Source: a virus. From it: DNA of 53,906 nucleotides. This document shows, one piece after another, positions 1 through 53,906 of this stretch. The DNA lies in IMG/VR virus record IMGVR_UViG_3300025929_000021, positions 1-53,906 of that record; one strand, 5' to 3'. The notes under the pieces were generated by a model. It was given only the letters and a program-made list of their open reading frames with translations. It ran no database searches and had not been told where the DNA came from. The position numbers and the translations under genes were made by a program. Every line of letters begins with the position of its first letter. Position 1 is the stretch's first letter.

Positions 1-145
1 ATGCTCGCCGCGTCCGCCGCGGAGGCGAAGACGACCTGTACTCGCTCGTCGCCGCCGGAGCCCTGCCCCGCATCGCCGAAGACGACGAGGAACTGACCGC
101 GTCCGTCGCTGCCCTGCCTCTCGACACGGAGGCGCTGGGCCGGGC
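1..145. repeat. Terminal overlap, left copy
   Basis: Bases 1-145 repeat bases 53761-53906. The only difference I see is one missing C after position 20 (right copy has a run of C and G one base longer). The overlap lies inside the capsid protease gene, so it is more likely a circular-assembly overlap or permutation junction than a true attachment or cohesive end. The single-base difference breaks the frame here. Confidence 0.9.
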
Positions 146-302
146 CATCGCCCGGGGGATGCTTGACGAGCAGGAGGAGCGTGCTCGCCGGGCGGCGCAG
201 GCTGCCGAGTGGGAGATGCTCGTCTCCGCAGCTACCACCCCCGATCTCGCACCCCTCTACGATGAGGTCACGGGCGAGCTGATGGATGCCCTTGCAGAGT
301 GA
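1..302 (+). CDS. Capsid maturation protease, C-terminal part (continues from the right end)
   Basis: This is the end of the gene that starts at 52537 and runs off the right end. Across the overlap the joined gene would encode about 508 residues. From base 21 onward the correct frame has codons starting at 21, 24 and so on, and ends at the TGA at 300-302. Bases 1-20 are in another frame because one C is missing compared with the right copy. The tail is acidic and helical (many Glu, Asp and Ala), as is common for the C-terminus of actinophage capsid proteases that may double as scaffold. That role is inference. Confidence 0.8.
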   Translation, partial: ARRVRRGGEDDLYSLVAAGALPRIAEDDEELTASVAALPLDTEALGRAIARGMLDEQEERARRAAQAAEWEMLVSAATTPDLAPLYDEVTGELMDALAE

Positions 303-312
303 GGAGGCCCCG

Positions 313-471
313 ATGGGGTGCAACTGTGGAGGCGGCGGGAGCGGCCTCGGAAACTACGTCGTGACCGGACCGGACGGCAAGGTGCTGAAGACCTTCGCCG
401 CCGTGAAGGAGACCGAGGCGAAGGCGTTCGCCGCGAAGAACCCCGGCAGCACCTGGAAGAAGACCAGCTGA
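313..471 (+). CDS. Small Cys/Gly-rich phage protein
   Basis: It encodes 52 residues starting M-G-C-N-C followed by a glycine run, then a short basic domain ending in Trp-Lys-Lys-Thr-Ser. Short proteins with an N-terminal MGCxC motif are common in actinophage structural operons and have no established function; I recall them as a DUF family but cannot verify it. I chose the ATG at 313 because GAGGAGG lies 7 to 12 bases upstream; the in-frame CTG/ATG-like start farther upstream would overlap the protease stop. It follows the protease gene closely and precedes a strong terminator, so it is probably the last gene of that operon. Confidence 0.75.
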   Translation: MGCNCGGGGSGLGNYVVTGPDGKVLKTFAAVKETEAKAFAAKNPGSTWKKTS

Positions 472-484
472 CTGCGCGCACGAA

Positions 485-526
485 AAAGCGGCCCGGCCCC
501 CGGGGAAGTGGGGGCCGGGCCGCTTT
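485..526. terminator. Bidirectional rho-independent terminator
   Basis: A 17-bp perfect stem (485-501 with 510-526) with an 8-base loop. It is flanked by A and T runs on both sides, so it can work for the plus-strand genes ending at 471 and the minus-strand genes ending at 535. Confidence 0.9.
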
Positions 527-534
527 GCTTTCCG

Positions 535-783
535 TCAGGCGAACCGCTGGGCCAGGTAGCGCGGGGTCATCCGCACGTACCGGGCCGCCAGCCGGTACTG
601 CCCGCGCCGGGCCGACCGGACGGCCGCGACCATCGAGCAGCATCCGCCGCCCGGCTTCTTGCCGCTGCCGCCGCCACCGGCGTGCGGGCGGCCACCACGT
701 GCCGCGCTGCGTCCCATCGACGGGCCGTGGCTGGTGTAGCCGCCACCGCCGCGCTGTCCTGCTCCACGCTGCTTCGGGGTCAT
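535..783 (-). CDS. Small basic Cys-containing protein, paralogue of its neighbour
   Basis: It encodes 82 residues, glycine- and arginine-rich at the N-terminus. The C-terminal part carries a Cys-Cys-Ser-Met pair followed by Arg-Arg-Gly-x-Tyr-Arg-Leu-Ala-x-Arg-Tyr. The gene directly upstream (780-998) has the same Cys-Cys-x-Met and RRGxYRLAxRY pattern, so the two look like a tandem duplication. The start overlaps the upstream stop by four bases (ATGA), which implies coupled translation. Function unknown; no catalytic motif is visible. It ends just before the shared terminator at 485-526. Confidence 0.6.
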   Translation of the reverse strand: MTPKQRGAGQRGGGGYTSHGPSMGRSAARGGRPHAGGGGSGKKPGGGCCSMVAAVRSARRGQYRLAARYVRMTPRYLAQRFA

Positions 784-998
784 GCAGTCACCTTCTCTGC
801 GATCAGCCGGATCGACAGGGCGGCGTACCGCCCGGCGAGCCGGTACTTACCGCGCCGGATGGCGCGGCCTGCTGCCGCCATGGCGCAGCATCCGGGCTGC
901 GGCGGCGGATTGATGGAGCCGCCGTGCCGAACCCGGGCGGGGCGGGAGTGGCTGGTGGGTCCGGGGGTCCAGCCACGGTTCGTGGGCTTCTTGCTCAT
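780..998 (-). CDS. Small basic Cys-containing protein, paralogue of its neighbour
   Basis: It encodes 72 residues from the ATG at 998, which has AAAGGGG just upstream. An earlier in-frame ATG exists at 1013 but has no ribosome-binding site; the sequence before it is the dispersed motif copy at 1014-1023. The protein shares the Cys-Cys-x-Met and RRGxYRLAxRY region with the protein at 535-783. Function unknown. The pair sits with a DUF1810-like and a winged-helix gene in a four-gene minus-strand unit placed between virion genes, which looks like accessory cargo. Confidence 0.6.
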   Translation of the reverse strand: MSKKPTNRGWTPGPTSHSRPARVRHGGSINPPPQPGCCAMAAAGRAIRRGKYRLAGRYAALSIRLIAEKVTA

Positions 999-1013
999 GC
1001 GCACCCCTTTCAT

Positions 1014-1023
1014 GATCAAAAAC
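1014..1023 (+). repeat. Dispersed motif GATCNAAAAC, copy 1
   Basis: GATCAAAAAC preceded by CAT and followed by G. It lies between two minus-strand genes, starting just after the stop of the gene at 1025-1795 and abutting the alternative ATG at 1013. Confidence 0.9.
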
Positions 1024-1024
1024 G

Positions 1025-1795
1025 TCAGCAGTCCTGGGCCTGCCAGGCTGCCTCTTCTTCTGCCGCATCCCAGCCCTGCTGGTTCGCACGGGACTGGTCA
1101 GCCACCCACACGCGGGTGATCCCTCGGACCGCCGCAGCGGACAGCCCGAAGCCCTTCAGGAAACTCTCGATCTCCGAGCTGTCCATCGGCACGTTGTCCG
1201 GCCGGGCCCGCACCGCGCCAACGGCGGCGACGGTAGCCCGCGCCCTCTCAATCTGCTTTTCCCAGTGCCTGCCCACGGTGCCCTGCTTCCACTCGACCTG
1301 CCCCATGGCCGTGCCGACCGACTTCAGCGGCCGGTGGTCGGGGCGTGTCCACTGGCTCTTGACCGGCTTCCCGGCCAGGACATCAAGGGTCGGCTGGTGC
1401 GGCTCACCGGCGAAGTGCTTGGCGAGCACCTGATCGAGGATGGTGCGGTCCTTGACCAGTTCGGCGAACAGGGTGACGCAGCGGTGCAGCTTGCGCCGGT
1501 CCACGTCTTCGAACATGAGCCGGTCCTGCCGGAGCACGCCCATGGATGCGGTAGCCAGCCGGATCCTCAGGGTGTCGTCGTCCAGGTAGGTCAGTGCTTC
1601 CGCCTTGTCGGCGAGCCCGTAATAGTAGGCTGTTTCGCTCTTGGCGAACACCCTGAGCTGCGGGAAGACGTACCACATCCAGTGCGTCTCCTTGACCCCG
1701 GCGGCAATCTCGCGGCTGATCTTCGGCCACTTCTTGTCCTGCGCGTGCCGGAAACGGGCGATGCTGTTGGCCTGCTTGGCAGGGTGCAGCGGCAT
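1025..1795 (-). CDS. DUF1810-like protein with a phage-specific C-terminal extension
   Basis: It encodes 256 residues. The first 140 or so fit the DUF1810 pattern I know: an N-terminal F-x-x-AQ stretch, then the hallmark His-Trp-Met-Trp-Tyr-x-Phe-Pro-Gln, then Ser-x-x-A-x-Tyr-Tyr with an EALxYL-type segment and conserved Arg-Leu. Family members have about 140 residues, so the C-terminal 110 residues are an extra domain of unknown type (Trp- and Ala-rich, ends near Cys). The biochemical role of DUF1810 is not established; it is a small enzyme-like fold. The ATG at 1795 overlaps the upstream stop by one base (TGATG), so translation is probably coupled to the winged-helix gene. Confidence 0.7.
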   Translation of the reverse strand: MPLHPAKQANSIARFRHAQDKKWPKISREIAAGVKETHWMWYVFPQLRVFAKSETAYYYGLADKAEALTYLDDDTLRIRLATASMGVLRQDRLMFEDVDRRKLHRCVTLFAELVKDRTILDQVLAKHFAGEPHQPTLDVLAGKPVKSQWTRPDHRPLKSVGTAMGQVEWKQGTVGRHWEKQIERARATVAAVGAVRARPDNVPMDSSEIESFLKGFGLSAAAVRGITRVWVADQSRANQQGWDAAEEEAAWQAQDC

Positions 1796-2013
1796 CACTT
1801 CACCGACCGGAAGAAGTAGAACCGGCCATCCCGGACGGTCTCGACCTGTCCGTTGCGACTGAGTACCCGCAGGATGCCGCGCGCCCGGTCAGTGGTCATC
1901 TGGTAGCCGTCTCGACGGACCTGCCACATCACGTCGGCGGCGTGGAACAGCGTCTTGTTGCTGGTCTTCTCGACGGCCTTCAGTGCGGCCAGGACGATAT
2001 CTGCGTTGGTCAT
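1795..2013 (-). CDS. Small winged-helix DNA-binding protein
   Basis: It encodes 72 residues with a helix-turn-helix pattern over about residues 18-55 and a C-terminal beta wing rich in Arg, Phe and Tyr. The start ATG at 2013 has AAGGAGGCGG eight bases upstream. It is the first gene of a minus-strand unit (2013 to 535) transcribed away from the plus-strand unit at 2105. Such a protein could control its own divergent promoter region. It is one of three small HTH proteins here that could bind the dispersed GATCNAAAAC motif; nothing in the sequence favours one of them. Confidence 0.65.
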   Translation of the reverse strand: MTNADIVLAALKAVEKTSNKTLFHAADVMWQVRRDGYQMTTDRARGILRVLSRNGQVETVRDGRFYFFRSVK

Positions 2014-2104
2014 TTCGCCGCCTCCTTGTTCTGTCTGCTGTTAGCTTACACTACTGGGCCGGAATGGTGTAGCCTCAGCGCAGACAGACACGAAGGAGAA
2101 CCCG
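2014..2104. promoter_or_regulatory. Divergent promoter region
   Basis: A 91-base intergenic gap between diverging genes, with lower GC than its surroundings. On the minus strand TGTAAGCT (revcomp of 2043-2050) resembles the TGTATGCT element seen before several other accessory units in this genome. The plus-strand gene at 2105 has a clear GAAGGAG ribosome-binding site. Confidence 0.4.
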
Positions 2105-2224
2105 ATGCCCATCCGCCACTTCGCCACCGCCCTGCTCGTCAGCGTGTTCGCCCTGTTCACCCTGGCCTTCCTGATCCTCGGCGGCGTCGTCCTCGCCGAC
2201 ATGGCCGGGATGGTCGTCGGATGA
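2105..2224 (+). CDS. Small single-pass membrane protein
   Basis: It encodes 39 residues: a short basic N-terminus (Met-Pro-Ile-Arg-His) followed by one continuous hydrophobic segment of about 25 residues and a short tail. AAGGAGAA lies 6 to 13 bases before the ATG. The stop overlaps the next start (ATGA). It probably inserts in the host membrane; no family recognised. Confidence 0.6.
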   Translation: MPIRHFATALLVSVFALFTLAFLILGGVVLADMAGMVVG

Positions 2225-2415
2225 ACGAGCATCCCCTCTTCGACCCGCCGCCCCAGCCCGACGGCGAGCCCACCAACTGCGACGACTGCGGCTGCTACGT
2301 CCTGGCCACCGTCGACCAGCTGCGTATCCGGGGATGGGTCGCCTACAACGGCCAGTCCTTCACCGGCAAGCCCATGGAAGTCCGCCTGTGCCCCGTCTGC
2401 CGAGTAGGAGTGTGA
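2221..2415 (+). CDS. Small zinc-ribbon-like protein
   Basis: It encodes 64 residues with two cysteine pairs: Cys-Asp-Asp-Cys-Gly-Cys in the N-terminal half and Cys-Pro-Val-Cys near the C-terminus. This spacing suits a zinc ribbon. It overlaps the previous gene by four bases and is followed two bases later by another small zinc-binding gene. Target and function unknown. Confidence 0.6.
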   Translation: MNEHPLFDPPPQPDGEPTNCDDCGCYVLATVDQLRIRGWVAYNGQSFTGKPMEVRLCPVCRVGV

Positions 2416-2417
2416 CC

Positions 2418-2612
2418 ATGACCCAGCCCGTGACCGATTGGTTGCTGTACCGCAAATGTCCCATCTGCCAGCGCGGGTCGGGCAGTCCCTGCCGCTCCGC
2501 GTCCGGCCGCATCGTGGACGGCCAGCCCGACGGGGTGCCGACCGACTTGGAGCACCCGCACAGGGGCCGCCGGTTGCGCTGCCAGCCCAAGCCGCGACGG
2601 GCGGCGGCCTGA
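2418..2612 (+). CDS. Small phage zinc-finger protein
   Basis: It encodes 64 residues. The pattern Cys-Pro-Ile-Cys-x6-Gly-x-Pro-Cys, then Ser-Gly-Arg and a distal His-x-x-Arg, matches a recurrent actinophage zinc-finger family. The role in phages is unknown; nucleic-acid binding is plausible. It is the last plus-strand gene before the bidirectional terminator at 2636-2662. Confidence 0.6.
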   Translation: MTQPVTDWLLYRKCPICQRGSGSPCRSASGRIVDGQPDGVPTDLEHPHRGRRLRCQPKPRRAAA

Positions 2613-2635
2613 TCGTTCTATGCTCTGAAACAGAG

Positions 2636-2662
2636 AATCCCCCGGCGGTGCGCCGGGGGATT
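2636..2662. terminator. Bidirectional rho-independent terminator
   Basis: A 12-bp perfect stem (2636-2647 with 2651-2662), three-base loop, followed by TTTTTG. It separates the convergent plus-strand zinc-finger gene and the minus-strand glycosyltransferase gene. Confidence 0.9.
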
Positions 2663-2677
2663 TTTGTCGTTTCAGGC

Positions 2678-3700
2678 TCAGGCCCGCCGATCCTGCATCG
2701 GCGAGTCCCGTTCCGCGTCCCGGGCGGCGTTCCGGTTGACCGTCAGCTTCGGCCAGCTGTCCGGCGGCAACGGCTGAAGGTTGCGCGGGGGCGTGAACGG
2801 CTTCTGGTGGAAGTCGTTGGTGCTGTACCAGATGGTCTTCTGGTGGGTGGTGGTGACGCCGGTGTGCACGAGGATCGGCAGGCCGACCTGGTGGGCGCGC
2901 AGGCAGAACGAGATGTCCTCGCCGCACATCTCGCCGTCCGGGCCGGGGATCCGCTCGAACCAGATGTTCGGCGGCGCGCCCTGCTCGCGCAGCCAGTCAC
3001 CGATCTTCTCGTATACCGACCGGTGGGTCAGCAGGAAGCCGGTGCCGGTCGCGCCGACCCGGGTCACCTGTTCCGGCGGCCACTCGCTGCGGGTAGCCAG
3101 CTTGTACGCGCCGGGCATCCCTTGGTGCGGGTCGATCCAGCACCAGTCGTACAGGGTGGGGGACAGGCGTGAGGTGAGGCCGCCCCGGAAGTCGTGCGCG
3201 TATTCGTTCTCGATGAAGCACAGCCCGCCGACGATCGGCGCGGTTTCCGGGTCGGCGACGGACAGCAGCCTCTCGACGGCGTCCGGTTCGAAGCCCATGT
3301 CGGTGTCGATCCAGAGGAGCCAGTCGGCTCCGCCGGACATGAATGCGGCCGTCGCCACATTCCGGGCGTGGGAGATTTCGATGGAGCGGCCCCACACGGA
3401 CGCGAGGGATGCGGCCCCGGTGCCGCGCATCAGATGGTTGCCGTGCTCGCGGTCGTAGGCGATGGTCCGCAGTAGCGAGTCGACGAAGTTCGCGCCGAAC
3501 GTGTTGAGGTGCGGGTAGGCGATGCACACGGTTTCCCCTGCTCGGGGGTTGTCCACCGTGTCGTTTTTGATCATGGTGCCGTTCTGATCCAGCACGATCC
3601 CGCGCTGCGCGGCAGCCAGATCCGGGGAATCGAACACCCCGAGCAATTCCCGCTGCGCCACACGGGCCTCTTCTTCCCGCGCGCTTTCTTCCGAGTCCAT
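2678..3700 (-). CDS. Family 2-like glycosyltransferase
   Basis: It encodes 340 residues. A GT-A-type nucleotide-sugar fold is indicated by an N-terminal strand (Val-Cys-Ile-Ala-Tyr-Pro), the segment Leu-Trp-Ile-Asp-Thr-Asp-Met-Gly-Phe near residue 130 (DxD metal/sugar-nucleotide motif), and a later Glu-Asp-Ile-Ser-Phe-Cys acidic motif near residue 270. The start at 3700 has GGAGGAGG just upstream. It lies antisense between the capsid protease and the major capsid gene, so it is expressed separately from the head operon. Likely roles are glycosylation of virion proteins, phage DNA or host surface; the substrate cannot be told from sequence. One dispersed motif copy lies inside it, encoding Met-Ile-Lys-Asn. 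Confidence 0.75.
   Translation of the reverse strand: MDSEESAREEEARVAQRELLGVFDSPDLAAAQRGIVLDQNGTMIKNDTVDNPRAGETVCIAYPHLNTFGANFVDSLLRTIAYDREHGNHLMRGTGAASLASVWGRSIEISHARNVATAAFMSGGADWLLWIDTDMGFEPDAVERLLSVADPETAPIVGGLCFIENEYAHDFRGGLTSRLSPTLYDWCWIDPHQGMPGAYKLATRSEWPPEQVTRVGATGTGFLLTHRSVYEKIGDWLREQGAPPNIWFERIPGPDGEMCGEDISFCLRAHQVGLPILVHTGVTTTHQKTIWYSTNDFHQKPFTPPRNLQPLPPDSWPKLTVNRNAARDAERDSPMQDRRA
3563..3572 (-). repeat. Dispersed motif GATCNAAAAC, copy 2
   Basis: On the minus strand CATGATCAAAAACG, inside the glycosyltransferase gene and in the sense of that gene. Confidence 0.9.
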
Positions 3701-3803
3701 AAAGCCTCCTCCTCCGAGAACCGCAGGCTACCGGCTATGATCCGGTCCATACGCATCGGCGCTGCCACGGTCCGGCCGAGCGCTCGACAAGAGGAACCCC
3801 GAA
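3701..3803. promoter_or_regulatory. Divergent promoter region before the capsid operon
   Basis: A 103-base gap between the diverging glycosyltransferase and major capsid genes. TATGAT at 3735-3740 is a plausible -10 for the plus strand, but I see no convincing -35. The capsid gene has GAGGAA ahead of its ATG. Confidence 0.35.
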
Positions 3804-5675
3804 ATGCCACAGCTGCCTTTCCAGGTCCCGACGCTCGATGACGGCAGCTACGCCTTCTCGCAGATGTCGACGGACGACCTGACCTCGATCCGGGCTCAGG
3901 CCCGGGAAGCCGCCGCGCAGTATGCGGAGCTGGACGTCTCCGAGGTGACCGCAGAGACCATCGCGACCATGCGCGAGCTGACCTCCCTGGTCAAGGGTGT
4001 CGACGCCGAGCGCTCCCGCCGCAGCGGTGCCGCCGGTGCGTTCGCCGCCCTGGTGGACAGCCTCGGTGAGGACGAGGACGACGAGCTGGAGGAGACCCCG
4101 GCCGCGCCAGCCCCGCAGACCCCGGCGCAGCCCGCCCCGCAGGCCCCGGCCGCCCCGGCGTCGCCCGGCGTCGCCGCCGTCGCCGCGCAGACCACCGCGA
4201 ACGGCGTGCAGGCCGCCGCGCTGCCCGAGCGGGTCCCGGCCGTCATCGTGGCCGGTGCCGGGAACCCGGACGCGACCGCCGGTGAGGAGCTGGACTGGCT
4301 CCGCGTCGGCAAGCTCGTCGAGAAGCGGTTCATCCAGTATGGCGCGGCCGGTGGTGCCGGTGCGCAGCGCCGCGACTCGGTCGCGCAGTTCAAGCTGGAC
4401 TACCCGGCCGAGCTGACCGCGTCCGGAGGCCTTCAGGAAGACGCGTCGGCCGTCATCGACTACGCGGCCAGCGAGAAGCGTCTCCCGGGCGGCTCGCTGC
4501 TCGCGTCGCTGAACATCAAGCGCAAGCAGCTGGAGGCGACCGGCCAGGTCCAGTCGCTGACCGCTGCCGGTTCCGGCTGGTGTGCGCCGTCCGAGGTGCT
4601 GTACGACCTGTGCGAGCTGGAGTCCAGTGACGGCATGCTTGACATCCCGGAGATCAACGTCTCGCGGGGCGGCATCAAGTACACGACCGGCCCGGACTTC
4701 TCGTCGATCTACTCGGGTGCGGGCTACTTCCACTACACCGAGGCGCAGGTCATCACCGGTGTCACGAAGCCGACGATGACGGTGCCGTGCCCGACGTTCA
4801 CCGACACCCGGCTGGAGGCTGACGGCCTGGCGATCCAGGCGGACCTGCTTCAGCTGCGCGGCTACCCGGAGCTGATCGCCCGGTTCGTGCGGGGTGCGAT
4901 GGTCGCCCACGCGCACAAGATCAACCAGTTCATGCTGAACGCCCTGGTGAACGGCTCGACCGCGCTCGCCCTGCCGAGCAACGTCACCAGCCACACCCCC
5001 GGCCTCGGTACCACCTGGTACACCGACCACTCGGTCGTCACCACCCTGCTGTCGGCCCTCGACCTCGCCATCACCGACTACAAGTACCGGCAGCGCATGG
5101 CGATGAACGCCACCCTGGAAGTCGTCCTGCCCTACTGGGTGCAGTCGCTGATCCGGGCCGACGTGTCCCGCAAGGCGTACTACGACGGCGACAACGGCGT
5201 CGACCAGTTCGCCGTGGCCATGGCCAAGATCCAGGACTGGATGACCGCCCGGGGTGCCCGCGTCCAGTTCGTCTACGACTGGCAGGACGCCTTCTACTGG
5301 GCCGCCTACCCGACCGGCGCGCCGTCGGCGTGGCAGCGGTTCGGCGCGGACCCGACCACCACCGACTTCGTGCAGGACTGGCCGCACACCATCCAGTTCC
5401 TTGTCTACGCGGCCGGAACCTGGGTGCGCGGCAACGCCGACATCATCACCCTGGACACCGTCTACGACTCCACGCTGCTCGCGCAGAACAAGACGACTCA
5501 GCTGTTCACCGAGCAGGGCATCCTGGCGGCGAAGACCTGCTTCGACTCCCGGGTCTACACGGTCGGCGCGAACATCACCGGTGGCCTGATCCCGGACGGC
5601 GCGGGCTACTATGCGGCCAACTCGCAGGCTGCGGCGGCGACCGGCACCTTCGCCACCTTCCCGACCAACCCGTGA
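3804..5675 (+). CDS. Major capsid protein with N-terminal scaffold-like domain (hexamer type)
   Basis: It encodes 623 residues. Residues 1-90 are charged and helical; residues 90-150 form an acidic then Ala/Pro-rich linker; from about 155 a compact domain with many aromatic residues follows, typical of HK97-fold capsid proteins of Streptomyces phages. The N-terminal part probably acts as a fused scaffold (delta domain) removed by the protease encoded at 52537, which is the usual arrangement when no separate scaffold gene is present. The ATG at 3804 has GAGGAA upstream. The next gene encodes a second capsid-like protein, consistent with the hexamer/pentamer pair annotated in related phages (from memory). 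Confidence 0.8.
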   Translation: MPQLPFQVPTLDDGSYAFSQMSTDDLTSIRAQAREAAAQYAELDVSEVTAETIATMRELTSLVKGVDAERSRRSGAAGAFAALVDSLGEDEDDELEETPAAPAPQTPAQPAPQAPAAPASPGVAAVAAQTTANGVQAAALPERVPAVIVAGAGNPDATAGEELDWLRVGKLVEKRFIQYGAAGGAGAQRRDSVAQFKLDYPAELTASGGLQEDASAVIDYAASEKRLPGGSLLASLNIKRKQLEATGQVQSLTAAGSGWCAPSEVLYDLCELESSDGMLDIPEINVSRGGIKYTTGPDFSSIYSGAGYFHYTEAQVITGVTKPTMTVPCPTFTDTRLEADGLAIQADLLQLRGYPELIARFVRGAMVAHAHKINQFMLNALVNGSTALALPSNVTSHTPGLGTTWYTDHSVVTTLLSALDLAITDYKYRQRMAMNATLEVVLPYWVQSLIRADVSRKAYYDGDNGVDQFAVAMAKIQDWMTARGARVQFVYDWQDAFYWAAYPTGAPSAWQRFGADPTTTDFVQDWPHTIQFLVYAAGTWVRGNADIITLDTVYDSTLLAQNKTTQLFTEQGILAAKTCFDSRVYTVGANITGGLIPDGAGYYAANSQAAAATGTFATFPTNP

Positions 5676-5744
5676 TCCACGCCCGCTCGGTCACCGACGC
5701 CCCGGCGGCCGGGCGGGTCTCACGACGGAAGGGAGGGCGCGAAG

Positions 5745-6677
5745 ATGGCGACCCTTGCGCCAATGACGGGACCGGTCTACGTCGACCAGCCCCCCGTCGG
5801 GAACATCCGCTACGGCCTCTTCACGGCGGCCAATGGCCCGTTCGACATGCCGCAGCACGGCGACGTCGGCGGCGTCCAGTATCTCCAGGAGCACTGCGGC
5901 CAGGGTCACCTGCTCGCGGCGGCGTCCTGTGCCGGTGCGACCATCACGGCGGCGTCCGCGCTGGACGCGTGTGACAGCGCGGCCATCGGCCTGCCGTTCG
6001 AGGTCGTCGCGGGCATCAAGGCGGGTGCGTTCCCGTACGACGCCCGTGAGGTGGAACGCCGGGCCCGTGTCCGGCTCGCCGACAACGCGCAGTACGTCGC
6101 GGAGCAGGCGTTCTGGGGCGGCAACGCCGACGTGCAGCCCGCGCTTCAGCGGCCGGAGCTGAACGGCAGCTCCGGGATCCTGGACATCACCCCGACGCCA
6201 GGTACGGCGGTCACCCTCGAATACGGGGTCGGCCTGCTGGAGAACGCTCTTGCTGCGTACTCCTACCCGGGGATCCTGCACTGCCAGCCGATCGTGACGC
6301 CGTACCTGGCGGCCCGGTCGTTGATGCCGCGTCCGGAGCGGGAAGCGCGCGGCGGGACCGGCGTGTTCCTGACCCCGATGGGCAACGTTTGGTCGTTCGG
6401 CCGGGGCTACTCCGGCAACAAGCCGAACAACGACGCGTCGGCCGCACCGGCCGGTACCGCGTACATCGTGGCGACCGGCGCGGTCACCATCTGGCGTGAC
6501 CCGAAAGTGTTCGTCTCCCCGCCGGAGCGGACGTTCGACCGGTCCGGGAACGCGTGGCAGACCACTGCCCAGCAGGCGTACGCCACCACGATTGACTGCG
6601 TGGCGTTCTTCGTCCTCGTCGGCCTTGACGCGATCACCGCATCCACCGGTGCCGCCACTGCCGGTCGGCTGTACTGA
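5745..6677 (+). CDS. Second capsid protein (pentamer-type candidate)
   Basis: It encodes 310 residues starting at an ATG preceded by GGAAGGGAGGGCGC. The protein is globular with no transmembrane segment; the middle has a charged helix-like stretch (Arg-Glu-Val-Glu-Arg-Arg-Ala-Arg) and an alpha/beta C-terminal half. Position directly after the major capsid gene and general composition match the separate capsid pentamer protein of related Streptomyces phages. That assignment rests on synteny and memory; a decoration or minor head protein is the alternative. Confidence 0.6.
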   Translation: MATLAPMTGPVYVDQPPVGNIRYGLFTAANGPFDMPQHGDVGGVQYLQEHCGQGHLLAAASCAGATITAASALDACDSAAIGLPFEVVAGIKAGAFPYDAREVERRARVRLADNAQYVAEQAFWGGNADVQPALQRPELNGSSGILDITPTPGTAVTLEYGVGLLENALAAYSYPGILHCQPIVTPYLAARSLMPRPEREARGGTGVFLTPMGNVWSFGRGYSGNKPNNDASAAPAGTAYIVATGAVTIWRDPKVFVSPPERTFDRSGNAWQTTAQQAYATTIDCVAFFVLVGLDAITASTGAATAGRLY

Positions 6678-6686
6678 GGGGCCAGG

Positions 6687-6725
6687 ATGGGGTACATCAC
6701 GGGCACCTACGAGACGAAGGACTGA
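6687..6725 (+). CDS. Tiny possible ORF
   Basis: A 12-codon ORF (MGYITGTYETKD) with CCAGG upstream, lying between the second capsid gene and the next head gene. It may be only a spacer; included because it fills the gap and starts with ATG. Confidence 0.15.
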   Translation: MGYITGTYETKD

Positions 6726-6729
6726 GAAC

Positions 6730-7119
6730 ATGCCTGCTGAGAGTGGTTACAACGTGGCTGTCGTGCTCGTCAATCGGCACGAGCCGGAGGGCGAGACCGC
6801 CGGTCGGCTGCTGGAGATCGCCGAGGAGAAGGGCTACGGCCCTCGCGTTGTGGAGGCCGCGCGCGGCGACCACGATGCGGCCCTGTCGTTCCGGGTGCCG
6901 GAGGACGTCGCGGAGGTGTTCAATGCCGAGCGGGCTGAGCGGTGGCCGGACGACTCGGCGAAGCGGGCCGAGCTGGGCGTCAATGTCGATGGGTCCCCGC
7001 GCACGGCCCGCGACGAGCACGACAACTTGATCGAAAACGACCCGGAGACGGCCGCCCGCCAGGACGCCGACCCGTCCACGACGGACCGCAAGACGCGGGC
7101 CAGCAAGCCGAAGGAGTAA
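6730..7119 (+). CDS. Hypothetical head-region protein
   Basis: It encodes 129 residues, hydrophilic and acidic, with an alpha/beta N-terminal half (Val-Ala-Val-Val-Leu-Val strand) and a disordered charged C-terminal tail rich in Asp, Thr, Lys and Arg. It lies between the capsid and probable tail-tube genes, a usual position for a head-completion or decoration protein. One motif copy encodes Leu-Ile-Glu-Asn. No family recognised. Confidence 0.6.
   Translation: MPAESGYNVAVVLVNRHEPEGETAGRLLEIAEEKGYGPRVVEAARGDHDAALSFRVPEDVAEVFNAERAERWPDDSAKRAELGVNVDGSPRTARDEHDNLIENDPETAARQDADPSTTDRKTRASKPKE
7029..7038 (+). repeat. Dispersed motif GATCNAAAAC, copy 3
   Basis: TTGATCGAAAACG inside the gene at 6730-7119, read as Leu-Ile-Glu-Asn. 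Confidence 0.9.
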
Positions 7120-7122
7120 CAG

Positions 7123-7815
7123 ATGGCGTCCGTGTGTCAGGCCCCGATTCAGGGGACGACCATGCGGGTCCAGACGGTCAATTCGTGCGGCACCCCGAAC
7201 GTGGGGTCGTGCGTGTCGGCCGTTTCGACCGGCTTCGTCTCGGTGGAGATGCAGGACCAGGTCGAGAACGGGACCGAGATTACGGTCGTGAACGCGGCCG
7301 GGGCCATGTGCGTCAACGAGAAGTCTCCGAAGCAGCTGAAGTGGATCGAAGTCACGATCGCCTTCTGCAACGTCGACCCGGAGCTGTTCGGCCTGATCAC
7401 GGGCTCCACGCTGGTGCTCAACGACGCTGTTACCCCGGCGGCCGTCGGTTTCCAGACGCGCACCAGCAACTACGCGGCCGGGTCGTTCGCGTTGGAGGTG
7501 TGGACGAACATTGCGGGCGGTACGTGCGCGACGGTCGGCACCTTCTCGCTGGTGCCGTACGGGTACTTCCTGCTGCCGAACATCGTTGAGGGCACCGTCC
7601 AGGACCTCAAGATCGAAAACGCTGCGGTGTCGTTCACCGTGCAGGGCCGCACCAAGCAGGGAACCAACTGGGGCTCCGGCCCGAAGAACGTGCTGGCGAA
7701 CATGACGACCGGGACGGCGCAGAAGCTGCTGACCGCCCTGCCGTCGGACACGCACCGGCACCTCCAGTGGACGTACCTTGCCCCGCCCGCCGCCTCGTGC
7801 GGCTGCGCGGCGTAA
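7123..7815 (+). CDS. Probable major tail (tube) protein
   Basis: It encodes 230 residues. The N-terminal pattern Cys-x-x-Pro-Ile-x-Gly-Thr-x-Met-Arg and the later Val-x-Ile-Ala-Phe-Cys-Asn-Val-Asp-Pro-Glu-Leu-Phe-x-x-x-Thr-Gly belong to an actinophage structural family usually annotated as tail protein. It is beta-rich with a Cys-Gly-Cys C-terminus. A strong hairpin follows the gene, consistent with extra expression of an abundant virion protein upstream of it. A capsid decoration role is the alternative. Motif copy 4 encodes Lys-Ile-Glu-Asn. Confidence 0.55.
   Translation: MASVCQAPIQGTTMRVQTVNSCGTPNVGSCVSAVSTGFVSVEMQDQVENGTEITVVNAAGAMCVNEKSPKQLKWIEVTIAFCNVDPELFGLITGSTLVLNDAVTPAAVGFQTRTSNYAAGSFALEVWTNIAGGTCATVGTFSLVPYGYFLLPNIVEGTVQDLKIENAAVSFTVQGRTKQGTNWGSGPKNVLANMTTGTAQKLLTALPSDTHRHLQWTYLAPPAASCGCAA
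7611..7620 (+). repeat. Dispersed motif GATCNAAAAC, copy 4
   Basis: CAAGATCGAAAACG inside the probable tail-tube gene, read as Lys-Ile-Glu-Asn. Confidence 0.9.
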
Positions 7816-7845
7816 ACGGCCCTCCTCCAAGGGCTTTCGGGGGGT

Positions 7846-7879
7846 GAACGGGGACCGCTTGAGGGAGCGGTCCCCGTTC
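7846..7879 (+). terminator. Hairpin after the probable tail-tube gene
   Basis: A 14-bp perfect stem (7846-7859 with 7866-7879) and six-base loop, but no U-run follows (CTTCAC). It probably acts as an attenuator or mRNA-stabilising hairpin between abundant and less abundant virion proteins. Confidence 0.7.
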
Positions 7880-7899
7880 TTCACATTCGAGGACGCCAG

Positions 7900-8709
7900 A
7901 TGATCAATGCGGTACCCGACGGCTGGACCGTCGCCAGCATGCCCGCCTGCTCGACCACGTGGGCCACCCTGTCCGCCGACCAGCAGGCCCTTGCTCTGCG
8001 GCTGGCCGCCTTCACCATCTACTCGCTGACCGGCCGCCAGTTCGGCACCACCACGCTGACGCTCCGGCCGTGCAACGCCCCGGGCCTGCCGCCGCTCTAC
8101 CAGACGTACCCGGTGAACGTGCTGAACCCGTGGGGGGCGGAGGACGCCGGGTCATACCCGGCCGCCTACATCTACCAGGGCGTGTGGCACAACACGGGCT
8201 GCGCGGGCATCAGCTGCTGCGGGTCGGCGTGCGAGGTGTCGTTGCCGCCGACTGTGTCCATCACGTCCGTGGTGACCGACGGCGCGACCGTCGACCCGAC
8301 CGCGTACCGCATCGACAATGGCCGCCTGCTGGTCCGCACCGACGGCGCGTGCTGGCCGAAGTGTCAGGACATCAGCAAGGCCACCACGGCGGCCAACACG
8401 TTCGCGATCACCGGAGTGTTCGGCCGGACCGTCCCGCAGGAAGCCCTGGACGCGGCCGGGCTGCTGGCGTGCGAGATCGGCAAGTCCCTGGCCGGGCAGC
8501 CGTGCCGCCTGCCGCAGCGGATGCAGTCGCTGTCCCGGCAGGGAGTCTCCGTGCAGTTCCCGGCGGTGAACACGTATCTTGACCGAGGGCTGACCGGCCT
8601 GAATGAGGTCGATCAGCTGGTGGTGCAGCTCAACCCCGGGCGGCTCCAGGCGGCACCGAAAGTGCTGTCACCCGACATGTCCCCGACCCGCATCACCACC
8701 TGGCCGTGA
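7900..8709 (+). CDS. Head-to-tail adaptor-like protein
   Basis: It encodes 269 residues. The N-terminal 45 residues form helices (Leu-Ser-Ala-Asp-Gln-Gln-x-Leu-Ala-Leu-Arg) as in gp6/gp15-type connector proteins; the middle carries many cysteines (Cys-Ala-Gly-Ile-Ser-Cys-Cys-Gly) and beta strands; the C-terminal part returns to helices with a Pro-Gln-Glu-Ala-Leu-Asp start. Connector proteins sit just after the capsid or tail genes in these genomes. The family call is by pattern and position. Confidence 0.55.
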   Translation: MINAVPDGWTVASMPACSTTWATLSADQQALALRLAAFTIYSLTGRQFGTTTLTLRPCNAPGLPPLYQTYPVNVLNPWGAEDAGSYPAAYIYQGVWHNTGCAGISCCGSACEVSLPPTVSITSVVTDGATVDPTAYRIDNGRLLVRTDGACWPKCQDISKATTAANTFAITGVFGRTVPQEALDAAGLLACEIGKSLAGQPCRLPQRMQSLSRQGVSVQFPAVNTYLDRGLTGLNEVDQLVVQLNPGRLQAAPKVLSPDMSPTRITTWP

Positions 8710-8717
8710 GGTAGCAA

Positions 8718-9113
8718 ATGGCTGACAACCTGACCGATCTGGCGGAAGCCCGCGCCCTGAACTGGCTCACCGGCAACACCACCACGGCCCCCACTCTGCC
8801 GCTGATGGTGCGCCTGATGACCGCCAACGGCTCCGACTCGGCGGCCGGTACCGAACTGACCAACGCGGGCGGTTCCACGTACGCCCCGCAGTCGGTGACG
8901 TTCGGGGCGGCGTCCGGCTCAGGCTCGGCGGCGAACTCGGCGGACATCGTCTTCGCGAACATGCCCGCCGCCACGGTCGTCGGCATCGAGATCTGGGACA
9001 GCGCGGGCACCCCGTTCCGCTGGTGGTGGATCCCCGCGACCGCCTCCAAGACGACCAACCTGGGTGACACCCTCCGGATCCTCGCGGGACAGCTCGCCCT
9101 GACGATGCAGTAA
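8718..9113 (+). CDS. Small virion protein of a phage tail-fibre-associated family
   Basis: It encodes 131 residues with the pattern Leu-Thr-Asp-x-Ala-Glu-x-Arg-Ala-Leu-Asn-Trp-Leu at the N-terminus and a beta-rich body ending Gly-Asp-Thr-Leu-Arg-Ile-x-Ala-Gly-Gln-Leu. Proteins with this layout are frequent in phage tail and capsid-decoration regions and often labelled tail fibre. Its exact place in the virion cannot be told. Confidence 0.5.
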   Translation: MADNLTDLAEARALNWLTGNTTTAPTLPLMVRLMTANGSDSAAGTELTNAGGSTYAPQSVTFGAASGSGSAANSADIVFANMPAATVVGIEIWDSAGTPFRWWWIPATASKTTNLGDTLRILAGQLALTMQ

Positions 9114-9123
9114 GGGACGGCTC

Positions 9124-10380
9124 ATGACGTCCCTGTTCACGACGCAGACGCCGACCCTCCCGGACGTCTTCGAAGGTGTGCCCGTCACGGTGGGCATCAC
9201 CCTCACGTTCAGCACGTCCGGGACGGTGACCGGCGCGCGCGTGTACGCCCCGGCGACGGTCGGCGCGGGCACGTTCGCTGCCGCCCTGTGGCAGGTCACC
9301 ACCGACGACTCCGGCGGCTCCGGCGCGGGCACGCTGCTGGCGTCGGCCACGTTCGGGGCGCTCACCCCGGGCGCGTGGAACACCGTCAGCTTCGGCAGCT
9401 CCGTGTCGGTGGACACGGCGCACGCCTACGTGATCGGCCTGCGTACCTCGGAGGGCCGGTATGCGGCGACCGGCGGCCTGTTCACGTCGGCGATCGTCAA
9501 CGCGCCGATCACCGGCCCGCAGGACGCGTCCGCGTTCGCCCCGGCGGGCTTCACCAAGCTGAACAACGGACGGTTCACGTCCGGCCTCACCAACTACCCG
9601 ACCAGCACGTTCGGCTCGAACGGCTACTTCGTCGACGTGCTGTTCACCGCCGCTGGCGGGTCGGTCACCCTGTCTGCGCCCGGCACCGCGACTGGCGGCG
9701 GCACGGCGGCGCTGACCCGCGAGGTGCAGCTGTCCACCCCAGCGGTGGCGACCGGCGGTGGGAGTGTTGCCGCGCGGGCCGAAACGACACTGGGGGCGTC
9801 CGGTAGCGCGGCGGCCAGCGCCACGGCCGCCCTGACCGTTCCGGCCGGGATCACCGACCCGATCGCCGCGCCCGTGGCGGCGGAGCTGCTGGCCTGCTTC
9901 ACCGCGAAATTGCAGACCCTGCCGAACCCGCCGAAGTACATCCAGATGCGCGTCGGATCGGACACGGGCCCGCTGATGGGCCCGAACATCGACGAGTGCT
10001 GCTCCGGCCTGGCGTGGGTGCGGGTGGGCCGGGTGTATCCGTCATGGGACAGCTTCCCGGGCCCCGACAACACGTGGCTGCCGTGTGGTCCCCTCGCCTA
10101 CGCGGTGGAGCTGGAGATGGGCGTGGCGTTCTGCATGCCTTGGTCCGATTCCAGCGGCATCATCGACGAGATCGACCCGCCGTCAACGCAGGACTGGGCG
10201 TCGGCGTTCAACACGCAGATGATTCACCAGACGTTGATGCGGCAGACGGCAGCGTGCTGTTTCCGGCCGACGCAGCGGCGCGCGGTCGGGGAGTGGTCGT
10301 CGTTCGCGGTGGAGGGGGGCTGCACCGGCGGTAGGCTGACCGTGACCGTTTCTGTGCCCGCACCCTGCTCAGACTGCTAA
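9124..10380 (+). CDS. Fusion of a DUF4082-like domain with a connector/tail completion protein
   Basis: It encodes 418 residues. Residues 1-180 look like a DUF4082 beta-sandwich (repeated Thr/Val/Ala strands, Ala-Leu-Trp-Gln, Pro-Gly-Ala-Trp-Asn). Residues 180-240 are Ala/Thr/Ser-rich linker sequence with near-repeats. The C-terminal 170 residues, beginning near Pro-Ile-Ala-Ala-Pro-Val, carry Asp-Glu-Cys-Cys, Trp-Val-Arg-Val and Val-Tyr-Pro-Ser motifs of a short actinophage head-tail protein normally encoded alone. The exposed sandwich may decorate the neck or bind sugars (inference). Confidence 0.55.
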   Translation: MTSLFTTQTPTLPDVFEGVPVTVGITLTFSTSGTVTGARVYAPATVGAGTFAAALWQVTTDDSGGSGAGTLLASATFGALTPGAWNTVSFGSSVSVDTAHAYVIGLRTSEGRYAATGGLFTSAIVNAPITGPQDASAFAPAGFTKLNNGRFTSGLTNYPTSTFGSNGYFVDVLFTAAGGSVTLSAPGTATGGGTAALTREVQLSTPAVATGGGSVAARAETTLGASGSAAASATAALTVPAGITDPIAAPVAAELLACFTAKLQTLPNPPKYIQMRVGSDTGPLMGPNIDECCSGLAWVRVGRVYPSWDSFPGPDNTWLPCGPLAYAVELEMGVAFCMPWSDSSGIIDEIDPPSTQDWASAFNTQMIHQTLMRQTAACCFRPTQRRAVGEWSSFAVEGGCTGGRLTVTVSVPAPCSDC

Positions 10381-10392
10381 GGGAGATCTCCG

Positions 10393-10638
10393 ATGGCCGA
10401 GAACCGCAAGATCGAAAACGACGCGAAGAAGGACTCCGTCAGGGGCAAGGAGTACGAGGTGCTCGTCAGCTTCGACGGCCTCGACAAGGGCGATCGCTTC
10501 AAGGCCGACGACGACCAGTGGGCGCAGAACCACGTCGCCAGCGGCTACCTCCGGGACGTCACCGGCCAGCCGAACACCTACCGGCCCACCGCAGAGCAGA
10601 TGGAGGCCCTGAATGCCGGTGACGTCAGCCAGGGTTGA
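10393..10638 (+). CDS. Small charged head-tail region protein
   Basis: It encodes 81 residues, charged and without membrane segments. It resembles short SH3-like or connector-associated proteins in this position, containing Gly-Lys-Glu-Tyr-Glu-Val-Leu-Val and Lys-Gly-Asp-Arg-Phe. Its stop overlaps the next gene by 26 bases. Motif copy 5 encodes Lys-Ile-Glu-Asn at residues 6-9. Confidence 0.6.
   Translation: MAENRKIENDAKKDSVRGKEYEVLVSFDGLDKGDRFKADDDQWAQNHVASGYLRDVTGQPNTYRPTAEQMEALNAGDVSQG
10410..10419 (+). repeat. Dispersed motif GATCNAAAAC, copy 5
   Basis: CAAGATCGAAAACG near the 5' end of the gene at 10393, read as Lys-Ile-Glu-Asn. Confidence 0.9.
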
Positions 10639-11053
10639 CCTCTACCAGGAGGAGATCCGGGGCATCCTGCACGAGCTGGTGGGCAAGGATGTCGCCCGGG
10701 TCACCCTGAAGGTGCTGAACAGGGCGCGCGTCATGACCCCGGTGCACACCGGGAACCTGCGCGCGTCCCACCAGATGAAGCTGACCAGCACCACCAGCAA
10801 GGTGCGCGGCGAGGTCTTCACCCGCGTGAAATACGCTCTACCCGTGCACGAGGGCCGCCGCCCGGTGGTGATCTACCCGAACACCAAGCAGGCCCTCGCG
10901 TTCCGCTGGCACGGCCAGCAGTTCGTGCGCAAGTGGGTGTCGCAGCCTGCCCGGCGGGGTCGCCCGTGGCTGCGGGACGCGCTTCGGGAAGTCGCGGCCG
11001 AAGAGGGCTACGCGATGCACAGCAGTGCCGCCGCCGACTCCGGCGGCGAGTAG
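10613..11053 (+). CDS. Tail completion / HK97 gp10-like protein
   Basis: It encodes 146 residues. The sequence Thr-Pro-Val-His-Thr-Gly-Asn-Leu-Arg-Ala-Ser (about residues 42-52), followed by a Tyr-Ala-x-x-Val-His-Glu-Gly segment and a C-terminal Arg-Pro-Trp-Leu-Arg-Asp-Ala-Leu helix, is the signature of HK97 gp10/minor tail neck proteins that close the tail tube end. The start ATG lies inside the previous gene. A GGAGGAG site leads into the next gene. Confidence 0.7.
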   Translation: MPVTSARVDLYQEEIRGILHELVGKDVARVTLKVLNRARVMTPVHTGNLRASHQMKLTSTTSKVRGEVFTRVKYALPVHEGRRPVVIYPNTKQALAFRWHGQQFVRKWVSQPARRGRPWLRDALREVAAEEGYAMHSSAAADSGGE

Positions 11054-11065
11054 GAGGAGGAGAAC

Positions 11066-11974
11066 ATGCTCGTCACCATCCTGCGCCAGCGGCAGCCGTA
11101 CCACCCGCTGCTCGGCCGCAACATCAACTTCGACAGCCGCAGCTGGGACTACGCGCTCCAGCCGCAGGAGGTCTCCATTCAGGCGGTGCGCCACCGCCCG
11201 TACATCGACGTCCTGAACCAGGGTGACGTCGGCTCGTGCACCGGCAACGCGGCCGTGTCGTGCGCCTACCACGCCCCGTTCTACTCCCCGGACGCCCAGC
11301 CGTGGGCGTACGCCCCGGATGAGGACGGCGCGCTGCGCTGGTACGCCCGGAACACGGCGGAGGACGGCTTCTCCGGTGAGTTCACGTACCCGCCATCCGG
11401 CGGGGACGACACCGGCTCGGACGGGCTGACCGCGTCCAAGGTGGCGCAGGAGGCGGGCATCATCTCCGGCTACCAGATGGCCGGTGACCTGGACAGCTCG
11501 CTCCAGGCACTGATGGACCGGCCCGGCATCACCGGCATCCCGTGGTACCGCAGCATGTTCAGTGCCCCATCGTCCGGCCTGCTCACCGTCACCGTGTCGT
11601 CCGGGCTGGCCGGTGGTCACGAGCTGTGTGTCGACGAGATCGTCGCGGCCGACCAGCCGGGCAACGGGACCGGCAAGCTGCTGGTGGGCGGCCCGAACAG
11701 CTGGGGCACCGAGTGGGGGGCGCAGGGCCGCTGGTACCTGACCGCCGACGACTGGTGGTCACTGCGCCAGCAGGACGGCGACGTCTACTTCTGGACGGCG
11801 AAGTCGCAGCCGCCGCCGCTGCCCACCCCCACCCCTGACCCGGGCTACGACGAGGCCGACCTCACCCTGTGGTCGAAGACCGCGCCGTTCCGCAGCGACC
11901 GGCACATCGCACCGCACATCCGTCAGGCCGTGCACGAGATGGAGACCTGGGGCGCTCGGAAGGGGCTGCGCTGA
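11066..11974 (+). CDS. Papain-like (C1A) cysteine peptidase homologue
   Basis: It encodes 302 residues. Papain-like active-site elements appear in order: Gln52 (oxyanion), Gly-Ser-Cys58-Thr-Gly-Asn-Ala, Gly-Gly-His185-Glu, and Asn211-Ser-Trp-Gly followed by Trp-Gly. All four catalytic positions are present, so activity is likely. The C-terminal 60 residues after a Pro-rich linker (about 245-255) are extra. There is no signal peptide. It sits between tail completion and tail chaperone genes, so it may be a virion-associated or assembly protease; the substrate is unknown. GGAGGAGG lies seven bases upstream of the ATG. Confidence 0.75.
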   Translation: MLVTILRQRQPYHPLLGRNINFDSRSWDYALQPQEVSIQAVRHRPYIDVLNQGDVGSCTGNAAVSCAYHAPFYSPDAQPWAYAPDEDGALRWYARNTAEDGFSGEFTYPPSGGDDTGSDGLTASKVAQEAGIISGYQMAGDLDSSLQALMDRPGITGIPWYRSMFSAPSSGLLTVTVSSGLAGGHELCVDEIVAADQPGNGTGKLLVGGPNSWGTEWGAQGRWYLTADDWWSLRQQDGDVYFWTAKSQPPPLPTPTPDPGYDEADLTLWSKTAPFRSDRHIAPHIRQAVHEMETWGARKGLR

Positions 11975-12345
11975 TGGCCGAGCTGACGGTTCTGGTCCCG
12001 GTAGGTGGCCGGGAAGTGGAGATGCGCAAGCCCACTGACGGCGCGCTCGTCGTGATGGCCCGCATCACCCGGGCCCTGCCGGACGGGCCGCCCGCCGACG
12101 GTGAGGCGGTGACGGACGAGGCCCGCGACAAGCTGGTCCGCAACCTTGGGACCCTCGCGCAGATCGTCGATTCCATCATCGTGAAGGACGCCGACCGGGA
12201 CTGGCTGGATGAGGCCCTGATCGGTGGGACGGTCAGCGCTGAGCAGATCTTCGACGCGATCCGGGTGTCGGCGCTGAAGCTGGGCGAGGCGGGCGGCACG
12301 GGTGGCCCGGCGAAGGCGGCCGGTCCGGTCCGGCGGCGCGCGTAG
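11974..12345 (+). CDS. Tail assembly chaperone, first ORF
   Basis: It encodes 123 residues, starting at an ATG that overlaps the previous stop (TGATG). It lies two genes upstream of the tape measure gene, the standard gpG position, and is helical and acidic with an Ala/Gly/Arg-rich tail. It ends with TAG at 12343-12345; the following ORF begins with GTG at 12346 in the same frame, so no -1 frameshift joins them. Confidence 0.65.
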   Translation: MAELTVLVPVGGREVEMRKPTDGALVVMARITRALPDGPPADGEAVTDEARDKLVRNLGTLAQIVDSIIVKDADRDWLDEALIGGTVSAEQIFDAIRVSALKLGEAGGTGGPAKAAGPVRRRA

Positions 12346-12915
12346 GTGGCCGGTGATGCGCTTGCCGCGCTGAAGATCTGGGCGCTGGACGTGGATTTGG
12401 GCGGGGAGACTTTCGAGGTGCCCGCCCTCCCGGCCGCCGACTGGTTCGTGGCGATCCTCAGCGAGGACACCCCGCTGCCGCTGATCCCTGGGCTGATGTC
12501 CCGGGGCGCGGAGGAGCGCATCACCGACATGCTGCTGACCGGGGAGCTGGACGTGCAGGACGTTGTCACCAGGTCCCGGGAGTTGCTGGCGGCGGCGGCC
12601 GGGCGTTCCTGGTGGGAGGCCGACCGGTTGATCCGGTCGTCGGCGGCGTCGTGGCACATCATCGGCGGGGAGCTGACCCGGCTGGGCGTGGATCTGTCCA
12701 GGGTGAGCTTGGCTGCTGCGTTGAACGCGATCTACGTGGTGTGTGTGCGGACGATGGACGAGAAGGAGCGCAACAAGTTCGACATCGATCTCCGCCTCCC
12801 GCCGATCGGCGTGGAGGGCGTCAGCACGGAGGAGATGTACGACGAGCAGGCGGCCACGGCGGCGTTTGCGGCGCTCATGGGCGAGGCTAAGCCTCCGGCC
12901 CCCGTAGGATCCTGA
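12346..12915 (+). CDS. Tail assembly chaperone, second ORF
   Basis: It encodes 189 residues if it starts at the GTG at 12346, which abuts the TAG of the previous ORF in the same frame. No good Shine-Dalgarno sequence is visible. It is helical with a Trp-Trp-Glu-Ala-Asp-Arg motif and ends three bases before the tape measure start. Position matches the gpT-like part of a gpGT pair. It may be made by amber readthrough or by termination-reinitiation; see findings. Confidence 0.65.
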   Translation: MAGDALAALKIWALDVDLGGETFEVPALPAADWFVAILSEDTPLPLIPGLMSRGAEERITDMLLTGELDVQDVVTRSRELLAAAAGRSWWEADRLIRSSAASWHIIGGELTRLGVDLSRVSLAAALNAIYVVCVRTMDEKERNKFDIDLRLPPIGVEGVSTEEMYDEQAATAAFAALMGEAKPPAPVGS

Positions 12916-12917
12916 CC

Positions 12918-15320
12918 ATGGCGGGATCTCTGGGGCGCGCGTTCGTGCAGGTGTATGCCGACCTGTCCAAGTTCACCCCGGGCTTGAAGCCGAAGATCAA
13001 GGCGGCGCTGGACGAGTCGACGAAGAACATCGACATGCCTGAGCTGGACAAGTCGATGGAGGCGGCGGGTGAGTCCGCTGCTGAGCATGTCGCCGAAGGC
13101 ATGGATCGCAAGATCAAAAACGAGATGGAGAAGGAAGGCAAGAAGGGCGGACTCAGCTTCTCCAAGGGATTGAGCGCCACCATCTCCGGCATTGCCGCCG
13201 CGTTCATGCCCACCCTGATCGCCCTCGGTGTCGAAGCCGCCGCCGCCCTCGCCCCGGCCGCCACAGCGCTCGCCGCCACCATCCCCGCCGCCATCGGTAC
13301 TGCCGTCGGCGCGATAGCTGTGCTGAAGATGGCCACCGACGGCGTGGGTGCGGCACTGAAGACCGCGTTCGATCCGAAGAAGGCCGCCCAGTTCCAGGCG
13401 GCCATGCAGAAGCTGACCCCGGCCGCCCGGTCCTTCGTCAACGAGATCCGCTCCCTGCACCCCGCGCTCCATCAGCTTCAGCAGGATTTCCAACAGACCT
13501 TCTTCGTGCAGCTGCAAGGTGTGCTGACCCGGGTGTCGAACACGATCCTGCCTACCTTGCGGACCGGCCTGCACCAGCTGTCCTACGACCTGGGGCGCAT
13601 CGGCCGGGGTGTGCTAATGGCCTTCTCGAACGGCAACGCCGACCTGGCGTCGATCTTCATCGCTGCGCACCAGGCGATCCGGCCGTTCATCCCTGCCCTG
13701 TATGAGATGGTCCGCGCGTTCCTCACGATCGGGGCCGTGGCCGGGCCGATGTTCGCCAGCCTTTCCGGCGGCTTCGCAACGCTGCTGCGCCAGTTCGCCG
13801 CGTTCATCAGCAGCGCGGCCGACTCCGGTGCGCTCGCCCAGTTCTTCGAGGATGCCCTAGTGGTGCTGCGCCAGCTCGGCGGGATCCTGGGTGGCGTATT
13901 CCACCTGATCACGAACATCGTGAGCGTGCTCCAGTCGACCGGCGGCGAAGCTCTCGGCATGGTGGGCCGGTTGCTGGCCGCGTTGAACGACTTCCTGTCG
14001 TCCGCCGACGGCAAGAACACCCTGGTTGCCCTGTTCACGCTGTTCAACACGGTCCTCACATCATTGTTTATGATCATCGGACCGCTGATCCCCGTCGTCG
14101 GCCAGCTGGTCACCCTGTTTGCGAACGGCCTCACCGACGCCATCGTCAAGCTGACCCCGTACCTGGTGGGCGTCGCCGACTTCCTGGCCAAGCACCCCGA
14201 CCTGATCCAGGCGGCCGTCGCCGCGTGGCTCACCTACAAGGCCGCGCTGATGGCCGTGTCCATCGCCGAAGGGATCGTGGACGCGCTCAACCCGGTCGGC
14301 CTGATCGTTCTGGCCATCGCCGCCATTGCCGCCGGTGCCTACCTGATCTACAAGAACTGGGGGGTCGTCTCCGACGCATTCAAGTCGCTGTGGGAGACGG
14401 TGAAGGGCTTCTTCTCCGGCGTGTGGGCGACGATCCAGAGCATCGGCGCGGCCATCGGGAACTGGTTCACGGTCACCCTGCCCGCCTTCTTCGCCAGCAT
14501 CCCCGGCGCGATCGGCCGGGCCCTGTCCGCGCTGCCCGGCCTGCTGTGGAACCTGTTCCTCGGGGCGCTGAACCTTGCCGGGCAGGCAATCGGCATGGGC
14601 ATCGGCCTGATCATCGCCGCGTTCGTGAAGCTCCCCGGCCTGATCTGGAACGCCCTCGTGTCGATCGGCCACCTGTTCGTCGACCTGTGGCATCTGGCGC
14701 TTGCCGCCGGGCAGGCCGTGCTGATGGCGGGGGTCAACGCGATTCTGTGGGTGTTCATCCAGCTGCCCAACAAGATCGCCGGGTTCGTTGCCCGGCTCCC
14801 CGGCATCATCGGCGGCGCATTCCGTACCGCGTGGGACTGGGCGAAACGGGAAGTTGCGAACGGAGCGGACGCGGTCGTCAACTTCGTCGCCCGGCTCCCC
14901 GGCCGGATCTCCGGCTTCATGCGCAACGTCGGCCACGACATCCTGTCCGGCCTCAAGTCGGGCATCAACTCGGTCATCTCCGGCTTCAACTCCGGCATCG
15001 ACCGGGTTGCCAGCGTCGTGCACATCGGGCTGCCGCACATTCCGATGCTGGCGTCCGGCGGCCTGGTCACCGCCCCGACTCTCGCCATGGTCGGCGAGGC
15101 CGGGCCGGAGGCGGTCGTGCCGATGAGCAACCCCAGCCGGGCGCGTGCCGTCGCTCAGCGGACCGGCCTGCTCGACATGCTCGGCACCCGCTCCGGCCAC
15201 TCCGAGATGCCGTCGATCCGGGTCTACCTGGGCACCCGGGAGATCACGGACATTGTCGATGTCCAGGTGGACAAGAAGCTGAACGATCAGGCCAACGAGC
15301 TTGCCTACGGGACGAGGTGA
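12918..15320 (+). CDS. Tape measure protein
   Basis: It encodes 800 residues. The N-terminal 100 residues form charged helices; residues 100-160 and 240-560 hold long Ala/Val/Leu/Ile hydrophobic segments; Trp-containing amphipathic helices recur between 500 and 650; the C-terminus has a Gly-Glu-Ala-Gly-Pro-Glu-Ala-Val-Val-Pro motif common at tape measure ends. At about 1.5 angstrom per residue it would set a tail near 120 nm (family rule, inference). Motif copy 6 encodes Lys-Ile-Lys-Asn. Confidence 0.9.
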   Translation: MAGSLGRAFVQVYADLSKFTPGLKPKIKAALDESTKNIDMPELDKSMEAAGESAAEHVAEGMDRKIKNEMEKEGKKGGLSFSKGLSATISGIAAAFMPTLIALGVEAAAALAPAATALAATIPAAIGTAVGAIAVLKMATDGVGAALKTAFDPKKAAQFQAAMQKLTPAARSFVNEIRSLHPALHQLQQDFQQTFFVQLQGVLTRVSNTILPTLRTGLHQLSYDLGRIGRGVLMAFSNGNADLASIFIAAHQAIRPFIPALYEMVRAFLTIGAVAGPMFASLSGGFATLLRQFAAFISSAADSGALAQFFEDALVVLRQLGGILGGVFHLITNIVSVLQSTGGEALGMVGRLLAALNDFLSSADGKNTLVALFTLFNTVLTSLFMIIGPLIPVVGQLVTLFANGLTDAIVKLTPYLVGVADFLAKHPDLIQAAVAAWLTYKAALMAVSIAEGIVDALNPVGLIVLAIAAIAAGAYLIYKNWGVVSDAFKSLWETVKGFFSGVWATIQSIGAAIGNWFTVTLPAFFASIPGAIGRALSALPGLLWNLFLGALNLAGQAIGMGIGLIIAAFVKLPGLIWNALVSIGHLFVDLWHLALAAGQAVLMAGVNAILWVFIQLPNKIAGFVARLPGIIGGAFRTAWDWAKREVANGADAVVNFVARLPGRISGFMRNVGHDILSGLKSGINSVISGFNSGIDRVASVVHIGLPHIPMLASGGLVTAPTLAMVGEAGPEAVVPMSNPSRARAVAQRTGLLDMLGTRSGHSEMPSIRVYLGTREITDIVDVQVDKKLNDQANELAYGTR
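13112..13121 (+). repeat. Dispersed motif GATCNAAAAC, copy 6
   Basis: CAAGATCAAAAACG inside the tape measure gene, read as Lys-Ile-Lys-Asn. Confidence 0.9.
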
Positions 15321-15323
15321 CAG

Positions 15324-16613
15324 GTGTCGACGATCACGGCGACCGCCGACAACGCAAAGTCACAGGTGCGTCTCGACCTCAATTTCGCGGACATCGCAGC
15401 CCCCTACGCGTACGTGCAGCGGGTGGACGCGGTGACCGGCGCGGCCACGACGGTGCGCGGCCACGGCTCGTCGACGACGATCAGCGGCCTGCCGTACGTA
15501 CCGATGCAGGCCGGTTTTCAGGGCGTGCTGTACGACACGGAAGTGCCGCTCGACACGGCCGTCTACTACACGGTGAGCGCGCCGTCTGTAACCCTCAACG
15601 CGACGTCCAGCTTTACGGCCGGGTACAGCGAGCCGTGGTTCCCGACCACCTCAACGGTGACAGCGCGCGTGTACTCGCTGCGCAACGGCTCGTACTACCT
15701 GGGCGTCACCGCTGACGGCGCGGCCACGCCCACGGTGCGGGGCGAGTCGATCCCTGCCACGGCAGGGGCAACCTTCACGTTTACGGTGAGCCTTTCGGCG
15801 TCGGTGTCGCAGTCGACCCTGGTGGGGCTGATCTTCCGGGACGCGACCGGGGCCATCCTGACCAGTCCGAGCACCACGGTCACCGTGCTGAGCCAGGCCA
15901 CCTACTCCACCGCGCAGACCGCCCCGGCGAACACGACGAGCGTGCAACCGTACGTGCAGATGGCCGGAACCCCGGCTGCCGGGGTGCTGCTGCGCATGTT
16001 CTCCGCCGCTGTGACGAACGCTGCCGGGTCGGCCACATCCGGCGGGGTGACCGTGCCGTCGCTCAGCTCCTGCTGGCTGAAGGACCCGCTGCGGCCCGGC
16101 AATAACGTGCGCGTCGATCTGGCGTTCGACCCGAATCCGCAGTGCACGCCGACGGAGGGCGTGTTCTTCCAGTCGATGGATGCGGAGCAGCGGGCGGCGA
16201 ACGCGTCCACGTTCAACGTCAACAACCAGGTGTTGCCGCTCGTGGTGTCGAAGATGCGCGGCGGGGTCACATCCATGTTGACCCTGGTGTCCCGCACCTT
16301 CGCCGACCGGGATCGGCTGAACGCGGCGCTGGCCGCCGGGTCGCCGCTGCTGTTCCAGGTGCCGGACGAATACGGGGTGCCTGACCAGTACCTGTCGGTG
16401 GCCGCTACCACCGTGTCCCGGGTGCTGCCGGACCATCGGTTCCCGATCCGCGTGTTCCAGCTGCCGTACGCGGCTGTTGCGGCTCCTGGCGGGCCGATGC
16501 AGGGCACGGTCGGCGCGCGCTGGCAGGACACGTGCAACCGGTACGCGACGTGGAACGCGGTGACGTCGGCGGGGCTCACGTGGACGCAGGTGCTGGACGG
16601 GGGGGCTGGTTGA
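15324..16613 (+). CDS. Minor tail protein (distal tail-like)
   Basis: It encodes 429 residues from a GTG at 15324. The protein is beta-rich with many Thr and Ser; the C-terminal 150 residues contain the Ser-Arg-Thr-Phe-Ala-Asp-Arg-Asp-x-Leu segment and beta strands seen in the proteins placed directly after the tape measure (Dit-type hub) in actinophages. It overlaps the next start by one base (TGATG). The assignment is by position and composition. Confidence 0.65.
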   Translation: MSTITATADNAKSQVRLDLNFADIAAPYAYVQRVDAVTGAATTVRGHGSSTTISGLPYVPMQAGFQGVLYDTEVPLDTAVYYTVSAPSVTLNATSSFTAGYSEPWFPTTSTVTARVYSLRNGSYYLGVTADGAATPTVRGESIPATAGATFTFTVSLSASVSQSTLVGLIFRDATGAILTSPSTTVTVLSQATYSTAQTAPANTTSVQPYVQMAGTPAAGVLLRMFSAAVTNAAGSATSGGVTVPSLSSCWLKDPLRPGNNVRVDLAFDPNPQCTPTEGVFFQSMDAEQRAANASTFNVNNQVLPLVVSKMRGGVTSMLTLVSRTFADRDRLNAALAAGSPLLFQVPDEYGVPDQYLSVAATTVSRVLPDHRFPIRVFQLPYAAVAAPGGPMQGTVGARWQDTCNRYATWNAVTSAGLTWTQVLDGGAG

Positions 16614-17755
16614 TGGTGTGGTCCGGCGGGCTGGACGCCCAGTATCGGGACGCGTTGACGCGTCCGCACACCGTCTACATGAGGGCCGACGTCTTGGACC
16701 GGTCCGGGAACGTTCTCCAGTCGGACCTGCCGTTCATTGACGGCAGCGTGCGCGCCACTCTCAGCAGCCGCGTGGCGCGCGTCCTGAACCTCACCGTCGA
16801 CCGGTCCTGGTTTCCGCTCACGAGCGCCGGAGCGGTCGATTCAGGCGGCCTGCTGACCCCGTTCGGCAACCGGATCCGGGTCTACCGGGGCATCACGTAC
16901 GGGGACGGCTCGATCGCCCGCTTCCCCGTCTTCTACGGCCGGATCGAGCAGGTTCAGATGGGCCGCAACGGGCAGGTCGGGATCGTCGGCAACGACCTGG
17001 CCGCCGACATCGTGGACGCGCAATTCGAGACGCCCGAGTCTTCAAATCCGGCAAACACGATCAGCACCGAATTCCGGCGGCTCGTCACCGAAGCCCTGCC
17101 AGACGCCACGTTCGGCACCTCAGACCTGACCGGCCTGAAGGTGGCCCCCGTCGCGTGGCAGTCCGACCGGGCGCAGGCCCTCGACGACATGAGCGCCACG
17201 GCCGCGATGATCTGGTACCCGCTCGCCGACGGATCTTTCGTGCAGCGGCTCACCCCGTGGACCAAGCCCGGCCAGACCGCCAGCGTCGCCCTCGCCGACG
17301 GCACCAGCGCCGGGTACGGCGCGAACGGGGGCATCGCCGACTGGACGGTCACCATCTCCCGGACCGGGGTCTACAACTCGGTCGTGTTCACCTCCGAGCG
17401 ACAGGACGGCACCGCCCCGGTGTACGCCATCGTGCGCGACACGACACCGGCCAGCCCCACCTACTACCTCGGCAACTTCGGCCGCAAGCCGCTGCTCGTG
17501 CAGAACCAGGTGGCGCTGTCGCAGTCGCAGTGCCTGGCCGCCGCCCAGTCCCTGCTGAAGCAGTCGAAGGCGATCACGCAGGTGTGGGACCCGCTGTCGA
17601 TCGTGCCGGATGCGTCGCTGGAGCTGGGCGACCTTGTCACCGTGTCCGCTGATGGGGCGAAGGACACGCAGGTCATCACTGGATTCACGCTGCCGCTGCG
17701 GGAGACTGGCGACATGTCGTTGAGCTTGCGCGCATACGCCCCGGTGACTTCGTGA
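16613..17755 (+). CDS. Minor tail protein, DUF5047-like
   Basis: It encodes 380 residues. The N-terminus has the Pro-His-Thr-Val-Tyr-Met-Arg-Ala-Asp-Val-Leu segment and Asp-Gly-Ser-Val-Arg-Ala-Thr-Leu motif typical of DUF5047 baseplate or tail-hub proteins, which resemble the N-terminal part of gp27-like hubs. It ends four bases into the next gene. It probably forms the tail tip ring. Confidence 0.7.
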   Translation: MVWSGGLDAQYRDALTRPHTVYMRADVLDRSGNVLQSDLPFIDGSVRATLSSRVARVLNLTVDRSWFPLTSAGAVDSGGLLTPFGNRIRVYRGITYGDGSIARFPVFYGRIEQVQMGRNGQVGIVGNDLAADIVDAQFETPESSNPANTISTEFRRLVTEALPDATFGTSDLTGLKVAPVAWQSDRAQALDDMSATAAMIWYPLADGSFVQRLTPWTKPGQTASVALADGTSAGYGANGGIADWTVTISRTGVYNSVVFTSERQDGTAPVYAIVRDTTPASPTYYLGNFGRKPLLVQNQVALSQSQCLAAAQSLLKQSKAITQVWDPLSIVPDASLELGDLVTVSADGAKDTQVITGFTLPLRETGDMSLSLRAYAPVTS

Positions 17756-18258
17756 GCACCCGCCTGGCGCATCAGACGCAGAAGACGGCCGGAATCCCGA
17801 ACGGGATGCGGACGGCAACCATCGCGGCCGTGTCCGGCAGCACGGTGACGATCTCCCTGAACGGTGGCCTGATCTCATCCGGGGTCGGGGTGCTGGAGTC
17901 GTACACGCCGGTCGTCGGGGACACGGTGGCCGTGTTCCGGCAGGACTCGTCGTGGCTGGTGCTCGGCGCGATCTCGGTGACGTCGGTGGCCTCCAAGGCG
18001 ACGATGGCGGGGACGACCACCATGAGCTTCACGACAGTGAACGCGGCCACGCAGGCAGTCAGCTACGGCGTGACCTTCCCGGTCACCCCGGCGGTCACGG
18101 TGAACATCGACTCCGGCTCAGGGTCGGCGGCCCGGTGGGTGGCCCGCGCGATCAGCATCGGGACGTCCGGCTTCACAATGTTCGTCTTCGCCGCCGACGC
18201 CGCGACGAGCACGTGGTCGAATATCCCCGTCTCGTGGATCGCCACGGTCAAGGGATAG
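17752..18258 (+). CDS. Minor tail protein with OB-like and lectin-like halves
   Basis: It encodes 168 residues from a GTG overlapping the previous stop. Residues 10-75 give an OB-like barrel (Gly-Ser-Thr-Val-Thr-Ile-Ser-Leu, then Val-Gly-Asp-Thr-Val-Ala-Val-Phe), as in gp5-type tail spike bases. Residues 85-168 resemble an H-type lectin sandwich (Val-Thr-Phe-Pro-Val-Thr-Pro-Ala-Val-Thr-Val and Trp-Ile-Ala at the end). It may contact host surface sugars (inference). Confidence 0.55.
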   Translation: MSTRLAHQTQKTAGIPNGMRTATIAAVSGSTVTISLNGGLISSGVGVLESYTPVVGDTVAVFRQDSSWLVLGAISVTSVASKATMAGTTTMSFTTVNAATQAVSYGVTFPVTPAVTVNIDSGSGSAARWVARAISIGTSGFTMFVFAADAATSTWSNIPVSWIATVKG

Positions 18259-18271
18259 GGGAGGAGGCGGG

Positions 18272-19513
18272 TTGATCACCGGCTACTACGACACGTTCGC
18301 GCGGACCGTATCGAACGGCTTCGGCACGTCCACGTCGGGCCACGCGTATACCGTCAACAGCACGGCCTCGCAGTTCAACGTGACGGGCGGGGCGGCCACC
18401 ATCCTCCCGTCAACGTCGAACCAGGAGCGGGCCGGGTACGTCGACCGGCAGACCTCCGACATCGACATCACCGGGCAGGTGGCGCTGTCCGGCGTCCCGG
18501 CGACCAACCTGATGACGGTCGGGTTCATGGCGAAGCGGGACGCGGGCGGCAACAACTACTACACGGGCACGATGATGGTGGCGACGGGCGGCGCGGTGTC
18601 GTTGCGCTTCTCGAAGGTCATCGCGGGCGGCTTGTCGACGATCGCCACCGTGTCGACTGGCCTGACGTACGTGGCGAACACCTTCTACAACCTGCGGGTG
18701 GTGGTGTTCTGGAGCGACGCCCTTCAGGCGAACGTGCTGCGTAGCAAGCTGTGGGCGGTTGGCGGGACCGAGCCGGGCGGGTGGACGGTCAGCACCACGG
18801 ATTCGTCGCTGACGCAGTACGCGGCGGGCACCTTGGCGGGGCTGTTTGCGCGGGATGAGGCGACGACGGCGGGCACGGTCACCGCCAAGATCCAAAACGT
18901 TGTCGCAAAGACGTACAGCCTGCCGATTCCCGCCGGTACCGACACCATGTGCCAGGACCCGGCCATCGGCTACCCCGATCAGACTGCGCTGCAATCCCTC
19001 GCGGTCGCTGCCGACGCCGCCATGGTGCCGCTCGATGCCCGCGCGTCGCTGGCGGGACTTTTTCCCCGGGTGCGGGTCAGCAACACGAACTTCACGTTCG
19101 GCCCGCTCAGCGTCGGCTCGTACAGCCCAGTCTTCACCACCACCGAATTCAATGTCGGCACCGACACGAACCTGAGCTACAGCGCCTCGAACATCTACCT
19201 GCCGCAGGGCATTTGGCTGGTCACTTTCGAGATCGAAATGGCCTCGGTTTCCTCGTCCTCCGACATGCAGCTTTCGATGTCCGGCGGCAGCACGGTTATC
19301 GCCGGGCCGATCGTCAATATGCGCATTAACGCCACTAACGCCAATGATGGTGGCGAGGGTGGTAGCGCGCACTTTTCGTACATCGCTACGTCAACCGACC
19401 CGTCCATTTCCATGACGATCGGCGCAACGCTTTTCCCGAGCAACAGTTCGGCTACCTACACGGTCAAATACTGCGCGATGAGCGCCGTGAAGATTTCGGA
19501 CTACTTCACATGA
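18272..19513 (+). CDS. Minor tail protein with LamG-like N-terminal domain
   Basis: It encodes 413 residues, apparently from a TTG at 18272 with GGGGAGGAGG upstream. Residues 1-210 look like a concanavalin/LamG-type jelly roll (Tyr-Asp-Thr-Phe-Ala-Arg-Thr start, Val-Gly-Phe-Met-Ala-Lys-Arg). The C-terminal third is a separate beta domain (Trp-Leu-Val-Thr-Phe-Glu-Ile), whose codons use more A and T than the flanking genes. Likely a receptor-binding or tail fibre component. Motif copy 7 encodes Lys-Ile-Gln-Asn. Confidence 0.6.
   Translation: MITGYYDTFARTVSNGFGTSTSGHAYTVNSTASQFNVTGGAATILPSTSNQERAGYVDRQTSDIDITGQVALSGVPATNLMTVGFMAKRDAGGNNYYTGTMMVATGGAVSLRFSKVIAGGLSTIATVSTGLTYVANTFYNLRVVVFWSDALQANVLRSKLWAVGGTEPGGWTVSTTDSSLTQYAAGTLAGLFARDEATTAGTVTAKIQNVVAKTYSLPIPAGTDTMCQDPAIGYPDQTALQSLAVAADAAMVPLDARASLAGLFPRVRVSNTNFTFGPLSVGSYSPVFTTTEFNVGTDTNLSYSASNIYLPQGIWLVTFEIEMASVSSSSDMQLSMSGGSTVIAGPIVNMRINATNANDGGEGGSAHFSYIATSTDPSISMTIGATLFPSNSSATYTVKYCAMSAVKISDYFT
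18889..18898 (+). repeat. Dispersed motif GATCNAAAAC, copy 7
   Basis: CAAGATCCAAAACG, variant with C at the fifth position, in the gene at 18272; read as Lys-Ile-Gln-Asn, the same frame as the other in-gene copies. Confidence 0.8.
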
Positions 19514-20097
19514 GCGGAACCACGACTTACGAGGGGTATCCGTACCCTGCCCTCACGGATTTCGCCGACGTGCAGGACGCCTTCCGGCTGGCCACGGCAG
19601 TCGACTCCGACATCCGTTCCGTGGAAGCGCCGATGCGCAGCTTCCTGGGTCGCCCGTCGTTCGTCGCGCGGTCCTCGTCGGCGGGCAGCGGCATCACCAG
19701 CGGATCCGTGCTGCTCCAGCTGGGCACGACCGAATGGGATAACACCGGCGGGGTAGGCAGCAACCAGTGGATTCAGCCGAATGCGCAGGGGCCCTCCTGG
19801 TGGCTTTTCGGAGCGAATCTCATCCTTACGAACACTGGGACGCCGACGGTCGGTGATATGCGCATCGGCCAGCTGGTTACCGGCACCACCGACCAGGTGA
19901 CCGGCCTCTCCACGAGTACGACCTTTTGGCAGCGCAACGACGACTCGAACACGAACGGCGAATGGATCAACCTGTTCGCCATGGCCCCCATCTACCGGGG
20001 CAACGTGTATGCCCAGCTTCAGGTGACCGGGTCGGCAACGGTGGCTATCGCCGCAGGCTCCCGCCTGTGGGGCATGTATCTGGGACCGGTGACCTGA
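19510..20097 (+). CDS. Minor tail protein, short fibre type
   Basis: It encodes 195 residues. It begins with Tyr-Pro-Tyr-Pro and an Asp-Val-Gln-Asp-Ala-Phe helix typical of short actinophage tail proteins, followed by a beta-sandwich rich in Thr, Gly and Trp. It overlaps its neighbours by four (ATGA) and one base (TGATG). The next gene has the same N-terminal layout, so the two may be related tip proteins. Confidence 0.6.
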   Translation: MSGTTTYEGYPYPALTDFADVQDAFRLATAVDSDIRSVEAPMRSFLGRPSFVARSSSAGSGITSGSVLLQLGTTEWDNTGGVGSNQWIQPNAQGPSWWLFGANLILTNTGTPTVGDMRIGQLVTGTTDQVTGLSTSTTFWQRNDDSNTNGEWINLFAMAPIYRGNVYAQLQVTGSATVAIAAGSRLWGMYLGPVT

Positions 20098-20720
20098 TGA
20101 CGATGCGACAGACCCCGTTCGAGCGGATCCGTTACCCGTGGTCGGGTGATGTGGTCAGTGCCGCAGACGTGCAGTCGATGGGCGCGGACATCGACCAGCA
20201 GTTGGTGCAGGCGTCGAACCTGGGTGCGGACTTCTCGAAGTACGCCACGGTGCAGGCGCGGCGGGCGGCGGCGCAGAGCCTGACGAAGGGCACCCTGACG
20301 ACGATCTCGTTCGACACGGTGGTGGAGAACAGCGCGAACAGCCCCCTGTCGAACGGCGCGTGGTGGAATTCGGGCTCACCTACCCGGCTGACTGCGCCGA
20401 CGGCGTGCGTGGTGCTGGCCGTGGGCATGGGCGGGGTGAATGCTTCGGCGGCGTGGGGAAGCCCGGCGGCGTTGCAGGTGACGGTGGCGAAGAACGGGGC
20501 ATCGGCCCTGCCGAACGTGCAAGGGACGAAGTATTCGCCGACGAGCACGACGACGGGCCAGCAGTGGGCGTCCGTGATGTCGATGTGGAGCCTGGTGGCG
20601 GGTGACTATCTGGAGCTGAAAATGTTCTGGACGGGCACTCCGGCTGGTCCTTTTAACACGGATACTGCGGTTCCTCCCTTTTTGTACCTGATGATGGTCG
20701 CGCTCCCCTCCGTGCCCTAA
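20097..20720 (+). CDS. Minor tail protein, short fibre type
   Basis: It encodes 207 residues. The N-terminus (Ile-Arg-Tyr-Pro-Trp, then Ala-Ala-Asp-Val-Gln-Ser) resembles the previous protein; the C-terminal 140 residues form a beta domain, possibly of the C1q/TNF-like jelly-roll type, ending with aliphatic strands. It is the last gene of the tail operon; a 60-base gap follows. The 3' end has lower GC than its surroundings. Confidence 0.55.
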   Translation: MTMRQTPFERIRYPWSGDVVSAADVQSMGADIDQQLVQASNLGADFSKYATVQARRAAAQSLTKGTLTTISFDTVVENSANSPLSNGAWWNSGSPTRLTAPTACVVLAVGMGGVNASAAWGSPAALQVTVAKNGASALPNVQGTKYSPTSTTTGQQWASVMSMWSLVAGDYLELKMFWTGTPAGPFNTDTAVPPFLYLMMVALPSVP

Positions 20721-20780
20721 AAGGTCAGAGGTTTGTGAAAGAATCTTGGCAGCTCAGGCCGCCGGGAGAACGGGGCGAAA

Positions 20781-21092
20781 ATGGTTGAGGTAAATGCGCA
20801 GAATCTTCCCTGGTACCTGATCGGCTTGCTGACCTCCGCCCTGATGGCGGTTTTTTACGGCATGTTGCGGGGCAAGATCGTTCCGAGTCGCGTTTCAGAC
20901 CAGTTAAGAGAGAGCGCGGAGGCCCGTGCCGAGATAGCAGAGGCGGGGGTGGCGGCGAATACTAAGAGCGTTGAATCGCTCGTCCAGTCGGTAGGGAAGC
21001 TGATGGTCCTGGCGGAAAACCAAGACAAGGTGCTGAGAGCCCTGCGCGACAGTGCCGCCCGCGCCCGGAACCGGGGCGGTGGCGGGTCGTGA
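20781..21092 (+). CDS. Membrane-anchored coiled-coil protein (holin-region)
   Basis: It encodes 103 residues: one transmembrane segment (about 11-28) followed by a long charged helix (30-95) and a Gly-rich tail. This build, with a short N-terminus outside, is frequent next to actinophage lysis genes and may be a holin or antiholin. The ATG has GGGGCG upstream only. It overlaps the next gene by four bases (GTGA). Confidence 0.6.
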   Translation: MVEVNAQNLPWYLIGLLTSALMAVFYGMLRGKIVPSRVSDQLRESAEARAEIAEAGVAANTKSVESLVQSVGKLMVLAENQDKVLRALRDSAARARNRGGGGS

Positions 21093-21301
21093 GGTGGTGG
21101 TGGCCGTGGCGACAGCAAGCCGAGCGCTCGGGGGAGGCGCTACGGGCCGCCGAAGTACTTCGTGATCTTGCCGAGGAGCAGCACCGGCGGGTGCAGGAGA
21201 TCGCGCCTCGCGTGGACGCCGCAACGGACTCCCTGCAACAGTTACGCAGGGAAAACCACTTCGGTCCCATGATCGAAAACATCTTGCGAGGCAACAAGTG
21301 A
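21089..21301 (+). CDS. Small coiled-coil protein of the lysis region
   Basis: It encodes 70 residues from a GTG: a Trp-rich start (Met-Arg-Trp-Trp-Trp-Pro-Trp), then an amphipathic helix with heptad-like Ala/Leu positions, then a basic tail. Similar short Trp-start proteins occur beside lysis genes in many actinophages. Motif copy 8 lies near the 3' end (Met-Ile-Glu-Asn). Confidence 0.6.
   Translation: MRWWWPWRQQAERSGEALRAAEVLRDLAEEQHRRVQEIAPRVDAATDSLQQLRRENHFGPMIENILRGNK
21271..21280 (+). repeat. Dispersed motif GATCNAAAAC, copy 8
   Basis: CATGATCGAAAACA near the 3' end of the gene at 21089, read as Met-Ile-Glu-Asn. Confidence 0.85.
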
Positions 21302-21678
21302 CACCAACCGCGCTGGGTACCTGGGGCCTGTACCTGTCGGCCGTCATAGCTACCGTCGGCTTCGTCGGCTTTGCCGTGATGGCGCGCTTCTGGACGTCCC
21401 GGGGCGGCTGGCACGTCTTCTGGTACATGCTCGTCATCGCCTGGGTTCTGGACCTCGCATCCGTCGCGCACCTGTTCGACCCGCCTTGGTTCGCGTGGCT
21501 ACGCCTCGGATCGTTCGCGATCGGGATGCCTATCGTCCTGGCGTGGCGGTCCTGGATCGTTTTTGATCTTCAGCTGTTCCGGCGGCGCGAGCAGAAGGAG
21601 CGAGAGCGTACGGTAAGGGCAGACAGCGACATGGCAGGCAGCTACGTAGCTGGCAAGGAGGGGGAGCGCGTTGACTGA
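21298..21678 (+). CDS. Multi-pass membrane protein of the lysis region
   Basis: It encodes 126 residues with three hydrophobic helices (about 8-28, 42-60 and 67-85) and a charged cytoplasmic tail. The start is GTG overlapping the previous stop. Its place right before the endolysin makes a holin-related role likely but unproven. An antisense copy of the dispersed motif lies inside. Confidence 0.6.
   Translation: MTPTALGTWGLYLSAVIATVGFVGFAVMARFWTSRGGWHVFWYMLVIAWVLDLASVAHLFDPPWFAWLRLGSFAIGMPIVLAWRSWIVFDLQLFRRREQKERERTVRADSDMAGSYVAGKEGERVD
21559..21568 (-). repeat. Dispersed motif GATCNAAAAC, copy 9
   Basis: On the minus strand AAGATCAAAAACG, antisense inside the membrane-protein gene at 21298 (its sense frame reads Val-Phe-Asp). 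Confidence 0.85.
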
Positions 21679-22558
21679 CGCGAACGAAGAGATTCAGGTT
21701 GTCACCCTCGACGACCTGACCGTGCCGACCACCGATCAGGGCGGCGGCTCGTATGAGCAGTTCATCAGCGAGGAGAAGCCGGACCACGACCCGTTCGGCG
21801 ACTACCCGGAGCAGCCGGAGCCGACGGCGGCGGCGCTGTTCGGGATCCCGATGCAGGCGTCCGCCAAGCTGGCACACAACCTGGACGTGCGGCGGCAGAG
21901 GATCTGGGCGTGCTGGGGAAACAACGTGCAGGTCGGCTGGATCGGGGACGCCTCGCATCAGGCGGAATGCTCCGACCACAACAAGGACGCGGCGGGTGTC
22001 GTTCACGCGATCGACCCGATGCTCACCGGCAGCCGGGCGCAGGCCGTCGTCAACGAGTGCCTGGCCCACCCGGGCGATCTCCAGTACGTGATCCACAACC
22101 GGGTGATCTGGTCGGCAACGACCGACTGGAAGGCGCGCCGGTACACCGGCTCGAACCCGCACACCGACCACGTGCACATCTCCGGCAAGCACGGCGGAGC
22201 GAATCGGACCAGCATGACGTGCACCGGCTACGACGTGGCCGCGCAGAATGCGACCCCGGGGTTCAACCCGTGTCCGGCCCCGAAGCCGCCCGCGCCGAAG
22301 CCGCCCGTCAAGCCGGGCAAGAACGCCCCCGGCACCCGGACCCTGATCTACGGCAAGACGCTGCCGTTGATGACCGGCGACGACGTGCTGTTCGTGCAGC
22401 GGTTCATCGGCGAGCGGGAGGCGGGCAAGGCGGACGGCAAGTACGGGCCGCACACGGCGGCCGGTGTCCGCTGGTACCGGAACATGCGCGGCCTCAAGCC
22501 GATCGGCGAGGTCGACGCGAAGACGTGGGCCCAGATGGGAGTGAAGTGGAATGGGTAA
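21671..22558 (+). CDS. Endolysin: M15-type peptidase with peptidoglycan-binding domain
   Basis: It encodes 295 residues, probably from a TTG with AAGGAGGGGG upstream. Residues 60-175 match a VanY/M15-like D,D-peptidase: Ser101-Asp-His103, then Val-His-Ala-Ile-Asp115, then His164-x-Asp-His167-Val-His169, the expected zinc ligand set. A Pro/Lys linker (about 205-225) leads to a C-terminal peptidoglycan-binding domain (225-295) with the Gly-Asp-Asp-Val-x-Phe-Val-Gln-Arg and Gly-Lys-Tyr-Gly-Pro-x-Thr motifs. It cleaves peptide bonds of the host cell wall. There is no signal peptide, so release needs a holin. Confidence 0.85.
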   Translation: MTDANEEIQVVTLDDLTVPTTDQGGGSYEQFISEEKPDHDPFGDYPEQPEPTAAALFGIPMQASAKLAHNLDVRRQRIWACWGNNVQVGWIGDASHQAECSDHNKDAAGVVHAIDPMLTGSRAQAVVNECLAHPGDLQYVIHNRVIWSATTDWKARRYTGSNPHTDHVHISGKHGGANRTSMTCTGYDVAAQNATPGFNPCPAPKPPAPKPPVKPGKNAPGTRTLIYGKTLPLMTGDDVLFVQRFIGEREAGKADGKYGPHTAAGVRWYRNMRGLKPIGEVDAKTWAQMGVKWNG

Positions 22559-22814
22559 CGGCGGCAGCTTCTTCCAGCGGTATCCGCTGGCCACGATCAT
22601 CGGCTGGGCGACGTCGGTCCTCGCCGTGCTGGTCGTCCTCCAGGGCAGCCACACCTTGACCGGTCCGGCCGCCCGCTGGGTGGACCTGGCCGCCGGTGTG
22701 CTTCAGGTGGTCCTGACCGTCGCCGCCCGGCAGCACGTGACGCCGGTCGTCAACCCGAAGGACAACGAGGGGCGCACGCTGGTGCCGCTGGAGCCGGGCA
22801 GCGCGGTCCGGTAG
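22551..22814 (+). CDS. Probable holin
   Basis: It encodes 87 residues with two hydrophobic segments (about 12-30 and 43-60) separated by a short polar turn and a charged C-terminus, the usual class II holin layout. It overlaps the endolysin stop by eight bases. The other membrane proteins upstream are alternative holins. Confidence 0.65.
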   Translation: MGNGGSFFQRYPLATIIGWATSVLAVLVVLQGSHTLTGPAARWVDLAAGVLQVVLTVAARQHVTPVVNPKDNEGRTLVPLEPGSAVR

Positions 22815-22818
22815 TGCG

Positions 22819-22980
22819 TCAGGGCTGCCGGTGCGCCCACGGGGCGGGGACCGGCAGCCCCCACGCAAAGGCGAAGTGCAGCCCGAGGAACGCCAGGCCG
22901 AACAGCAGCATATTGATCGACCCGAGGTGCACGCCGAAGGCGGCCAGGAACCAGATGATCGCTGCGATCAGGGCAAACAT
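22819..22980 (-). CDS. Small two-helix membrane protein
   Basis: It encodes 53 residues from the ATG at 22980, almost entirely two hydrophobic helices split by Gly-Ser-Ile-Asn. It is convergent with the holin gene, four bases apart. An upstream in-frame start would give 64 residues. No strong ribosome-binding site is seen. Possibly a lysis-timing or host-membrane protein. Confidence 0.5.
   Translation of the reverse strand: MFALIAAIIWFLAAFGVHLGSINMLLFGLAFLGLHFAFAWGLPVPAPWAHRQP
22822..22860 (+). terminator. Hairpin after the lysis operon
   Basis: An 11-bp perfect stem (22822-22832 with 22850-22860) with a 17-base loop just after the holin stop. It lies inside the 3' end of the convergent gene and lacks a U-run, so it may be a weak terminator. 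Confidence 0.5.
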
Positions 22981-23027
22981 GCCAGACTGATACCCGGTCG
23001 GGCATCGAGGCAATCAGGGGTGGGGAC

Positions 23028-23375
23028 GTGGCGGGTCGTACGGCGGTATCGGTGATCAGCGTGTCCCGCGCGGGGTTGACCGCCGTGCCCGCTCCGGCGA
23101 CTGCGCCGGACGTGACGAACGGCAACGTCATCGCGAACGACGGTGCGACGGTGCTCGTGCTCTTGAACGGCGACAGCGCCACCCACACCCTGACCGTCCA
23201 GCTGGCCGGGGGCGTGGATGGCGCTACGGCAGGCCCGAAGACGTACACGGTGCCGGTGTCCGGCACTCGGCAGTGGACGGGTGTTTTCCCAGTTCAGTAC
23301 TTCGGCTCGCAGCTGCTGTTCAACCTGGATTCGGCGCTGGTCACGGTCCAGGCTGTGTCGCTGCTGGGACCGTGA
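23028..23375 (+). CDS. Small beta-rich protein
   Basis: It encodes 115 residues from a GTG with GGGGTGGGGA upstream, rich in Val, Thr, Ala and Gly, without a membrane segment. The strand pattern resembles an Ig-like or coat-decoration domain (Gly-Ala-Thr-Val-Leu-Val-Leu-Leu-Asn-Gly). It is convergent with the HNH gene and overlaps it by 35 bases. A virion fibre or decoration role is a guess. Confidence 0.55.
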   Translation: MAGRTAVSVISVSRAGLTAVPAPATAPDVTNGNVIANDGATVLVLLNGDSATHTLTVQLAGGVDGATAGPKTYTVPVSGTRQWTGVFPVQYFGSQLLFNLDSALVTVQAVSLLGP

Positions 23376-23784
23376 ACGGCCCGTCGTTTTCGATCTTGTA
23401 GTTAAGCCGGAAGTACGGTGTCGCGTTGCCTTCGTCAAACCACAGGTAGCCTGCGTCTCCGGTGAGGAACCACCAGCCGCGCCCGTTCACGGTGTAAAGC
23501 TTCGCCGGGACGTTGATTGGGTTGATTCCGGCCCGGCGTTCGATGACCCACCCGAGAGCGATGCACTCGGCGACCGTGTCGGCGTTCAGGGTGCGGTCGT
23601 GGCAGGGGCGGCACAGCGCGAGCAGGTTGCGCACGTCATTGGAGACGGCAGCAGCCGCCCCGTGAACGCCGCCGGAGCCGCGCGTCATCCGGTGGTGCGG
23701 GTCCAGGCGGCCGGGAAAGCCGCAGCCCTCGCACCGCCCGTTGCTGCGGGCTTTCGCGAGGGCTGCGGCCTGCTCGAAGTCCAT
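23341..23784 (-). CDS. HNH endonuclease
   Basis: It encodes 147 residues. The HNH core is clear: Cys-Glu-Gly-Cys (about 18-21), Asp-Pro-His-His-Arg, Asn-x-x-x-Leu-Cys-Arg-Pro-Cys-His-Asp, giving a zinc-bound ββα-metal nuclease. The C-terminal 60 residues are an extra domain with aromatic residues. In phages such genes act as homing nucleases or in packaging; this one is far from the terminase, so homing or DNA processing is more likely. Its stop lies inside the 3' end of the gene on the other strand. Confidence 0.85.
   Translation of the reverse strand: MDFEQAAALAKARSNGRCEGCGFPGRLDPHHRMTRGSGGVHGAAAAVSNDVRNLLALCRPCHDRTLNADTVAECIALGWVIERRAGINPINVPAKLYTVNGRGWWFLTGDAGYLWFDEGNATPYFRLNYKIENDGPFTVPAATQPGP
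23386..23395 (-). repeat. Dispersed motif GATCNAAAAC, copy 10
   Basis: On the minus strand CAAGATCGAAAACG, in the HNH gene and in its sense; read as Lys-Ile-Glu-Asn. Confidence 0.9.
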
Positions 23785-24185
23785 CAGTACGGCTGCCCGG
23801 AGACGGGGATCGGCATGACGGCCTCCAGCTCGCGCATTCCCTGCCGGGCGGGGTCGGCGAAGCCCATGCCGTTGTCGCGCGTGACGGTGTACTGCGGGTC
23901 GCGTCCGGCCTTCTTGACGAGACGCCGCCGCTGGGCGGGGGTGATCCGGCCGCTGGCGGAGCGCGCCTGGTACATGGTGAGCCGTTCGTAGGTGCCCATG
24001 GCCTGTCGCGGGCCGCCGCCGCTGCCGGTGCTTTCGCCGGGGCAGTCATCCACGGCTGGGCAGAACAGGATCTCGCCCTCGAAGCTGGGGTGGCCGGGGC
24101 AGTGCGGGTGACGGTGCTCGTCGTGCAGCTCGGCCCGGTCGGCGAGGTCGGCCGGGGTCATGAGGCCCTGGGTGGTGTACTGCAT
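23784..24185 (-). CDS. Hypothetical protein with Cys/His-rich middle
   Basis: It encodes 133 residues from the ATG at 24185, chosen for AAGGAGGAG just upstream. The middle has His-Pro-His-Cys-Pro-Gly-His and Cys-Pro-Ala-Val-Asp-Asp-Cys, possibly a zinc site; the C-terminal half is basic. It overlaps the HNH start by one base, so the two are co-translated. Function unknown. Confidence 0.6.
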   Translation of the reverse strand: MQYTTQGLMTPADLADRAELHDEHRHPHCPGHPSFEGEILFCPAVDDCPGESTGSGGGPRQAMGTYERLTMYQARSASGRITPAQRRRLVKKAGRDPQYTVTRDNGMGFADPARQGMRELEAVMPIPVSGQPY

Positions 24186-24209
24186 GTCTCCTCCTTGGTG
24201 TCTGCCGTA

Positions 24210-24217
24210 AGCATACA
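24210..24217 (-). promoter_or_regulatory. Candidate -10 element TGTATGCT
   Basis: On the minus strand GGTGTATGCT, 25 bases before the ATG at 24185, in a low-GC gap between a terminator and the gene. The same octamer precedes other units (29741, 35735). No clear -35. Confidence 0.45.
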
Positions 24218-24230
24218 CCACGAACGCAAG

Positions 24231-24267
24231 AACGCCCCGCCGGGACCTGGGAGTCCGGCGGGGCGTT
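24231..24267. terminator. Terminator between minus-strand genes
   Basis: A 13-bp perfect stem (24231-24243 with 24255-24267), 11-base loop. It lies after the gene at 24283-24567 and before the promoter of the next minus-strand unit. Confidence 0.8.
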
Positions 24268-24282
24268 CCGTCTATGACCTGC

Positions 24283-24567
24283 TCAGCAGGGGCAATGCTT
24301 GGTGCGGCTGTTCTCCGCGTTGGGCCGGTGCCCGGTGGCCCGCTTCTCCAGGTTCGCGCAGTGGCCCTTGAGTCGGTCGCCGTGGATGTACTTCCCGAGG
24401 TGAGTCAGGCACCGGCAGAAGGCGCAGGGCTCGGCCCATCGGATCTTGGCCGCACCCTCGCCCTCCGTCCAGTAGCGATCCAGCTTCTCCGTGCCCGCCA
24501 CGCCGCCGGGCGTGACGGCCGCAACGACGGCGTGCCCAAGGTCCCGGGCCAGGGCGGCAAGCTTCAT
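24283..24567 (-). CDS. Hypothetical Cys-rich protein
   Basis: It encodes 94 residues with Cys-Ala-Phe-Cys-Arg-Cys-Leu-Thr-His in the middle and a Cys-Pro-Cys end, suggesting zinc binding. N-terminal helix rich in Ala and Leu. It ends 16 bases before the terminator hairpin. No family recognised. Confidence 0.6.
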   Translation of the reverse strand: MKLAALARDLGHAVVAAVTPGGVAGTEKLDRYWTEGEGAAKIRWAEPCAFCRCLTHLGKYIHGDRLKGHCANLEKRATGHRPNAENSRTKHCPC

Positions 24568-24588
24568 GCGCTCAGGTTACGCGCAGGA

Positions 24589-25065
24589 TCAGAGCCCGGA
24601 GTGCCCGACACCATAGACGGCCTGTGCGTGGGTGAAGCCGTCGCCCGCGTCGGACTCCAGCTGCCACGTCAGCTCCTTCTTGGACATCGGCTGCAACTCC
24701 AGGTAACCCTTGGCCGCCTTGGCGGCCTGCTCGTTCCAGTCGACATGCAGGGAGTCGACGGCCGCCACGGCGACCTTCTCGGGGAACTGGTCTCCCGCCT
24801 TGGAGGACAGCTGCTTGATCAGCCCCTTGCGGGAGAACGCCTGCATGTCCAGGTAGCTCTGCGCGGCGCGGGCGGCGTTGTCCTGCTCGGCGCTAACCGG
24901 CTTGCGGCTGCTCGGGGTGGGCACGCCCGGGGTGACCGGGGCGGCCGGACTGGCGATGGTGGGCGGGACGGTGGGCGGCTCGGTGTGAGACTTGCCGCCG
25001 CCGCAGGCGATGAGGGTGGCGGCGATCGGGGCGGCGAACAGCATGGCCAGGTGGGACTTGCGCAC
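24589..25065 (-). CDS. Ltp-like surface lipoprotein (superinfection exclusion candidate)
   Basis: It encodes 158 residues from a GTG at 25065 with GGAGGA upstream. A basic start, hydrophobic stretch and lipobox Leu-Ile-Ala-Cys21 give a lipoprotein signal. After a Pro/Thr linker come two Ltp-type helical repeats of about 48 residues each, with the pattern Ala-Ala-x-x-Tyr-Leu, Phe/Met-Ser-x-x-x-Leu, Gln-Leu and an aromatic plus Thr/Ala close. In Streptococcus prophage TP-J34, Ltp is a lipoprotein that blocks DNA entry of related phages; the match here is by domain pattern. It would act at the outer face of the host membrane. Confidence 0.8.
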   Translation of the reverse strand: MRKSHLAMLFAAPIAATLIACGGGKSHTEPPTVPPTIASPAAPVTPGVPTPSSRKPVSAEQDNAARAAQSYLDMQAFSRKGLIKQLSSKAGDQFPEKVAVAAVDSLHVDWNEQAAKAAKGYLELQPMSKKELTWQLESDAGDGFTHAQAVYGVGHSGL

Positions 25066-25080
25066 TGCGGATTCCTCCAA

Positions 25081-25090
25081 GATCAAAAAC
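25081..25090 (+). repeat. Dispersed motif GATCNAAAAC, copy 11
   Basis: CAAGATCAAAAACG between two minus-strand genes. Its complement supplies the TGA stop of the gene ending at 25083. Confidence 0.9.
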
Positions 25091-25301
25091 GTTGCGAGTC
25101 GGGGTTGTCCAGGACCAGGATCCGTTTCCACAGCGTCCCGTCCGGGTTGTGGATAGCGATTTCGGTGCGGGGGCGGGCGGCCCCGATCTGCGCGTAGACC
25201 AGGATCGCCCGGGACGCCACGTCCGGCGGGATGGACGCCTCCGCAAAGCAGGTGAGGTCCAGCGCGGTGAGCGCCTCATCGGTCAGCTGCACCGATGCCA
25301 T
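25083..25301 (-). CDS. Small hypothetical protein
   Basis: It encodes 72 residues from the ATG at 25301 with AAGGAG upstream. Alpha/beta, with Ile-Pro-Pro-Asp-Val-Ala-Ser and Arg-Ile-Leu-Val-Leu-Asp segments. Its stop codon lies inside motif copy 11. No family recognised. Confidence 0.6.
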   Translation of the reverse strand: MASVQLTDEALTALDLTCFAEASIPPDVASRAILVYAQIGAARPRTEIAIHNPDGTLWKRILVLDNPDSQRF

Positions 25302-25308
25302 TACTCCT

Positions 25309-25812
25309 TCACCCCGGCTTCCGGTCCTCGATCGGATCGGTTGGTTCGGCGAATTCCGGGATGCCCAGCTCGCGGGCGGCATCGTTGACCATGACGCGGA
25401 TGTCGGCCGGGTGGAACCGAGTCCAGCACGGGTCGTCGGTCGTCTCGCCGCGATGGTCAAGCGCGTCATGGTTCTCGCGGGCCCCGGCGATCCAGTCGTC
25501 CAGCGCGCCCAGAAGCGCGGAGAGCGCCTGACGCTGCCCGAGGGATACAGCCTCCGGCATACGGGCCGCCGTGACCTCCTCGGCGGTCCTGGCGGGCTTC
25601 TCGTCGCGGATGGGGACCTTCGGCATCCGCACGTGGACGGTGTCCCCGGCGCGGGCAGCAACCGCCCGGCCGTTCGGACCGATGATCGTGATCGTGTCAC
25701 CCCGCCCGACCGGCTTCTCCAGCCGGTCGAGGCGCGTCTTGATGTCCCGAATGGCCTGCTCGATCTTCGGATCCAGCTTGGCCACCACCCGCACCGTCGT
25801 TTTCGGCCTCAC
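25309..25812 (-). CDS. Hypothetical protein of the recombination operon
   Basis: It encodes 167 residues from a GTG overlapping the previous stop (GTGA). The N-terminal third is a charged helix (Leu-Asp-Pro-Lys-Ile-Glu-Gln-Ala-Ile-Arg-Asp), then a small beta region (Val-Gly-Arg-Gly-Asp-Thr-Ile-Thr-Ile), then helices. A near-match to the dispersed motif (GGCCGAAAAC) covers the start codon region. Function unknown. Confidence 0.6.
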   Translation of the reverse strand: MRPKTTVRVVAKLDPKIEQAIRDIKTRLDRLEKPVGRGDTITIIGPNGRAVAARAGDTVHVRMPKVPIRDEKPARTAEEVTAARMPEAVSLGQRQALSALLGALDDWIAGARENHDALDHRGETTDDPCWTRFHPADIRVMVNDAARELGIPEFAEPTDPIEDRKPG

Positions 25813-26522
25813 TTCTCGTACGCCCCGTTCATCAGCCGGTCGGCGAAGTCCGGGTCGTAGTCGTCGGCCGGGACAACGGTGACCTTTGCGACGTGCAGCA
25901 ACTCTTCCAGCCGCTCGTGCGGGTCGATGGTGGCGTCCAGGTGCTCCTGCATGGCGTCCCGGGCGGCCCGCATCCGGGCGTCCAGCCGCTCACTGGCCGG
26001 GGTGGGCGCTTCCAGCATCCCGGCGAAGCCATGGGCCAGTTGCGTCATGCGGGCAACCCCCTCCTTCGTGGTGGTGACCGCGACGTAGGGCGCTCCCTGC
26101 CGGACCGTGATGAACGGCAGGGCCTCGCCGGTCTCCGGGTCGACTCCCGGGTCTCCGGGCTCGCCGACCTTCGCGGCGTGGTCGGTCAGCGCCTTCAGGA
26201 AGGCGGGGGAGACGGCCTGCACGACGGCCTCCGGGTGGCGCTCCAGGGCCCACCGCAGGGCGGCGGCGGAGTCGGTGACGGCTGCCGACTTGTTGCCCGG
26301 CCGGTAGGCCACCGACCCGATCTTCTCGCCGTCCGGCAGGTACGCCCCGACCTTCTCGACGCGGCGCGTGCCGAAGTCGTGGGTCACCTCCTGCCGGAGC
26401 GCCTCCTCCATCGGCTTCAGGGCCTTCAGGTAGGTCTGCAACGCGGTCAGCTTCTCCGCGCTCGTCAGCCCGGCCGCCGGGATCCCGTCCTCGGTGGCGG
26501 GACCCGTCTTCTGGTTAGTCAC
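25809..26522 (-). CDS. Hypothetical protein beside ERF recombinase
   Basis: It encodes 237 residues from a GTG with GGAGGAGAG upstream. N-terminal helices (Lys-Leu-Thr-Ala-Leu-Gln-Thr-Tyr-Leu) lead to an alpha/beta domain with Gly-Ser-Val-Ala-Tyr-Arg and a C-terminal helical part ending in Asp-Asp-Tyr-Asp-Pro-Asp. Proteins of this size and build accompany recombination genes in other actinophages and have no assigned function. It is co-translated with its neighbours through four-base overlaps. Confidence 0.6.
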   Translation of the reverse strand: MTNQKTGPATEDGIPAAGLTSAEKLTALQTYLKALKPMEEALRQEVTHDFGTRRVEKVGAYLPDGEKIGSVAYRPGNKSAAVTDSAAALRWALERHPEAVVQAVSPAFLKALTDHAAKVGEPGDPGVDPETGEALPFITVRQGAPYVAVTTTKEGVARMTQLAHGFAGMLEAPTPASERLDARMRAARDAMQEHLDATIDPHERLEELLHVAKVTVVPADDYDPDFADRLMNGAYEK

Positions 26523-26740
26523 GGCTTGCTCTCCTCCAGCTTGATCTTGCAAATTCGGGACTCGCGTTTGATCTGGGCCAGCACGTTGTCGTCGCCGCGA
26601 CCCCGGTTGCTGCCCTTCAGGTTGGACGTGGTGATCTGCACGTGGCCGCACGGGCAGCGCCAGACCGGGTGGTTCTTCCATCGGGCGAGGGTGAAGCCGT
26701 TCTCGCGGAACAGCTTCACCACCCTGTCAACGTCCTTCAT
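26519..26740 (-). CDS. HicA-like small protein
   Basis: It encodes 73 residues. The order of helix, Gly-Phe-Thr-Leu-Ala-Arg-Trp, Lys-Asn-His-Pro-Val-Trp-Arg-Cys-Pro-Cys-Gly-His, then Ile-Lys-Arg helix resembles the dsRBD-like fold of HicA mRNA interferases, with the His in the expected catalytic position. Two Cys add a possible zinc site. No HicB-like antitoxin is adjacent. It might be an RNA-binding protein or nuclease of the recombination operon. Confidence 0.5.
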   Translation of the reverse strand: MKDVDRVVKLFRENGFTLARWKNHPVWRCPCGHVQITTSNLKGSNRGRGDDNVLAQIKRESRICKIKLEESKP

Positions 26741-27702
26741 CAGCCGTTCTCGCTGCCCTGGCTGCCGGGGCTCGGCTCGTCCCAGCTGTCCGCCGCCGCC
26801 GACCGCATGGTCTCCGCGTGGTCGGACTTCGCCAGGGTCGCCTGCACCCGCCGGTCCTTTTCCTGCTCCAGCCACTCGCCGAGCGTGGACTTCGGCGACA
26901 CCTGCGTCTTCAGCAGTCCCCGACCGTCGGCGAAGTCCCGCAGCCACGACAGGTTCTCGACGGTGGTCGTATCGTCGCTGCCGATGGAGGCGATCCGGAC
27001 GGCAACGCGGGTGGTGGCGCTGATCGGCGAGTGGCTACCCCCGAGCCCGCCAACCTCCCGCTGGTGGATGCCCTTGGTGGCCATCCAGTCGTACAGCTTG
27101 CCGACTTTCTCCAGTTCGCCGGAGTCCAGCTTGGCGTGCAGATCCAGAATCTCAGCGTCGGTGGCCTGGCTCCAGTCTTTCGCCGGGGCGGGCGGGGCGG
27201 AGACGGGCCGGTTCCGCTGGGGCCGCTCGCGGGGGAGGTTCTGGAACTCCTCTGGGCTCATGGCCCGGTCCTGGTGTGCGGTGGGGACGGCTGCTGCGCC
27301 GTCGTCGTCCTCGCCGCCGGGGAAGGTGTTGGTGACGGCCATGAACGCGTACCGGCGGGCGTAGGTAATAGCGGAGCCGAGCTGCTGCGGCTTGGTGCGG
27401 GTCGGGTCGGGCAGCGGCCACGTGCCGGTGCGGGACTCGCCGCTCTCGTGCAGCAGGGAGTACGAGAGCACGAAGCCGGTGTCGGCGATCGTCGGGAAGG
27501 CGGTGAACGACAGGCCGTGCTTGCCGAGCGCCGGGGACACTTCTTCGGTGACCTGGTCGAGCCCGGCGTACCCGTAGCTGTAGCTGACCTTCGCGCCGCT
27601 CTGGGACTCGCCCGTGACCTTTGCCTTCTGGTCCTTGGTGAGTTTGGGCAGCTCAGCCTGGAAGGCGGCGAGCGCGGCGGCAAGCGTTTCGTGTTGGGGC
27701 AT
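26740..27702 (-). CDS. ERF family single-strand annealing protein
   Basis: It encodes 320 residues. The N-terminal 150 residues match ERF: Tyr-Gly-Tyr-Ala-Gly-Leu-Asp-Gln-Val, then Ala-Leu-Gly-Lys-His-Gly-Leu, and the hallmark Ser-Ala-Ile-Thr-Tyr-Ala-Arg-Arg-Tyr-Ala at about 107-116. The C-terminal half is a charged linker with helical end, as is usual for phage annealing proteins. It anneals single-stranded DNA in recombination-dependent replication or repair. It starts after GGAGGTACC, and is first in a minus-strand operon that includes the HicA-like protein. Confidence 0.85.
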   Translation of the reverse strand: MPQHETLAAALAAFQAELPKLTKDQKAKVTGESQSGAKVSYSYGYAGLDQVTEEVSPALGKHGLSFTAFPTIADTGFVLSYSLLHESGESRTGTWPLPDPTRTKPQQLGSAITYARRYAFMAVTNTFPGGEDDDGAAAVPTAHQDRAMSPEEFQNLPRERPQRNRPVSAPPAPAKDWSQATDAEILDLHAKLDSGELEKVGKLYDWMATKGIHQREVGGLGGSHSPISATTRVAVRIASIGSDDTTTVENLSWLRDFADGRGLLKTQVSPKSTLGEWLEQEKDRRVQATLAKSDHAETMRSAAADSWDEPSPGSQGSENG

Positions 27703-27735
27703 CGGTACCTCCGGTCGGAGTAACTGTCAGCTCCC

Positions 27736-27743
27736 AATATACA
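27736..27743 (-). promoter_or_regulatory. Candidate promoter of the recombination operon
   Basis: On the minus strand TGTATATT (hexamer TATATT) about 34 bases upstream of the ERF start, with TTGCGC 16 bases further upstream as a possible -35. Low-GC gap. Confidence 0.5.
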
Positions 27744-27771
27744 CGGTGTCAGCCGCCGCGCAACACCCGGG

Positions 27772-28407
27772 TTAGCCCTTGAAGGTTTCCGGCGGCAACC
27801 CGGCGTCCGGGCAACCGACCACGTGCAGCCCAGAGTCATGCGGCCCGGACGTCCGACAGTCCGCGATCTTCGCGGCCCGCTCCACTTCTGCCGGGTCCGG
27901 GTCAGCCCTCTCCGACATCCTCAGCGCCTCAGCAGCGGCCTCAGGGCGGTAGTGAGGGTTCAGGGTGGCCTCGCCCTGGAACGCCCGCTGCTGGGCCTCC
28001 CAGTACGCCTCCCGGGGGAACAACTTCGACCGGGGGACATCCGGCAGCGACGCCCGCAACTGCGTCAGCAGATCCAGCACCTTCGGCGACACGTCGGCCT
28101 CCGTCAGCCGCTCACCGTGCGGCAGCTCCGGCAGCGCGTCGGCCTTCGGAACGCCGTACTGCCCGGGTGCCCACTTCGTCGCGGCAACGGCCCGCTCCCG
28201 GACAATGTCCCGGACGATGCGCCGGACGTGCGCGGGCATGATCCAGTCGGTCTCTTCGGCGTAGTGCCGCCGGATCGCCTCCATGACGTCGTCGGCGGGG
28301 ATCTCGCCGATGATGGCGTGCCACGCCCGGATGTCCCCCTCGCCGACGGTGCGCCGGTCAAAGGACTGCGCCAGGGCCAGCGCGGTCGCGGTCTCCATGA
28401 TGTTCAT
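27772..28407 (-). CDS. Probable replicative helicase loader / replication protein
   Basis: It encodes 211 residues with GGAGGAGA before the ATG at 28407. A helical N-terminal part (Asp-Arg-Arg-Thr-Val-Gly-Glu, then Trp-His-Ala-Ile-Ile-Gly-Glu-Ile-Pro, Ala-x-x-Arg-His-Tyr-Ala) matches short actinophage replication proteins paired with DnaD-like genes. No Walker motif is present, so it is not an AAA+ loader; it may recruit the host helicase. The C-terminus carries two Cys. It overlaps the initiator gene by four bases. Confidence 0.55.
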   Translation of the reverse strand: MNIMETATALALAQSFDRRTVGEGDIRAWHAIIGEIPADDVMEAIRRHYAEETDWIMPAHVRRIVRDIVRERAVAATKWAPGQYGVPKADALPELPHGERLTEADVSPKVLDLLTQLRASLPDVPRSKLFPREAYWEAQQRAFQGEATLNPHYRPEAAAEALRMSERADPDPAEVERAAKIADCRTSGPHDSGLHVVGCPDAGLPPETFKG

Positions 28408-29276
28408 GCGGTCTCCTCCATCTGCTGCTGCAAGCGGCGGCCCAGCTCCATCGTCTGAGCCAACTTCATGTCGGTGGTGCTGGGGCGGTATGCGCCGCTG
28501 GGCGGAAACGGCACCGCGCCGTTGCTCGGGATCAAGGAGTCGCCGGGCGGGCTGGATACCGGCAGATTGAAGCCGTGCGGGACCCGGGCGGCGGCCGTCC
28601 GCATCCAGTTGCGCCAGGTGGCGGCCCAGTCCAGCTTGCGGCCCTTTGCGCCCGGCGCGGCCTTCCAGTAGTCCACGAACTTCTCATGTTCCATCCGGCC
28701 GTTGATCACCCGGTGGAGCTTCTCGGCGGCGAACCACGCCTTCATCTCGTCGGTGGGCATGAAGCCATCGGGGATCCGTGTTGCCGTCGTCGGGCGCGGA
28801 GCGCGGCCCTTAGAAGTAGATGCTTCAAAGAGCGTTACTTCGTTATAAGGAAAGCCCTCCGGCTCCCGGAGGGTCCCCCCTCCAGCTCCCGGACCCCCCC
28901 CCTCCGGCTCCCGGAGGGTCCCCCCTCCGGCTCCCGGAGGGTCCTCGGCCGGTTTACGAGTGCGGATGTCGGCCCAGTCTTCGGCGTCCGGCGCGGGGGT
29001 GTCTTCGCCGTCAACGAGCGCCTGGTACCGGTTCGAGCGCCGCGCCCCGTTGGCGTGCCGCCGCTCGAAGACCTTGATAAGTCCGACGTCGACAAGGTGG
29101 GCCAGGGCGTTGCGGACGGTGCTTTCGCTCAGCTCGGTTTCGTCGGCGATGAGGCGGGTCCGCAGGTAGCAGGAGTGGTCCTGCCCGGCATGGTCGGCGA
29201 TGACGCGAAGAACGCTGCGCGCGCTAGGGTTTCCGGCCCTGATCTGGCGCACCCAGACGAGCGTTTCGAAGGACAT
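28404..29276 (-). CDS. DnaD-like replication initiator with winged-helix N-terminus
   Basis: It encodes 290 residues. Residues 1-85 form a winged helix (Ser-Ala-Arg-Ser-Val-Leu-Arg-Val, then Thr-Glu-Leu-Ser-Glu-Ser-Thr-Val-Arg-Asn). A Gly/Pro/Glu linker (about 105-150) contains a repeated Gly-Gly-Gly-Thr-Leu-Arg-Glu-Pro-Glu-Gly unit, encoded by the iteron-like array at 28855-28941. Residues 160-260 resemble a DnaD-type domain (Met-Lys-Ala-Trp-Phe, Phe-Val-Asp-Tyr-Trp-Lys-Ala, Trp-Arg-Asn-Trp-Met). It probably binds the origin inside its own gene, as lambda O does. Two overlapping genes downstream complete the replication unit. Confidence 0.7.
   Translation of the reverse strand: MSFETLVWVRQIRAGNPSARSVLRVIADHAGQDHSCYLRTRLIADETELSESTVRNALAHLVDVGLIKVFERRHANGARRSNRYQALVDGEDTPAPDAEDWADIRTRKPAEDPPGAGGGTLREPEGGGPGAGGGTLREPEGFPYNEVTLFEASTSKGRAPRPTTATRIPDGFMPTDEMKAWFAAEKLHRVINGRMEHEKFVDYWKAAPGAKGRKLDWAATWRNWMRTAAARVPHGFNLPVSSPPGDSLIPSNGAVPFPPSGAYRPSTTDMKLAQTMELGRRLQQQMEETA
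28811..28850. other. AT-rich patch beside iteron array (possible DNA unwinding element)
   Basis: A 40-base stretch with clearly lower GC than flanking DNA (includes TTATAAGG and TAGAAGTAGA), adjoining the iteron-like repeats inside the initiator gene. It would suit strand opening at an origin; inference. Confidence 0.4.
28855..28941. repeat. Iteron-like array with inverted-repeat units (possible replication origin)
   Basis: Four units start at 28855, 28878, 28900 and 28923 (spacing 23, 22, 23). Units 1, 3 and 4 are CCCTCCGG-CTC-CCGGAGGG; unit 2 is degenerate. They lie within the replication initiator gene and encode a duplicated Gly/Leu/Arg/Glu/Pro linker. Confidence 0.75.
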
Positions 29277-29311
29277 ATGGTGCCAACTTTCACTCGCGGC
29301 ACCCTGCGGAG

Positions 29312-29340
29312 TTGATGCGGTTGTATGCCGCCGGTAGACT
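29312..29340 (+). promoter_or_regulatory. Sigma70-like promoter for a short RNA
   Basis: TTGATG (29312-29317), 17-base spacer, TAGACT (29335-29340). It reads into a short transcript that ends at the terminator at 29377-29404, against the flanking minus-strand genes. Confidence 0.65.
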
Positions 29341-29345
29341 CCGGG

Positions 29346-29412
29346 GTGCGAAAGGGATATCGCAGAGCTTTACTTCGACGCCTCGGGTTGCCGCCCGGGG
29401 CGTCTTCTTTTT
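29346..29412 (+). ncRNA. Short counter-transcribed RNA upstream of the replication initiator
   Basis: A promoter-like sequence and a U-tailed terminator define a 65-70 nucleotide transcript lying wholly between two minus-strand genes. No credible ORF fits. It would be antisense to the leader of the replication initiator mRNA if that mRNA starts farther upstream. The layout recalls the lambda OOP RNA near O. No homology known. Confidence 0.5.
29377..29404 (+). terminator. Rho-independent terminator of the short RNA
   Basis: An 11-bp stem (29377-29387 with 29394-29404, one G-T pair), six-base loop, then TTCTTTTTATC. The U-run is on the plus strand only, so it ends plus-strand transcripts. Confidence 0.85.
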
Positions 29413-29419
29413 ATCACCG

Positions 29420-29698
29420 TCAGGCGACGGCGGACACCTCTTCGTCAGGGTTGTCGTACCAGACCCGACGGGTGGGTTCGCAGAACTGCTCCCGGATCGT
29501 CCGGGCCCACCAGAGCGGCTCGCGGATCTCCGGGAAGTCGACGGGCGGCAGGTGACCGCGCTGCTTCCACTGCTGCGGCGTGTACCGGTCGACGCGCATA
29601 TGGCGGGCGATCCCGGCGAGGTCGACGACCTGCCGGTCCCGCAGCTGGGCGATCTCTGCCTGCGCCTCCTCGTACAGCTTCTTGTAGTTGGTCGCCAT
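29420..29698 (-). CDS. Small HTH DNA-binding protein
   Basis: It encodes 92 residues: an N-terminal helix (Lys-Leu-Tyr-Glu-Glu-Ala-Gln-Ala-Glu-Ile), then a helix-turn-helix around Asp-Leu-Ala-Gly-Ile-Ala-Arg-His-Met-Arg-Val-Asp-Arg-Tyr-Thr-Pro with Trp-Lys-Gln-Arg-Gly wing, like MerR or excisionase proteins. The GAGG before ATG at 29698 is weak. It is the first gene of the minus-strand replication unit and a candidate regulator, including for the dispersed motif. Confidence 0.65.
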   Translation of the reverse strand: MATNYKKLYEEAQAEIAQLRDRQVVDLAGIARHMRVDRYTPQQWKQRGHLPPVDFPEIREPLWWARTIREQFCEPTRRVWYDNPDEEVSAVA

Positions 29699-29740
29699 GT
29701 TGTTGTCCTCACGGGTGGGGGAGCGGTGCGTCAGCTAGGA

Positions 29741-29748
29741 GCATACAG
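29741..29748 (-). promoter_or_regulatory. Candidate -10 element TGTATGCT
   Basis: On the minus strand GCTGTATGCT about 43 bases before the HTH gene start; TTCAGG lies 18 bases further upstream. Same octamer as at 24210 and 35735. Confidence 0.45.
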
Positions 29749-29806
29749 CACGAGGCCGGGCCGCCTGAAGGCCCAAGATCTCTTGATGTACTCTGTACCC
29801 TGCGGG

Positions 29807-29835
29807 TTGACAACGGGCATCACAGGGCGCAGGCT
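29807..29835 (+). promoter_or_regulatory. Sigma70-like promoter of the rightward operon
   Basis: TTGACA (29807-29812), 17-base spacer, CAGGCT (29830-29835). It leads the plus-strand operon from 29868. Confidence 0.55.
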
Positions 29836-29867
29836 GAGGCACGTCACCCCCACCTGAGGAGCCTGCC

Positions 29868-30230
29868 GTGATCATCTTCGCCGTCCTGTCCGTCACCTGC
29901 CTGTCGATAGCCGTCATCGGCATGACCATCTGGGCGTTCATCGCCAGCTGGCCGTTCACGATCGCCGTGGAAGACACCACCGTGGAGGACGACACCATGA
30001 GCCCCAACCCCCGCAATCAGCCCTACCAGGGCCGCCACCGCTTCGACGAGGCCGCCGCCATCACCGCCCCGCTGGCCCTGGAGCCGGAGGACCGGACCTT
30101 CCTGGAGGCCGTTGCCGCGCAGCCCCTGGCCGCCGGTCCCGACCCGTTCGCCGCACCGGCCGAGTCCACCCCGGACGCCTGGTTCGGCGTCCCGAACGAC
30201 GACACCCGGCACCTCACCCTCGCCCCGTGA
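29868..30230 (+). CDS. Single-pass membrane protein
   Basis: It encodes 120 residues from a GTG with GAGGAG upstream. One transmembrane helix (about 2-30) is followed by an acidic, Pro/Ala-rich soluble tail. It is first in the rightward operon with the ParB-like pair. No family recognised. An internal ATG at 29998 could give a soluble 77-residue form. Confidence 0.55.
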   Translation: MIIFAVLSVTCLSIAVIGMTIWAFIASWPFTIAVEDTTVEDDTMSPNPRNQPYQGRHRFDEAAAITAPLALEPEDRTFLEAVAAQPLAAGPDPFAAPAESTPDAWFGVPNDDTRHLTLAP

Positions 30231-31165
30231 GGACCCTCAAAGACCTGCTGCGAGCCAAGGAGACCGCCGTGATCGGCCAGGAAACGACCGTCCCCATCAA
30301 GAGCATCCACGTTCCGCCCGGGATGCGGGGCCCGGCCGACCCGCCGCCGCTGGAACTCGCCGCCGACATGGTGGCGAGCGGGATGCGCCACCCGGTCACC
30401 GTCTGGACCGACGGCACGCTCATCTCCGGATCCCGTCGGCTCCGCGCCCTTCTGGTGGACGACCCCGGAACCGTCCGCGCCATCGTCGTCGACAACATCG
30501 AGGATGCCGCGAAAAGGTTGCTCAACGACAACAGCGACGAGCACCTGTCGGTCCCGATGAAGCCGTCCGAGATCTGCCACCTGTGGGCCGCGCTGCGCAA
30601 GCTTGACGAGCCTGCCGCCGCCGCCCGGCTCACCGCCGCCCGCCGCCGGGGAGTGGAGCTGCGCAAGCAGACCACCTCCGGCCAGCGCAGCCCCGGCCGC
30701 GCTGGATCCCGGGGCACCGGCGACGAATACCTGATGAGCGTCATCGGCGAGCCGTTCGGCTACGCCGAAGCCACCGCAAGCCGCCTCTGGACGGTCTACA
30801 GCGTCGCCAACAACCCGAGCATGTCGGACGAGCGCCGCAGCGAGGCACGGACCGCCCTTCAGGCGCTGGACGAGGGGCGGTGCAGCATCTGGGCTGCCTA
30901 CTCGGCCATCGTTCGGGGCCGCAAGGTCATCGCCACGCGGCCGAAGTCGGCCGCCGCCGGGCCCGCCCCGGCCTCCCGGCAGACCGCCGCATGGGCCCGT
31001 TCGCTGCCCCAGCTGGAGGGCCTCATCACCGGCCTGGTGGAGCTGGGCCCCCCGAACCCCGCCCTCACCTGGGATCAGGTGGGGCCGGTGCACGCGCGGC
31101 TGGCGAAGGCCCGCCGTGACCTCGAAAAGATCATCAAGACGATGAAGGAGACCGCCCAGTCATGA
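30227..31165 (+). CDS. ParB-like nuclease-domain protein 1
   Basis: It encodes 312 residues from a GTG overlapping the previous stop. Residues 20-85 form a ParB N-terminal domain (Val-Pro-Ile-Lys-Ser-Ile-His-Val, Leu-Ala-Ala-Asp-Met, Gly-x-Arg-His-Pro-Val, Leu-Ile-Ser-Gly-Ser-Arg-Arg-Leu-Arg-Ala). The rest is helical, with an HTH-like central part. ParB domains hydrolyse CTP and bind DNA; in phages they appear in replication, partition-like or anti-restriction roles. It is directly followed by a second ParB-like protein. Confidence 0.75.
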   Translation: MRTLKDLLRAKETAVIGQETTVPIKSIHVPPGMRGPADPPPLELAADMVASGMRHPVTVWTDGTLISGSRRLRALLVDDPGTVRAIVVDNIEDAAKRLLNDNSDEHLSVPMKPSEICHLWAALRKLDEPAAAARLTAARRRGVELRKQTTSGQRSPGRAGSRGTGDEYLMSVIGEPFGYAEATASRLWTVYSVANNPSMSDERRSEARTALQALDEGRCSIWAAYSAIVRGRKVIATRPKSAAAGPAPASRQTAAWARSLPQLEGLITGLVELGPPNPALTWDQVGPVHARLAKARRDLEKIIKTMKETAQS

Positions 31166-31944
31166 CCAACCCCCTCCAGTCCGCCTCGTACGCCTTCGTG
31201 GACCGCAAGGTCGGCGAGCTGCTCGTTGACCCGAAGTTGCAGCGTGACCTGAAGAAGTCCCGCGTCGACAAGATGGCCGCCGACTTCCAGCCCAACGCGC
31301 TTGGGATGCTGACCACCTCCTTCCGGGGCGAGGGGCAGATCCACGTCGTCGATGGTCAACACCGGCTCCGCGCCGCCGAGGCCGCCGGATACACCGGCAC
31401 GCTCACGACCAAGGAGTACCACGGCCTGACCCCCGCGCAGGAAGCCGCTCTGTTCCGGCTGCTCAACCAGACCGAGAAGGTCAACCCGATCGATCAGTTC
31501 CTCGTGGCCGTTGTTGAGGGCCGCCCGGCCGCCGTGCACCTGAGCCGGATCCTCAGCGACAACGGATGGGCACTCGCCCCGACCGCCCGCAAGGGGCACC
31601 TGTCCGCTGTGCGCAGCCTGGAGCGCGTCTACGACCTGTCCCCCGAGGCTGCCGGAGCCGCCATTGCCGTCCTCACCGCCGCGTACGGCCATCAGCCCGC
31701 CGCCGTACAGGGCCCCATGGTCGAAGGGGTCGGCCGGATGCTCGCCAAGTACCTCGGACAGGTGAATCTCGACGACCTGGCGAAGCGTCTGGCCAGCGTC
31801 CCCGGCGGCCCGGACGGGCTCGTCGGGCACGCCCGGGGTCAGCAGCTGACCCGCTCCGGCAACCTGTCGATCCAGCTGGCCCGCATCGTCACGAACGTCT
31901 ACAACCAGCGCCGCCGGACTTCGGCGCTGCCCGAGTGGCAGTGA
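31162..31944 (+). CDS. ParB-like / DGQHR-type protein 2
   Basis: It encodes 260 residues. The motif His-Val-Val-Asp-Gly-Gln-His-Arg-Leu-Arg-Ala-Ala at about 61-72 is the DGQHR form of the ParB fold, as in DndB-like proteins. The remaining helical part has no clear HTH. The pair at 30227-31944 may work as a complex. Role in DNA metabolism inferred. Confidence 0.7.
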   Translation: MTNPLQSASYAFVDRKVGELLVDPKLQRDLKKSRVDKMAADFQPNALGMLTTSFRGEGQIHVVDGQHRLRAAEAAGYTGTLTTKEYHGLTPAQEAALFRLLNQTEKVNPIDQFLVAVVEGRPAAVHLSRILSDNGWALAPTARKGHLSAVRSLERVYDLSPEAAGAAIAVLTAAYGHQPAAVQGPMVEGVGRMLAKYLGQVNLDDLAKRLASVPGGPDGLVGHARGQQLTRSGNLSIQLARIVTNVYNQRRRTSALPEWQ

Positions 31945-32282
31945 CCCGTCGCTATCCCGCCCCGCCCCCGCCGCCCCCTGAGGTGGCGGGGGCGGCCCCG
32001 CGCGGGCAGTGGCTAGCCTCCGGCCGCCCGGCGGACGCCGCCGGGGTGGTGTGGCTCGTCCGGCCCATGCCGAACGGGCAGTGGCCGCCGGAACACGATG
32101 CCCCGCGCGACGACTCGTTCTCCTGGTGGGTGCGGTCGGCGTGCGGGCATCCGGGCGGCTTCCGGCAGTGGGCGTTCTACCGCGAACAGGACGCCAGGAC
32201 GTGCGAATGGGTGTTCCGGACCGAGCCGTGCCGGTTCAGCCGCTGTCACAAGATCAAAAACGAACAGGGGGACAGGTCATGA
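31941..32282 (+). CDS. Hypothetical protein
   Basis: It encodes 113 residues from a GTG overlapping the previous stop. A Pro-run after Tyr-Pro-Ala leads to a Trp-rich small domain (Trp-Trp-Val-Arg, Trp-Val-Phe-Arg) with two Cys. Its end carries motif copy 12 (Lys-Ile-Lys-Asn). Confidence 0.6.
   Translation: MTRRYPAPPPPPPEVAGAAPRGQWLASGRPADAAGVVWLVRPMPNGQWPPEHDAPRDDSFSWWVRSACGHPGGFRQWAFYREQDARTCEWVFRTEPCRFSRCHKIKNEQGDRS
32252..32261 (+). repeat. Dispersed motif GATCNAAAAC, copy 12
   Basis: CAAGATCAAAAACG near the 3' end of the gene at 31941, read as Lys-Ile-Lys-Asn. Confidence 0.9.
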
Positions 32283-32455
32283 GCCCGGACAAGTGGGACG
32301 ACCTCATCAACCGCGCCCGGCTGTACTCGATCAACCATCAGGAGCGGGTCCGCGTGCGCGGCTGCCAGCTCGGCCCGCGCGCCGCCCGCTACCTGAAAGT
32401 CAACTGGATCTATGTCATCGACTGCGTCACCACCTGCCCGTGTAGGAGCAAATGA
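32279..32455 (+). CDS. Small hypothetical protein
   Basis: It encodes 58 residues, basic, with a Cys-Val-Thr-Thr-Cys-Pro-Cys end. Overlaps both neighbours by four bases. Unknown function. Confidence 0.5.
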   Translation: MSPDKWDDLINRARLYSINHQERVRVRGCQLGPRAARYLKVNWIYVIDCVTTCPCRSK

Positions 32456-32745
32456 TGCCCACTCACCCCTTGGACTACGACAGCTTCGACGAGGTGGCTG
32501 TCATGCGCCTGGTGAAGGGCCTCCACGTCGGCGGCCACGTCCGTCCCGAAGACGCGGCGGAGGCAGTGCGCCGCCTCGCCTGCGACGGATACAGCGACGG
32601 CCAGATCGCCTACCGGCTGGGATACAGCCGCCGGGGCATTGTCCGCATCCGACAGCGCCGCAACATCCCGCCCGCCCTCACCCCGATGCAGAACCGCTAC
32701 GACCGCATCCACGACGCGCCCAATCGCCCCAAATCGAAAGGCTGA
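32452..32745 (+). CDS. Small HTH DNA-binding protein
   Basis: It encodes 97 residues. A helix-turn-helix is clear at about 40-68: Ala-Val-Arg-Arg-Leu, Ser-Asp-Gly-Gln-Ile-Ala-Tyr-Arg-Leu-Gly-Tyr-Ser-Arg-Arg-Gly-Ile-Val-Arg-Ile-Arg. It lies in the rightward operon before the terminase genes. It is a candidate binder of the dispersed motif, which occurs on both sides of it. Confidence 0.7.
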   Translation: MMPTHPLDYDSFDEVAVMRLVKGLHVGGHVRPEDAAEAVRRLACDGYSDGQIAYRLGYSRRGIVRIRQRRNIPPALTPMQNRYDRIHDAPNRPKSKG

Positions 32746-32750
32746 TCCGG

Positions 32751-33101
32751 ATGGCGAACTGGGCATGGGCCCATACCCCGGCGAGCAACTGGGCCCGCCT
32801 CCGGCTTGTCGGCGGCCCGTTTGACGGCGAAGACGCGGGTTTCCTGCCGCCGGACATCGCCGCCCCCGGGCAGATCGTCTGGTCCACCTGGACCCCGTGG
32901 GGGTTCGACGCCTGGCTCTACGAGTGGCACGGTGAGGAGAAGATCGATCACGGCCGCACGCAGCTGCTGGTGTACCGGCCGACTGGCCGACGCCTTGCCG
33001 TCGATGAGATCCCGCCGGTGCTCGGCGCTGACTCGCAGCTGTGGGCCGACGGCGCGATGCTGCTCCAGCGGGTCGCCGACCGGCTGCCGCCCGGCCGGTA
33101 A
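32751..33101 (+). CDS. Hypothetical Trp-rich protein
   Basis: It encodes 116 residues with a Val-Gly-Gly-Pro-Phe-Asp-Gly-Glu start motif, an aromatic centre and a C-terminal helix. Short proteins starting with a GGPFDG motif are common small actinophage genes of unknown role. Followed by motif copy 13. Confidence 0.6.
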   Translation: MANWAWAHTPASNWARLRLVGGPFDGEDAGFLPPDIAAPGQIVWSTWTPWGFDAWLYEWHGEEKIDHGRTQLLVYRPTGRRLAVDEIPPVLGADSQLWADGAMLLQRVADRLPPGR

Positions 33102-33104
33102 CAA

Positions 33105-33114
33105 GATCGAAAAC
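33105..33114 (+). repeat. Dispersed motif GATCNAAAAC, copy 13
   Basis: CAAGATCGAAAACG between two genes, directly followed by the GGAGGA ribosome-binding site of the gene at 33124. Confidence 0.95.
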
Positions 33115-33123
33115 GGAGGATCG

Positions 33124-33303
33124 ATGAATAGCAAGTTCCCGCCCGACCGGTACGAAGCCGCCATCCGGCTCGAACGCGCACGCCAGCACATCCGCGAGCT
33201 GGCCCGCTGCGGCGGCACCGTTACGCAGGTCGACGCGATCGAGGTTCAGCAAGCCGAGCGTGAGTACGACCGGGCCACCCGGTGGATCGCCTTCACCGAG
33301 TGA
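33124..33303 (+). CDS. Small helical protein
   Basis: It encodes 59 residues, a charged helix pair (Glu-Arg-Ala-Arg-Gln-His-Ile, Glu-Val-Gln-Gln-Ala-Glu). GGAGGA lies right after motif copy 13 and five bases before the ATG. Unknown function. Confidence 0.6.
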   Translation: MNSKFPPDRYEAAIRLERARQHIRELARCGGTVTQVDAIEVQQAEREYDRATRWIAFTE

Positions 33304-33343
33304 CCAGCCCGGTCACGTACGCTGGGCGGCGTAGGAGGAGCCC

Positions 33344-34075
33344 ATGCCACGCCGCCCAGCAAAAACCTCGAAGTACGACAAAGACCGCGACGCCGCAGCA
33401 CTCGACAAGCTGGAGCGCCGCAAGCTCGAACTCGACCCGCATCTCGACCCCTGGGAGATCCAGCCCCGCGAATCGCAGCGCAACTACGGCCTGTTCCAGA
33501 TGTACCGGGACTCCGGCCGGATGCGCTCCATCGCCCAGATCGCCGCCATGACCGACGTCATGTCGTACGCGGGGATGACCCGGCTCGGCCGGTACAACCT
33601 GTGGGCCCAGCGCGCCGCCGCCTGGGACGCCGAGCAGGACCGCATCACCGCCATCCGCCTTCTCGACGCCCGCGAGGACATGGCCCGCCGTCACATGAAG
33701 CTGGCCGCGTCGCTGACCGAGAAGGCCCTCGCCCGCCTCCAGACGATCAACCTGGAGAAGGTGTCGATGCACGCCGTTATTCTGGCCCTTGACACGGCCG
33801 CGAAGATCGAGCGCGCCGCGCTGGGCCTGGAAGGACCGAACAGAGCAGCCACCACCGTCACCGTCGCCGCCACCAGCACGACCGACGACGACGGCAAGCC
33901 GGAGATGCGCGTCGAGGTCGGCGTGCAGCACGACAAGATCATGGCGACCCTGGACGCGATGGTGCAGCGCATGAGCCCGGAGCAGCTCGCCGCCGGATAC
34001 CAGGAGTTGACCGCGAGCGCCGACGAGGCGACTCGCGAGCTGGACGCCGCCCTTCCTGTACCTCCTCCACAGTGA
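33344..34075 (+). CDS. Terminase small subunit-like protein
   Basis: It encodes 243 residues. Basic N-terminus, then an HTH-like middle (Tyr-Gly-Leu-Phe-Gln-Met-Tyr-Arg-Asp, Gly-Met-Thr-Arg-Leu-Gly-Arg-Tyr) and long charged helices with an acidic C-terminus. It lies directly before the large subunit gene, the standard place for the DNA-recognition subunit of the packaging motor. AGGAGG stands ahead of the ATG. Confidence 0.65.
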   Translation: MPRRPAKTSKYDKDRDAAALDKLERRKLELDPHLDPWEIQPRESQRNYGLFQMYRDSGRMRSIAQIAAMTDVMSYAGMTRLGRYNLWAQRAAAWDAEQDRITAIRLLDAREDMARRHMKLAASLTEKALARLQTINLEKVSMHAVILALDTAAKIERAALGLEGPNRAATTVTVAATSTTDDDGKPEMRVEVGVQHDKIMATLDAMVQRMSPEQLAAGYQELTASADEATRELDAALPVPPPQ

Positions 34076-34087
34076 GGGCGAGCGCGG

Positions 34088-34128
34088 CCGGGAGTCGTCC
34101 GATGGCCGGGCGGCTGGACGACTCCCGG
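34088..34128. other. Hairpin between the terminase genes
   Basis: A 13-bp stem (34088-34100 with 34116-34128) with a 15-base loop, in the 97-base gap before the large terminase gene. It may be part of a packaging recognition site or regulate terminase expression; no U-run follows. Confidence 0.5.
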
Positions 34129-34162
34129 GCACCGCGCGCAGGTCAGGCCCCATTCCCGGATA

Positions 34163-34172
34163 GTTTTCGATC
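34163..34172 (-). repeat. Dispersed motif GATCNAAAAC, copy 14
   Basis: On the minus strand CATGATCGAAAACT. It directly abuts the ATG of the large terminase gene, where a Shine-Dalgarno sequence would be expected. Confidence 0.9.
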
Positions 34173-35588
34173 ATGAGCCTGTCCGCCGCGCAGAAACTCG
34201 CCCTGCTCCCCGCCGGGCTCCGCCGCCGCTGGCTGGCCGAACAAGACCGCCGCACCCTCGACGACATCGAGAAGGGCGCGTGGTGGTGGGTTGGCCGCCC
34301 CGAGCAGTTCAAGCCGCCCGGCGACTGGCTGGTCTGGCTCATCCGCTCCGGTCGTGGCTGGGGAAAAACCCGCACCGGTGCCGAATACCTGCTCGACCAA
34401 GTGTTCAAGCACCCGGTGGACGCGTTCGGTCAGCGCACCGAGTGGCTGGTCATCGCCGAAACCCTCAACGACTGCCGCACCGCGTGCATCGAAGGCAACT
34501 CCGGCATCTTGTCGATCCTGCACCGCATGGGCCTGAAGAAGGGCGTCGACTACGAGTACCGCAAGTCCCCGAAACTGATGATCGAGCTGAAGTCCGGCCA
34601 GCTCATCTACTTCGAGGGCGCGGACAACGCCGACGTCGGCCGTGGCTACAACGCGGCCGGGCTCTGGGCCGACGAGCTGGCGAAGTGGCGGTACACGTAT
34701 GCCGCCTGGTACGAGGGCATCCTCCCGTCGATGCGCGCTCCGCTCATCGACGACCACCCGCGCGCGGTCGTCACCACCACCCCGAAGCCGATCAAGCTGC
34801 TCATCGAGTGGCAGCACAAGGACGACGGCACGGTGGTCATCACGACCGGATCGATCTTCGACAACATCATGAACCTGTCGAAGCACGTGGTCGACGAGCT
34901 GAAGAAGATCTACGAGGGGACCCGCGCCGGACTCCAGGAGTTGTACGGCCATCTCCTCGAAGAGGTCGAGGGCGCGCTGTGGACCCGGCCCATGATCGAA
35001 AACAATCGAATCAAGGCATCTGAGCTGCCCGAACTCAAACAGATCGTCGTGTCCATGGACCCCGGGGCCACCGGCACCGGCGACGAAACCGGCCTCCTCG
35101 CCGTCGGCCGGGGATACGACGGCAACGACTACGTGCTGGCCGACTGGACGAAGAAGGTCGTCGGCAACGCCGCCGCCCGCCGCGCGTGGGAGATGTTCCG
35201 CCAGTTCGGCGCGACCTGGCTGATCATCGAGACAAACATGGGCAAGAAATGGCTGACGCAGGTCATGGCCGACGCCTACAAGGAGATGCAGACCGAGGGG
35301 CTGTTCGAGCCCGGCCCGCCCCCACTGAAAGAGGTCACCTCGCTCGCGGGCAAGAAGCTGCGCGCCGAGCCGGTCGCCGCCCGCTACGAGCAGGGTCGCG
35401 TGAAACACGTCGGCACATTCCTAGAGCTGGAAGACCAGATGTGCACGTGGATCAGCAGTGAGCAGGCCAGCCCGGACCGGATCGACGCCCTGGTGCAGGC
35501 CGGGCTGTTCCTGATGGGCAAGGAATCGAAGCTGGTCCGCGTCGCCGCCCCGACGGACATGTTCATGCCGGTGTCGTCGCCGTATTAG
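34173..35588 (+). CDS. Terminase large subunit
   Basis: It encodes 471 residues. The ATPase Walker A is Arg58-Ser-Gly-Arg-Gly-Trp-Gly-Lys65-Thr; a Walker B-like Leu-Trp-Ala-Asp-Glu follows at about 165-169. The RNase H-like nuclease begins with Val-Ser-Met-Asp-Pro-Gly-Ala (about 293) and has Ile-Ile-Glu-Thr-Asn near 352 and an Asp-Arg-Ile-Asp-Ala-Leu end motif near 435. It packages DNA into the prohead. The ATG at 34173 is preceded by motif copy 14 and has no visible ribosome-binding site. Confidence 0.9.
   Translation: MSLSAAQKLALLPAGLRRRWLAEQDRRTLDDIEKGAWWWVGRPEQFKPPGDWLVWLIRSGRGWGKTRTGAEYLLDQVFKHPVDAFGQRTEWLVIAETLNDCRTACIEGNSGILSILHRMGLKKGVDYEYRKSPKLMIELKSGQLIYFEGADNADVGRGYNAAGLWADELAKWRYTYAAWYEGILPSMRAPLIDDHPRAVVTTTPKPIKLLIEWQHKDDGTVVITTGSIFDNIMNLSKHVVDELKKIYEGTRAGLQELYGHLLEEVEGALWTRPMIENNRIKASELPELKQIVVSMDPGATGTGDETGLLAVGRGYDGNDYVLADWTKKVVGNAAARRAWEMFRQFGATWLIIETNMGKKWLTQVMADAYKEMQTEGLFEPGPPPLKEVTSLAGKKLRAEPVAARYEQGRVKHVGTFLELEDQMCTWISSEQASPDRIDALVQAGLFLMGKESKLVRVAAPTDMFMPVSSPY
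34994..35003 (+). repeat. Dispersed motif GATCNAAAAC, copy 15
   Basis: CATGATCGAAAACA in the terminase gene, read as Met-Ile-Glu-Asn. Confidence 0.85.
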
Positions 35589-35668
35589 GCTGGCATCGCC
35601 TGAGAGTTGGCAACGGTGCCGATTCGAGGCGGATCCCTGGGAATCGCGGCAGTGCTGCGACATTCAAG

Positions 35669-35704
35669 ACGCCCCGGCTACCCGGCTTTCCGGGCCCGGG
35701 GCGT
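35669..35704 (+). terminator. Terminator after the terminase gene
   Basis: Nine-bp outer stem (35669-35677 with 35696-35704) with a second stem inside (35681-35685 with 35690-35694, loop of four). It closes the packaging operon. Confidence 0.75.
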
Positions 35705-35734
35705 TCCGCTTGATGGTGATCACGGGCACTCTCG

Positions 35735-35742
35735 TGTATGCT
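35735..35742 (+). promoter_or_regulatory. Candidate -10 element TGTATGCT
   Basis: TCGTGTATGCT lies 33 bases before the small gene at 35775, which has its own terminator, giving a compact single-gene unit. No clear -35 at the usual distance. Confidence 0.45.
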
Positions 35743-35774
35743 GAGAGATGACAGCAACCGAGAAGGAGGCCACC

Positions 35775-35963
35775 ATGGCAGACGGAACGCCCAAGAGCCA
35801 GCGCCAGACCAGCTACCAGGGCCGCCAGTCCGGCAAGAGCAGCAACCGCTGGTTCGGTGGCACCGGCCACCCGAAGGGCAACGGGGCCAGCACCGGCGAC
35901 GGGCGCACCTCGGACAAGAGCATCCTCGGGAAGATCGCCGTCGTCTTTAAGCGCGGCAACTGA
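35775..35963 (+). CDS. Small basic protein in a single-gene unit
   Basis: It encodes 62 residues, Gly-, Ser-, Lys- and Gln-rich and probably disordered until Ile-Leu-Gly-Lys-Ile-Ala-Val-Val-Phe-Lys. AAGGAGG precedes the ATG. Promoter-like sequence and terminator flank it, so it is an independent moron-like unit. Function unknown. Confidence 0.55.
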   Translation: MADGTPKSQRQTSYQGRQSGKSSNRWFGGTGHPKGNGASTGDGRTSDKSILGKIAVVFKRGN

Positions 35964-35975
35964 CCAGCGAATACG

Positions 35976-36019
35976 CGAAAGGCCCGGACCAGAACGGGGG
36001 CAATGGTCCGGGCCTTTCG
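35976..36019. terminator. Bidirectional terminator
   Basis: A 16-bp stem (35976-35991 with 36004-36019) between convergent genes at 35775 and 36094. Ends in GCC, no long U-run. Confidence 0.8.
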
Positions 36020-36093
36020 CCGTCGGCATGATGCCTCGCTGTGGGGCTTAACGCTCCAGGCACCAGGGCCTTCCCCTACCGACAGAGCGGAGC

Positions 36094-36354
36094 TTACCGA
36101 CGCTTGCCGTGCAGCACGCGCCGCAAACGTGCCATTCGCTTCTCGCGTACGTCGGAAAGGTGATCGATCAACTCCGACATGGCAGCGGCATCCATCGCCG
36201 GGAAGCTCGCGATCGTCTTTACCCGCTCCGCGTACGGCAGCTCGGACTTGCATAGATCCGCCGCGTACCGCTCCTGAGCCGCCGACGGCTTCTGCCGCCA
36301 CGGATTGATCGTCGGCCGCTCGATGGTGTCCCTGTCCAGCTGCTGCGTAGCCAT
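36094..36354 (-). CDS. Small helical protein, DUF3072-like C-terminus
   Basis: It encodes 86 residues with AAGGAG upstream. C-terminal half has Ala-Gln-Glu-Arg-Tyr-Ala-Ala-Asp-Leu, Ser-Glu-Leu-Ile-Asp-His-Leu and a basic end, similar in layout to DUF3072. Function unknown. Divergent from the promoter at 36446. Confidence 0.5.
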   Translation of the reverse strand: MATQQLDRDTIERPTINPWRQKPSAAQERYAADLCKSELPYAERVKTIASFPAMDAAAMSELIDHLSDVREKRMARLRRVLHGKRR

Positions 36355-36445
36355 GTCGCCCTCGCTCCTTCGGGGGTTGTCTATACCCAGAGTGGCAGAA
36401 AGCCCGATTTAGGCAAGCTCTAAACGCAAATTTGTACGTCAACCG

Positions 36446-36475
36446 TTGACATCCCAAGCCCCACAAGCGTAGGTT
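36446..36475 (+). promoter_or_regulatory. Sigma70-like promoter
   Basis: TTGACA (36446-36451), 18-base spacer, TAGGTT (36470-36475), in an AT-richer divergent gap (36355-36509). It drives the genes from 36510. Confidence 0.7.
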
Positions 36476-36509
36476 CAGGAATGACAGACAGAGAGGGAGG
36501 TCACACCTC

Positions 36510-36716
36510 ATGAAGCACACCACCGCCGGAAAGATCGGCGACGCGGGCACCAAACACATCGGCAAGACCATCGAGTTCCCCGACTTCCACGGCCGCTCCC
36601 GCCGGGGCGTGCTGGACAAGGCCAACTCCCCGCGCGGCGCGGTCTACGCCAGCCTCACCGTGGACGGCAAGACCAGCACCGTCTTCCGCGACACCCCGGT
36701 CACGGTGATCGACTGA
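36510..36716 (+). CDS. Small basic beta-rich protein
   Basis: It encodes 68 residues. GAGGGAGG lies upstream of the ATG. A basic N-terminus precedes strands ending in Val-Tyr-Ala-Ser-Leu-Thr-Val-Asp-Gly and Val-Thr-Val-Ile-Asp. It overlaps the next start by one base. Unknown function. Confidence 0.55.
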   Translation: MKHTTAGKIGDAGTKHIGKTIEFPDFHGRSRRGVLDKANSPRGAVYASLTVDGKTSTVFRDTPVTVID

Positions 36717-37069
36717 TGGACGCCGGAACCGCCGACGCGATCAACCGCCGCGACGTGACCCTCATAGTCGCTCGCCTCGACGCTCTCGACCTGCCGAAGT
36801 ACAAGGCCACACACAGGGCCTGCACACACAGGGCCTGGTTCGACTCGCCGATGGCCGACACCCTCATGAGCGACGACGACCGCACCCGCCCCGACCGGGC
36901 GTGGCTCGTCGGCCAGCTCGCGGGGAACCTGCCCGGCATCGCATTCGACGACCGCGACTGGGACAACCTCTTCCAGCACTTCCGGGATGCCATCACCGCC
37001 CGGCGGAATCAGGACCCGAAAACCCCACACGTGGAGCCGGTTATGGTCCAGCTTGGCGGAGTGGTGTAG
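36716..37069 (+). CDS. Hypothetical protein with tandem CACACAGGGCCTG repeat
   Basis: It encodes 117 residues, helical, with Asp-Arg-Arg and Trp-Leu-Val-Gly-Gln-Leu segments. A 13-base direct repeat near 36810-36836 duplicates Thr-His-Arg-Ala. The end of the gene is followed by a long structured leader. Function unknown. Confidence 0.55.
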   Translation: MDAGTADAINRRDVTLIVARLDALDLPKYKATHRACTHRAWFDSPMADTLMSDDDRTRPDRAWLVGQLAGNLPGIAFDDRDWDNLFQHFRDAITARRNQDPKTPHVEPVMVQLGGVV

Positions 37070-37081
37070 GGTCTCGGTAGA

Positions 37082-37197
37082 CGGTGGGGGAGCGGTAAGG
37101 CCCGCAAGCCTCCTTGGTCTGTCACCTCGTTTCGATCCCTAAGTTAGCCGCTCAGGTCGTTGATGCGAGAGGTACGGGCCGATCTGCTCCCCCACCG
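37082..37197 (+). promoter_or_regulatory. Structured 5' leader with 12-bp closing helix
   Basis: CGGTGGGGGAGC (37082-37093) pairs perfectly with 37186-37197, closing a 92-base loop that contains a second helix (37099-37104 with 37175-37180). It ends 13 bases before the GGAGGAG of the gene at 37229. Its size and nesting recall a riboswitch or protein-binding leader; no known class recognised. Confidence 0.5.
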
Positions 37198-37228
37198 CCC
37201 CACCGCCTTCGGAGGAGAACGCAGCGCC

Positions 37229-37441
37229 ATGGACATGACCCTGTACGAGGTCGTCGGCAAGGCCAACCGGATCGCCCTCGGTGACCTTGCCACCAGCCGC
37301 TACTACGCGGCCGACGTCGACGAGAAGGGCAAGATCACCCTTCTGCCCGTCAACATCGTCACCGGCACCACCAAGCGCGCCGCCTCCACCGACGCCGCCG
37401 ACGGAGCCGACGCCGACGATGAGGACGACGAGCGGTTCTGA
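37229..37441 (+). CDS. Small acidic-tailed protein
   Basis: It encodes 70 residues: a short alpha/beta core (Tyr-Glu-Val-Val-Gly-Lys-Ala, Ile-Thr-Leu-Leu-Pro-Val-Asn-Ile-Val) and an acidic Asp/Glu tail. GGAGGAG precedes the ATG. Preceded by the structured leader and followed by a terminator. Unknown function. Confidence 0.55.
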   Translation: MDMTLYEVVGKANRIALGDLATSRYYAADVDEKGKITLLPVNIVTGTTKRAASTDAADGADADDEDDERF

Positions 37442-37447
37442 AATACC

Positions 37448-37478
37448 GGCTACGCCCGCTGAGGGGTCGGGCGTAGCC
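37448..37478 (+). terminator. Terminator before the tRNA-like cluster
   Basis: An 11-bp stem (37448-37458 with 37468-37478), nine-base loop, ending three bases before the first tRNA-like gene. Confidence 0.7.
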
Positions 37479-37481
37479 ACC

Positions 37482-37590
37482 GATGGGGTAGCTCAACAGG
37501 CAGAGCAGCCGTGCGGGGAAATGCTTCCGGCTTCCCGGGATGTCGCGAAGCGGACCGCACCGCGTTGGAGGTTCGAATCCTCCCCCCATC
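37482..37590 (+). tRNA. tRNA-like gene A with oversized anticodon arm
   Basis: Acceptor GATGGGG (37482-37488) pairs with CCCCATC (37584-37590); D arm GCTC-AACAGGCA-GAGC (37491-37506); T arm GGAGG-TTCGAAT-CCTCC (37567-37583). Between D and T arms there are 60 bases instead of about 22-35; GTGCGG (37511-37516) pairs with CCGCAC (37555-37560) around a 38-base loop. Anticodon not identifiable. No CCA encoded. Confidence 0.45.
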
Positions 37591-37602
37591 ACGCAGAGGG
37601 CC

Positions 37603-37726
37603 ACCAGGACCGGTCGTGTCGCCATGTGCGGCTCGTCCGGGCGCTGAACCTGGCGGCAACCGACGCTCCCGGGCGATATCCCGGGGAACGCAAGTCGCAC
37701 GTCAGGTTCGATCCCCTGGCTCTGGT
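37603..37726 (+). tRNA. tRNA-like element F (124 bases, uncertain)
   Basis: ACCAGGA (37603-37609) pairs imperfectly with CTCTGGT (37720-37726); a T-arm-like TCAGG-TTCGATCC-CCTGG is at 37702-37719. The middle holds a CCCGGG-CGATAT-CCCGGG hairpin. D arm not found. Low confidence; it may be another structured RNA. Confidence 0.2.
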
Positions 37727-37745
37727 GAGGGGCGTGCGGCGATAG

Positions 37746-37832
37746 GTAGGGGTGGTGTAAGCAGCACACCGGGCTTTGGGGCATTGGCTCTGCGGACCGG
37801 AGGTGCGGGTGCAAGTCCCGCCCCCTGCACCA
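37746..37832 (+). tRNA. tRNA-like gene B with 24-base anticodon loop
   Basis: Acceptor GTAGGGG (37746-37752) pairs with CCCCTGC (37822-37828), followed by ACCA, so the CCA end is encoded. D arm GTGT-AAGCAGC-ACAC (37755-37769), lacking the usual GG; T arm GCGGG-TGCAAGT-CCCGC. CCGG/CCGG bracket a 24-base anticodon region. Same D and T arm sequence as element C at 39746. Confidence 0.45.
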
Positions 37833-38061
37833 CCGAAACGAGTTAGCGGTACCCGGCAGGTGAAACCGGCCCGAACCCCCTCAGCGATTGCCCGGGGCTC
37901 GGTGCGGACGCGTGGGAACCGTGGAGGACGCCGGTCCAGCTGGCGTGACGCCGGAGAGACGGAGCGGGATCTTGCCTTGCACGGCATGTTGCCCGCTGGT
38001 AACAGGAACGGCAGGGAAGCGCCGAGCGGGTTGACACGCGGAGTGCTGAAGCGCCAAGTAC
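37833..38061. other. Non-coding GC-rich stretch
   Basis: Between tRNA-like genes B and E. No gene or clear T arm recognised; a few short inverted repeats (for example ACGCC...GGCGT near 37930). Nothing further supported. Confidence 0.4.
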
Positions 38062-38133
38062 CGCGCTGTAGCTCACTGGATAGAGCGGGGGTCCAAAGCC
38101 CTGTCAGCACCGGGTTCGATTCCCGGCAGCGCA
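38062..38133 (+). tRNA. tRNA-like gene E (closest to tRNA-Trp, short anticodon loop)
   Basis: Acceptor CGCGCTG (38062-38068) pairs with CAGCGCA over six of seven; D arm GCTC-ACTGGATA-GAGC; T arm CCGGG-TTCGATT-CCCGG. The anticodon arm GGGGT-CCAAA-GCCCT has a five-base loop, as if CU were lost from a CUCCAAA tRNA-Trp loop. No CCA encoded. Best canonical of the set. Confidence 0.55.
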
Positions 38134-38322
38134 CGGGATGCAGGGAAGGTGGGACCGAGTATCCGCCACCGCCCTGCTGTCGGTCATCGATGAGGGCGGC
38201 AAGGCGTCCGAAGATGATCGGCGGGTTGCCGCAGATCACCCGGGGTTTCCCTCGTGGCCACGACGCGGAAAAGATCTCCGGCAACCCACCCTGCAACCCC
38301 TCAACCGAAGGGCGCACCCCTC
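38134..38322. other. Untranslated gap before 38323
   Basis: About 190 bases after tRNA-like gene E. A 62-codon frame from 38138 has no ribosome-binding site and looks random. No gene supported. Confidence 0.4.
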
Positions 38323-38490
38323 ATGAAAAAGTGCTCCTGCGGCCTCAACACCTGGCCGCTCAACAAGACCATCACCATGTGCCCACGCTGCGACACCAGC
38401 GCCCAGCACAGCGGAACGCGCGTAGGCCCGCCCAACGCCCCCGGCACCCGAAACGGCTGGTTCAACGCCACCTTTGGAGACCGCAAGTGA
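38323..38490 (+). CDS. Small zinc-ribbon-like protein
   Basis: It encodes 55 residues with Cys-Ser-Cys-Gly and Cys-Pro-Arg-Cys pairs. The ribosome-binding site is weak (GAAGGGCG). It overlaps the next gene by four bases. Function unknown. Confidence 0.5.
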   Translation: MKKCSCGLNTWPLNKTITMCPRCDTSAQHSGTRVGPPNAPGTRNGWFNATFGDRK

Positions 38491-39104
38491 CCGACCCGCA
38501 CGCCGACGAACCGCCCGCCACCACCGGCCAGATCGCCGCCAACGCCCAGAACATGCCGCCCGGCGACATCCACGACGTCACCAGCTTCAACGAGAACACC
38601 CTCTCCAAGGTGCTCGCCGGGCTGAGAGCAGCCAACATCTCCGACGAGGCAGCAACAGACGCCATCCTGGAGATGCAGAACCGGGGCATCCTGTTCCGCG
38701 AAAACCCCATCGACACCGGTAAGGCCACCGACGGCTACCACAGCTTCAAGGAGCTGTACGCCCACCGCGAAGCCCTCACCGCCGTCCTCGCCACCATCGC
38801 CGCCATCGACGACGACTCGTGGCGCTCCAGGCAGCACCACCCCGACGATGCCCCCATGTTCGACGGGTACTTCATCGTCGGCATCAACCTGCCCGCCGGG
38901 CAGATCAGCTACCACCAGCCGCTGTCGCACTGGCATCTGTTCGACGCCGTGCCCGAGCTGGGGCACGCCCCGAAGTACGACGGGCACACCTCCGCCGACG
39001 TGGTGGCCAGGCTCCACGACTTCGCCGACGTCCTGAAGACCGCCATCAACGAGGGCAACGCCACCCTCCGTGGCACCGACGAAAGCGCAGGCACCGATGA
39101 GTGA
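38487..39104 (+). CDS. WDGH-family-like phage protein
   Basis: It encodes 205 residues from a GTG overlapping the previous stop. The conserved core runs Tyr-His-Ser-Phe-Lys-Glu-Leu-Tyr-Ala-His-Arg, Gly-Tyr-Phe-Ile-Val-Gly-Ile, Ile-Ser-Tyr-His-Gln-Pro-Leu, and Tyr-Asp-Gly-His-Thr-Ser-Ala-Asp-Val-Val, matching a phage family known by its (W/Y)DGHT motif. His and Asp residues suggest a metal or nucleotide-handling site. Function not established. Confidence 0.6.
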   Translation: MTDPHADEPPATTGQIAANAQNMPPGDIHDVTSFNENTLSKVLAGLRAANISDEAATDAILEMQNRGILFRENPIDTGKATDGYHSFKELYAHREALTAVLATIAAIDDDSWRSRQHHPDDAPMFDGYFIVGINLPAGQISYHQPLSHWHLFDAVPELGHAPKYDGHTSADVVARLHDFADVLKTAINEGNATLRGTDESAGTDE

Positions 39105-39219
39105 CAACTACCGGGACGGCTGCTCCGGCAAGAAGTGGCAGCTCAGCTGGTTCATCGTCCAGGCCGTCTACTTGGCAGCCTGGCTCACCGATCCGCGCAA
39201 GAAGAAGGGCACCAAGTGA
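39097..39219 (+). CDS. Very small membrane-associated protein
   Basis: It encodes 40 residues, with a hydrophobic Trp-Phe-Ile-Val-Gln-Ala-Val-Tyr-Leu-Ala-Ala-Trp-Leu segment and a Lys-Lys-Lys end. It overlaps both neighbours (ATGA and GTGA), which supports it as a real gene. Confidence 0.55.
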   Translation: MSDNYRDGCSGKKWQLSWFIVQAVYLAAWLTDPRKKKGTK

Positions 39220-39614
39220 AGTTCAAGCACCTCGCGCTCGCTGTCTCCCTGCTCCTCGGGGGCATCGGCGGCTCGTTCGTCGCCAGCCCGGCGCAGGCCG
39301 CCGCCAGCGACTGCCCCAGCGGCTACTTCTGCATCTGGACCGGCGCGGGTTACACCGGCTCCCGCTTCCAGTACTCGAACAGCGACTTCCTGGCCGGGCA
39401 GAACAACGGCATCCGGCTGGTCTCCGGGGTCACGAACCGGGGCTACTCGTTCTACGACCGGGTCGGCAAGGCCGTTTACATCATCGACGGTCCGGCCTGC
39501 GGCAACAGCACCTGGAACCGGGAGATGCAGAACGGTCAGGCCGCGTCCGGCGGCGACTGGGGCGGCCGGGTGTCCAGCATCCAGCTGTGGAACGCGTTCC
39601 CGCTGAGCTGCTAG
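39216..39614 (+). CDS. Secreted peptidase inhibitor family I36-like protein
   Basis: It encodes 132 residues from a GTG. A Sec signal peptide (basic start, hydrophobic 6-23, cleavage after Ala-Gln-Ala near residue 28) is followed by Cys33-Pro-Ser-Gly-Tyr-Phe-Cys39-Ile-Trp and a Tyr-Thr-Gly-x-Arg motif typical of the I36 family of Streptomyces inhibitors (crystallin-like fold). It would be released by the infected host. Possibly a host-derived moron that protects from extracellular proteases. Confidence 0.75.
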   Translation: MKFKHLALAVSLLLGGIGGSFVASPAQAAASDCPSGYFCIWTGAGYTGSRFQYSNSDFLAGQNNGIRLVSGVTNRGYSFYDRVGKAVYIIDGPACGNSTWNREMQNGQAASGGDWGGRVSSIQLWNAFPLSC

Positions 39615-39622
39615 TTCAGCGC

Positions 39623-39722
39623 GCTCCGGCTGGTGCAAGGCTCCTGAGGTTCAGACCCTAGACATGGTCAGTCGCGGCCTCCGCCTCAGGGGACAGCGTG
39701 GTTCGATTCCCGCTCGGAGCAC
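39623..39722 (+). tRNA. tRNA-like gene D with long anticodon region
   Basis: GCTCCG (39623-39628) pairs with CGGAGC (39715-39720), then ACCA. A T-arm-like GTGG-TTCGATT-CCCG lies upstream of the acceptor strand with an imperfect stem. TGAGG at 39644-39648 can pair with CCTCA 36 bases later; alternatively TTCAGAC reads as a Leu (CAG) anticodon loop with a long variable arm. About 100 nucleotides. Class uncertain. Confidence 0.4.
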
Positions 39723-39733
39723 CACTGCACAAC

Positions 39734-39743
39734 GTTTTCGATC
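39734..39743 (-). repeat. Dispersed motif GATCNAAAAC, copy 16
   Basis: On the minus strand CATGATCGAAAACG, in the gap between tRNA-like genes D and C, three bases before gene C. Confidence 0.95.
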
Positions 39744-39745
39744 AT

Positions 39746-39813
39746 GGCCGCATGGTGTAAGCAGCACACCGGACCCCACGCCGGAGGTGCAGGTGCAAAT
39801 CCTGCGGCGGCCA
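39746..39813 (+). tRNA. tRNA-like gene C, truncated
   Basis: GGCCGCA (39746-39752) pairs with GGCGGCC (39806-39812); D arm GTGT-AAGCAGC-ACAC; T arm GCAGG-TGCAAAT-CCTGC. Only 68 nucleotides. The anticodon arm is a CCGG/CCGG stem with an eight-base loop ACCCCACG. Paralogue of gene B. Anticodon not assigned; CCC or CCA would be readings. No CCA encoded. Confidence 0.4.
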
Positions 39814-39848
39814 CTACCCCGAGCGCCCTGGCCTTGTTGCCCTCGGTG

Positions 39849-39959
39849 GTATATCCACTCCCCGCCGGACCGGATCGCAGAACGCGGCCCCCGTGACTCA
39901 CGGGCGTTGCGGGATCGGCCGAATGCGGACCCGCCCGGCGGGGCGATAAGTGGATATAC
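39849..39959. ncRNA. Long stem structured RNA candidate
   Basis: An outer helix of 20 base pairs with one 5-base bulge: 39849-39868 with 39935-39943 and 39949-39959. Inner helices are possible (AACGC with GCGTT, CCGTG-ACT-CACGG). It lies in a 331-base gap without genes between tRNA-like gene C and the gene at 40145. No known class recognised. Confidence 0.5.
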
Positions 39960-40102
39960 GGTCAGTGACTTTTCGTGCGTGGCTTGCCCCGGTTTGCCGA
40001 CCTACTGGCGAGTACAGGTGCCAGGATTCCCGGGCCGACACCCAAAGCCGGTAGCTCTCCGTAAGAATCTTGGCCGCCGGGCACCATCAGCACGCCCGCT
40101 CA

Positions 40103-40110
40103 TGTATAGT
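40103..40110 (+). promoter_or_regulatory. Candidate -10 element TGTATAGT
   Basis: TGTATAGT lies 34 bases before the ATG at 40145, followed by AAGGAGGAG. Relative of the TGTATGCT element seen elsewhere. Confidence 0.45.
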
Positions 40111-40144
40111 TAGAGCCGACAGGTACCACCAAGGAGGAGACCGA

Positions 40145-40846
40145 ATGCAATTCCAGACGTTCAGCGGGTGGCTCTCCGCCAACCCGAACGCCACCGACGA
40201 CGAGAAGCTGACCGTTCTGCGCGGCTACATCTTCGCCGCCGCCAAGGAGAGCGTGGACGACGGCTACATCACGGCCGGGTGGGCGAACAAGAAGCTCCTG
40301 AGCCTGGGCATCGTTGCCCGCCTCGACACCCGGAACAGCTACACGATCGAGGTCCCCGCCAGCGGCAAGGCGGTGCTCAGATTCTCCGCCACCAGCCGCG
40401 CGCAGGCGATGTCCCTGGCCGCATCCGCCATGGGCAGCAACCGCATCTCCGTCAGCGACGTCACCTACGACCACGCCGCCATCACCATCAACGGCCCCGA
40501 GGACACCACACCGGTCGCCCCCGACAACGCTCCGGCCACCGTCGCCGACCTGCTCGCCAAGCTGCGGGAGACGGTCATGCTGGCGCATGTCGCCGGTCCG
40601 CGCATCTGCTCCAGCGGGGCCAGCGACCTGCTCGCCGAATTCGGGCTCGACCCGCTGCCGGAGACGAAGCGGTTCACCGTCCGCCGCGACGCGGAGGTCA
40701 CCCTCAAGACCTCCGTGGAGGCGTACGACGAGGACACCGCCAAGCGGGTTGCCGAATGGCGGTGGGAGGACGCCCACAACGGCTACTCCATCGCCGAGGT
40801 GATCGCCGCCGAGGACACGTACACCGTCACCGGCGACATCGCCTGA
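40145..40846 (+). CDS. Hypothetical protein in its own unit
   Basis: It encodes 233 residues with AAGGAGGAG upstream. Helical N-terminus, then alternating strands and helices; the C-terminal part has Arg-Arg-Asp-Ala-Glu-Val-Thr and Trp-Arg-Trp-Glu-Asp-Ala. No family recognised. Promoter-like sequence upstream and terminator downstream make it a single-gene unit. Confidence 0.6.
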   Translation: MQFQTFSGWLSANPNATDDEKLTVLRGYIFAAAKESVDDGYITAGWANKKLLSLGIVARLDTRNSYTIEVPASGKAVLRFSATSRAQAMSLAASAMGSNRISVSDVTYDHAAITINGPEDTTPVAPDNAPATVADLLAKLRETVMLAHVAGPRICSSGASDLLAEFGLDPLPETKRFTVRRDAEVTLKTSVEAYDEDTAKRVAEWRWEDAHNGYSIAEVIAAEDTYTVTGDIA

Positions 40847-40878
40847 TTCACCACCGAAGGGCTGTTTTGCGGCAGCCC

Positions 40879-40919
40879 GAAGCGCCCCCCGTCCACCGGA
40901 CAGTGACGGGGGGCGCTTC
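40879..40919. terminator. Terminator
   Basis: A 15-bp perfect stem (40879-40893 with 40905-40919), 11-base loop, after the gene at 40145 and before the macrodomain gene. Confidence 0.85.
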
Positions 40920-40941
40920 CCTTACCCCCTGGAGGACCGCA

Positions 40942-41505
40942 ATGCTCCGCACACTCGAACGCCTCACCGACTACTTCCGCCGGATCAAGACGCCGCGCCT
41001 GGAACTGGTCCTGGGCGACATCACGACCATCGCGTCCGACGCCATCGTCAACGCCGCCAAGTCGTCCCTGCTGGGCGGCGGCGGAGTGGACGGGGCGATC
41101 CACGCGGCGGCCGGTCCCGGCCTGCTCGCCGAATGCCGGGCCATCCGCCGCACCACCCGCCCCGACGGCCTGGACACCGGCGGTGCGGTCACCACCGCTG
41201 CCTATGACCTGCCCGCCCAGTACGTGATCCACACGGTCGGCCCGGTCTTCGCCCGGCAGCCGTACGTTTCGCTGCTGCGCTCCTGCTACACCCGGTCGCT
41301 GGCCGCTGCCGACGAGCTGGGCTGCGAGACCGTGTCGTTCCCGCTGATCTCCGCCGGGGTGTACGGCTGGCCGGTGCCCGACGCGATCGTGCAGGCGTCC
41401 ATCGCGATCGGCAGCTTCCGGGCCAGGCACGTCCGCACGGTCCGGCTGGTCCTGTTCGATCAGCGCACCTACGACCTGGCACGCACCGTGCTGGGCCGCC
41501 CCTGA
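40942..41505 (+). CDS. Macrodomain protein (ADP-ribose binding / ADP-ribosylhydrolase type)
   Basis: It encodes 187 residues with GGAGGAC upstream. It has the full macrodomain core: Gly25-Asp-Ile (adenine-binding Asp), Val-Asn37-Ala-Ala, Gly45-Gly-Gly-Gly-Val-Asp-Gly-Ala-Ile-His54, then Val-Ile-His-Thr-Val-Gly-Pro and Phe-Pro-Leu-Ile-Ser-Ala-Gly-Val-Tyr-Gly. The catalytic Asn and GGG(V/I) loop suggest the MacroD/YmdB type that removes ADP-ribose from acidic residues or deacetylates O-acetyl-ADP-ribose. The phage also encodes an ADP-ribosyltransferase-like domain (46191), so the two may work together. Confidence 0.85.
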   Translation: MLRTLERLTDYFRRIKTPRLELVLGDITTIASDAIVNAAKSSLLGGGGVDGAIHAAAGPGLLAECRAIRRTTRPDGLDTGGAVTTAAYDLPAQYVIHTVGPVFARQPYVSLLRSCYTRSLAAADELGCETVSFPLISAGVYGWPVPDAIVQASIAIGSFRARHVRTVRLVLFDQRTYDLARTVLGRP

Positions 41506-41521
41506 CTATCGAGGAGGAGCC

Positions 41522-41791
41522 GTGAGCCCCGAAGCTTTCCAGCGGTTCATCATGTCTGTCATTGCCGAAGAGGTCTACGCCGGGGACACCTGCGCCTGCG
41601 GATGCGGCGATACCCCCGTCCACGGAATCGCCGACGCTGCCACCCGGATCACCGCCGCCGTGGCCGAAAGGGTCGCCTCCGCCATTCCGTGCGAGCGCTG
41701 CTCCAAGCCGGTCACCGCCGTCGCGATCAAGACGGTCGGCCCGTACCAGGTGTGTCCTGACTGCGAGCCGATCGTCGCGGGACGCTACTGA
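41522..41791 (+). CDS. Small Cys-rich protein
   Basis: It encodes 89 residues from a GTG with GAGGAGG upstream. Cys-Ala-Cys-Gly-Cys-Gly, Cys-Glu-Arg-Cys and Cys-Pro-Asp-Cys pairs suggest one or two zinc sites. It follows the macrodomain gene. Unknown function. Confidence 0.6.
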   Translation: MSPEAFQRFIMSVIAEEVYAGDTCACGCGDTPVHGIADAATRITAAVAERVASAIPCERCSKPVTAVAIKTVGPYQVCPDCEPIVAGRY

Positions 41792-41841
41792 CCCGCAAGA
41801 ACTGACACTCCGCGCCAGAAAGGCCGGGCTGACCACCTAAG

Positions 41842-42150
41842 ATGGTGGCCATGCCCGGCCTTTCCTTCGTTACCGCCATCGAAATCATCGCGTTCGCGCG
41901 TCTCGTGGTCCTGCTCACCTCGGACGTGATCACCGCACGCCCCCGCGATGCATTCGTCACCGCCCTCAAAGAACGCGGTCACAACCTGCTGGCCTACCTG
42001 TTCCTTTGCCCCTGGTGCCTGTCTATCTGGCTCGCCATCCCCGCCGCCCCGATCATCTACGCTTACGGCAATTCGCCGTGGCTGTACGTGCCCGCCCTCG
42101 GGCTGGCCCTCTCGGCTGCGGCCGGTGCGCTCGCGCGCGTGAAGGGGTGA
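41842..42150 (+). CDS. DUF1360-like membrane protein
   Basis: It encodes 102 residues (or 99 from ATG 41851). Two or three hydrophobic helices and the Cys-Pro-Trp-Cys-Leu-Ser-Ile-Trp motif, with Arg-Leu and Asp-Val-Ile-Thr upstream, match DUF1360, often found next to portal genes in actinophages. Its role is unknown. Confidence 0.65.
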   Translation: MVAMPGLSFVTAIEIIAFARLVVLLTSDVITARPRDAFVTALKERGHNLLAYLFLCPWCLSIWLAIPAAPIIYAYGNSPWLYVPALGLALSAAAGALARVKG

Positions 42151-42154
42151 CGGA

Positions 42155-42619
42155 GTGGGGCTGCTGACCAAGCGCAAGACCGTCCCGGCCGGAGGCGACG
42201 CAGGACCCGGCACCCGCCCGGCCAACGCGCTCGTCGGTGCAGCCGTCCCGATCGATCTCAAAGAAGCGTCGTCGTGGCAGATGTTCAAGCTGGGCGACCA
42301 CCGCTGGCAGCACGAGGCATGGCGGCACTACGACATCTGCGGCGAAATGCGGTTCGTCGTCAACTGGATTGGCAACGCCGTGTCCCGCTGCCGCATGTAC
42401 GCCGCCGAAGTCGGCAAGGACGGTGTCGTCGGCGATGAGGTGAAGGACGAGCGGATCCGCACCATCGCGGAGACAATGTTCGGCACCCCCGCGTCGAAGG
42501 CGCAGGCGCAGCGACTGCTGGGAATCAACATGATGGTCGCCGGGGATGTGTTCATCGTCGCGGAGGGCTACCAGAACGCCTCTGAGGACAAGTGGTACGT
42601 CTGCTCGTCGTCGAGGTGA
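42155..42619 (+). pseudogene. Portal protein, N-terminal part (frame broken near 42606)
   Basis: It encodes 154 residues from a GTG, with Glu-Ala-Trp-Arg-His-Tyr-Asp-Ile-Cys-Gly-Glu and a Val-Asn-Trp-Ile-Gly-Asn helix typical of portal N-termini. The frame ends with a TGA right after Lys-Trp-Tyr-Val-Cys-Ser-Ser-Ser. The next frame continues naturally (Glu-Val-Thr-Arg-Arg-Gly-Glu), so one base appears to be missing around 42606-42614. It may be a sequencing or assembly error or a real mutation; a -1 slip would restore it. Confidence 0.75.
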
Positions 42620-44091
42620 CCCGGCGCGGTGAAGAGATCGTCGTCCGCCGGTCCATCACCCACGGCGGCGGCCAGTACACCCTGAACCCGCAGAAGGATC
42701 TACTGATCCGGGCATGGAATCCGCACCCCCGCCGGTACGACGCCGCCGACTCCACCGTCCGCGCCATCCTGCCCGTTCTGCGGGAGATGGAGCAGCTGAC
42801 GAAGCGCGTGTTCGCCGAGCTGGACTCGCGCCTGGCCGGTGCGGGGATCCTGCTTCTGCCGGACAGCATCGACTTCCCGGCCGCCCCGTCGGATGTTCCC
42901 GGCTCGTCCGTGCCGGGCGGGATCGACGGTTTCGCGCAGCTGTTGCAGCGCACCATGGCGACGTCGATGCAGCAGCGGGACAGCGCGGCGGCGATCGTGC
43001 CGATCGTGTTGCAGGTGGCGACGGACGCTCTCGACAAGATCAAACACTTGACGTTCGACTCGGCGATCAGCGACAAGATCACCGAGATGCGCGAGGCCGC
43101 CGTCAAACGCATGGCCATGAGCCTCGACATCCCCCCCGAAGTCCTCACCGGAATGGGCGGCAGCAACCATTGGTCGTCGTGGCAGATCGAGGAATCCTCG
43201 ATCAAAATCCACATCGAACCCCTGCTGATCCAGCTGGCCGACGCCCTCAACGTTGGCTACTTCCAGCCCGCCCTCAAGGCCACCGGAATCCCCGACCCGG
43301 AGAAATACACCCTCTGGTTCGACATTGCCGCCCTTGCCGTCCGGCCCAACCGGTCCGACCAGGCGTTGCAGTTCGTCGAGAAGGGCCTCATCTCCGACAA
43401 GGCCGCCCGCGAGAACGCGGCGTTCACCGAAGACGACGCCCCCGACGACACCGAGAAGGTGTACGAGCTGGTCAAAGCCCTCGTCATGGCACAGCCCCAG
43501 TTCGCCACCGACCCGGCCGTGCAGAAAGTGCTCGGCCTGCCCGCCATCCAGGCCGCCCCCACCGGCGCGCCCGCGCCCGGCCAGGGCGACCTGATGCCCG
43601 GCGACCCCGGATACGACGAGGCGGGCACCGAACCGGCCGACGCCGGGAACCGGGACCTGCCGCAGTTCCCGTCCGTCGCCGACGCCGAGCAGGGCAACGT
43701 CGGCACCGGCAGGCAGAAGCTGAAGTCGCTCGCCGCGTCCGCCAAGACGCAGGACGACGGCCCGCTGTTCTACGCCGCTGATGCTGCCGTGCGCCGCGCG
43801 CTGGAGCTGGCCGGTGGTCGCCTGGTGCCCGGCCCCGCGCGGGCCCGGTACGGGGTGCCGAAGCACGAGCTGCACACGCGCGTTGTCGCGGCACCCGACC
43901 GGGCGCAGTCGCTGCTGGCCGGAGCATGGACGCACGTGCGGGAACAGGCGACGCAGCTGGGAGCCGACCCGGATGCGCTCGAATCGGTGCTCGGCGGTTA
44001 CTGCGCGGAGCTGCTGACGCGTGGCCTGGTGCACGAGCCCGGCTACCTGCGCGCGATGCTGCACGAGACGCGAGGAGACCTGATTTCATGA
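42592..44091 (+). pseudogene. Portal protein, C-terminal part
   Basis: It encodes about 490 further residues. Features include Leu-Ile-Arg-Ala-Trp-Asn-Pro-His-Pro-Arg, Arg-Glu-Met-Glu-Gln-Leu and Asp-Ile-Pro-Pro-Glu-Val-Leu-Thr-Gly-Met, as in portals of siphophages. The first in-frame start (GTG 42592) lies before the frameshift but in the other frame and has no ribosome-binding site. The full portal would have about 640 residues. It ends in a TGA overlapping the next gene start. Confidence 0.8.
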
Positions 44092-44420
44092 TCGAAAACG
44101 ACGTCTACAAGATGCCTGACCAGCTACGCGGCACCACCCGCTGGTATCGCGGCATGAAAGCCACCGTGATGTCGGTCGACGACGGATTCGCCCTGCTGCT
44201 CTACGGCGACGGGTCATCCGCCTCCGTCCCGGTCGGCTCGCTGCTGAGCGAACCGCAGCCGCCCGTCCCCCGCTACCGCGTCGGCAATCACCAGGCGCAG
44301 AACATCTACCTCGGCGGCAAGTACATCGGTGTCATGTTCGACCCGGCCATGGCCGCCCGCGTGGTCGATGCGCTCAACGCCGCCGACCGTGCGGTAGCTG
44401 CCGAACGCTGGAATACGTGA
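44088..44420 (+). CDS. Small SH3-like protein beginning at motif copy 17
   Basis: It encodes 110 residues. Its first codons are the dispersed motif itself (Met-Ile-Glu-Asn). The core has Tyr-Arg-Gly-Met-Lys-Ala-Thr-Val and Phe-Ala-Leu-Leu-Leu-Tyr-Gly-Asp-Gly, resembling a small barrel. The start overlaps the portal stop (ATGA). GGAGA lies upstream. Function unknown. Confidence 0.6.
   Translation: MIENDVYKMPDQLRGTTRWYRGMKATVMSVDDGFALLLYGDGSSASVPVGSLLSEPQPPVPRYRVGNHQAQNIYLGGKYIGVMFDPAMAARVVDALNAADRAVAAERWNT
44090..44099 (+). repeat. Dispersed motif GATCNAAAAC, copy 17
   Basis: CATGATCGAAAACG, covering codons 1-4 of the gene at 44088 and the portal stop. Confidence 0.95.
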
Positions 44421-44512
44421 AATGCCGGGCAGCGCTCACCCGCTGGGCGTGCTGCTTTCTCGCCGACGCCGCGCGCATCGCCGCCGCCGTCTGCTCGCTG
44501 CCGCGCTCGTGA
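44417..44512 (+). CDS. Very small possible protein
   Basis: It encodes 31 residues from a GTG overlapping the previous stop (GTGA), Cys- and Ala-rich with one short hydrophobic stretch. It fills a gap before the MuF gene; supported only by the overlap. Confidence 0.3.
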   Translation: MKCRAALTRWACCFLADAARIAAAVCSLPRS

Positions 44513-44527
44513 AGGGAACCAAGCAGG

Positions 44528-45931
44528 ATGCCGACGCCCGCCCTGCCTGACGCCGCCGCCCAGAAAGCGGCGGCCGTGGACGCCTTCGCCCAGTACGAGC
44601 CGCCCCTGTATGAGGCGTATCTCGACATGATGATCGAGTGGCTGGCCGCCGTGAAAGCGGCCATGTTCGCCGGTGGCGTTGCCCGCCTCGCGCTCATGCC
44701 CGACCCGATGACCGTGTTCTCGCAGGGCCCGAAATGGGCGGCCGTCAGCGCCAAATACACGGCCGCCGTAGCCCGTGAAGTGCTGGCCGCCCCTTACCGG
44801 AACGTCCTCGGTGACGGCACCCTTTTCGACACCCGGCCGTTCGTCCGGAACTGGATCGCCGACGCCGAGAACCGGCTCCGGCAGGTGCCGGACGAGGTGT
44901 ACGGGCTCGTCTCCCACATCATCGACTCCGGCGCGACGAATGGGGCCAGCATCCCCGACGTGCAGCAGCAGATCGAACAGCTCTTTTCCGACACTGGCGT
45001 CCAGCGGTGGAAGAACCGGGCCCGCACCGTGGCGCGGACCGAAGTCGTCGGCGCGTACAACGGCGGCCTGCACGACGCCTTCCAGATGCTCACCGAAGCT
45101 GACGGCGAGACGGAGTACGTCCATCGCTGGCTGGCGACCGAGGATCAGCGGACTCGCCCTGACCATCGGGAGGCCGACGGCCAGGTGCAGCCGTGGGGCA
45201 CTCCGTTCCGGCTGGGCCCCGGCGGGGCGGTGCTGATGATGCACCCGCACGCCGCCGGGGCACCGGCAAACCAGGTGGTGAACTGCCGTTGCGTGGAGCT
45301 TATGGAGATCAAAAACGAGCCTACGTCGATGCGGAGCAGGGGTTACAAGCCGTCACCCCTCGTCGCCTCCGGAAGCACCCTGCTCCAGAGCGCCTGCACC
45401 GACGGGCAGTTCTGCCAGCAGACCCACAAGCCGGGCCTCTGCAAGGGGCAGAAGCGCGGCCAGGCCGAGCCCGGCTACGAGCAGGAGACGAAGAAGAACC
45501 CGGCGCAGGTCGCGAAGACCGCCGTGAACGGCCTGAACCAGGCCATTGCGCAGGCGCAGGCCGTCGCCTCCCAGAACCCCGGCAACCCGAAGCTGGCGGC
45601 GATGGCCCGGCGCGCCATCGCCGGATACCGGCGGGCTCTCATCCCGCACCAGCAGAAGCTGCGGGACGCCGCCCGCAAGGACGTTCAGGCCACCCGAACC
45701 GGCATCCGCGACGCCCAGCAGCAGGACGCCATGGACCGGCAGAAGCAGCACCAGCGGGACACCCTGAAGCGCCGGGCGGAAAAGATCCTGGAGCGCCGGG
45801 CGGAGCAGAAGAAGCTGGCGGGCATGTCGAAGAAGCAGCGCGCCGCCTACCAGAAGACGAAAGCGGCAGCAGCACGCAAGCAGCAGCAGGCGCAGGAGGA
45901 CAAGACGATCCGGGACGCGGGCCGCGCGTGA
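44528..45931 (+). CDS. MuF-like minor capsid protein
   Basis: It encodes 467 residues. The MuF domain (residues about 120-260) includes Arg-Thr-Val-Ala-Arg-Thr-Glu-Val, Trp-x-x-x-x-Asp-Gln-Arg-Thr-Arg-Pro-Asp-His and Pro-x-x-x-x-Asn-Cys-Arg-Cys. Residues 285-312 hold a Cys-x-Asp-Gly-x-Phe-Cys and His-Lys-Pro-Gly-Leu-Cys-Lys-Gly motif also found in the giant protein at 46191. Residues 330-467 are a long basic coiled-coil tail. MuF proteins bind the portal and can be injected with DNA. Motif copy 18 lies in the gene. Confidence 0.8.
   Translation: MPTPALPDAAAQKAAAVDAFAQYEPPLYEAYLDMMIEWLAAVKAAMFAGGVARLALMPDPMTVFSQGPKWAAVSAKYTAAVAREVLAAPYRNVLGDGTLFDTRPFVRNWIADAENRLRQVPDEVYGLVSHIIDSGATNGASIPDVQQQIEQLFSDTGVQRWKNRARTVARTEVVGAYNGGLHDAFQMLTEADGETEYVHRWLATEDQRTRPDHREADGQVQPWGTPFRLGPGGAVLMMHPHAAGAPANQVVNCRCVELMEIKNEPTSMRSRGYKPSPLVASGSTLLQSACTDGQFCQQTHKPGLCKGQKRGQAEPGYEQETKKNPAQVAKTAVNGLNQAIAQAQAVASQNPGNPKLAAMARRAIAGYRRALIPHQQKLRDAARKDVQATRTGIRDAQQQDAMDRQKQHQRDTLKRRAEKILERRAEQKKLAGMSKKQRAAYQKTKAAAARKQQQAQEDKTIRDAGRA
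45307..45316 (+). repeat. Dispersed motif GATCNAAAAC, copy 18
   Basis: GGAGATCAAAAACG in the MuF gene, read as Glu-Ile-Lys-Asn. Confidence 0.85.
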
Positions 45932-46173
45932 GCGTCGACCCGCGCGACGACGCGGTAGCGCCCGGCCCGAAGAAAGGCATCCCGGTGCGCTACCTGCGCC
46001 GCTTCCACGCCGTGATGACGGTGGTGTGGCTGCTGCTGGTGGTCCCATCGCTGCTGTGGTGGAAGGACTCGATTCTGTGGGTCATCGTCCTCAGCGTGTG
46101 GGCGAACGTGGCCAGCCATTTCGGGGCGTGGCAGGGTGCGCGGGCGGAGGATGCGGCGACGCCGGGGGGGTAG
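45928..46173 (+). CDS. Two-helix membrane protein
   Basis: It encodes 81 residues from a GTG overlapping the MuF stop. Two hydrophobic helices (about 32-49 and 50-68) follow a basic N-terminus. It lies between MuF and the giant protein; it may help effector delivery or be unrelated. Its last codons run into a G-tract. Confidence 0.55.
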   Translation: MSVDPRDDAVAPGPKKGIPVRYLRRFHAVMTVVWLLLVVPSLLWWKDSILWVIVLSVWANVASHFGAWQGARAEDAATPGG

Positions 46174-46190
46174 TTCCCGCGCCCCCCCCC
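46164..46190. other. G7...C9 hairpin upstream of the giant gene
   Basis: GGGGGGG (46164-46170) and CCCCCCCCC (46182-46190) can form a stem with an 11-base loop, directly before the ATG of the giant gene. It would hide or replace a ribosome-binding site; homopolymer runs also invite slippage. Confidence 0.6.
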
Positions 46191-49100
46191 ATGATCAAAA
46201 ACAACACGTATGATCAGCGCATGGCGAAGCTCGGATCCCTGATCGCGGCAAGCGTGTCGTACAACCCCGTGCCGCTCGACCTCGACCCGATCGTCCGCCA
46301 CATCGAGCAGTCCATCCCCACCCTGACCGCATCCTTGCGGGACTCGACCGTCGGCATGACGCAGGCCCTGCGCGCCGCCCTTACCGCCTGGACCAACCAG
46401 GACGACGACGCACACGAAATGTGCTCCCTGGTTGCCTGCCGCACCCCGCTGCACCCCGGCCCCTGCAAGGGCTGGAAAGGCACCCTGCACGCCGTCTCCC
46501 CGCACATCTGGCGGCAGATGGAGGAGGAGCGGGTCCGCAAGGCCAACGAGCGCCGCGTCAAGCGGATCGCCGACCTGCGCGCACAGGGCAAGCCAATCCC
46601 GCGCCGCATGCTCGCCGAGATCAAACCGAAGCCTGCCCCGAACAGCGGCCCGTCCGGCGCGCACCCGGCGAACAACGTCACCCCGACCCCGCTGGGCCAG
46701 GTCGGGCAGAAAGCCGACCTCACCGGCGGGCAGGCTCATCAGGCGTCGCAGGCCATCAACCAGGCCGCCGGGATCAAGCCGAACACGGCGAACCTGCCGA
46801 AAGGCCCGAAGGGCAAGAAGCCGACCGTTGCCGGGCGCGGCCCGGCGTTCGTCATCACTCAGCCGAAGGTCACCGACACCTACAAGCTGGACAAGGCCGC
46901 CAAGCTCACCCCGCAGGAGTGGGACGGCCTGTCCACGGCTGACCAGAAGGCCATCCGTGACGAGCTGGAAGCGATCAAGCAGCGCGGGTTCGGGCCGCAG
47001 CAGACGAAGGCTGATCAGCTGCTCGCCAAACTCCAGCCGAAGCCAACCCTGTCCGCCACCAAGACGCCCGCCCCGGCCGCGCCGAAAGCCCCCAGCACCC
47101 CCACGCTGACCCCCGGCAAGGTCTCCCTGGGGCAGGCCACCAAGATGCCCGCCGTGCCCTCCACGGCAACGCAGGGACCCGCCGCCTCCGTGGCGCAGGC
47201 GAAGTCGGCAATCGCCATCACCGAAGCCATCCACGGCCCGCAGGCGACCGACGTTCAGAAGCTCGCGGCTGCCCTCGACGTGATGAAAGCTCAGGGTGAC
47301 CTGAAGCAGCAGCCGAAGTTCCGGCTTCTCGTCGACCGGCTCGCGCAGGACGCCCTCAAGAAGGCGAACGCCGACAAGATGCCCGGACTCGGGCACGGCG
47401 CGAACGACATCAACATCACGACGATCAACCATGCGATCCGCGACCACATCGCCGACGGAAAGCCCGGCCTGCCGCCGGTCATCCAGCAGATCAAGGACCA
47501 CCGGGACAAGGTGAAGGCGGGCAACGCCCCCACCGCGCCCATCCCGGCCGTGCCTGGCAGCACCCCGAAGGTGTTCCCCCAGCACGTCCAGCACGCCCGC
47601 GCTGTCGCCGGACGCGCCACCGGCCGCCCCACCTCCAAGGCCCACCTGGAGGCGTACGGGAAGCTCACCAAGGACGACTTCGACCAGCTGGACGCGAACA
47701 CCCAGAAGACGATCCGCGACGACCTGGCCAACGCGTCCGCGAAGTTTCTTGACCCGAAGAAGAAGCAGGAAGCGCGGGATCTTCTCGATCGTTTTGGATC
47801 AAGGCACCCGGTCGACGGCGGCTCGAAGTCGGCGAACCCATCCGCCCCGTCGGTCACCCCGGCCAGCCCGGCACCGAACAACGTGCCCGCCCCGCACCCG
47901 AAGGGGTACAGCGACCCGCAGGACCAGGCGGTCAAGTCGGCCAGCAACGCCAGCAGCGACCACGGCGATGTTCTGCGGGACGTGGCCCGGCTGTCCCCGA
48001 AGCAGGTCAACGACCTCCAGGACAGCGACAAGAGGGCCATCACGCACCGCCTGGCGATGATCGCCACCGACAAGAAGGCCACCGACGTCCAGCGGCAGCA
48101 GGCCGCCGCGTACGGCCGGATCATCAACTCGGGCAGCCCCGTCCTGGCGAACCAGGCCGATCACAAGCTGTCCCTGGGGGAGATCCACCGCTCCGAGCAG
48201 GTATCCGGGCTGCATCTGAAGACGAAGGCCCTCGACGCGGCCGGAGACGCGAAGATCCCCGCGCCGACCCGTGTCGCCGCCCTGGGAGGCATGTCGAAGG
48301 GTCAGTTCGATGCGCTGACCAGCAACGAACAGCGCAAGATCCTCAACGCCCTGCACGGCGTGCACCGCAACACCAACGCCCCCGGCTACACCGGTGCCGC
48401 CGACGACGAGGCCGCCGCCGCGATCACCAAGTACACCGGCCAGCATCCGGCCGTCCACTACATGCTCCAGGCCGAGCAGGACTACAAGGCTGGGCGCATC
48501 AACGCCGATCAGCTGCACGGGGCCCTGCTGACCGCCCGAGTCAAAGCCCCCCCCACCACGCCGGAGGGCCAGGCCGCCCGCGAGCAGCTGGACAAGGAGG
48601 CCGCTCGCATCGCCCGCGAGCAGACCGGCTTGCCCACCCACATCCGCGTCAACCTGGCCGGGGAGCCGACCTACGGCACCAAGGCGTACAGCGCCATCGG
48701 GCTTGCCCGGATGGCGCACATGTGGGACGACGCCCCGCGCCTGAGCCACAGCGACATCGCCGCCCTGTTCCGGCCCACCGAAGACGACCTGAAGGCCGTC
48801 GACCCGATCCACGCGCAGGCCGTCCGCGACCTCCAGCAGAACGTCTTGCGCACCGGCCTGAAAGGCCAGCCCGGCGTGCCGACCGGCAGCCCGTGGTCGC
48901 AGGCCACCCGGGACGCAGCCACCGCCGCAGCGCTCGGAACCAGCATGTCCGGCGGCGAGATGACCCGCGACGGCCTGGCCCGGTTCAAGGCGCAGCCGGA
49001 CGACATCAAGAAGTTGATCGTCGCGAACGTCCGCACCCAGCTGCTGCACCGTGGCGACGACCACGGCAAGGTCGAAACATGGCTGACCTTGCGCGAGCTG

Positions 49101-51587
49101 GAAGGCGCGCAGCCGCTCACCGGGGCCGAGCGGGACGCCCTGGTCCTCGCCTCGAAGCGGTACTCGACCATCGGCAAGATGGACGCCTACCGGAAGCTCG
49201 ACCCGGCCGACTTCCAAAAGCTGCCCGACTTCGCGCAGAACGCCATCAAGTCCGACCTCGACGAGCTTCACCAGAAGGCCGTGCGGGCGGGCGCGGCCAC
49301 GCCGTTCACGGTGTACGACAATGTGCTGAAACTGCTCCCGAAGGCCGTCGACGCGCACCTGAGCGGTGCCCGGATCGCCCACACCGACCGGGATATGCGC
49401 AACGCGTCAGGCGTCGCCCAGTACGGGGCCGACATCATCAAGCCCGAAGACCGGGTAGGCACGTACAACCGGCTCGGCCCGGCCAAGCTCGACAGCCTGC
49501 CGTCCACGGCCCGCAGCGCGGTCACCGCCGACCTGACCCGCATCGAGGCCGACGGCTCGCTGCCGTTGCAGACCCGCTACGACGCCGCCATGAACGGCCA
49601 GGTCTTCCTGCGCAAGACCAGCAACATCAAACTCACCGTCGATCAGCTGTCCGCCGCGCAGGCCGCCGACCCGCACCCCAACGGCCGGTACGCCGACGCC
49701 GCCGCTCTCACCAGCTTCAGCAGCCTCAGCAAGGCCGACTACGACGGGCTCACCCCCACACTGCGCGAGGCAATCGACGAGCGGATCAAGGGGCTGCCGG
49801 GATCCGACCAGCAGCTGCTGAACGCGAAGTTCCACCCGCAGGCCGCCGCCGCCACCCCGGCTGGTGTCGTACCCACCCCGGCCACCCCCGGGCCGATCCC
49901 GCCGCACGTTCAGGCCGCCCTGGACACCGTGTACGGCGTGCACCCGAAGTCGCACACCATGGCGCACCAGCTGTCCACGTACGGCGCGCTGAAGGGTGCC
50001 GACTTCCACGCGTTCAACCCGCAGGAGCAGCAGCAGCTTCTGTCCGACCTGTCGTTCATCGCCACCACGGCGAAGGGCCCGTCGTCGGACAAGGCGAAGA
50101 AGCTGATCGACCGCTTCACCCCGCCCGGCACCCCCTCCGGCCAGTTGCCCGGCAACCCGGCGATCATTCCCCCGGCCAACGCGGTCCCCGGCCAGCAGCG
50201 CTACGCCACCCCGCTCAAGGGCCTGTCGAAGGCGGCGAACAGCGGCAAGTCCGGCGACGGCTGGCTCACCCTGCCAGGCGGACGCCGCGTCTGGGGCCAC
50301 TACGGGGCCGCCGGTCTGCTCATTAAGCACACCGACCCGAACAGCGGGGAGGAGCGCTACTTGATGGTGCAGCGCGGCCCCGCCATCTCCGACCCCGGCA
50401 AGTGGACGTTCCCCGGCGGCGCATCCGACTCCCTGGAAACCCCGCACCAGGGCGCAACCCGCGAAACGATCGAAGAACTGGGTCTCAAGGACGACCAGTT
50501 CAAGGACGCGCTCGTGCACGGCGACTTCACGTACAGCGTGCCGGGCTCCACCTGGAAGTACACGACTGTCGCCGCGTCCGTGCCGACGATGTTCAAGCCG
50601 AACCTGTCGACGGCGCACGCCCGCGCGGAAACGTCCGACGCGAAGTGGATGACCCTCGACGAGATTCGGGCGCTCGACAAGTCGGGCAAGCTGCACCACC
50701 CGATCGCGGGCGGCCAGCTGGAGAAGAACGTCATCAGCCTGTACCCGAGCGCGGGTGCGTCGGCCGCCGGGAAGCTGGGGCAGATCGCCCGGCCCGGTCC
50801 GGTTACGAAGCGCCCGAACCGGCTGACGATGCCCGCCGGTGGCCGCCAGGCCCCCGCCAACTTCAACGCCTGGTCAAAGCCGCACAAGGAGTCGAAGGGC
50901 AAGAACCTGGTGGCGGACAAGGCGGCGATTGACGCCATGCGGCAGAAGGTCAAGCAGGACCGCGTGCTGTACGACGGCAAGACCGCCGACGGCCGCCTGG
51001 CCGCGATCGGCGCGATGCAGGGCTTCGATGACATGCCGACGGTGGAAAGCAAGGCCGAGATCGATCGGCTGCTCGCGACCGGCGACTACATCGAGGCGTG
51101 GCGCGGCGTGTCCGGTGTGGGCGGCTGGTCTGCGCGTTCCCGGGGTGGTTCCGGCGGCAAGACGGCCGCCGACATCAACGAGGAGATGCGGTCCGGCCCG
51201 GCCTATTACGGCAAGGGCATCTTCGGTAACGGCTACTACCTGGCCACGAAGCGGTCGGTTGCCCAGCAGTACGCCGACGGCACCCACGGTTCGATCATGC
51301 GCATCCTGATTCCGAAGGCCGCCCTGACGCAGACCTACGACAAGGTCGAAAAGGAGGCGCAGGCCAACTCCTCGCGGATGTCGAAGGCGAAGGGCGCAGG
51401 CTACGAACTGTCGACGTTCTGGGACCCGGGCCGCTGGGCCGCCGCGAAGGGCCTGGACGGTATCGAGATCAACCCGCACCACCGGGCGCACGGCGGCGGC
51501 GGAGCTAGCCACGTTGCCTCCCCCGGGAAGCCCGCGTTCAACTGGCTGAACCGTTCAGTCCTGATCATCCAGAAGGAGCCGGGCTGA
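46191..51587 (+). CDS. Giant polyvalent-type protein: helical repeats, Nudix and ADP-ribosyltransferase-like domains
   Basis: It encodes 1798 residues. Its first codons are motif copy 19. Residues 75-95 carry Cys-x4-Cys and His-Pro-Gly-Pro-Cys-Lys-Gly-Trp, shared with MuF. Residues about 220-1360 contain at least eight degenerate helical repeats (Tyr/Leu-x-x-Leu-x-x-x-Asp-Phe-x-x-Leu, then Gln-x-x-Ile-x-x-Asp-Leu) joined by Pro/Ala linkers. A Nudix domain spans about 1360-1520 with a full Nudix box (G-x5-E-x7-R-E-x2-E-E-x-G-x) at 1408-1431. An ADP-ribosyltransferase-like domain spans about 1590-1797 (Ala-Trp-Arg-Gly-Val near 1634; Tyr-Gly-Lys-Gly-Ile-Phe-Gly-Asn-Gly-Tyr-Tyr near 1673; Glu-Ile-Asn near 1757). 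Lying beside MuF, it fits phage polyvalent proteins thought to be injected with DNA (inference). Confidence 0.75.
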   Translation: MIKNNTYDQRMAKLGSLIAASVSYNPVPLDLDPIVRHIEQSIPTLTASLRDSTVGMTQALRAALTAWTNQDDDAHEMCSLVACRTPLHPGPCKGWKGTLHAVSPHIWRQMEEERVRKANERRVKRIADLRAQGKPIPRRMLAEIKPKPAPNSGPSGAHPANNVTPTPLGQVGQKADLTGGQAHQASQAINQAAGIKPNTANLPKGPKGKKPTVAGRGPAFVITQPKVTDTYKLDKAAKLTPQEWDGLSTADQKAIRDELEAIKQRGFGPQQTKADQLLAKLQPKPTLSATKTPAPAAPKAPSTPTLTPGKVSLGQATKMPAVPSTATQGPAASVAQAKSAIAITEAIHGPQATDVQKLAAALDVMKAQGDLKQQPKFRLLVDRLAQDALKKANADKMPGLGHGANDINITTINHAIRDHIADGKPGLPPVIQQIKDHRDKVKAGNAPTAPIPAVPGSTPKVFPQHVQHARAVAGRATGRPTSKAHLEAYGKLTKDDFDQLDANTQKTIRDDLANASAKFLDPKKKQEARDLLDRFGSRHPVDGGSKSANPSAPSVTPASPAPNNVPAPHPKGYSDPQDQAVKSASNASSDHGDVLRDVARLSPKQVNDLQDSDKRAITHRLAMIATDKKATDVQRQQAAAYGRIINSGSPVLANQADHKLSLGEIHRSEQVSGLHLKTKALDAAGDAKIPAPTRVAALGGMSKGQFDALTSNEQRKILNALHGVHRNTNAPGYTGAADDEAAAAITKYTGQHPAVHYMLQAEQDYKAGRINADQLHGALLTARVKAPPTTPEGQAAREQLDKEAARIAREQTGLPTHIRVNLAGEPTYGTKAYSAIGLARMAHMWDDAPRLSHSDIAALFRPTEDDLKAVDPIHAQAVRDLQQNVLRTGLKGQPGVPTGSPWSQATRDAATAAALGTSMSGGEMTRDGLARFKAQPDDIKKLIVANVRTQLLHRGDDHGKVETWLTLRELEGAQPLTGAERDALVLASKRYSTIGKMDAYRKLDPADFQKLPDFAQNAIKSDLDELHQKAVRAGAATPFTVYDNVLKLLPKAVDAHLSGARIAHTDRDMRNASGVAQYGADIIKPEDRVGTYNRLGPAKLDSLPSTARSAVTADLTRIEADGSLPLQTRYDAAMNGQVFLRKTSNIKLTVDQLSAAQAADPHPNGRYADAAALTSFSSLSKADYDGLTPTLREAIDERIKGLPGSDQQLLNAKFHPQAAAATPAGVVPTPATPGPIPPHVQAALDTVYGVHPKSHTMAHQLSTYGALKGADFHAFNPQEQQQLLSDLSFIATTAKGPSSDKAKKLIDRFTPPGTPSGQLPGNPAIIPPANAVPGQQRYATPLKGLSKAANSGKSGDGWLTLPGGRRVWGHYGAAGLLIKHTDPNSGEERYLMVQRGPAISDPGKWTFPGGASDSLETPHQGATRETIEELGLKDDQFKDALVHGDFTYSVPGSTWKYTTVAASVPTMFKPNLSTAHARAETSDAKWMTLDEIRALDKSGKLHHPIAGGQLEKNVISLYPSAGASAAGKLGQIARPGPVTKRPNRLTMPAGGRQAPANFNAWSKPHKESKGKNLVADKAAIDAMRQKVKQDRVLYDGKTADGRLAAIGAMQGFDDMPTVESKAEIDRLLATGDYIEAWRGVSGVGGWSARSRGGSGGKTAADINEEMRSGPAYYGKGIFGNGYYLATKRSVAQQYADGTHGSIMRILIPKAALTQTYDKVEKEAQANSSRMSKAKGAGYELSTFWDPGRWAAAKGLDGIEINPHHRAHGGGGASHVASPGKPAFNWLNRSVLIIQKEPG
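46193..46202 (+). repeat. Dispersed motif GATCNAAAAC, copy 19
   Basis: CATGATCAAAAACA, forming codons 1-4 of the giant gene (Met-Ile-Lys-Asn). Confidence 0.9.
47791..47800 (-). repeat. Dispersed motif GATCNAAAAC, copy 20
   Basis: On the minus strand TTGATCCAAAACG, variant with C, antisense inside the giant gene. Confidence 0.7.
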
Positions 51588-51826
51588 TGCCGGTTAGTCC
51601 CGTAGGTCAGCTGTTCTACCGCCTCAGCGAAGCGCTGGGGTCGGTGGACGTGCACCCTGATGAGCGCGCCAAGATTCTCGACGCGTGGGCGGAAGCTGGG
51701 GGTGAGGACTCGGCGACCTGGGAGAAGCTGCCGCTGGGCATTCAGCACCTGGTCAGGGAGATCGAGAAGCGGGACCCGCAGTCGTGGGATGATCCTGCCG
51801 ATCTGCCGAGTCAGCAAGGTATCTAG
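51587..51826 (+). CDS. Small acidic protein after the giant gene
   Basis: It encodes 79 residues, starting at an ATG overlapping the previous stop (TGATG). Helical, acidic. Being coupled to a gene with a toxin-like C-terminal domain, it could be an immunity or chaperone protein; nothing else supports that. Confidence 0.55.
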   Translation: MPVSPVGQLFYRLSEALGSVDVHPDERAKILDAWAEAGGEDSATWEKLPLGIQHLVREIEKRDPQSWDDPADLPSQQGI

Positions 51827-51834
51827 CGGCATCG

Positions 51835-51842
51835 GTGTATGG
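51835..51842 (+). promoter_or_regulatory. Candidate -10 element TGTATGGT
   Basis: CGGTGTATGGTGTCAG, a relative of TGTATGCT, just before the small gene at 51851. Close to its start, so uncertain. Confidence 0.3.
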
Positions 51843-51850
51843 TGTCAGCC

Positions 51851-52033
51851 ATGAATCGACAGAGGACGAACATCCGCTCCCGCTACGCCCGGTGCGGCCG
51901 TCGCCCGGCATCCCGCCCGGTCCCGACGCACCCCCGCCGGAGCGTGCTGGGCATGGCCGCTGACTATCTGCCCGGCGCGGTGGCTGCGTTCACCGGGCTG
52001 GCGCTCATGGGCGTCGGAATCTCATGGCTATGA
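51851..52033 (+). CDS. Small basic membrane-anchored protein
   Basis: It encodes 60 residues: an Arg-rich N-terminal half followed by a hydrophobic C-terminal helix (about 40-58), a tail-anchored build. An upstream in-frame ATG at 51839 would add four residues. Function unknown. Confidence 0.5.
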   Translation: MNRQRTNIRSRYARCGRRPASRPVPTHPRRSVLGMAADYLPGAVAAFTGLALMGVGISWL

Positions 52034-52037
52034 CCAA

Positions 52038-52047
52038 GATCGAAAAC
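52038..52047 (+). repeat. Dispersed motif GATCNAAAAC, copy 21
   Basis: CAAGATCGAAAACG directly followed by GGAGGAGAAGGA, the ribosome-binding site of the gene at 52060; same layout as copy 13. Confidence 0.95.
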
Positions 52048-52059
52048 GGAGGAGAAGGA

Positions 52060-52515
52060 ATGGTCACCAGCACCAAGGGTGCCTACGGGACGCCCGAACA
52101 TGCCGCCGCCGCCACCAGTGGGCGGCACCCCGGCATCCGCGACGGGCTCCAGTGGCTCACCTTCAGCCACCTTCCCCCGGCCCTTCGGCGCTTCTCCGCC
52201 CCCTTCTACACGGCCGCGCTCGACCTGATCCAGGAGGTCTCCACCGACTCCCCTGAGCTGACCACGGCGATCAACGGGCTGATCGCCGCAAAGGACAGCG
52301 CGGTCCGTGCCGGAATCCGGCACGACACCGGCCGCGCCGGATCCGTCCCGCGCCCGCAGGAAGTGCTTGCCCCGCCGAGCCTCACCGGCGACGCGCTTCC
52401 GGTGGCCCCCGCCGACACCGAGCCCGGGTGCCAGCATCCCGACTGCATTCGTCAGCACCCGCACACTGGCCCGGCCTTCTTGCCCCGTCCCGTGCGGCCC
52501 GACACCGTATCCTGA
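52060..52515 (+). CDS. Possible Acb2-like (cyclic nucleotide sponge) protein with extra C-terminus
   Basis: It encodes 151 residues from ATG 52060, chosen for the GGAGGAGAAGG just upstream. Residues 28-88 form a helical core: Trp-Leu-Thr-Phe-Ser-His-Leu-Pro, then Phe-Tyr-Thr-Ala-Ala-Leu-Asp-Leu-Ile, Ser-Pro-Glu-Leu-Thr, Ile-Ala-Ala-Lys-Asp-Ser-Ala-Val-Arg-Ala. This order (Phe-x2-His-x-Pro, aromatic-Ala helix, Pro-Glu turn, Ala-rich helix with Arg) resembles small Acb2 anti-CBASS proteins. The C-terminal 60 residues contain Cys-Gln-His-Pro-Asp-Cys. The match is by pattern only. Confidence 0.45.
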   Translation: MVTSTKGAYGTPEHAAAATSGRHPGIRDGLQWLTFSHLPPALRRFSAPFYTAALDLIQEVSTDSPELTTAINGLIAAKDSAVRAGIRHDTGRAGSVPRPQEVLAPPSLTGDALPVAPADTEPGCQHPDCIRQHPHTGPAFLPRPVRPDTVS

Positions 52516-52536
52516 CCAGGAAAGAAAGGGGTGCGC

Positions 52537-53906
52537 ATGGGCACCAACTGGAAGATGCCGATTGCCGTCATCGGGAAGCCGACCGGTGACGGCCGCCAGT
52601 TCGACGACGGGGCCCTGTCGCACCGCGACCTGCCGCTGCCGCTGCGGTACGTCCCGTCCGACTCCGGCGGGCACGCGAACGCGGTCATCGTCGGGCACAT
52701 CAGCAAGGTAGGCAAGGAGGAGGACGGCATGCTGCCTGCCTCCGGCGAGTTCTACGACGACGAGACATGGCCGGACGACGTCCGGAACCATGCGATCGCC
52801 GCGATGAAGTTCACGCAGAACAAGGTGATCGGCCCGTCCGTCGACCTGGACAAGGCCGAGATGGAGCACGTGCCGGAGCCGAAGGCGTACGCGGCCTGGA
52901 AGAAGGAGCAGCGCGGCAAGATCAAGGCCGCGAAGATGGCGCACGCCAGCAAGACCGGCTCCGACTGCGGCTGCGCTGCCAACGACGAGCCGATCTTCGC
53001 GGAGGAGGCGTACGACGGGCCCCGGCTGCGGATGGTCCGGTCCGGCCGGATCGCCTCCGCCACCCTCGTGCACATCCCGGCGTTCGCCGAACTGGCCGGG
53101 CACGCTGTGCTGACCGCCGCGAAGAAGCCGAAGGACGCCCCAGAGCCGGTCGGGGAGTCCATGGCCGCCGACGCCGCCATGATCGAAAACGACGACGAGA
53201 TGACGACCGAGCAGGAGGCCCGGGACAAGATGCGCTCGCTCATCGCCGGGGCAGCCCCGGCGACACCCCCAGCCGCATGGTTCGAAGACCCGAAGCTCGA
53301 AGGTCCGACCCCGCTGCACATCGGCGACGACGGCCGCGTCTACGGGCACGTCGCCACCTGGGAAACCTGCCACGTCGGCATTGGCTCGTCCTGCGTCAAG
53401 CCGCCCAAGTCCCAGACCAGCTACGCCTACTTCCACACCGGCGAGATCGTCACCGACGACGGCAACCGGCTGCCCGTCGGCCGCCTCACCTACGGCGCAG
53501 GCGGGCACGCCGGGCCGAACCTCGGATATCGGGCCGCCGCCGAGCACTACGACGTCACCAACAACACGGGTGCCCTCGTGCGCGCCGGTGAAGACGCGTA
53601 CGGCATCTGGGTGGCCGGTGCCGTCGTCCCCGAGGCCGACGACGCCGCTGTCCGGGTGATGCGCGCGACCCCGCTGTCCGGTGACTGGCGGCGCGTCGGC
53701 GGCAACCTGGAAATGGTCGCCGCCCTGCACGTCAACACGGCCGGATTCCCGATCCCCCGCATGCTCGCCGCGTCCGCCGCCGGAGGCGAAGACGACCTGT
53801 ACTCGCTCGTCGCCGCCGGAGCCCTGCCCCGCATCGCCGAAGACGACGAGGAACTGACCGCGTCCGTCGCTGCCCTGCCTCTCGACACGGAGGCGCTGGG
53901 CCGGGC
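52537..53906 (+). CDS. Capsid maturation protease (5' part; continues at base 146)
   Basis: It encodes 456 residues here and about 508 across the junction with the left end. AAGGGG precedes the ATG. The N-terminal domain (Asp-Leu-Pro-Leu-Pro-Leu-Arg-Tyr, Val-Gly-His-Ile) and the Ala-Ser-Ala-Thr-Leu-Val-His-Ile-Pro-Ala-Phe-Ala segment near 170-180 resemble prohead proteases of actinophages. A second region (about 255-400) has Val-Tyr-Gly-His-Val-Ala-Thr-Trp and Cys-Val-x-Pro-Pro. It would process the capsid precursor encoded at 3804. Catalytic residues were not assigned. Confidence 0.75.
   Translation, partial: MGTNWKMPIAVIGKPTGDGRQFDDGALSHRDLPLPLRYVPSDSGGHANAVIVGHISKVGKEEDGMLPASGEFYDDETWPDDVRNHAIAAMKFTQNKVIGPSVDLDKAEMEHVPEPKAYAAWKKEQRGKIKAAKMAHASKTGSDCGCAANDEPIFAEEAYDGPRLRMVRSGRIASATLVHIPAFAELAGHAVLTAAKKPKDAPEPVGESMAADAAMIENDDEMTTEQEARDKMRSLIAGAAPATPPAAWFEDPKLEGPTPLHIGDDGRVYGHVATWETCHVGIGSSCVKPPKSQTSYAYFHTGEIVTDDGNRLPVGRLTYGAGGHAGPNLGYRAAAEHYDVTNNTGALVRAGEDAYGIWVAGAVVPEADDAAVRVMRATPLSGDWRRVGGNLEMVAALHVNTAGFPIPRMLAASAAGGEDDLYSLVAAGALPRIAEDDEELTASVAALPLDTEALGR
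53181..53190 (+). repeat. Dispersed motif GATCNAAAAC, copy 22
   Basis: CATGATCGAAAACG in the capsid protease gene, read as Met-Ile-Glu-Asn. Confidence 0.9.
53761..53906. repeat. Terminal overlap, right copy
   Basis: 146 bases identical to 1-145 apart from one extra C. This copy keeps the capsid protease frame open, so it is the better version. Confidence 0.9.

Follow-up and report, generated by a model that had tools for sequence, protein, structure and literature searches.

ADP-ribosyltransferases (ARTs) and the enzymes that erase their marks are kept together genetically in DarTG, which combines the ART DarT with the macrodomain protein DarG, and DraT/DraG combines an ART with a PF03747 glycohydrolase. 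The MacroD-type hydrolases, such as OiMacroD (PDB 5l9k), YmdB and MacroD2, have a full macrodomain with an Asp/His loop, and the role of the catalytic-loop Asp in these enzymes has been described (PMC7050489). In phages, ARTs packaged with the head have been predicted, according to the available portions of three reports (PMC9503650, PMC5512222, PMC7302621). Those portions describe polyvalent and MuF-ART virion proteins, including VIP2-MuF of Microbacterium phages (PMC7302621), in which the ART is carried on a large protein encoded beside portal and MuF genes, and they contain no matched, co-inherited eraser outside toxin-antitoxin systems. Phage macrodomains and glycohydrolases may act on ADP-ribosylated macromolecules, or their substrates may be confined to small signalling molecules; according to PMC9503650, outside toxin-antitoxin systems there is no direct evidence that stand-alone phage Macro or glycohydrolase enzymes deconjugate macromolecules.

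Here we describe a lineage of soil phages in which an ART and an eraser are likewise kept together, in two alternative sets which we call type A and type B. The window, by which we mean the whole 53,906-nucleotide stretch analysed (IMG/VR record IMGVR_UViG_3300025929_000021), is type A and combines a probable ART with a macrodomain, as DarTG does. Unlike in DarTG, the two genes lie 9.4 kb apart with the portal and MuF genes between them, neither adjacent nor fused, the ART is part of a giant head-cluster protein, and sister phages swap to another ART together with another eraser. Those sisters, of type B, resemble DraT/DraG in pairing an ART with a PF03747 glycohydrolase, but they do so in a phage, with an R-S-ExE exoenzyme-type ART that ends a head-cluster protein, and their set is interchangeable with the macrodomain module. 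The window also presents the large ART-bearing protein beside portal and MuF known from the virion proteins above, and its macrodomain has the same full domain as the MacroD hydrolases, although with NAAK instead of NAAN and as part of a phage module. The type B combination is also found in the MabR prophages of M. abscessus and M. chelonae (McProf), which encode a MuF-ART fusion and a glycohydrolase; unlike in type B, the MabR glycohydrolase lies far off, among genes thought to be expressed in lysogeny, and the available part of the report does not remark on the pairing (PMC9434293). The DarTG and DraT/DraG pairs and the predicted head-packaged ARTs are known already. For a single phage lineage with two writer-eraser sets that can replace one another, we met with no precedent in the literature, as far as its texts were available.

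The macrodomain gene

The ends of the window overlap in 145/146 bases with one indel (1-145 versus 53761-53906), so that the record, though classed as linear, very probably represents a whole, circularly permuted genome of ~53.8 kb. The candidate eraser gene and the element preceding it are:

40942..41505 (+), MacroD-type macrodomain gene, 187 aa, above the Pfam and NCBIfam cut-offs and with MacroD relatives in the PDB
40879..40921 (+), strong terminator-like hairpin between the gene at 40145 and the macrodomain gene, -47.8 kcal/mol over the region, z -3.9

The preliminary description had proposed a macrodomain with a full ADP-ribose pocket and a catalytic-type loop, and this was confirmed. 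The open reading frame is preceded by a GGAGG ribosome site, and its product matches Pfam Macro with 128.7 bits (cut-off 22; E 1.4e-37) and the O-acetyl-ADP-ribose deacetylase model NF001664 of NCBIfam with 212.7 bits against a cut-off of 200. The nearest solved structure is the MacroD-type 5l9k (E 8e-38). Among 13 phage homologues N37, D50, H54 and the GVY motif are invariant, and the loops GGGGVDGAIH and ISxGVYxW (the second loop) are retained. Judged by its sequence, the gene encodes a real and complete MacroD-type macrodomain, for which hydrolase activity is predicted. In some relatives (G004, G032, G037) a hydrophobic stretch at the N-terminus of the protein looks like a membrane anchor.

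A comparably strong hairpin is found 3' of the 40145 gene in 17/19 relatives, of both types. Co-expression of the macrodomain with the ART is not assured, because the gene lies 9.4 kb from the ART domain and behind this terminator-like structure.

The giant head-cluster protein

The candidate transferase of the window is the end of a very large protein encoded in the head-gene block:

42592..44091 (+), portal gene (context), PHROG 776 E 1.7e-123, sitting between module loci
44528..45931 (+), MuF head morphogenesis protein (context), Pfam Phage_Mu_F
46191..51587 (+), giant head-cluster protein, type A form, 1798 aa, after the portal and MuF genes
50349..50675 (+), Nudix domain of the giant (aa 1387-1495), Pfam E 1.6e-13
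50871..51584 (+), ART-A domain, C-terminal 238 aa of the giant, identified by ART-PolyVal/PARP profiles, AF2 and VIA, type A only
51587..51826 (+), small gene overlapping the stop of the giant, ~79 aa, in this lineage type A only (9/9 A, 0/9 B)

The giant had been described beforehand as an ART-like/Nudix protein. Its Nudix domain is certain by sequence, with a perfect Nudix box in the window that is intact in all type A giants. As to the ART part of that description, the window domain itself falls below the Pfam cut-offs (PARP E 0.02, ART-PolyVal E 0.038), but ART-PolyVal recognises 18 of 22 relatives and PARP 12 of them, at a best E of 9.5e-5. The AF2 model of ART-A is modest (pLDDT 64, pTM 0.70) and gave no significant match in Foldseek; in a VIA structural re-alignment of the same model the best 45 rows were all ART folds, with low Z scores of ~2.4-4.2. 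R78 and Y122/Y123 are invariant in the ART-A alignment, and the conserved columns contain no invariant Glu in the last-strand region that could be identified as the catalytic one. A sequence search of the PDB with the ART-A profile returned nothing, and neither cultured phages nor plasmids gave a match to ART-A. Taken together, the C-terminal domain of the giant is probably an ART, with predicted catalytic activity, and the giant is probably packaged in the virion and injected, judging from the position of its gene.

Two distant relatives of ART-A, L242 and L243, were found in 395 actinobacterial genomes; L242 has a Nudix-ART tandem in a very long open frame (~20,955 aa) reminiscent of giant polymorphic toxins. 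A Cys/His motif (CxxxxC...HxPGxCKG or CxxxxCxxxxHPGPCKG) occurs in the N-terminus of the giant, in the C-terminus of MuF (44528-45931) and in the product of f113, a gene of G010 and G038. These are different head-cluster proteins, two of them ART carriers, and the motif is possibly a packaging tag.

Two gene sets in one lineage

In order to place these genes in their lineage we gathered relatives by a portal search, which gave 40 related records; 20 relatives were compared, and ART and eraser content was tallied over 55 contigs. Type A and type B phages have a common backbone, with ~75% amino-acid identity in core genes. Two further loci belong to the sets:

40145..40846 (+), 40145 gene, directly upstream of the macrodomain gene; found in both types, each of which has its own, divergent allele
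1025..1798 (-), DUF1810 protein with an Rv1873-like fold and a C-terminal helical domain, Pfam E 7e-35, in 9/9 type A and 0/9 type B genomes

In type A, as in the window, a giant ending in Nudix and ART-A is followed by the small gene, and the set is completed by DUF1810, the macrodomain and one of the two 40145 alleles. In type B the giant has a different C-terminal half, which ends in an R-S-ExE ART (ART-B), the 40145 gene is present as the other allele, and extra genes include an ADP-ribosylglycohydrolase (ARG), with no macrodomain. ART-B matches PF03496 with E 2-3e-17 and has the R, STS and ExE motifs, of which R, S and E-N-E are invariant; the glycohydrolase matches PF03747 with E 3.6e-58 and keeps TDDTQM, ITHGH and GDSDSI in 10 genomes. 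A profile comparison between ART-A and ART-B found no mutual similarity. Three type B phages (G010, G011, G038) have a second, separate R-S-ExE ART gene (f113) beside the one in the giant.

ART-A and the macrodomain occur together in 12/12 records that span both type A loci (the window included), and ART-B and the glycohydrolase in 11/11 ART-B records; not one mixed record was found in the lineage over the 55 contigs, with which Pfam scans agree. The macrodomain and DUF1810 are present in the same near-complete genomes and both missing from the rest. Seven of the 83 accessory families divide by type without exception; permutations gave on average 0.003 such families and never more than 1. NADAR domains, found in G010, G012 and G050 only, do not track type.

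Switching between the sets

Type A and type B are not merely two clades. A core tree of 13 genes has six type changes (at least four forced by supported branches; bootstrap 5-6), the same as with shuffled labels, and the single-clade alternative is rejected (AU p 1.5e-60). The portal tree of 32 typed records has seven changes. The closest portal relative of the window (L014, 94%) is itself type B: its flanking head genes are 84-94% identical to those of the window, and its module loci are of type B.

Type is not tracked by the individual trees of portal (five changes, no association), MuF, scaffold, capsid or terminase. The only two trees that track it are those of the 40145 gene and the giant, with one change each and 0/500 shuffles as low; the single change has 100% support in the 40145 tree, and the tree of the N-terminal part of the giant also separates A from B with one change. 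The sister pair G037 (type A) and G017 (type B) illustrates the pattern, since most of their shared genes are 90-100% identical, and the replaced loci are precisely the 40145 gene, the macrodomain, DUF1810 and the C-terminus of the giant along with the small gene that follows. Between them, portal, the N-terminal part of MuF, three cargo genes and scaffold remain 89-98% identical. An independent-pairs sign test had only four supported pairs, and hence its p cannot go below 0.125.

Five separate loci are thus co-inherited while the genes between them are shuffled by recombination, and therefore selection is needed: transferase and eraser are kept matched by selection. Lack of co-occurrence in relatives was the outcome named beforehand as speaking against an ADP-ribose system, and the opposite was found, since the ART, the macrodomain and DUF1810 come and go jointly in spite of their separate positions.

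Proposed role of the macrodomain

In our view the macrodomain probably serves as the matched eraser, or antidote, for the ART that the phage itself encodes and that is probably virion-borne. The giant, produced from the head-gene block with Nudix and ART domains at its C-terminal end, would be packaged and injected, and the macrodomain would hydrolyse ADP-ribose attached by ART-A. Its most likely role would be that of an antidote in the cell that makes both proteins during virion assembly, and it may in addition remove marks of the injected enzyme at a later stage of infection. Where sister phages have the R-S-ExE transferase instead, the ADP-ribosylglycohydrolase stands in for the macrodomain. 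The macrodomain gene opens the stretch leading to portal, MuF and giant, and the type B glycohydrolase lies a few genes past the giant. An antidote in the producing cell is favoured because of these positions, while co-transcription is uncertain because a conserved strong hairpin precedes the macrodomain gene. Enzymatic activity, packaging, the antidote role and the match of writer and eraser by bond chemistry are what we infer; the antidote model accounts best for the data because a match between transferase and eraser is the simplest reason for their co-inheritance, and known specificities agree with it.

ExE ARTs are typically arginine-specific. MacroD enzymes cleave ADP-ribose esters at Asp/Glu and at phosphate ends, and DraG/ARH1 cleaves ADP-ribosyl-arginine (PMC7050489). 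We tentatively suggest a fuller reading, which is somewhat doubtful as a whole, in which the two sets are interchangeable, bond-matched writer-eraser cassettes: a PARP-like ART with a MacroD enzyme for ADP-ribose on acidic residues or phosphate esters, or an ExE ART with a DraG/ARH-type enzyme for ADP-ribosyl-arginine. DUF1810 would then be a new ADP-ribose-processing or -protecting family, and the 40145 alleles would be ART-specific partners, for example inhibitors or packaging chaperones. Matched sets predict a two-by-two outcome, in which each eraser removes only the marks of its own writer.

Two readings had been offered in the preliminary description, an eraser of the phage's own marks, which would be made later than the transferase acts, and a factor countering host immunity, and it is the first that the data favour. 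Under the second, the macrodomain would destroy host ADP-ribosylation (DarT-like) or soluble ADP-ribose immune signals or toxins, independently of the phage ART. We regard this as unlikely for the main role, given that neither the agreement of macrodomain and phage ART type across repeated swaps nor the substitution of a glycohydrolase when the ART type changes would be expected from it; an eraser of own marks is favoured because the eraser type follows the phage ART type. Rather less likely again is that the eraser removes marks brought in by later-arriving sister phages of the same type and so protects the resident infection: this would fit the same co-inheritance pattern, and injection is predicted for ARTs encoded close to head genes (PMC9503650), but no observation favours it over the antidote reading. 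That the loci, within ~15 kb, are exchanged as one block with no functional link is very unlikely, because even though a single arc of the circular map, running from 40.1 kb across the ends to 1.8 kb, contains all module loci, portal, MuF and scaffold inside the arc do not track type, and the segments replaced between G037 and G017 are separated by genes 89-100% identical, so that linkage alone is disfavoured.

In the repeated joint switching of ART and eraser among close phages, nature has supplied genetic evidence for an eraser that acts in the service of the phage's own ART, and this bears on the question of the substrates of such enzymes.

DUF1810 in the type A set

A DUF1810-like protein elsewhere in the genome had also been noted, and is the one encoded at 1025-1798 on the minus strand. 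It resembles Rv1873 of M. tuberculosis (2jek) both in sequence (E 2.3e-15) and in structure (Z 23.0, rmsd 1.6 over 136 residues). We considered whether its fold is that of an established ADP-ribose enzyme, NADAR or Macro for instance; 2jek was the only close structural neighbour found, all others having Z <6, and such an absence is not exclusion. In bacteria, DUF1810 genes are seldom macrodomain neighbours, as a macrodomain lies within 8 kb at only 1/80 loci; this one locus, L170, is on an Oscillospiraceae contig where the two genes are ~2 kb apart (8001-8540 and 10252-10773). Two papers found to name DUF1810 do not, by their titles and abstracts, deal with ADP-ribose biology. Co-inheritance with the type A set is the first functional lead for this family, whose member Rv1873 was labelled a 'conserved hypothetical protein' on release of its structure in 2007.

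Transferases outside the pairing

The co-inheritance that is complete in the lineage (12/12 and 11/11) breaks down in a distant lineage whose ART is of the same type. Its members, G043-G053, carry the same Nudix-ART followed by the small gene; no macrodomain, DUF1810 or glycohydrolase was found in them (four are >50 kb), and one member has a NADAR domain. An eraser is therefore not obligatory for every carrier of ART-A. Among cultured phages with an ExE ART, 36/40 had no ARG match, in the ART matches listed (40 of 85), and the four cultured prophages among these listed matches that have both ART and ARG are close kin; for these two reasons a Fisher test of the ART/ARG overlap is set aside. The MabR mycobacterial prophages, with a MuF-ExE-ART fusion and a glycohydrolase in one genome, are unrelated to the lineage and constitute an independent case.

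Other features of the window

The right part of the window gave no megablast match to cultured phages, and PADLOC defence models found nothing. The portal is read as two overlapping frames (42155-42619 and 42592-44091), where most relatives have a single frame of 586-664 aa; this apparent frameshift is perhaps a sequencing error, like the indel of the terminal overlap. Terminase and portal are separated by a cargo region in which Rfam predicts four tRNA genes (37482-39813) and ARAGORN one; the first of them (37482-37591) has ~40 extra bases around the anticodon arm. The same region encodes a secreted-looking protein of the peptidase inhibitor I36 family (39216-39614).
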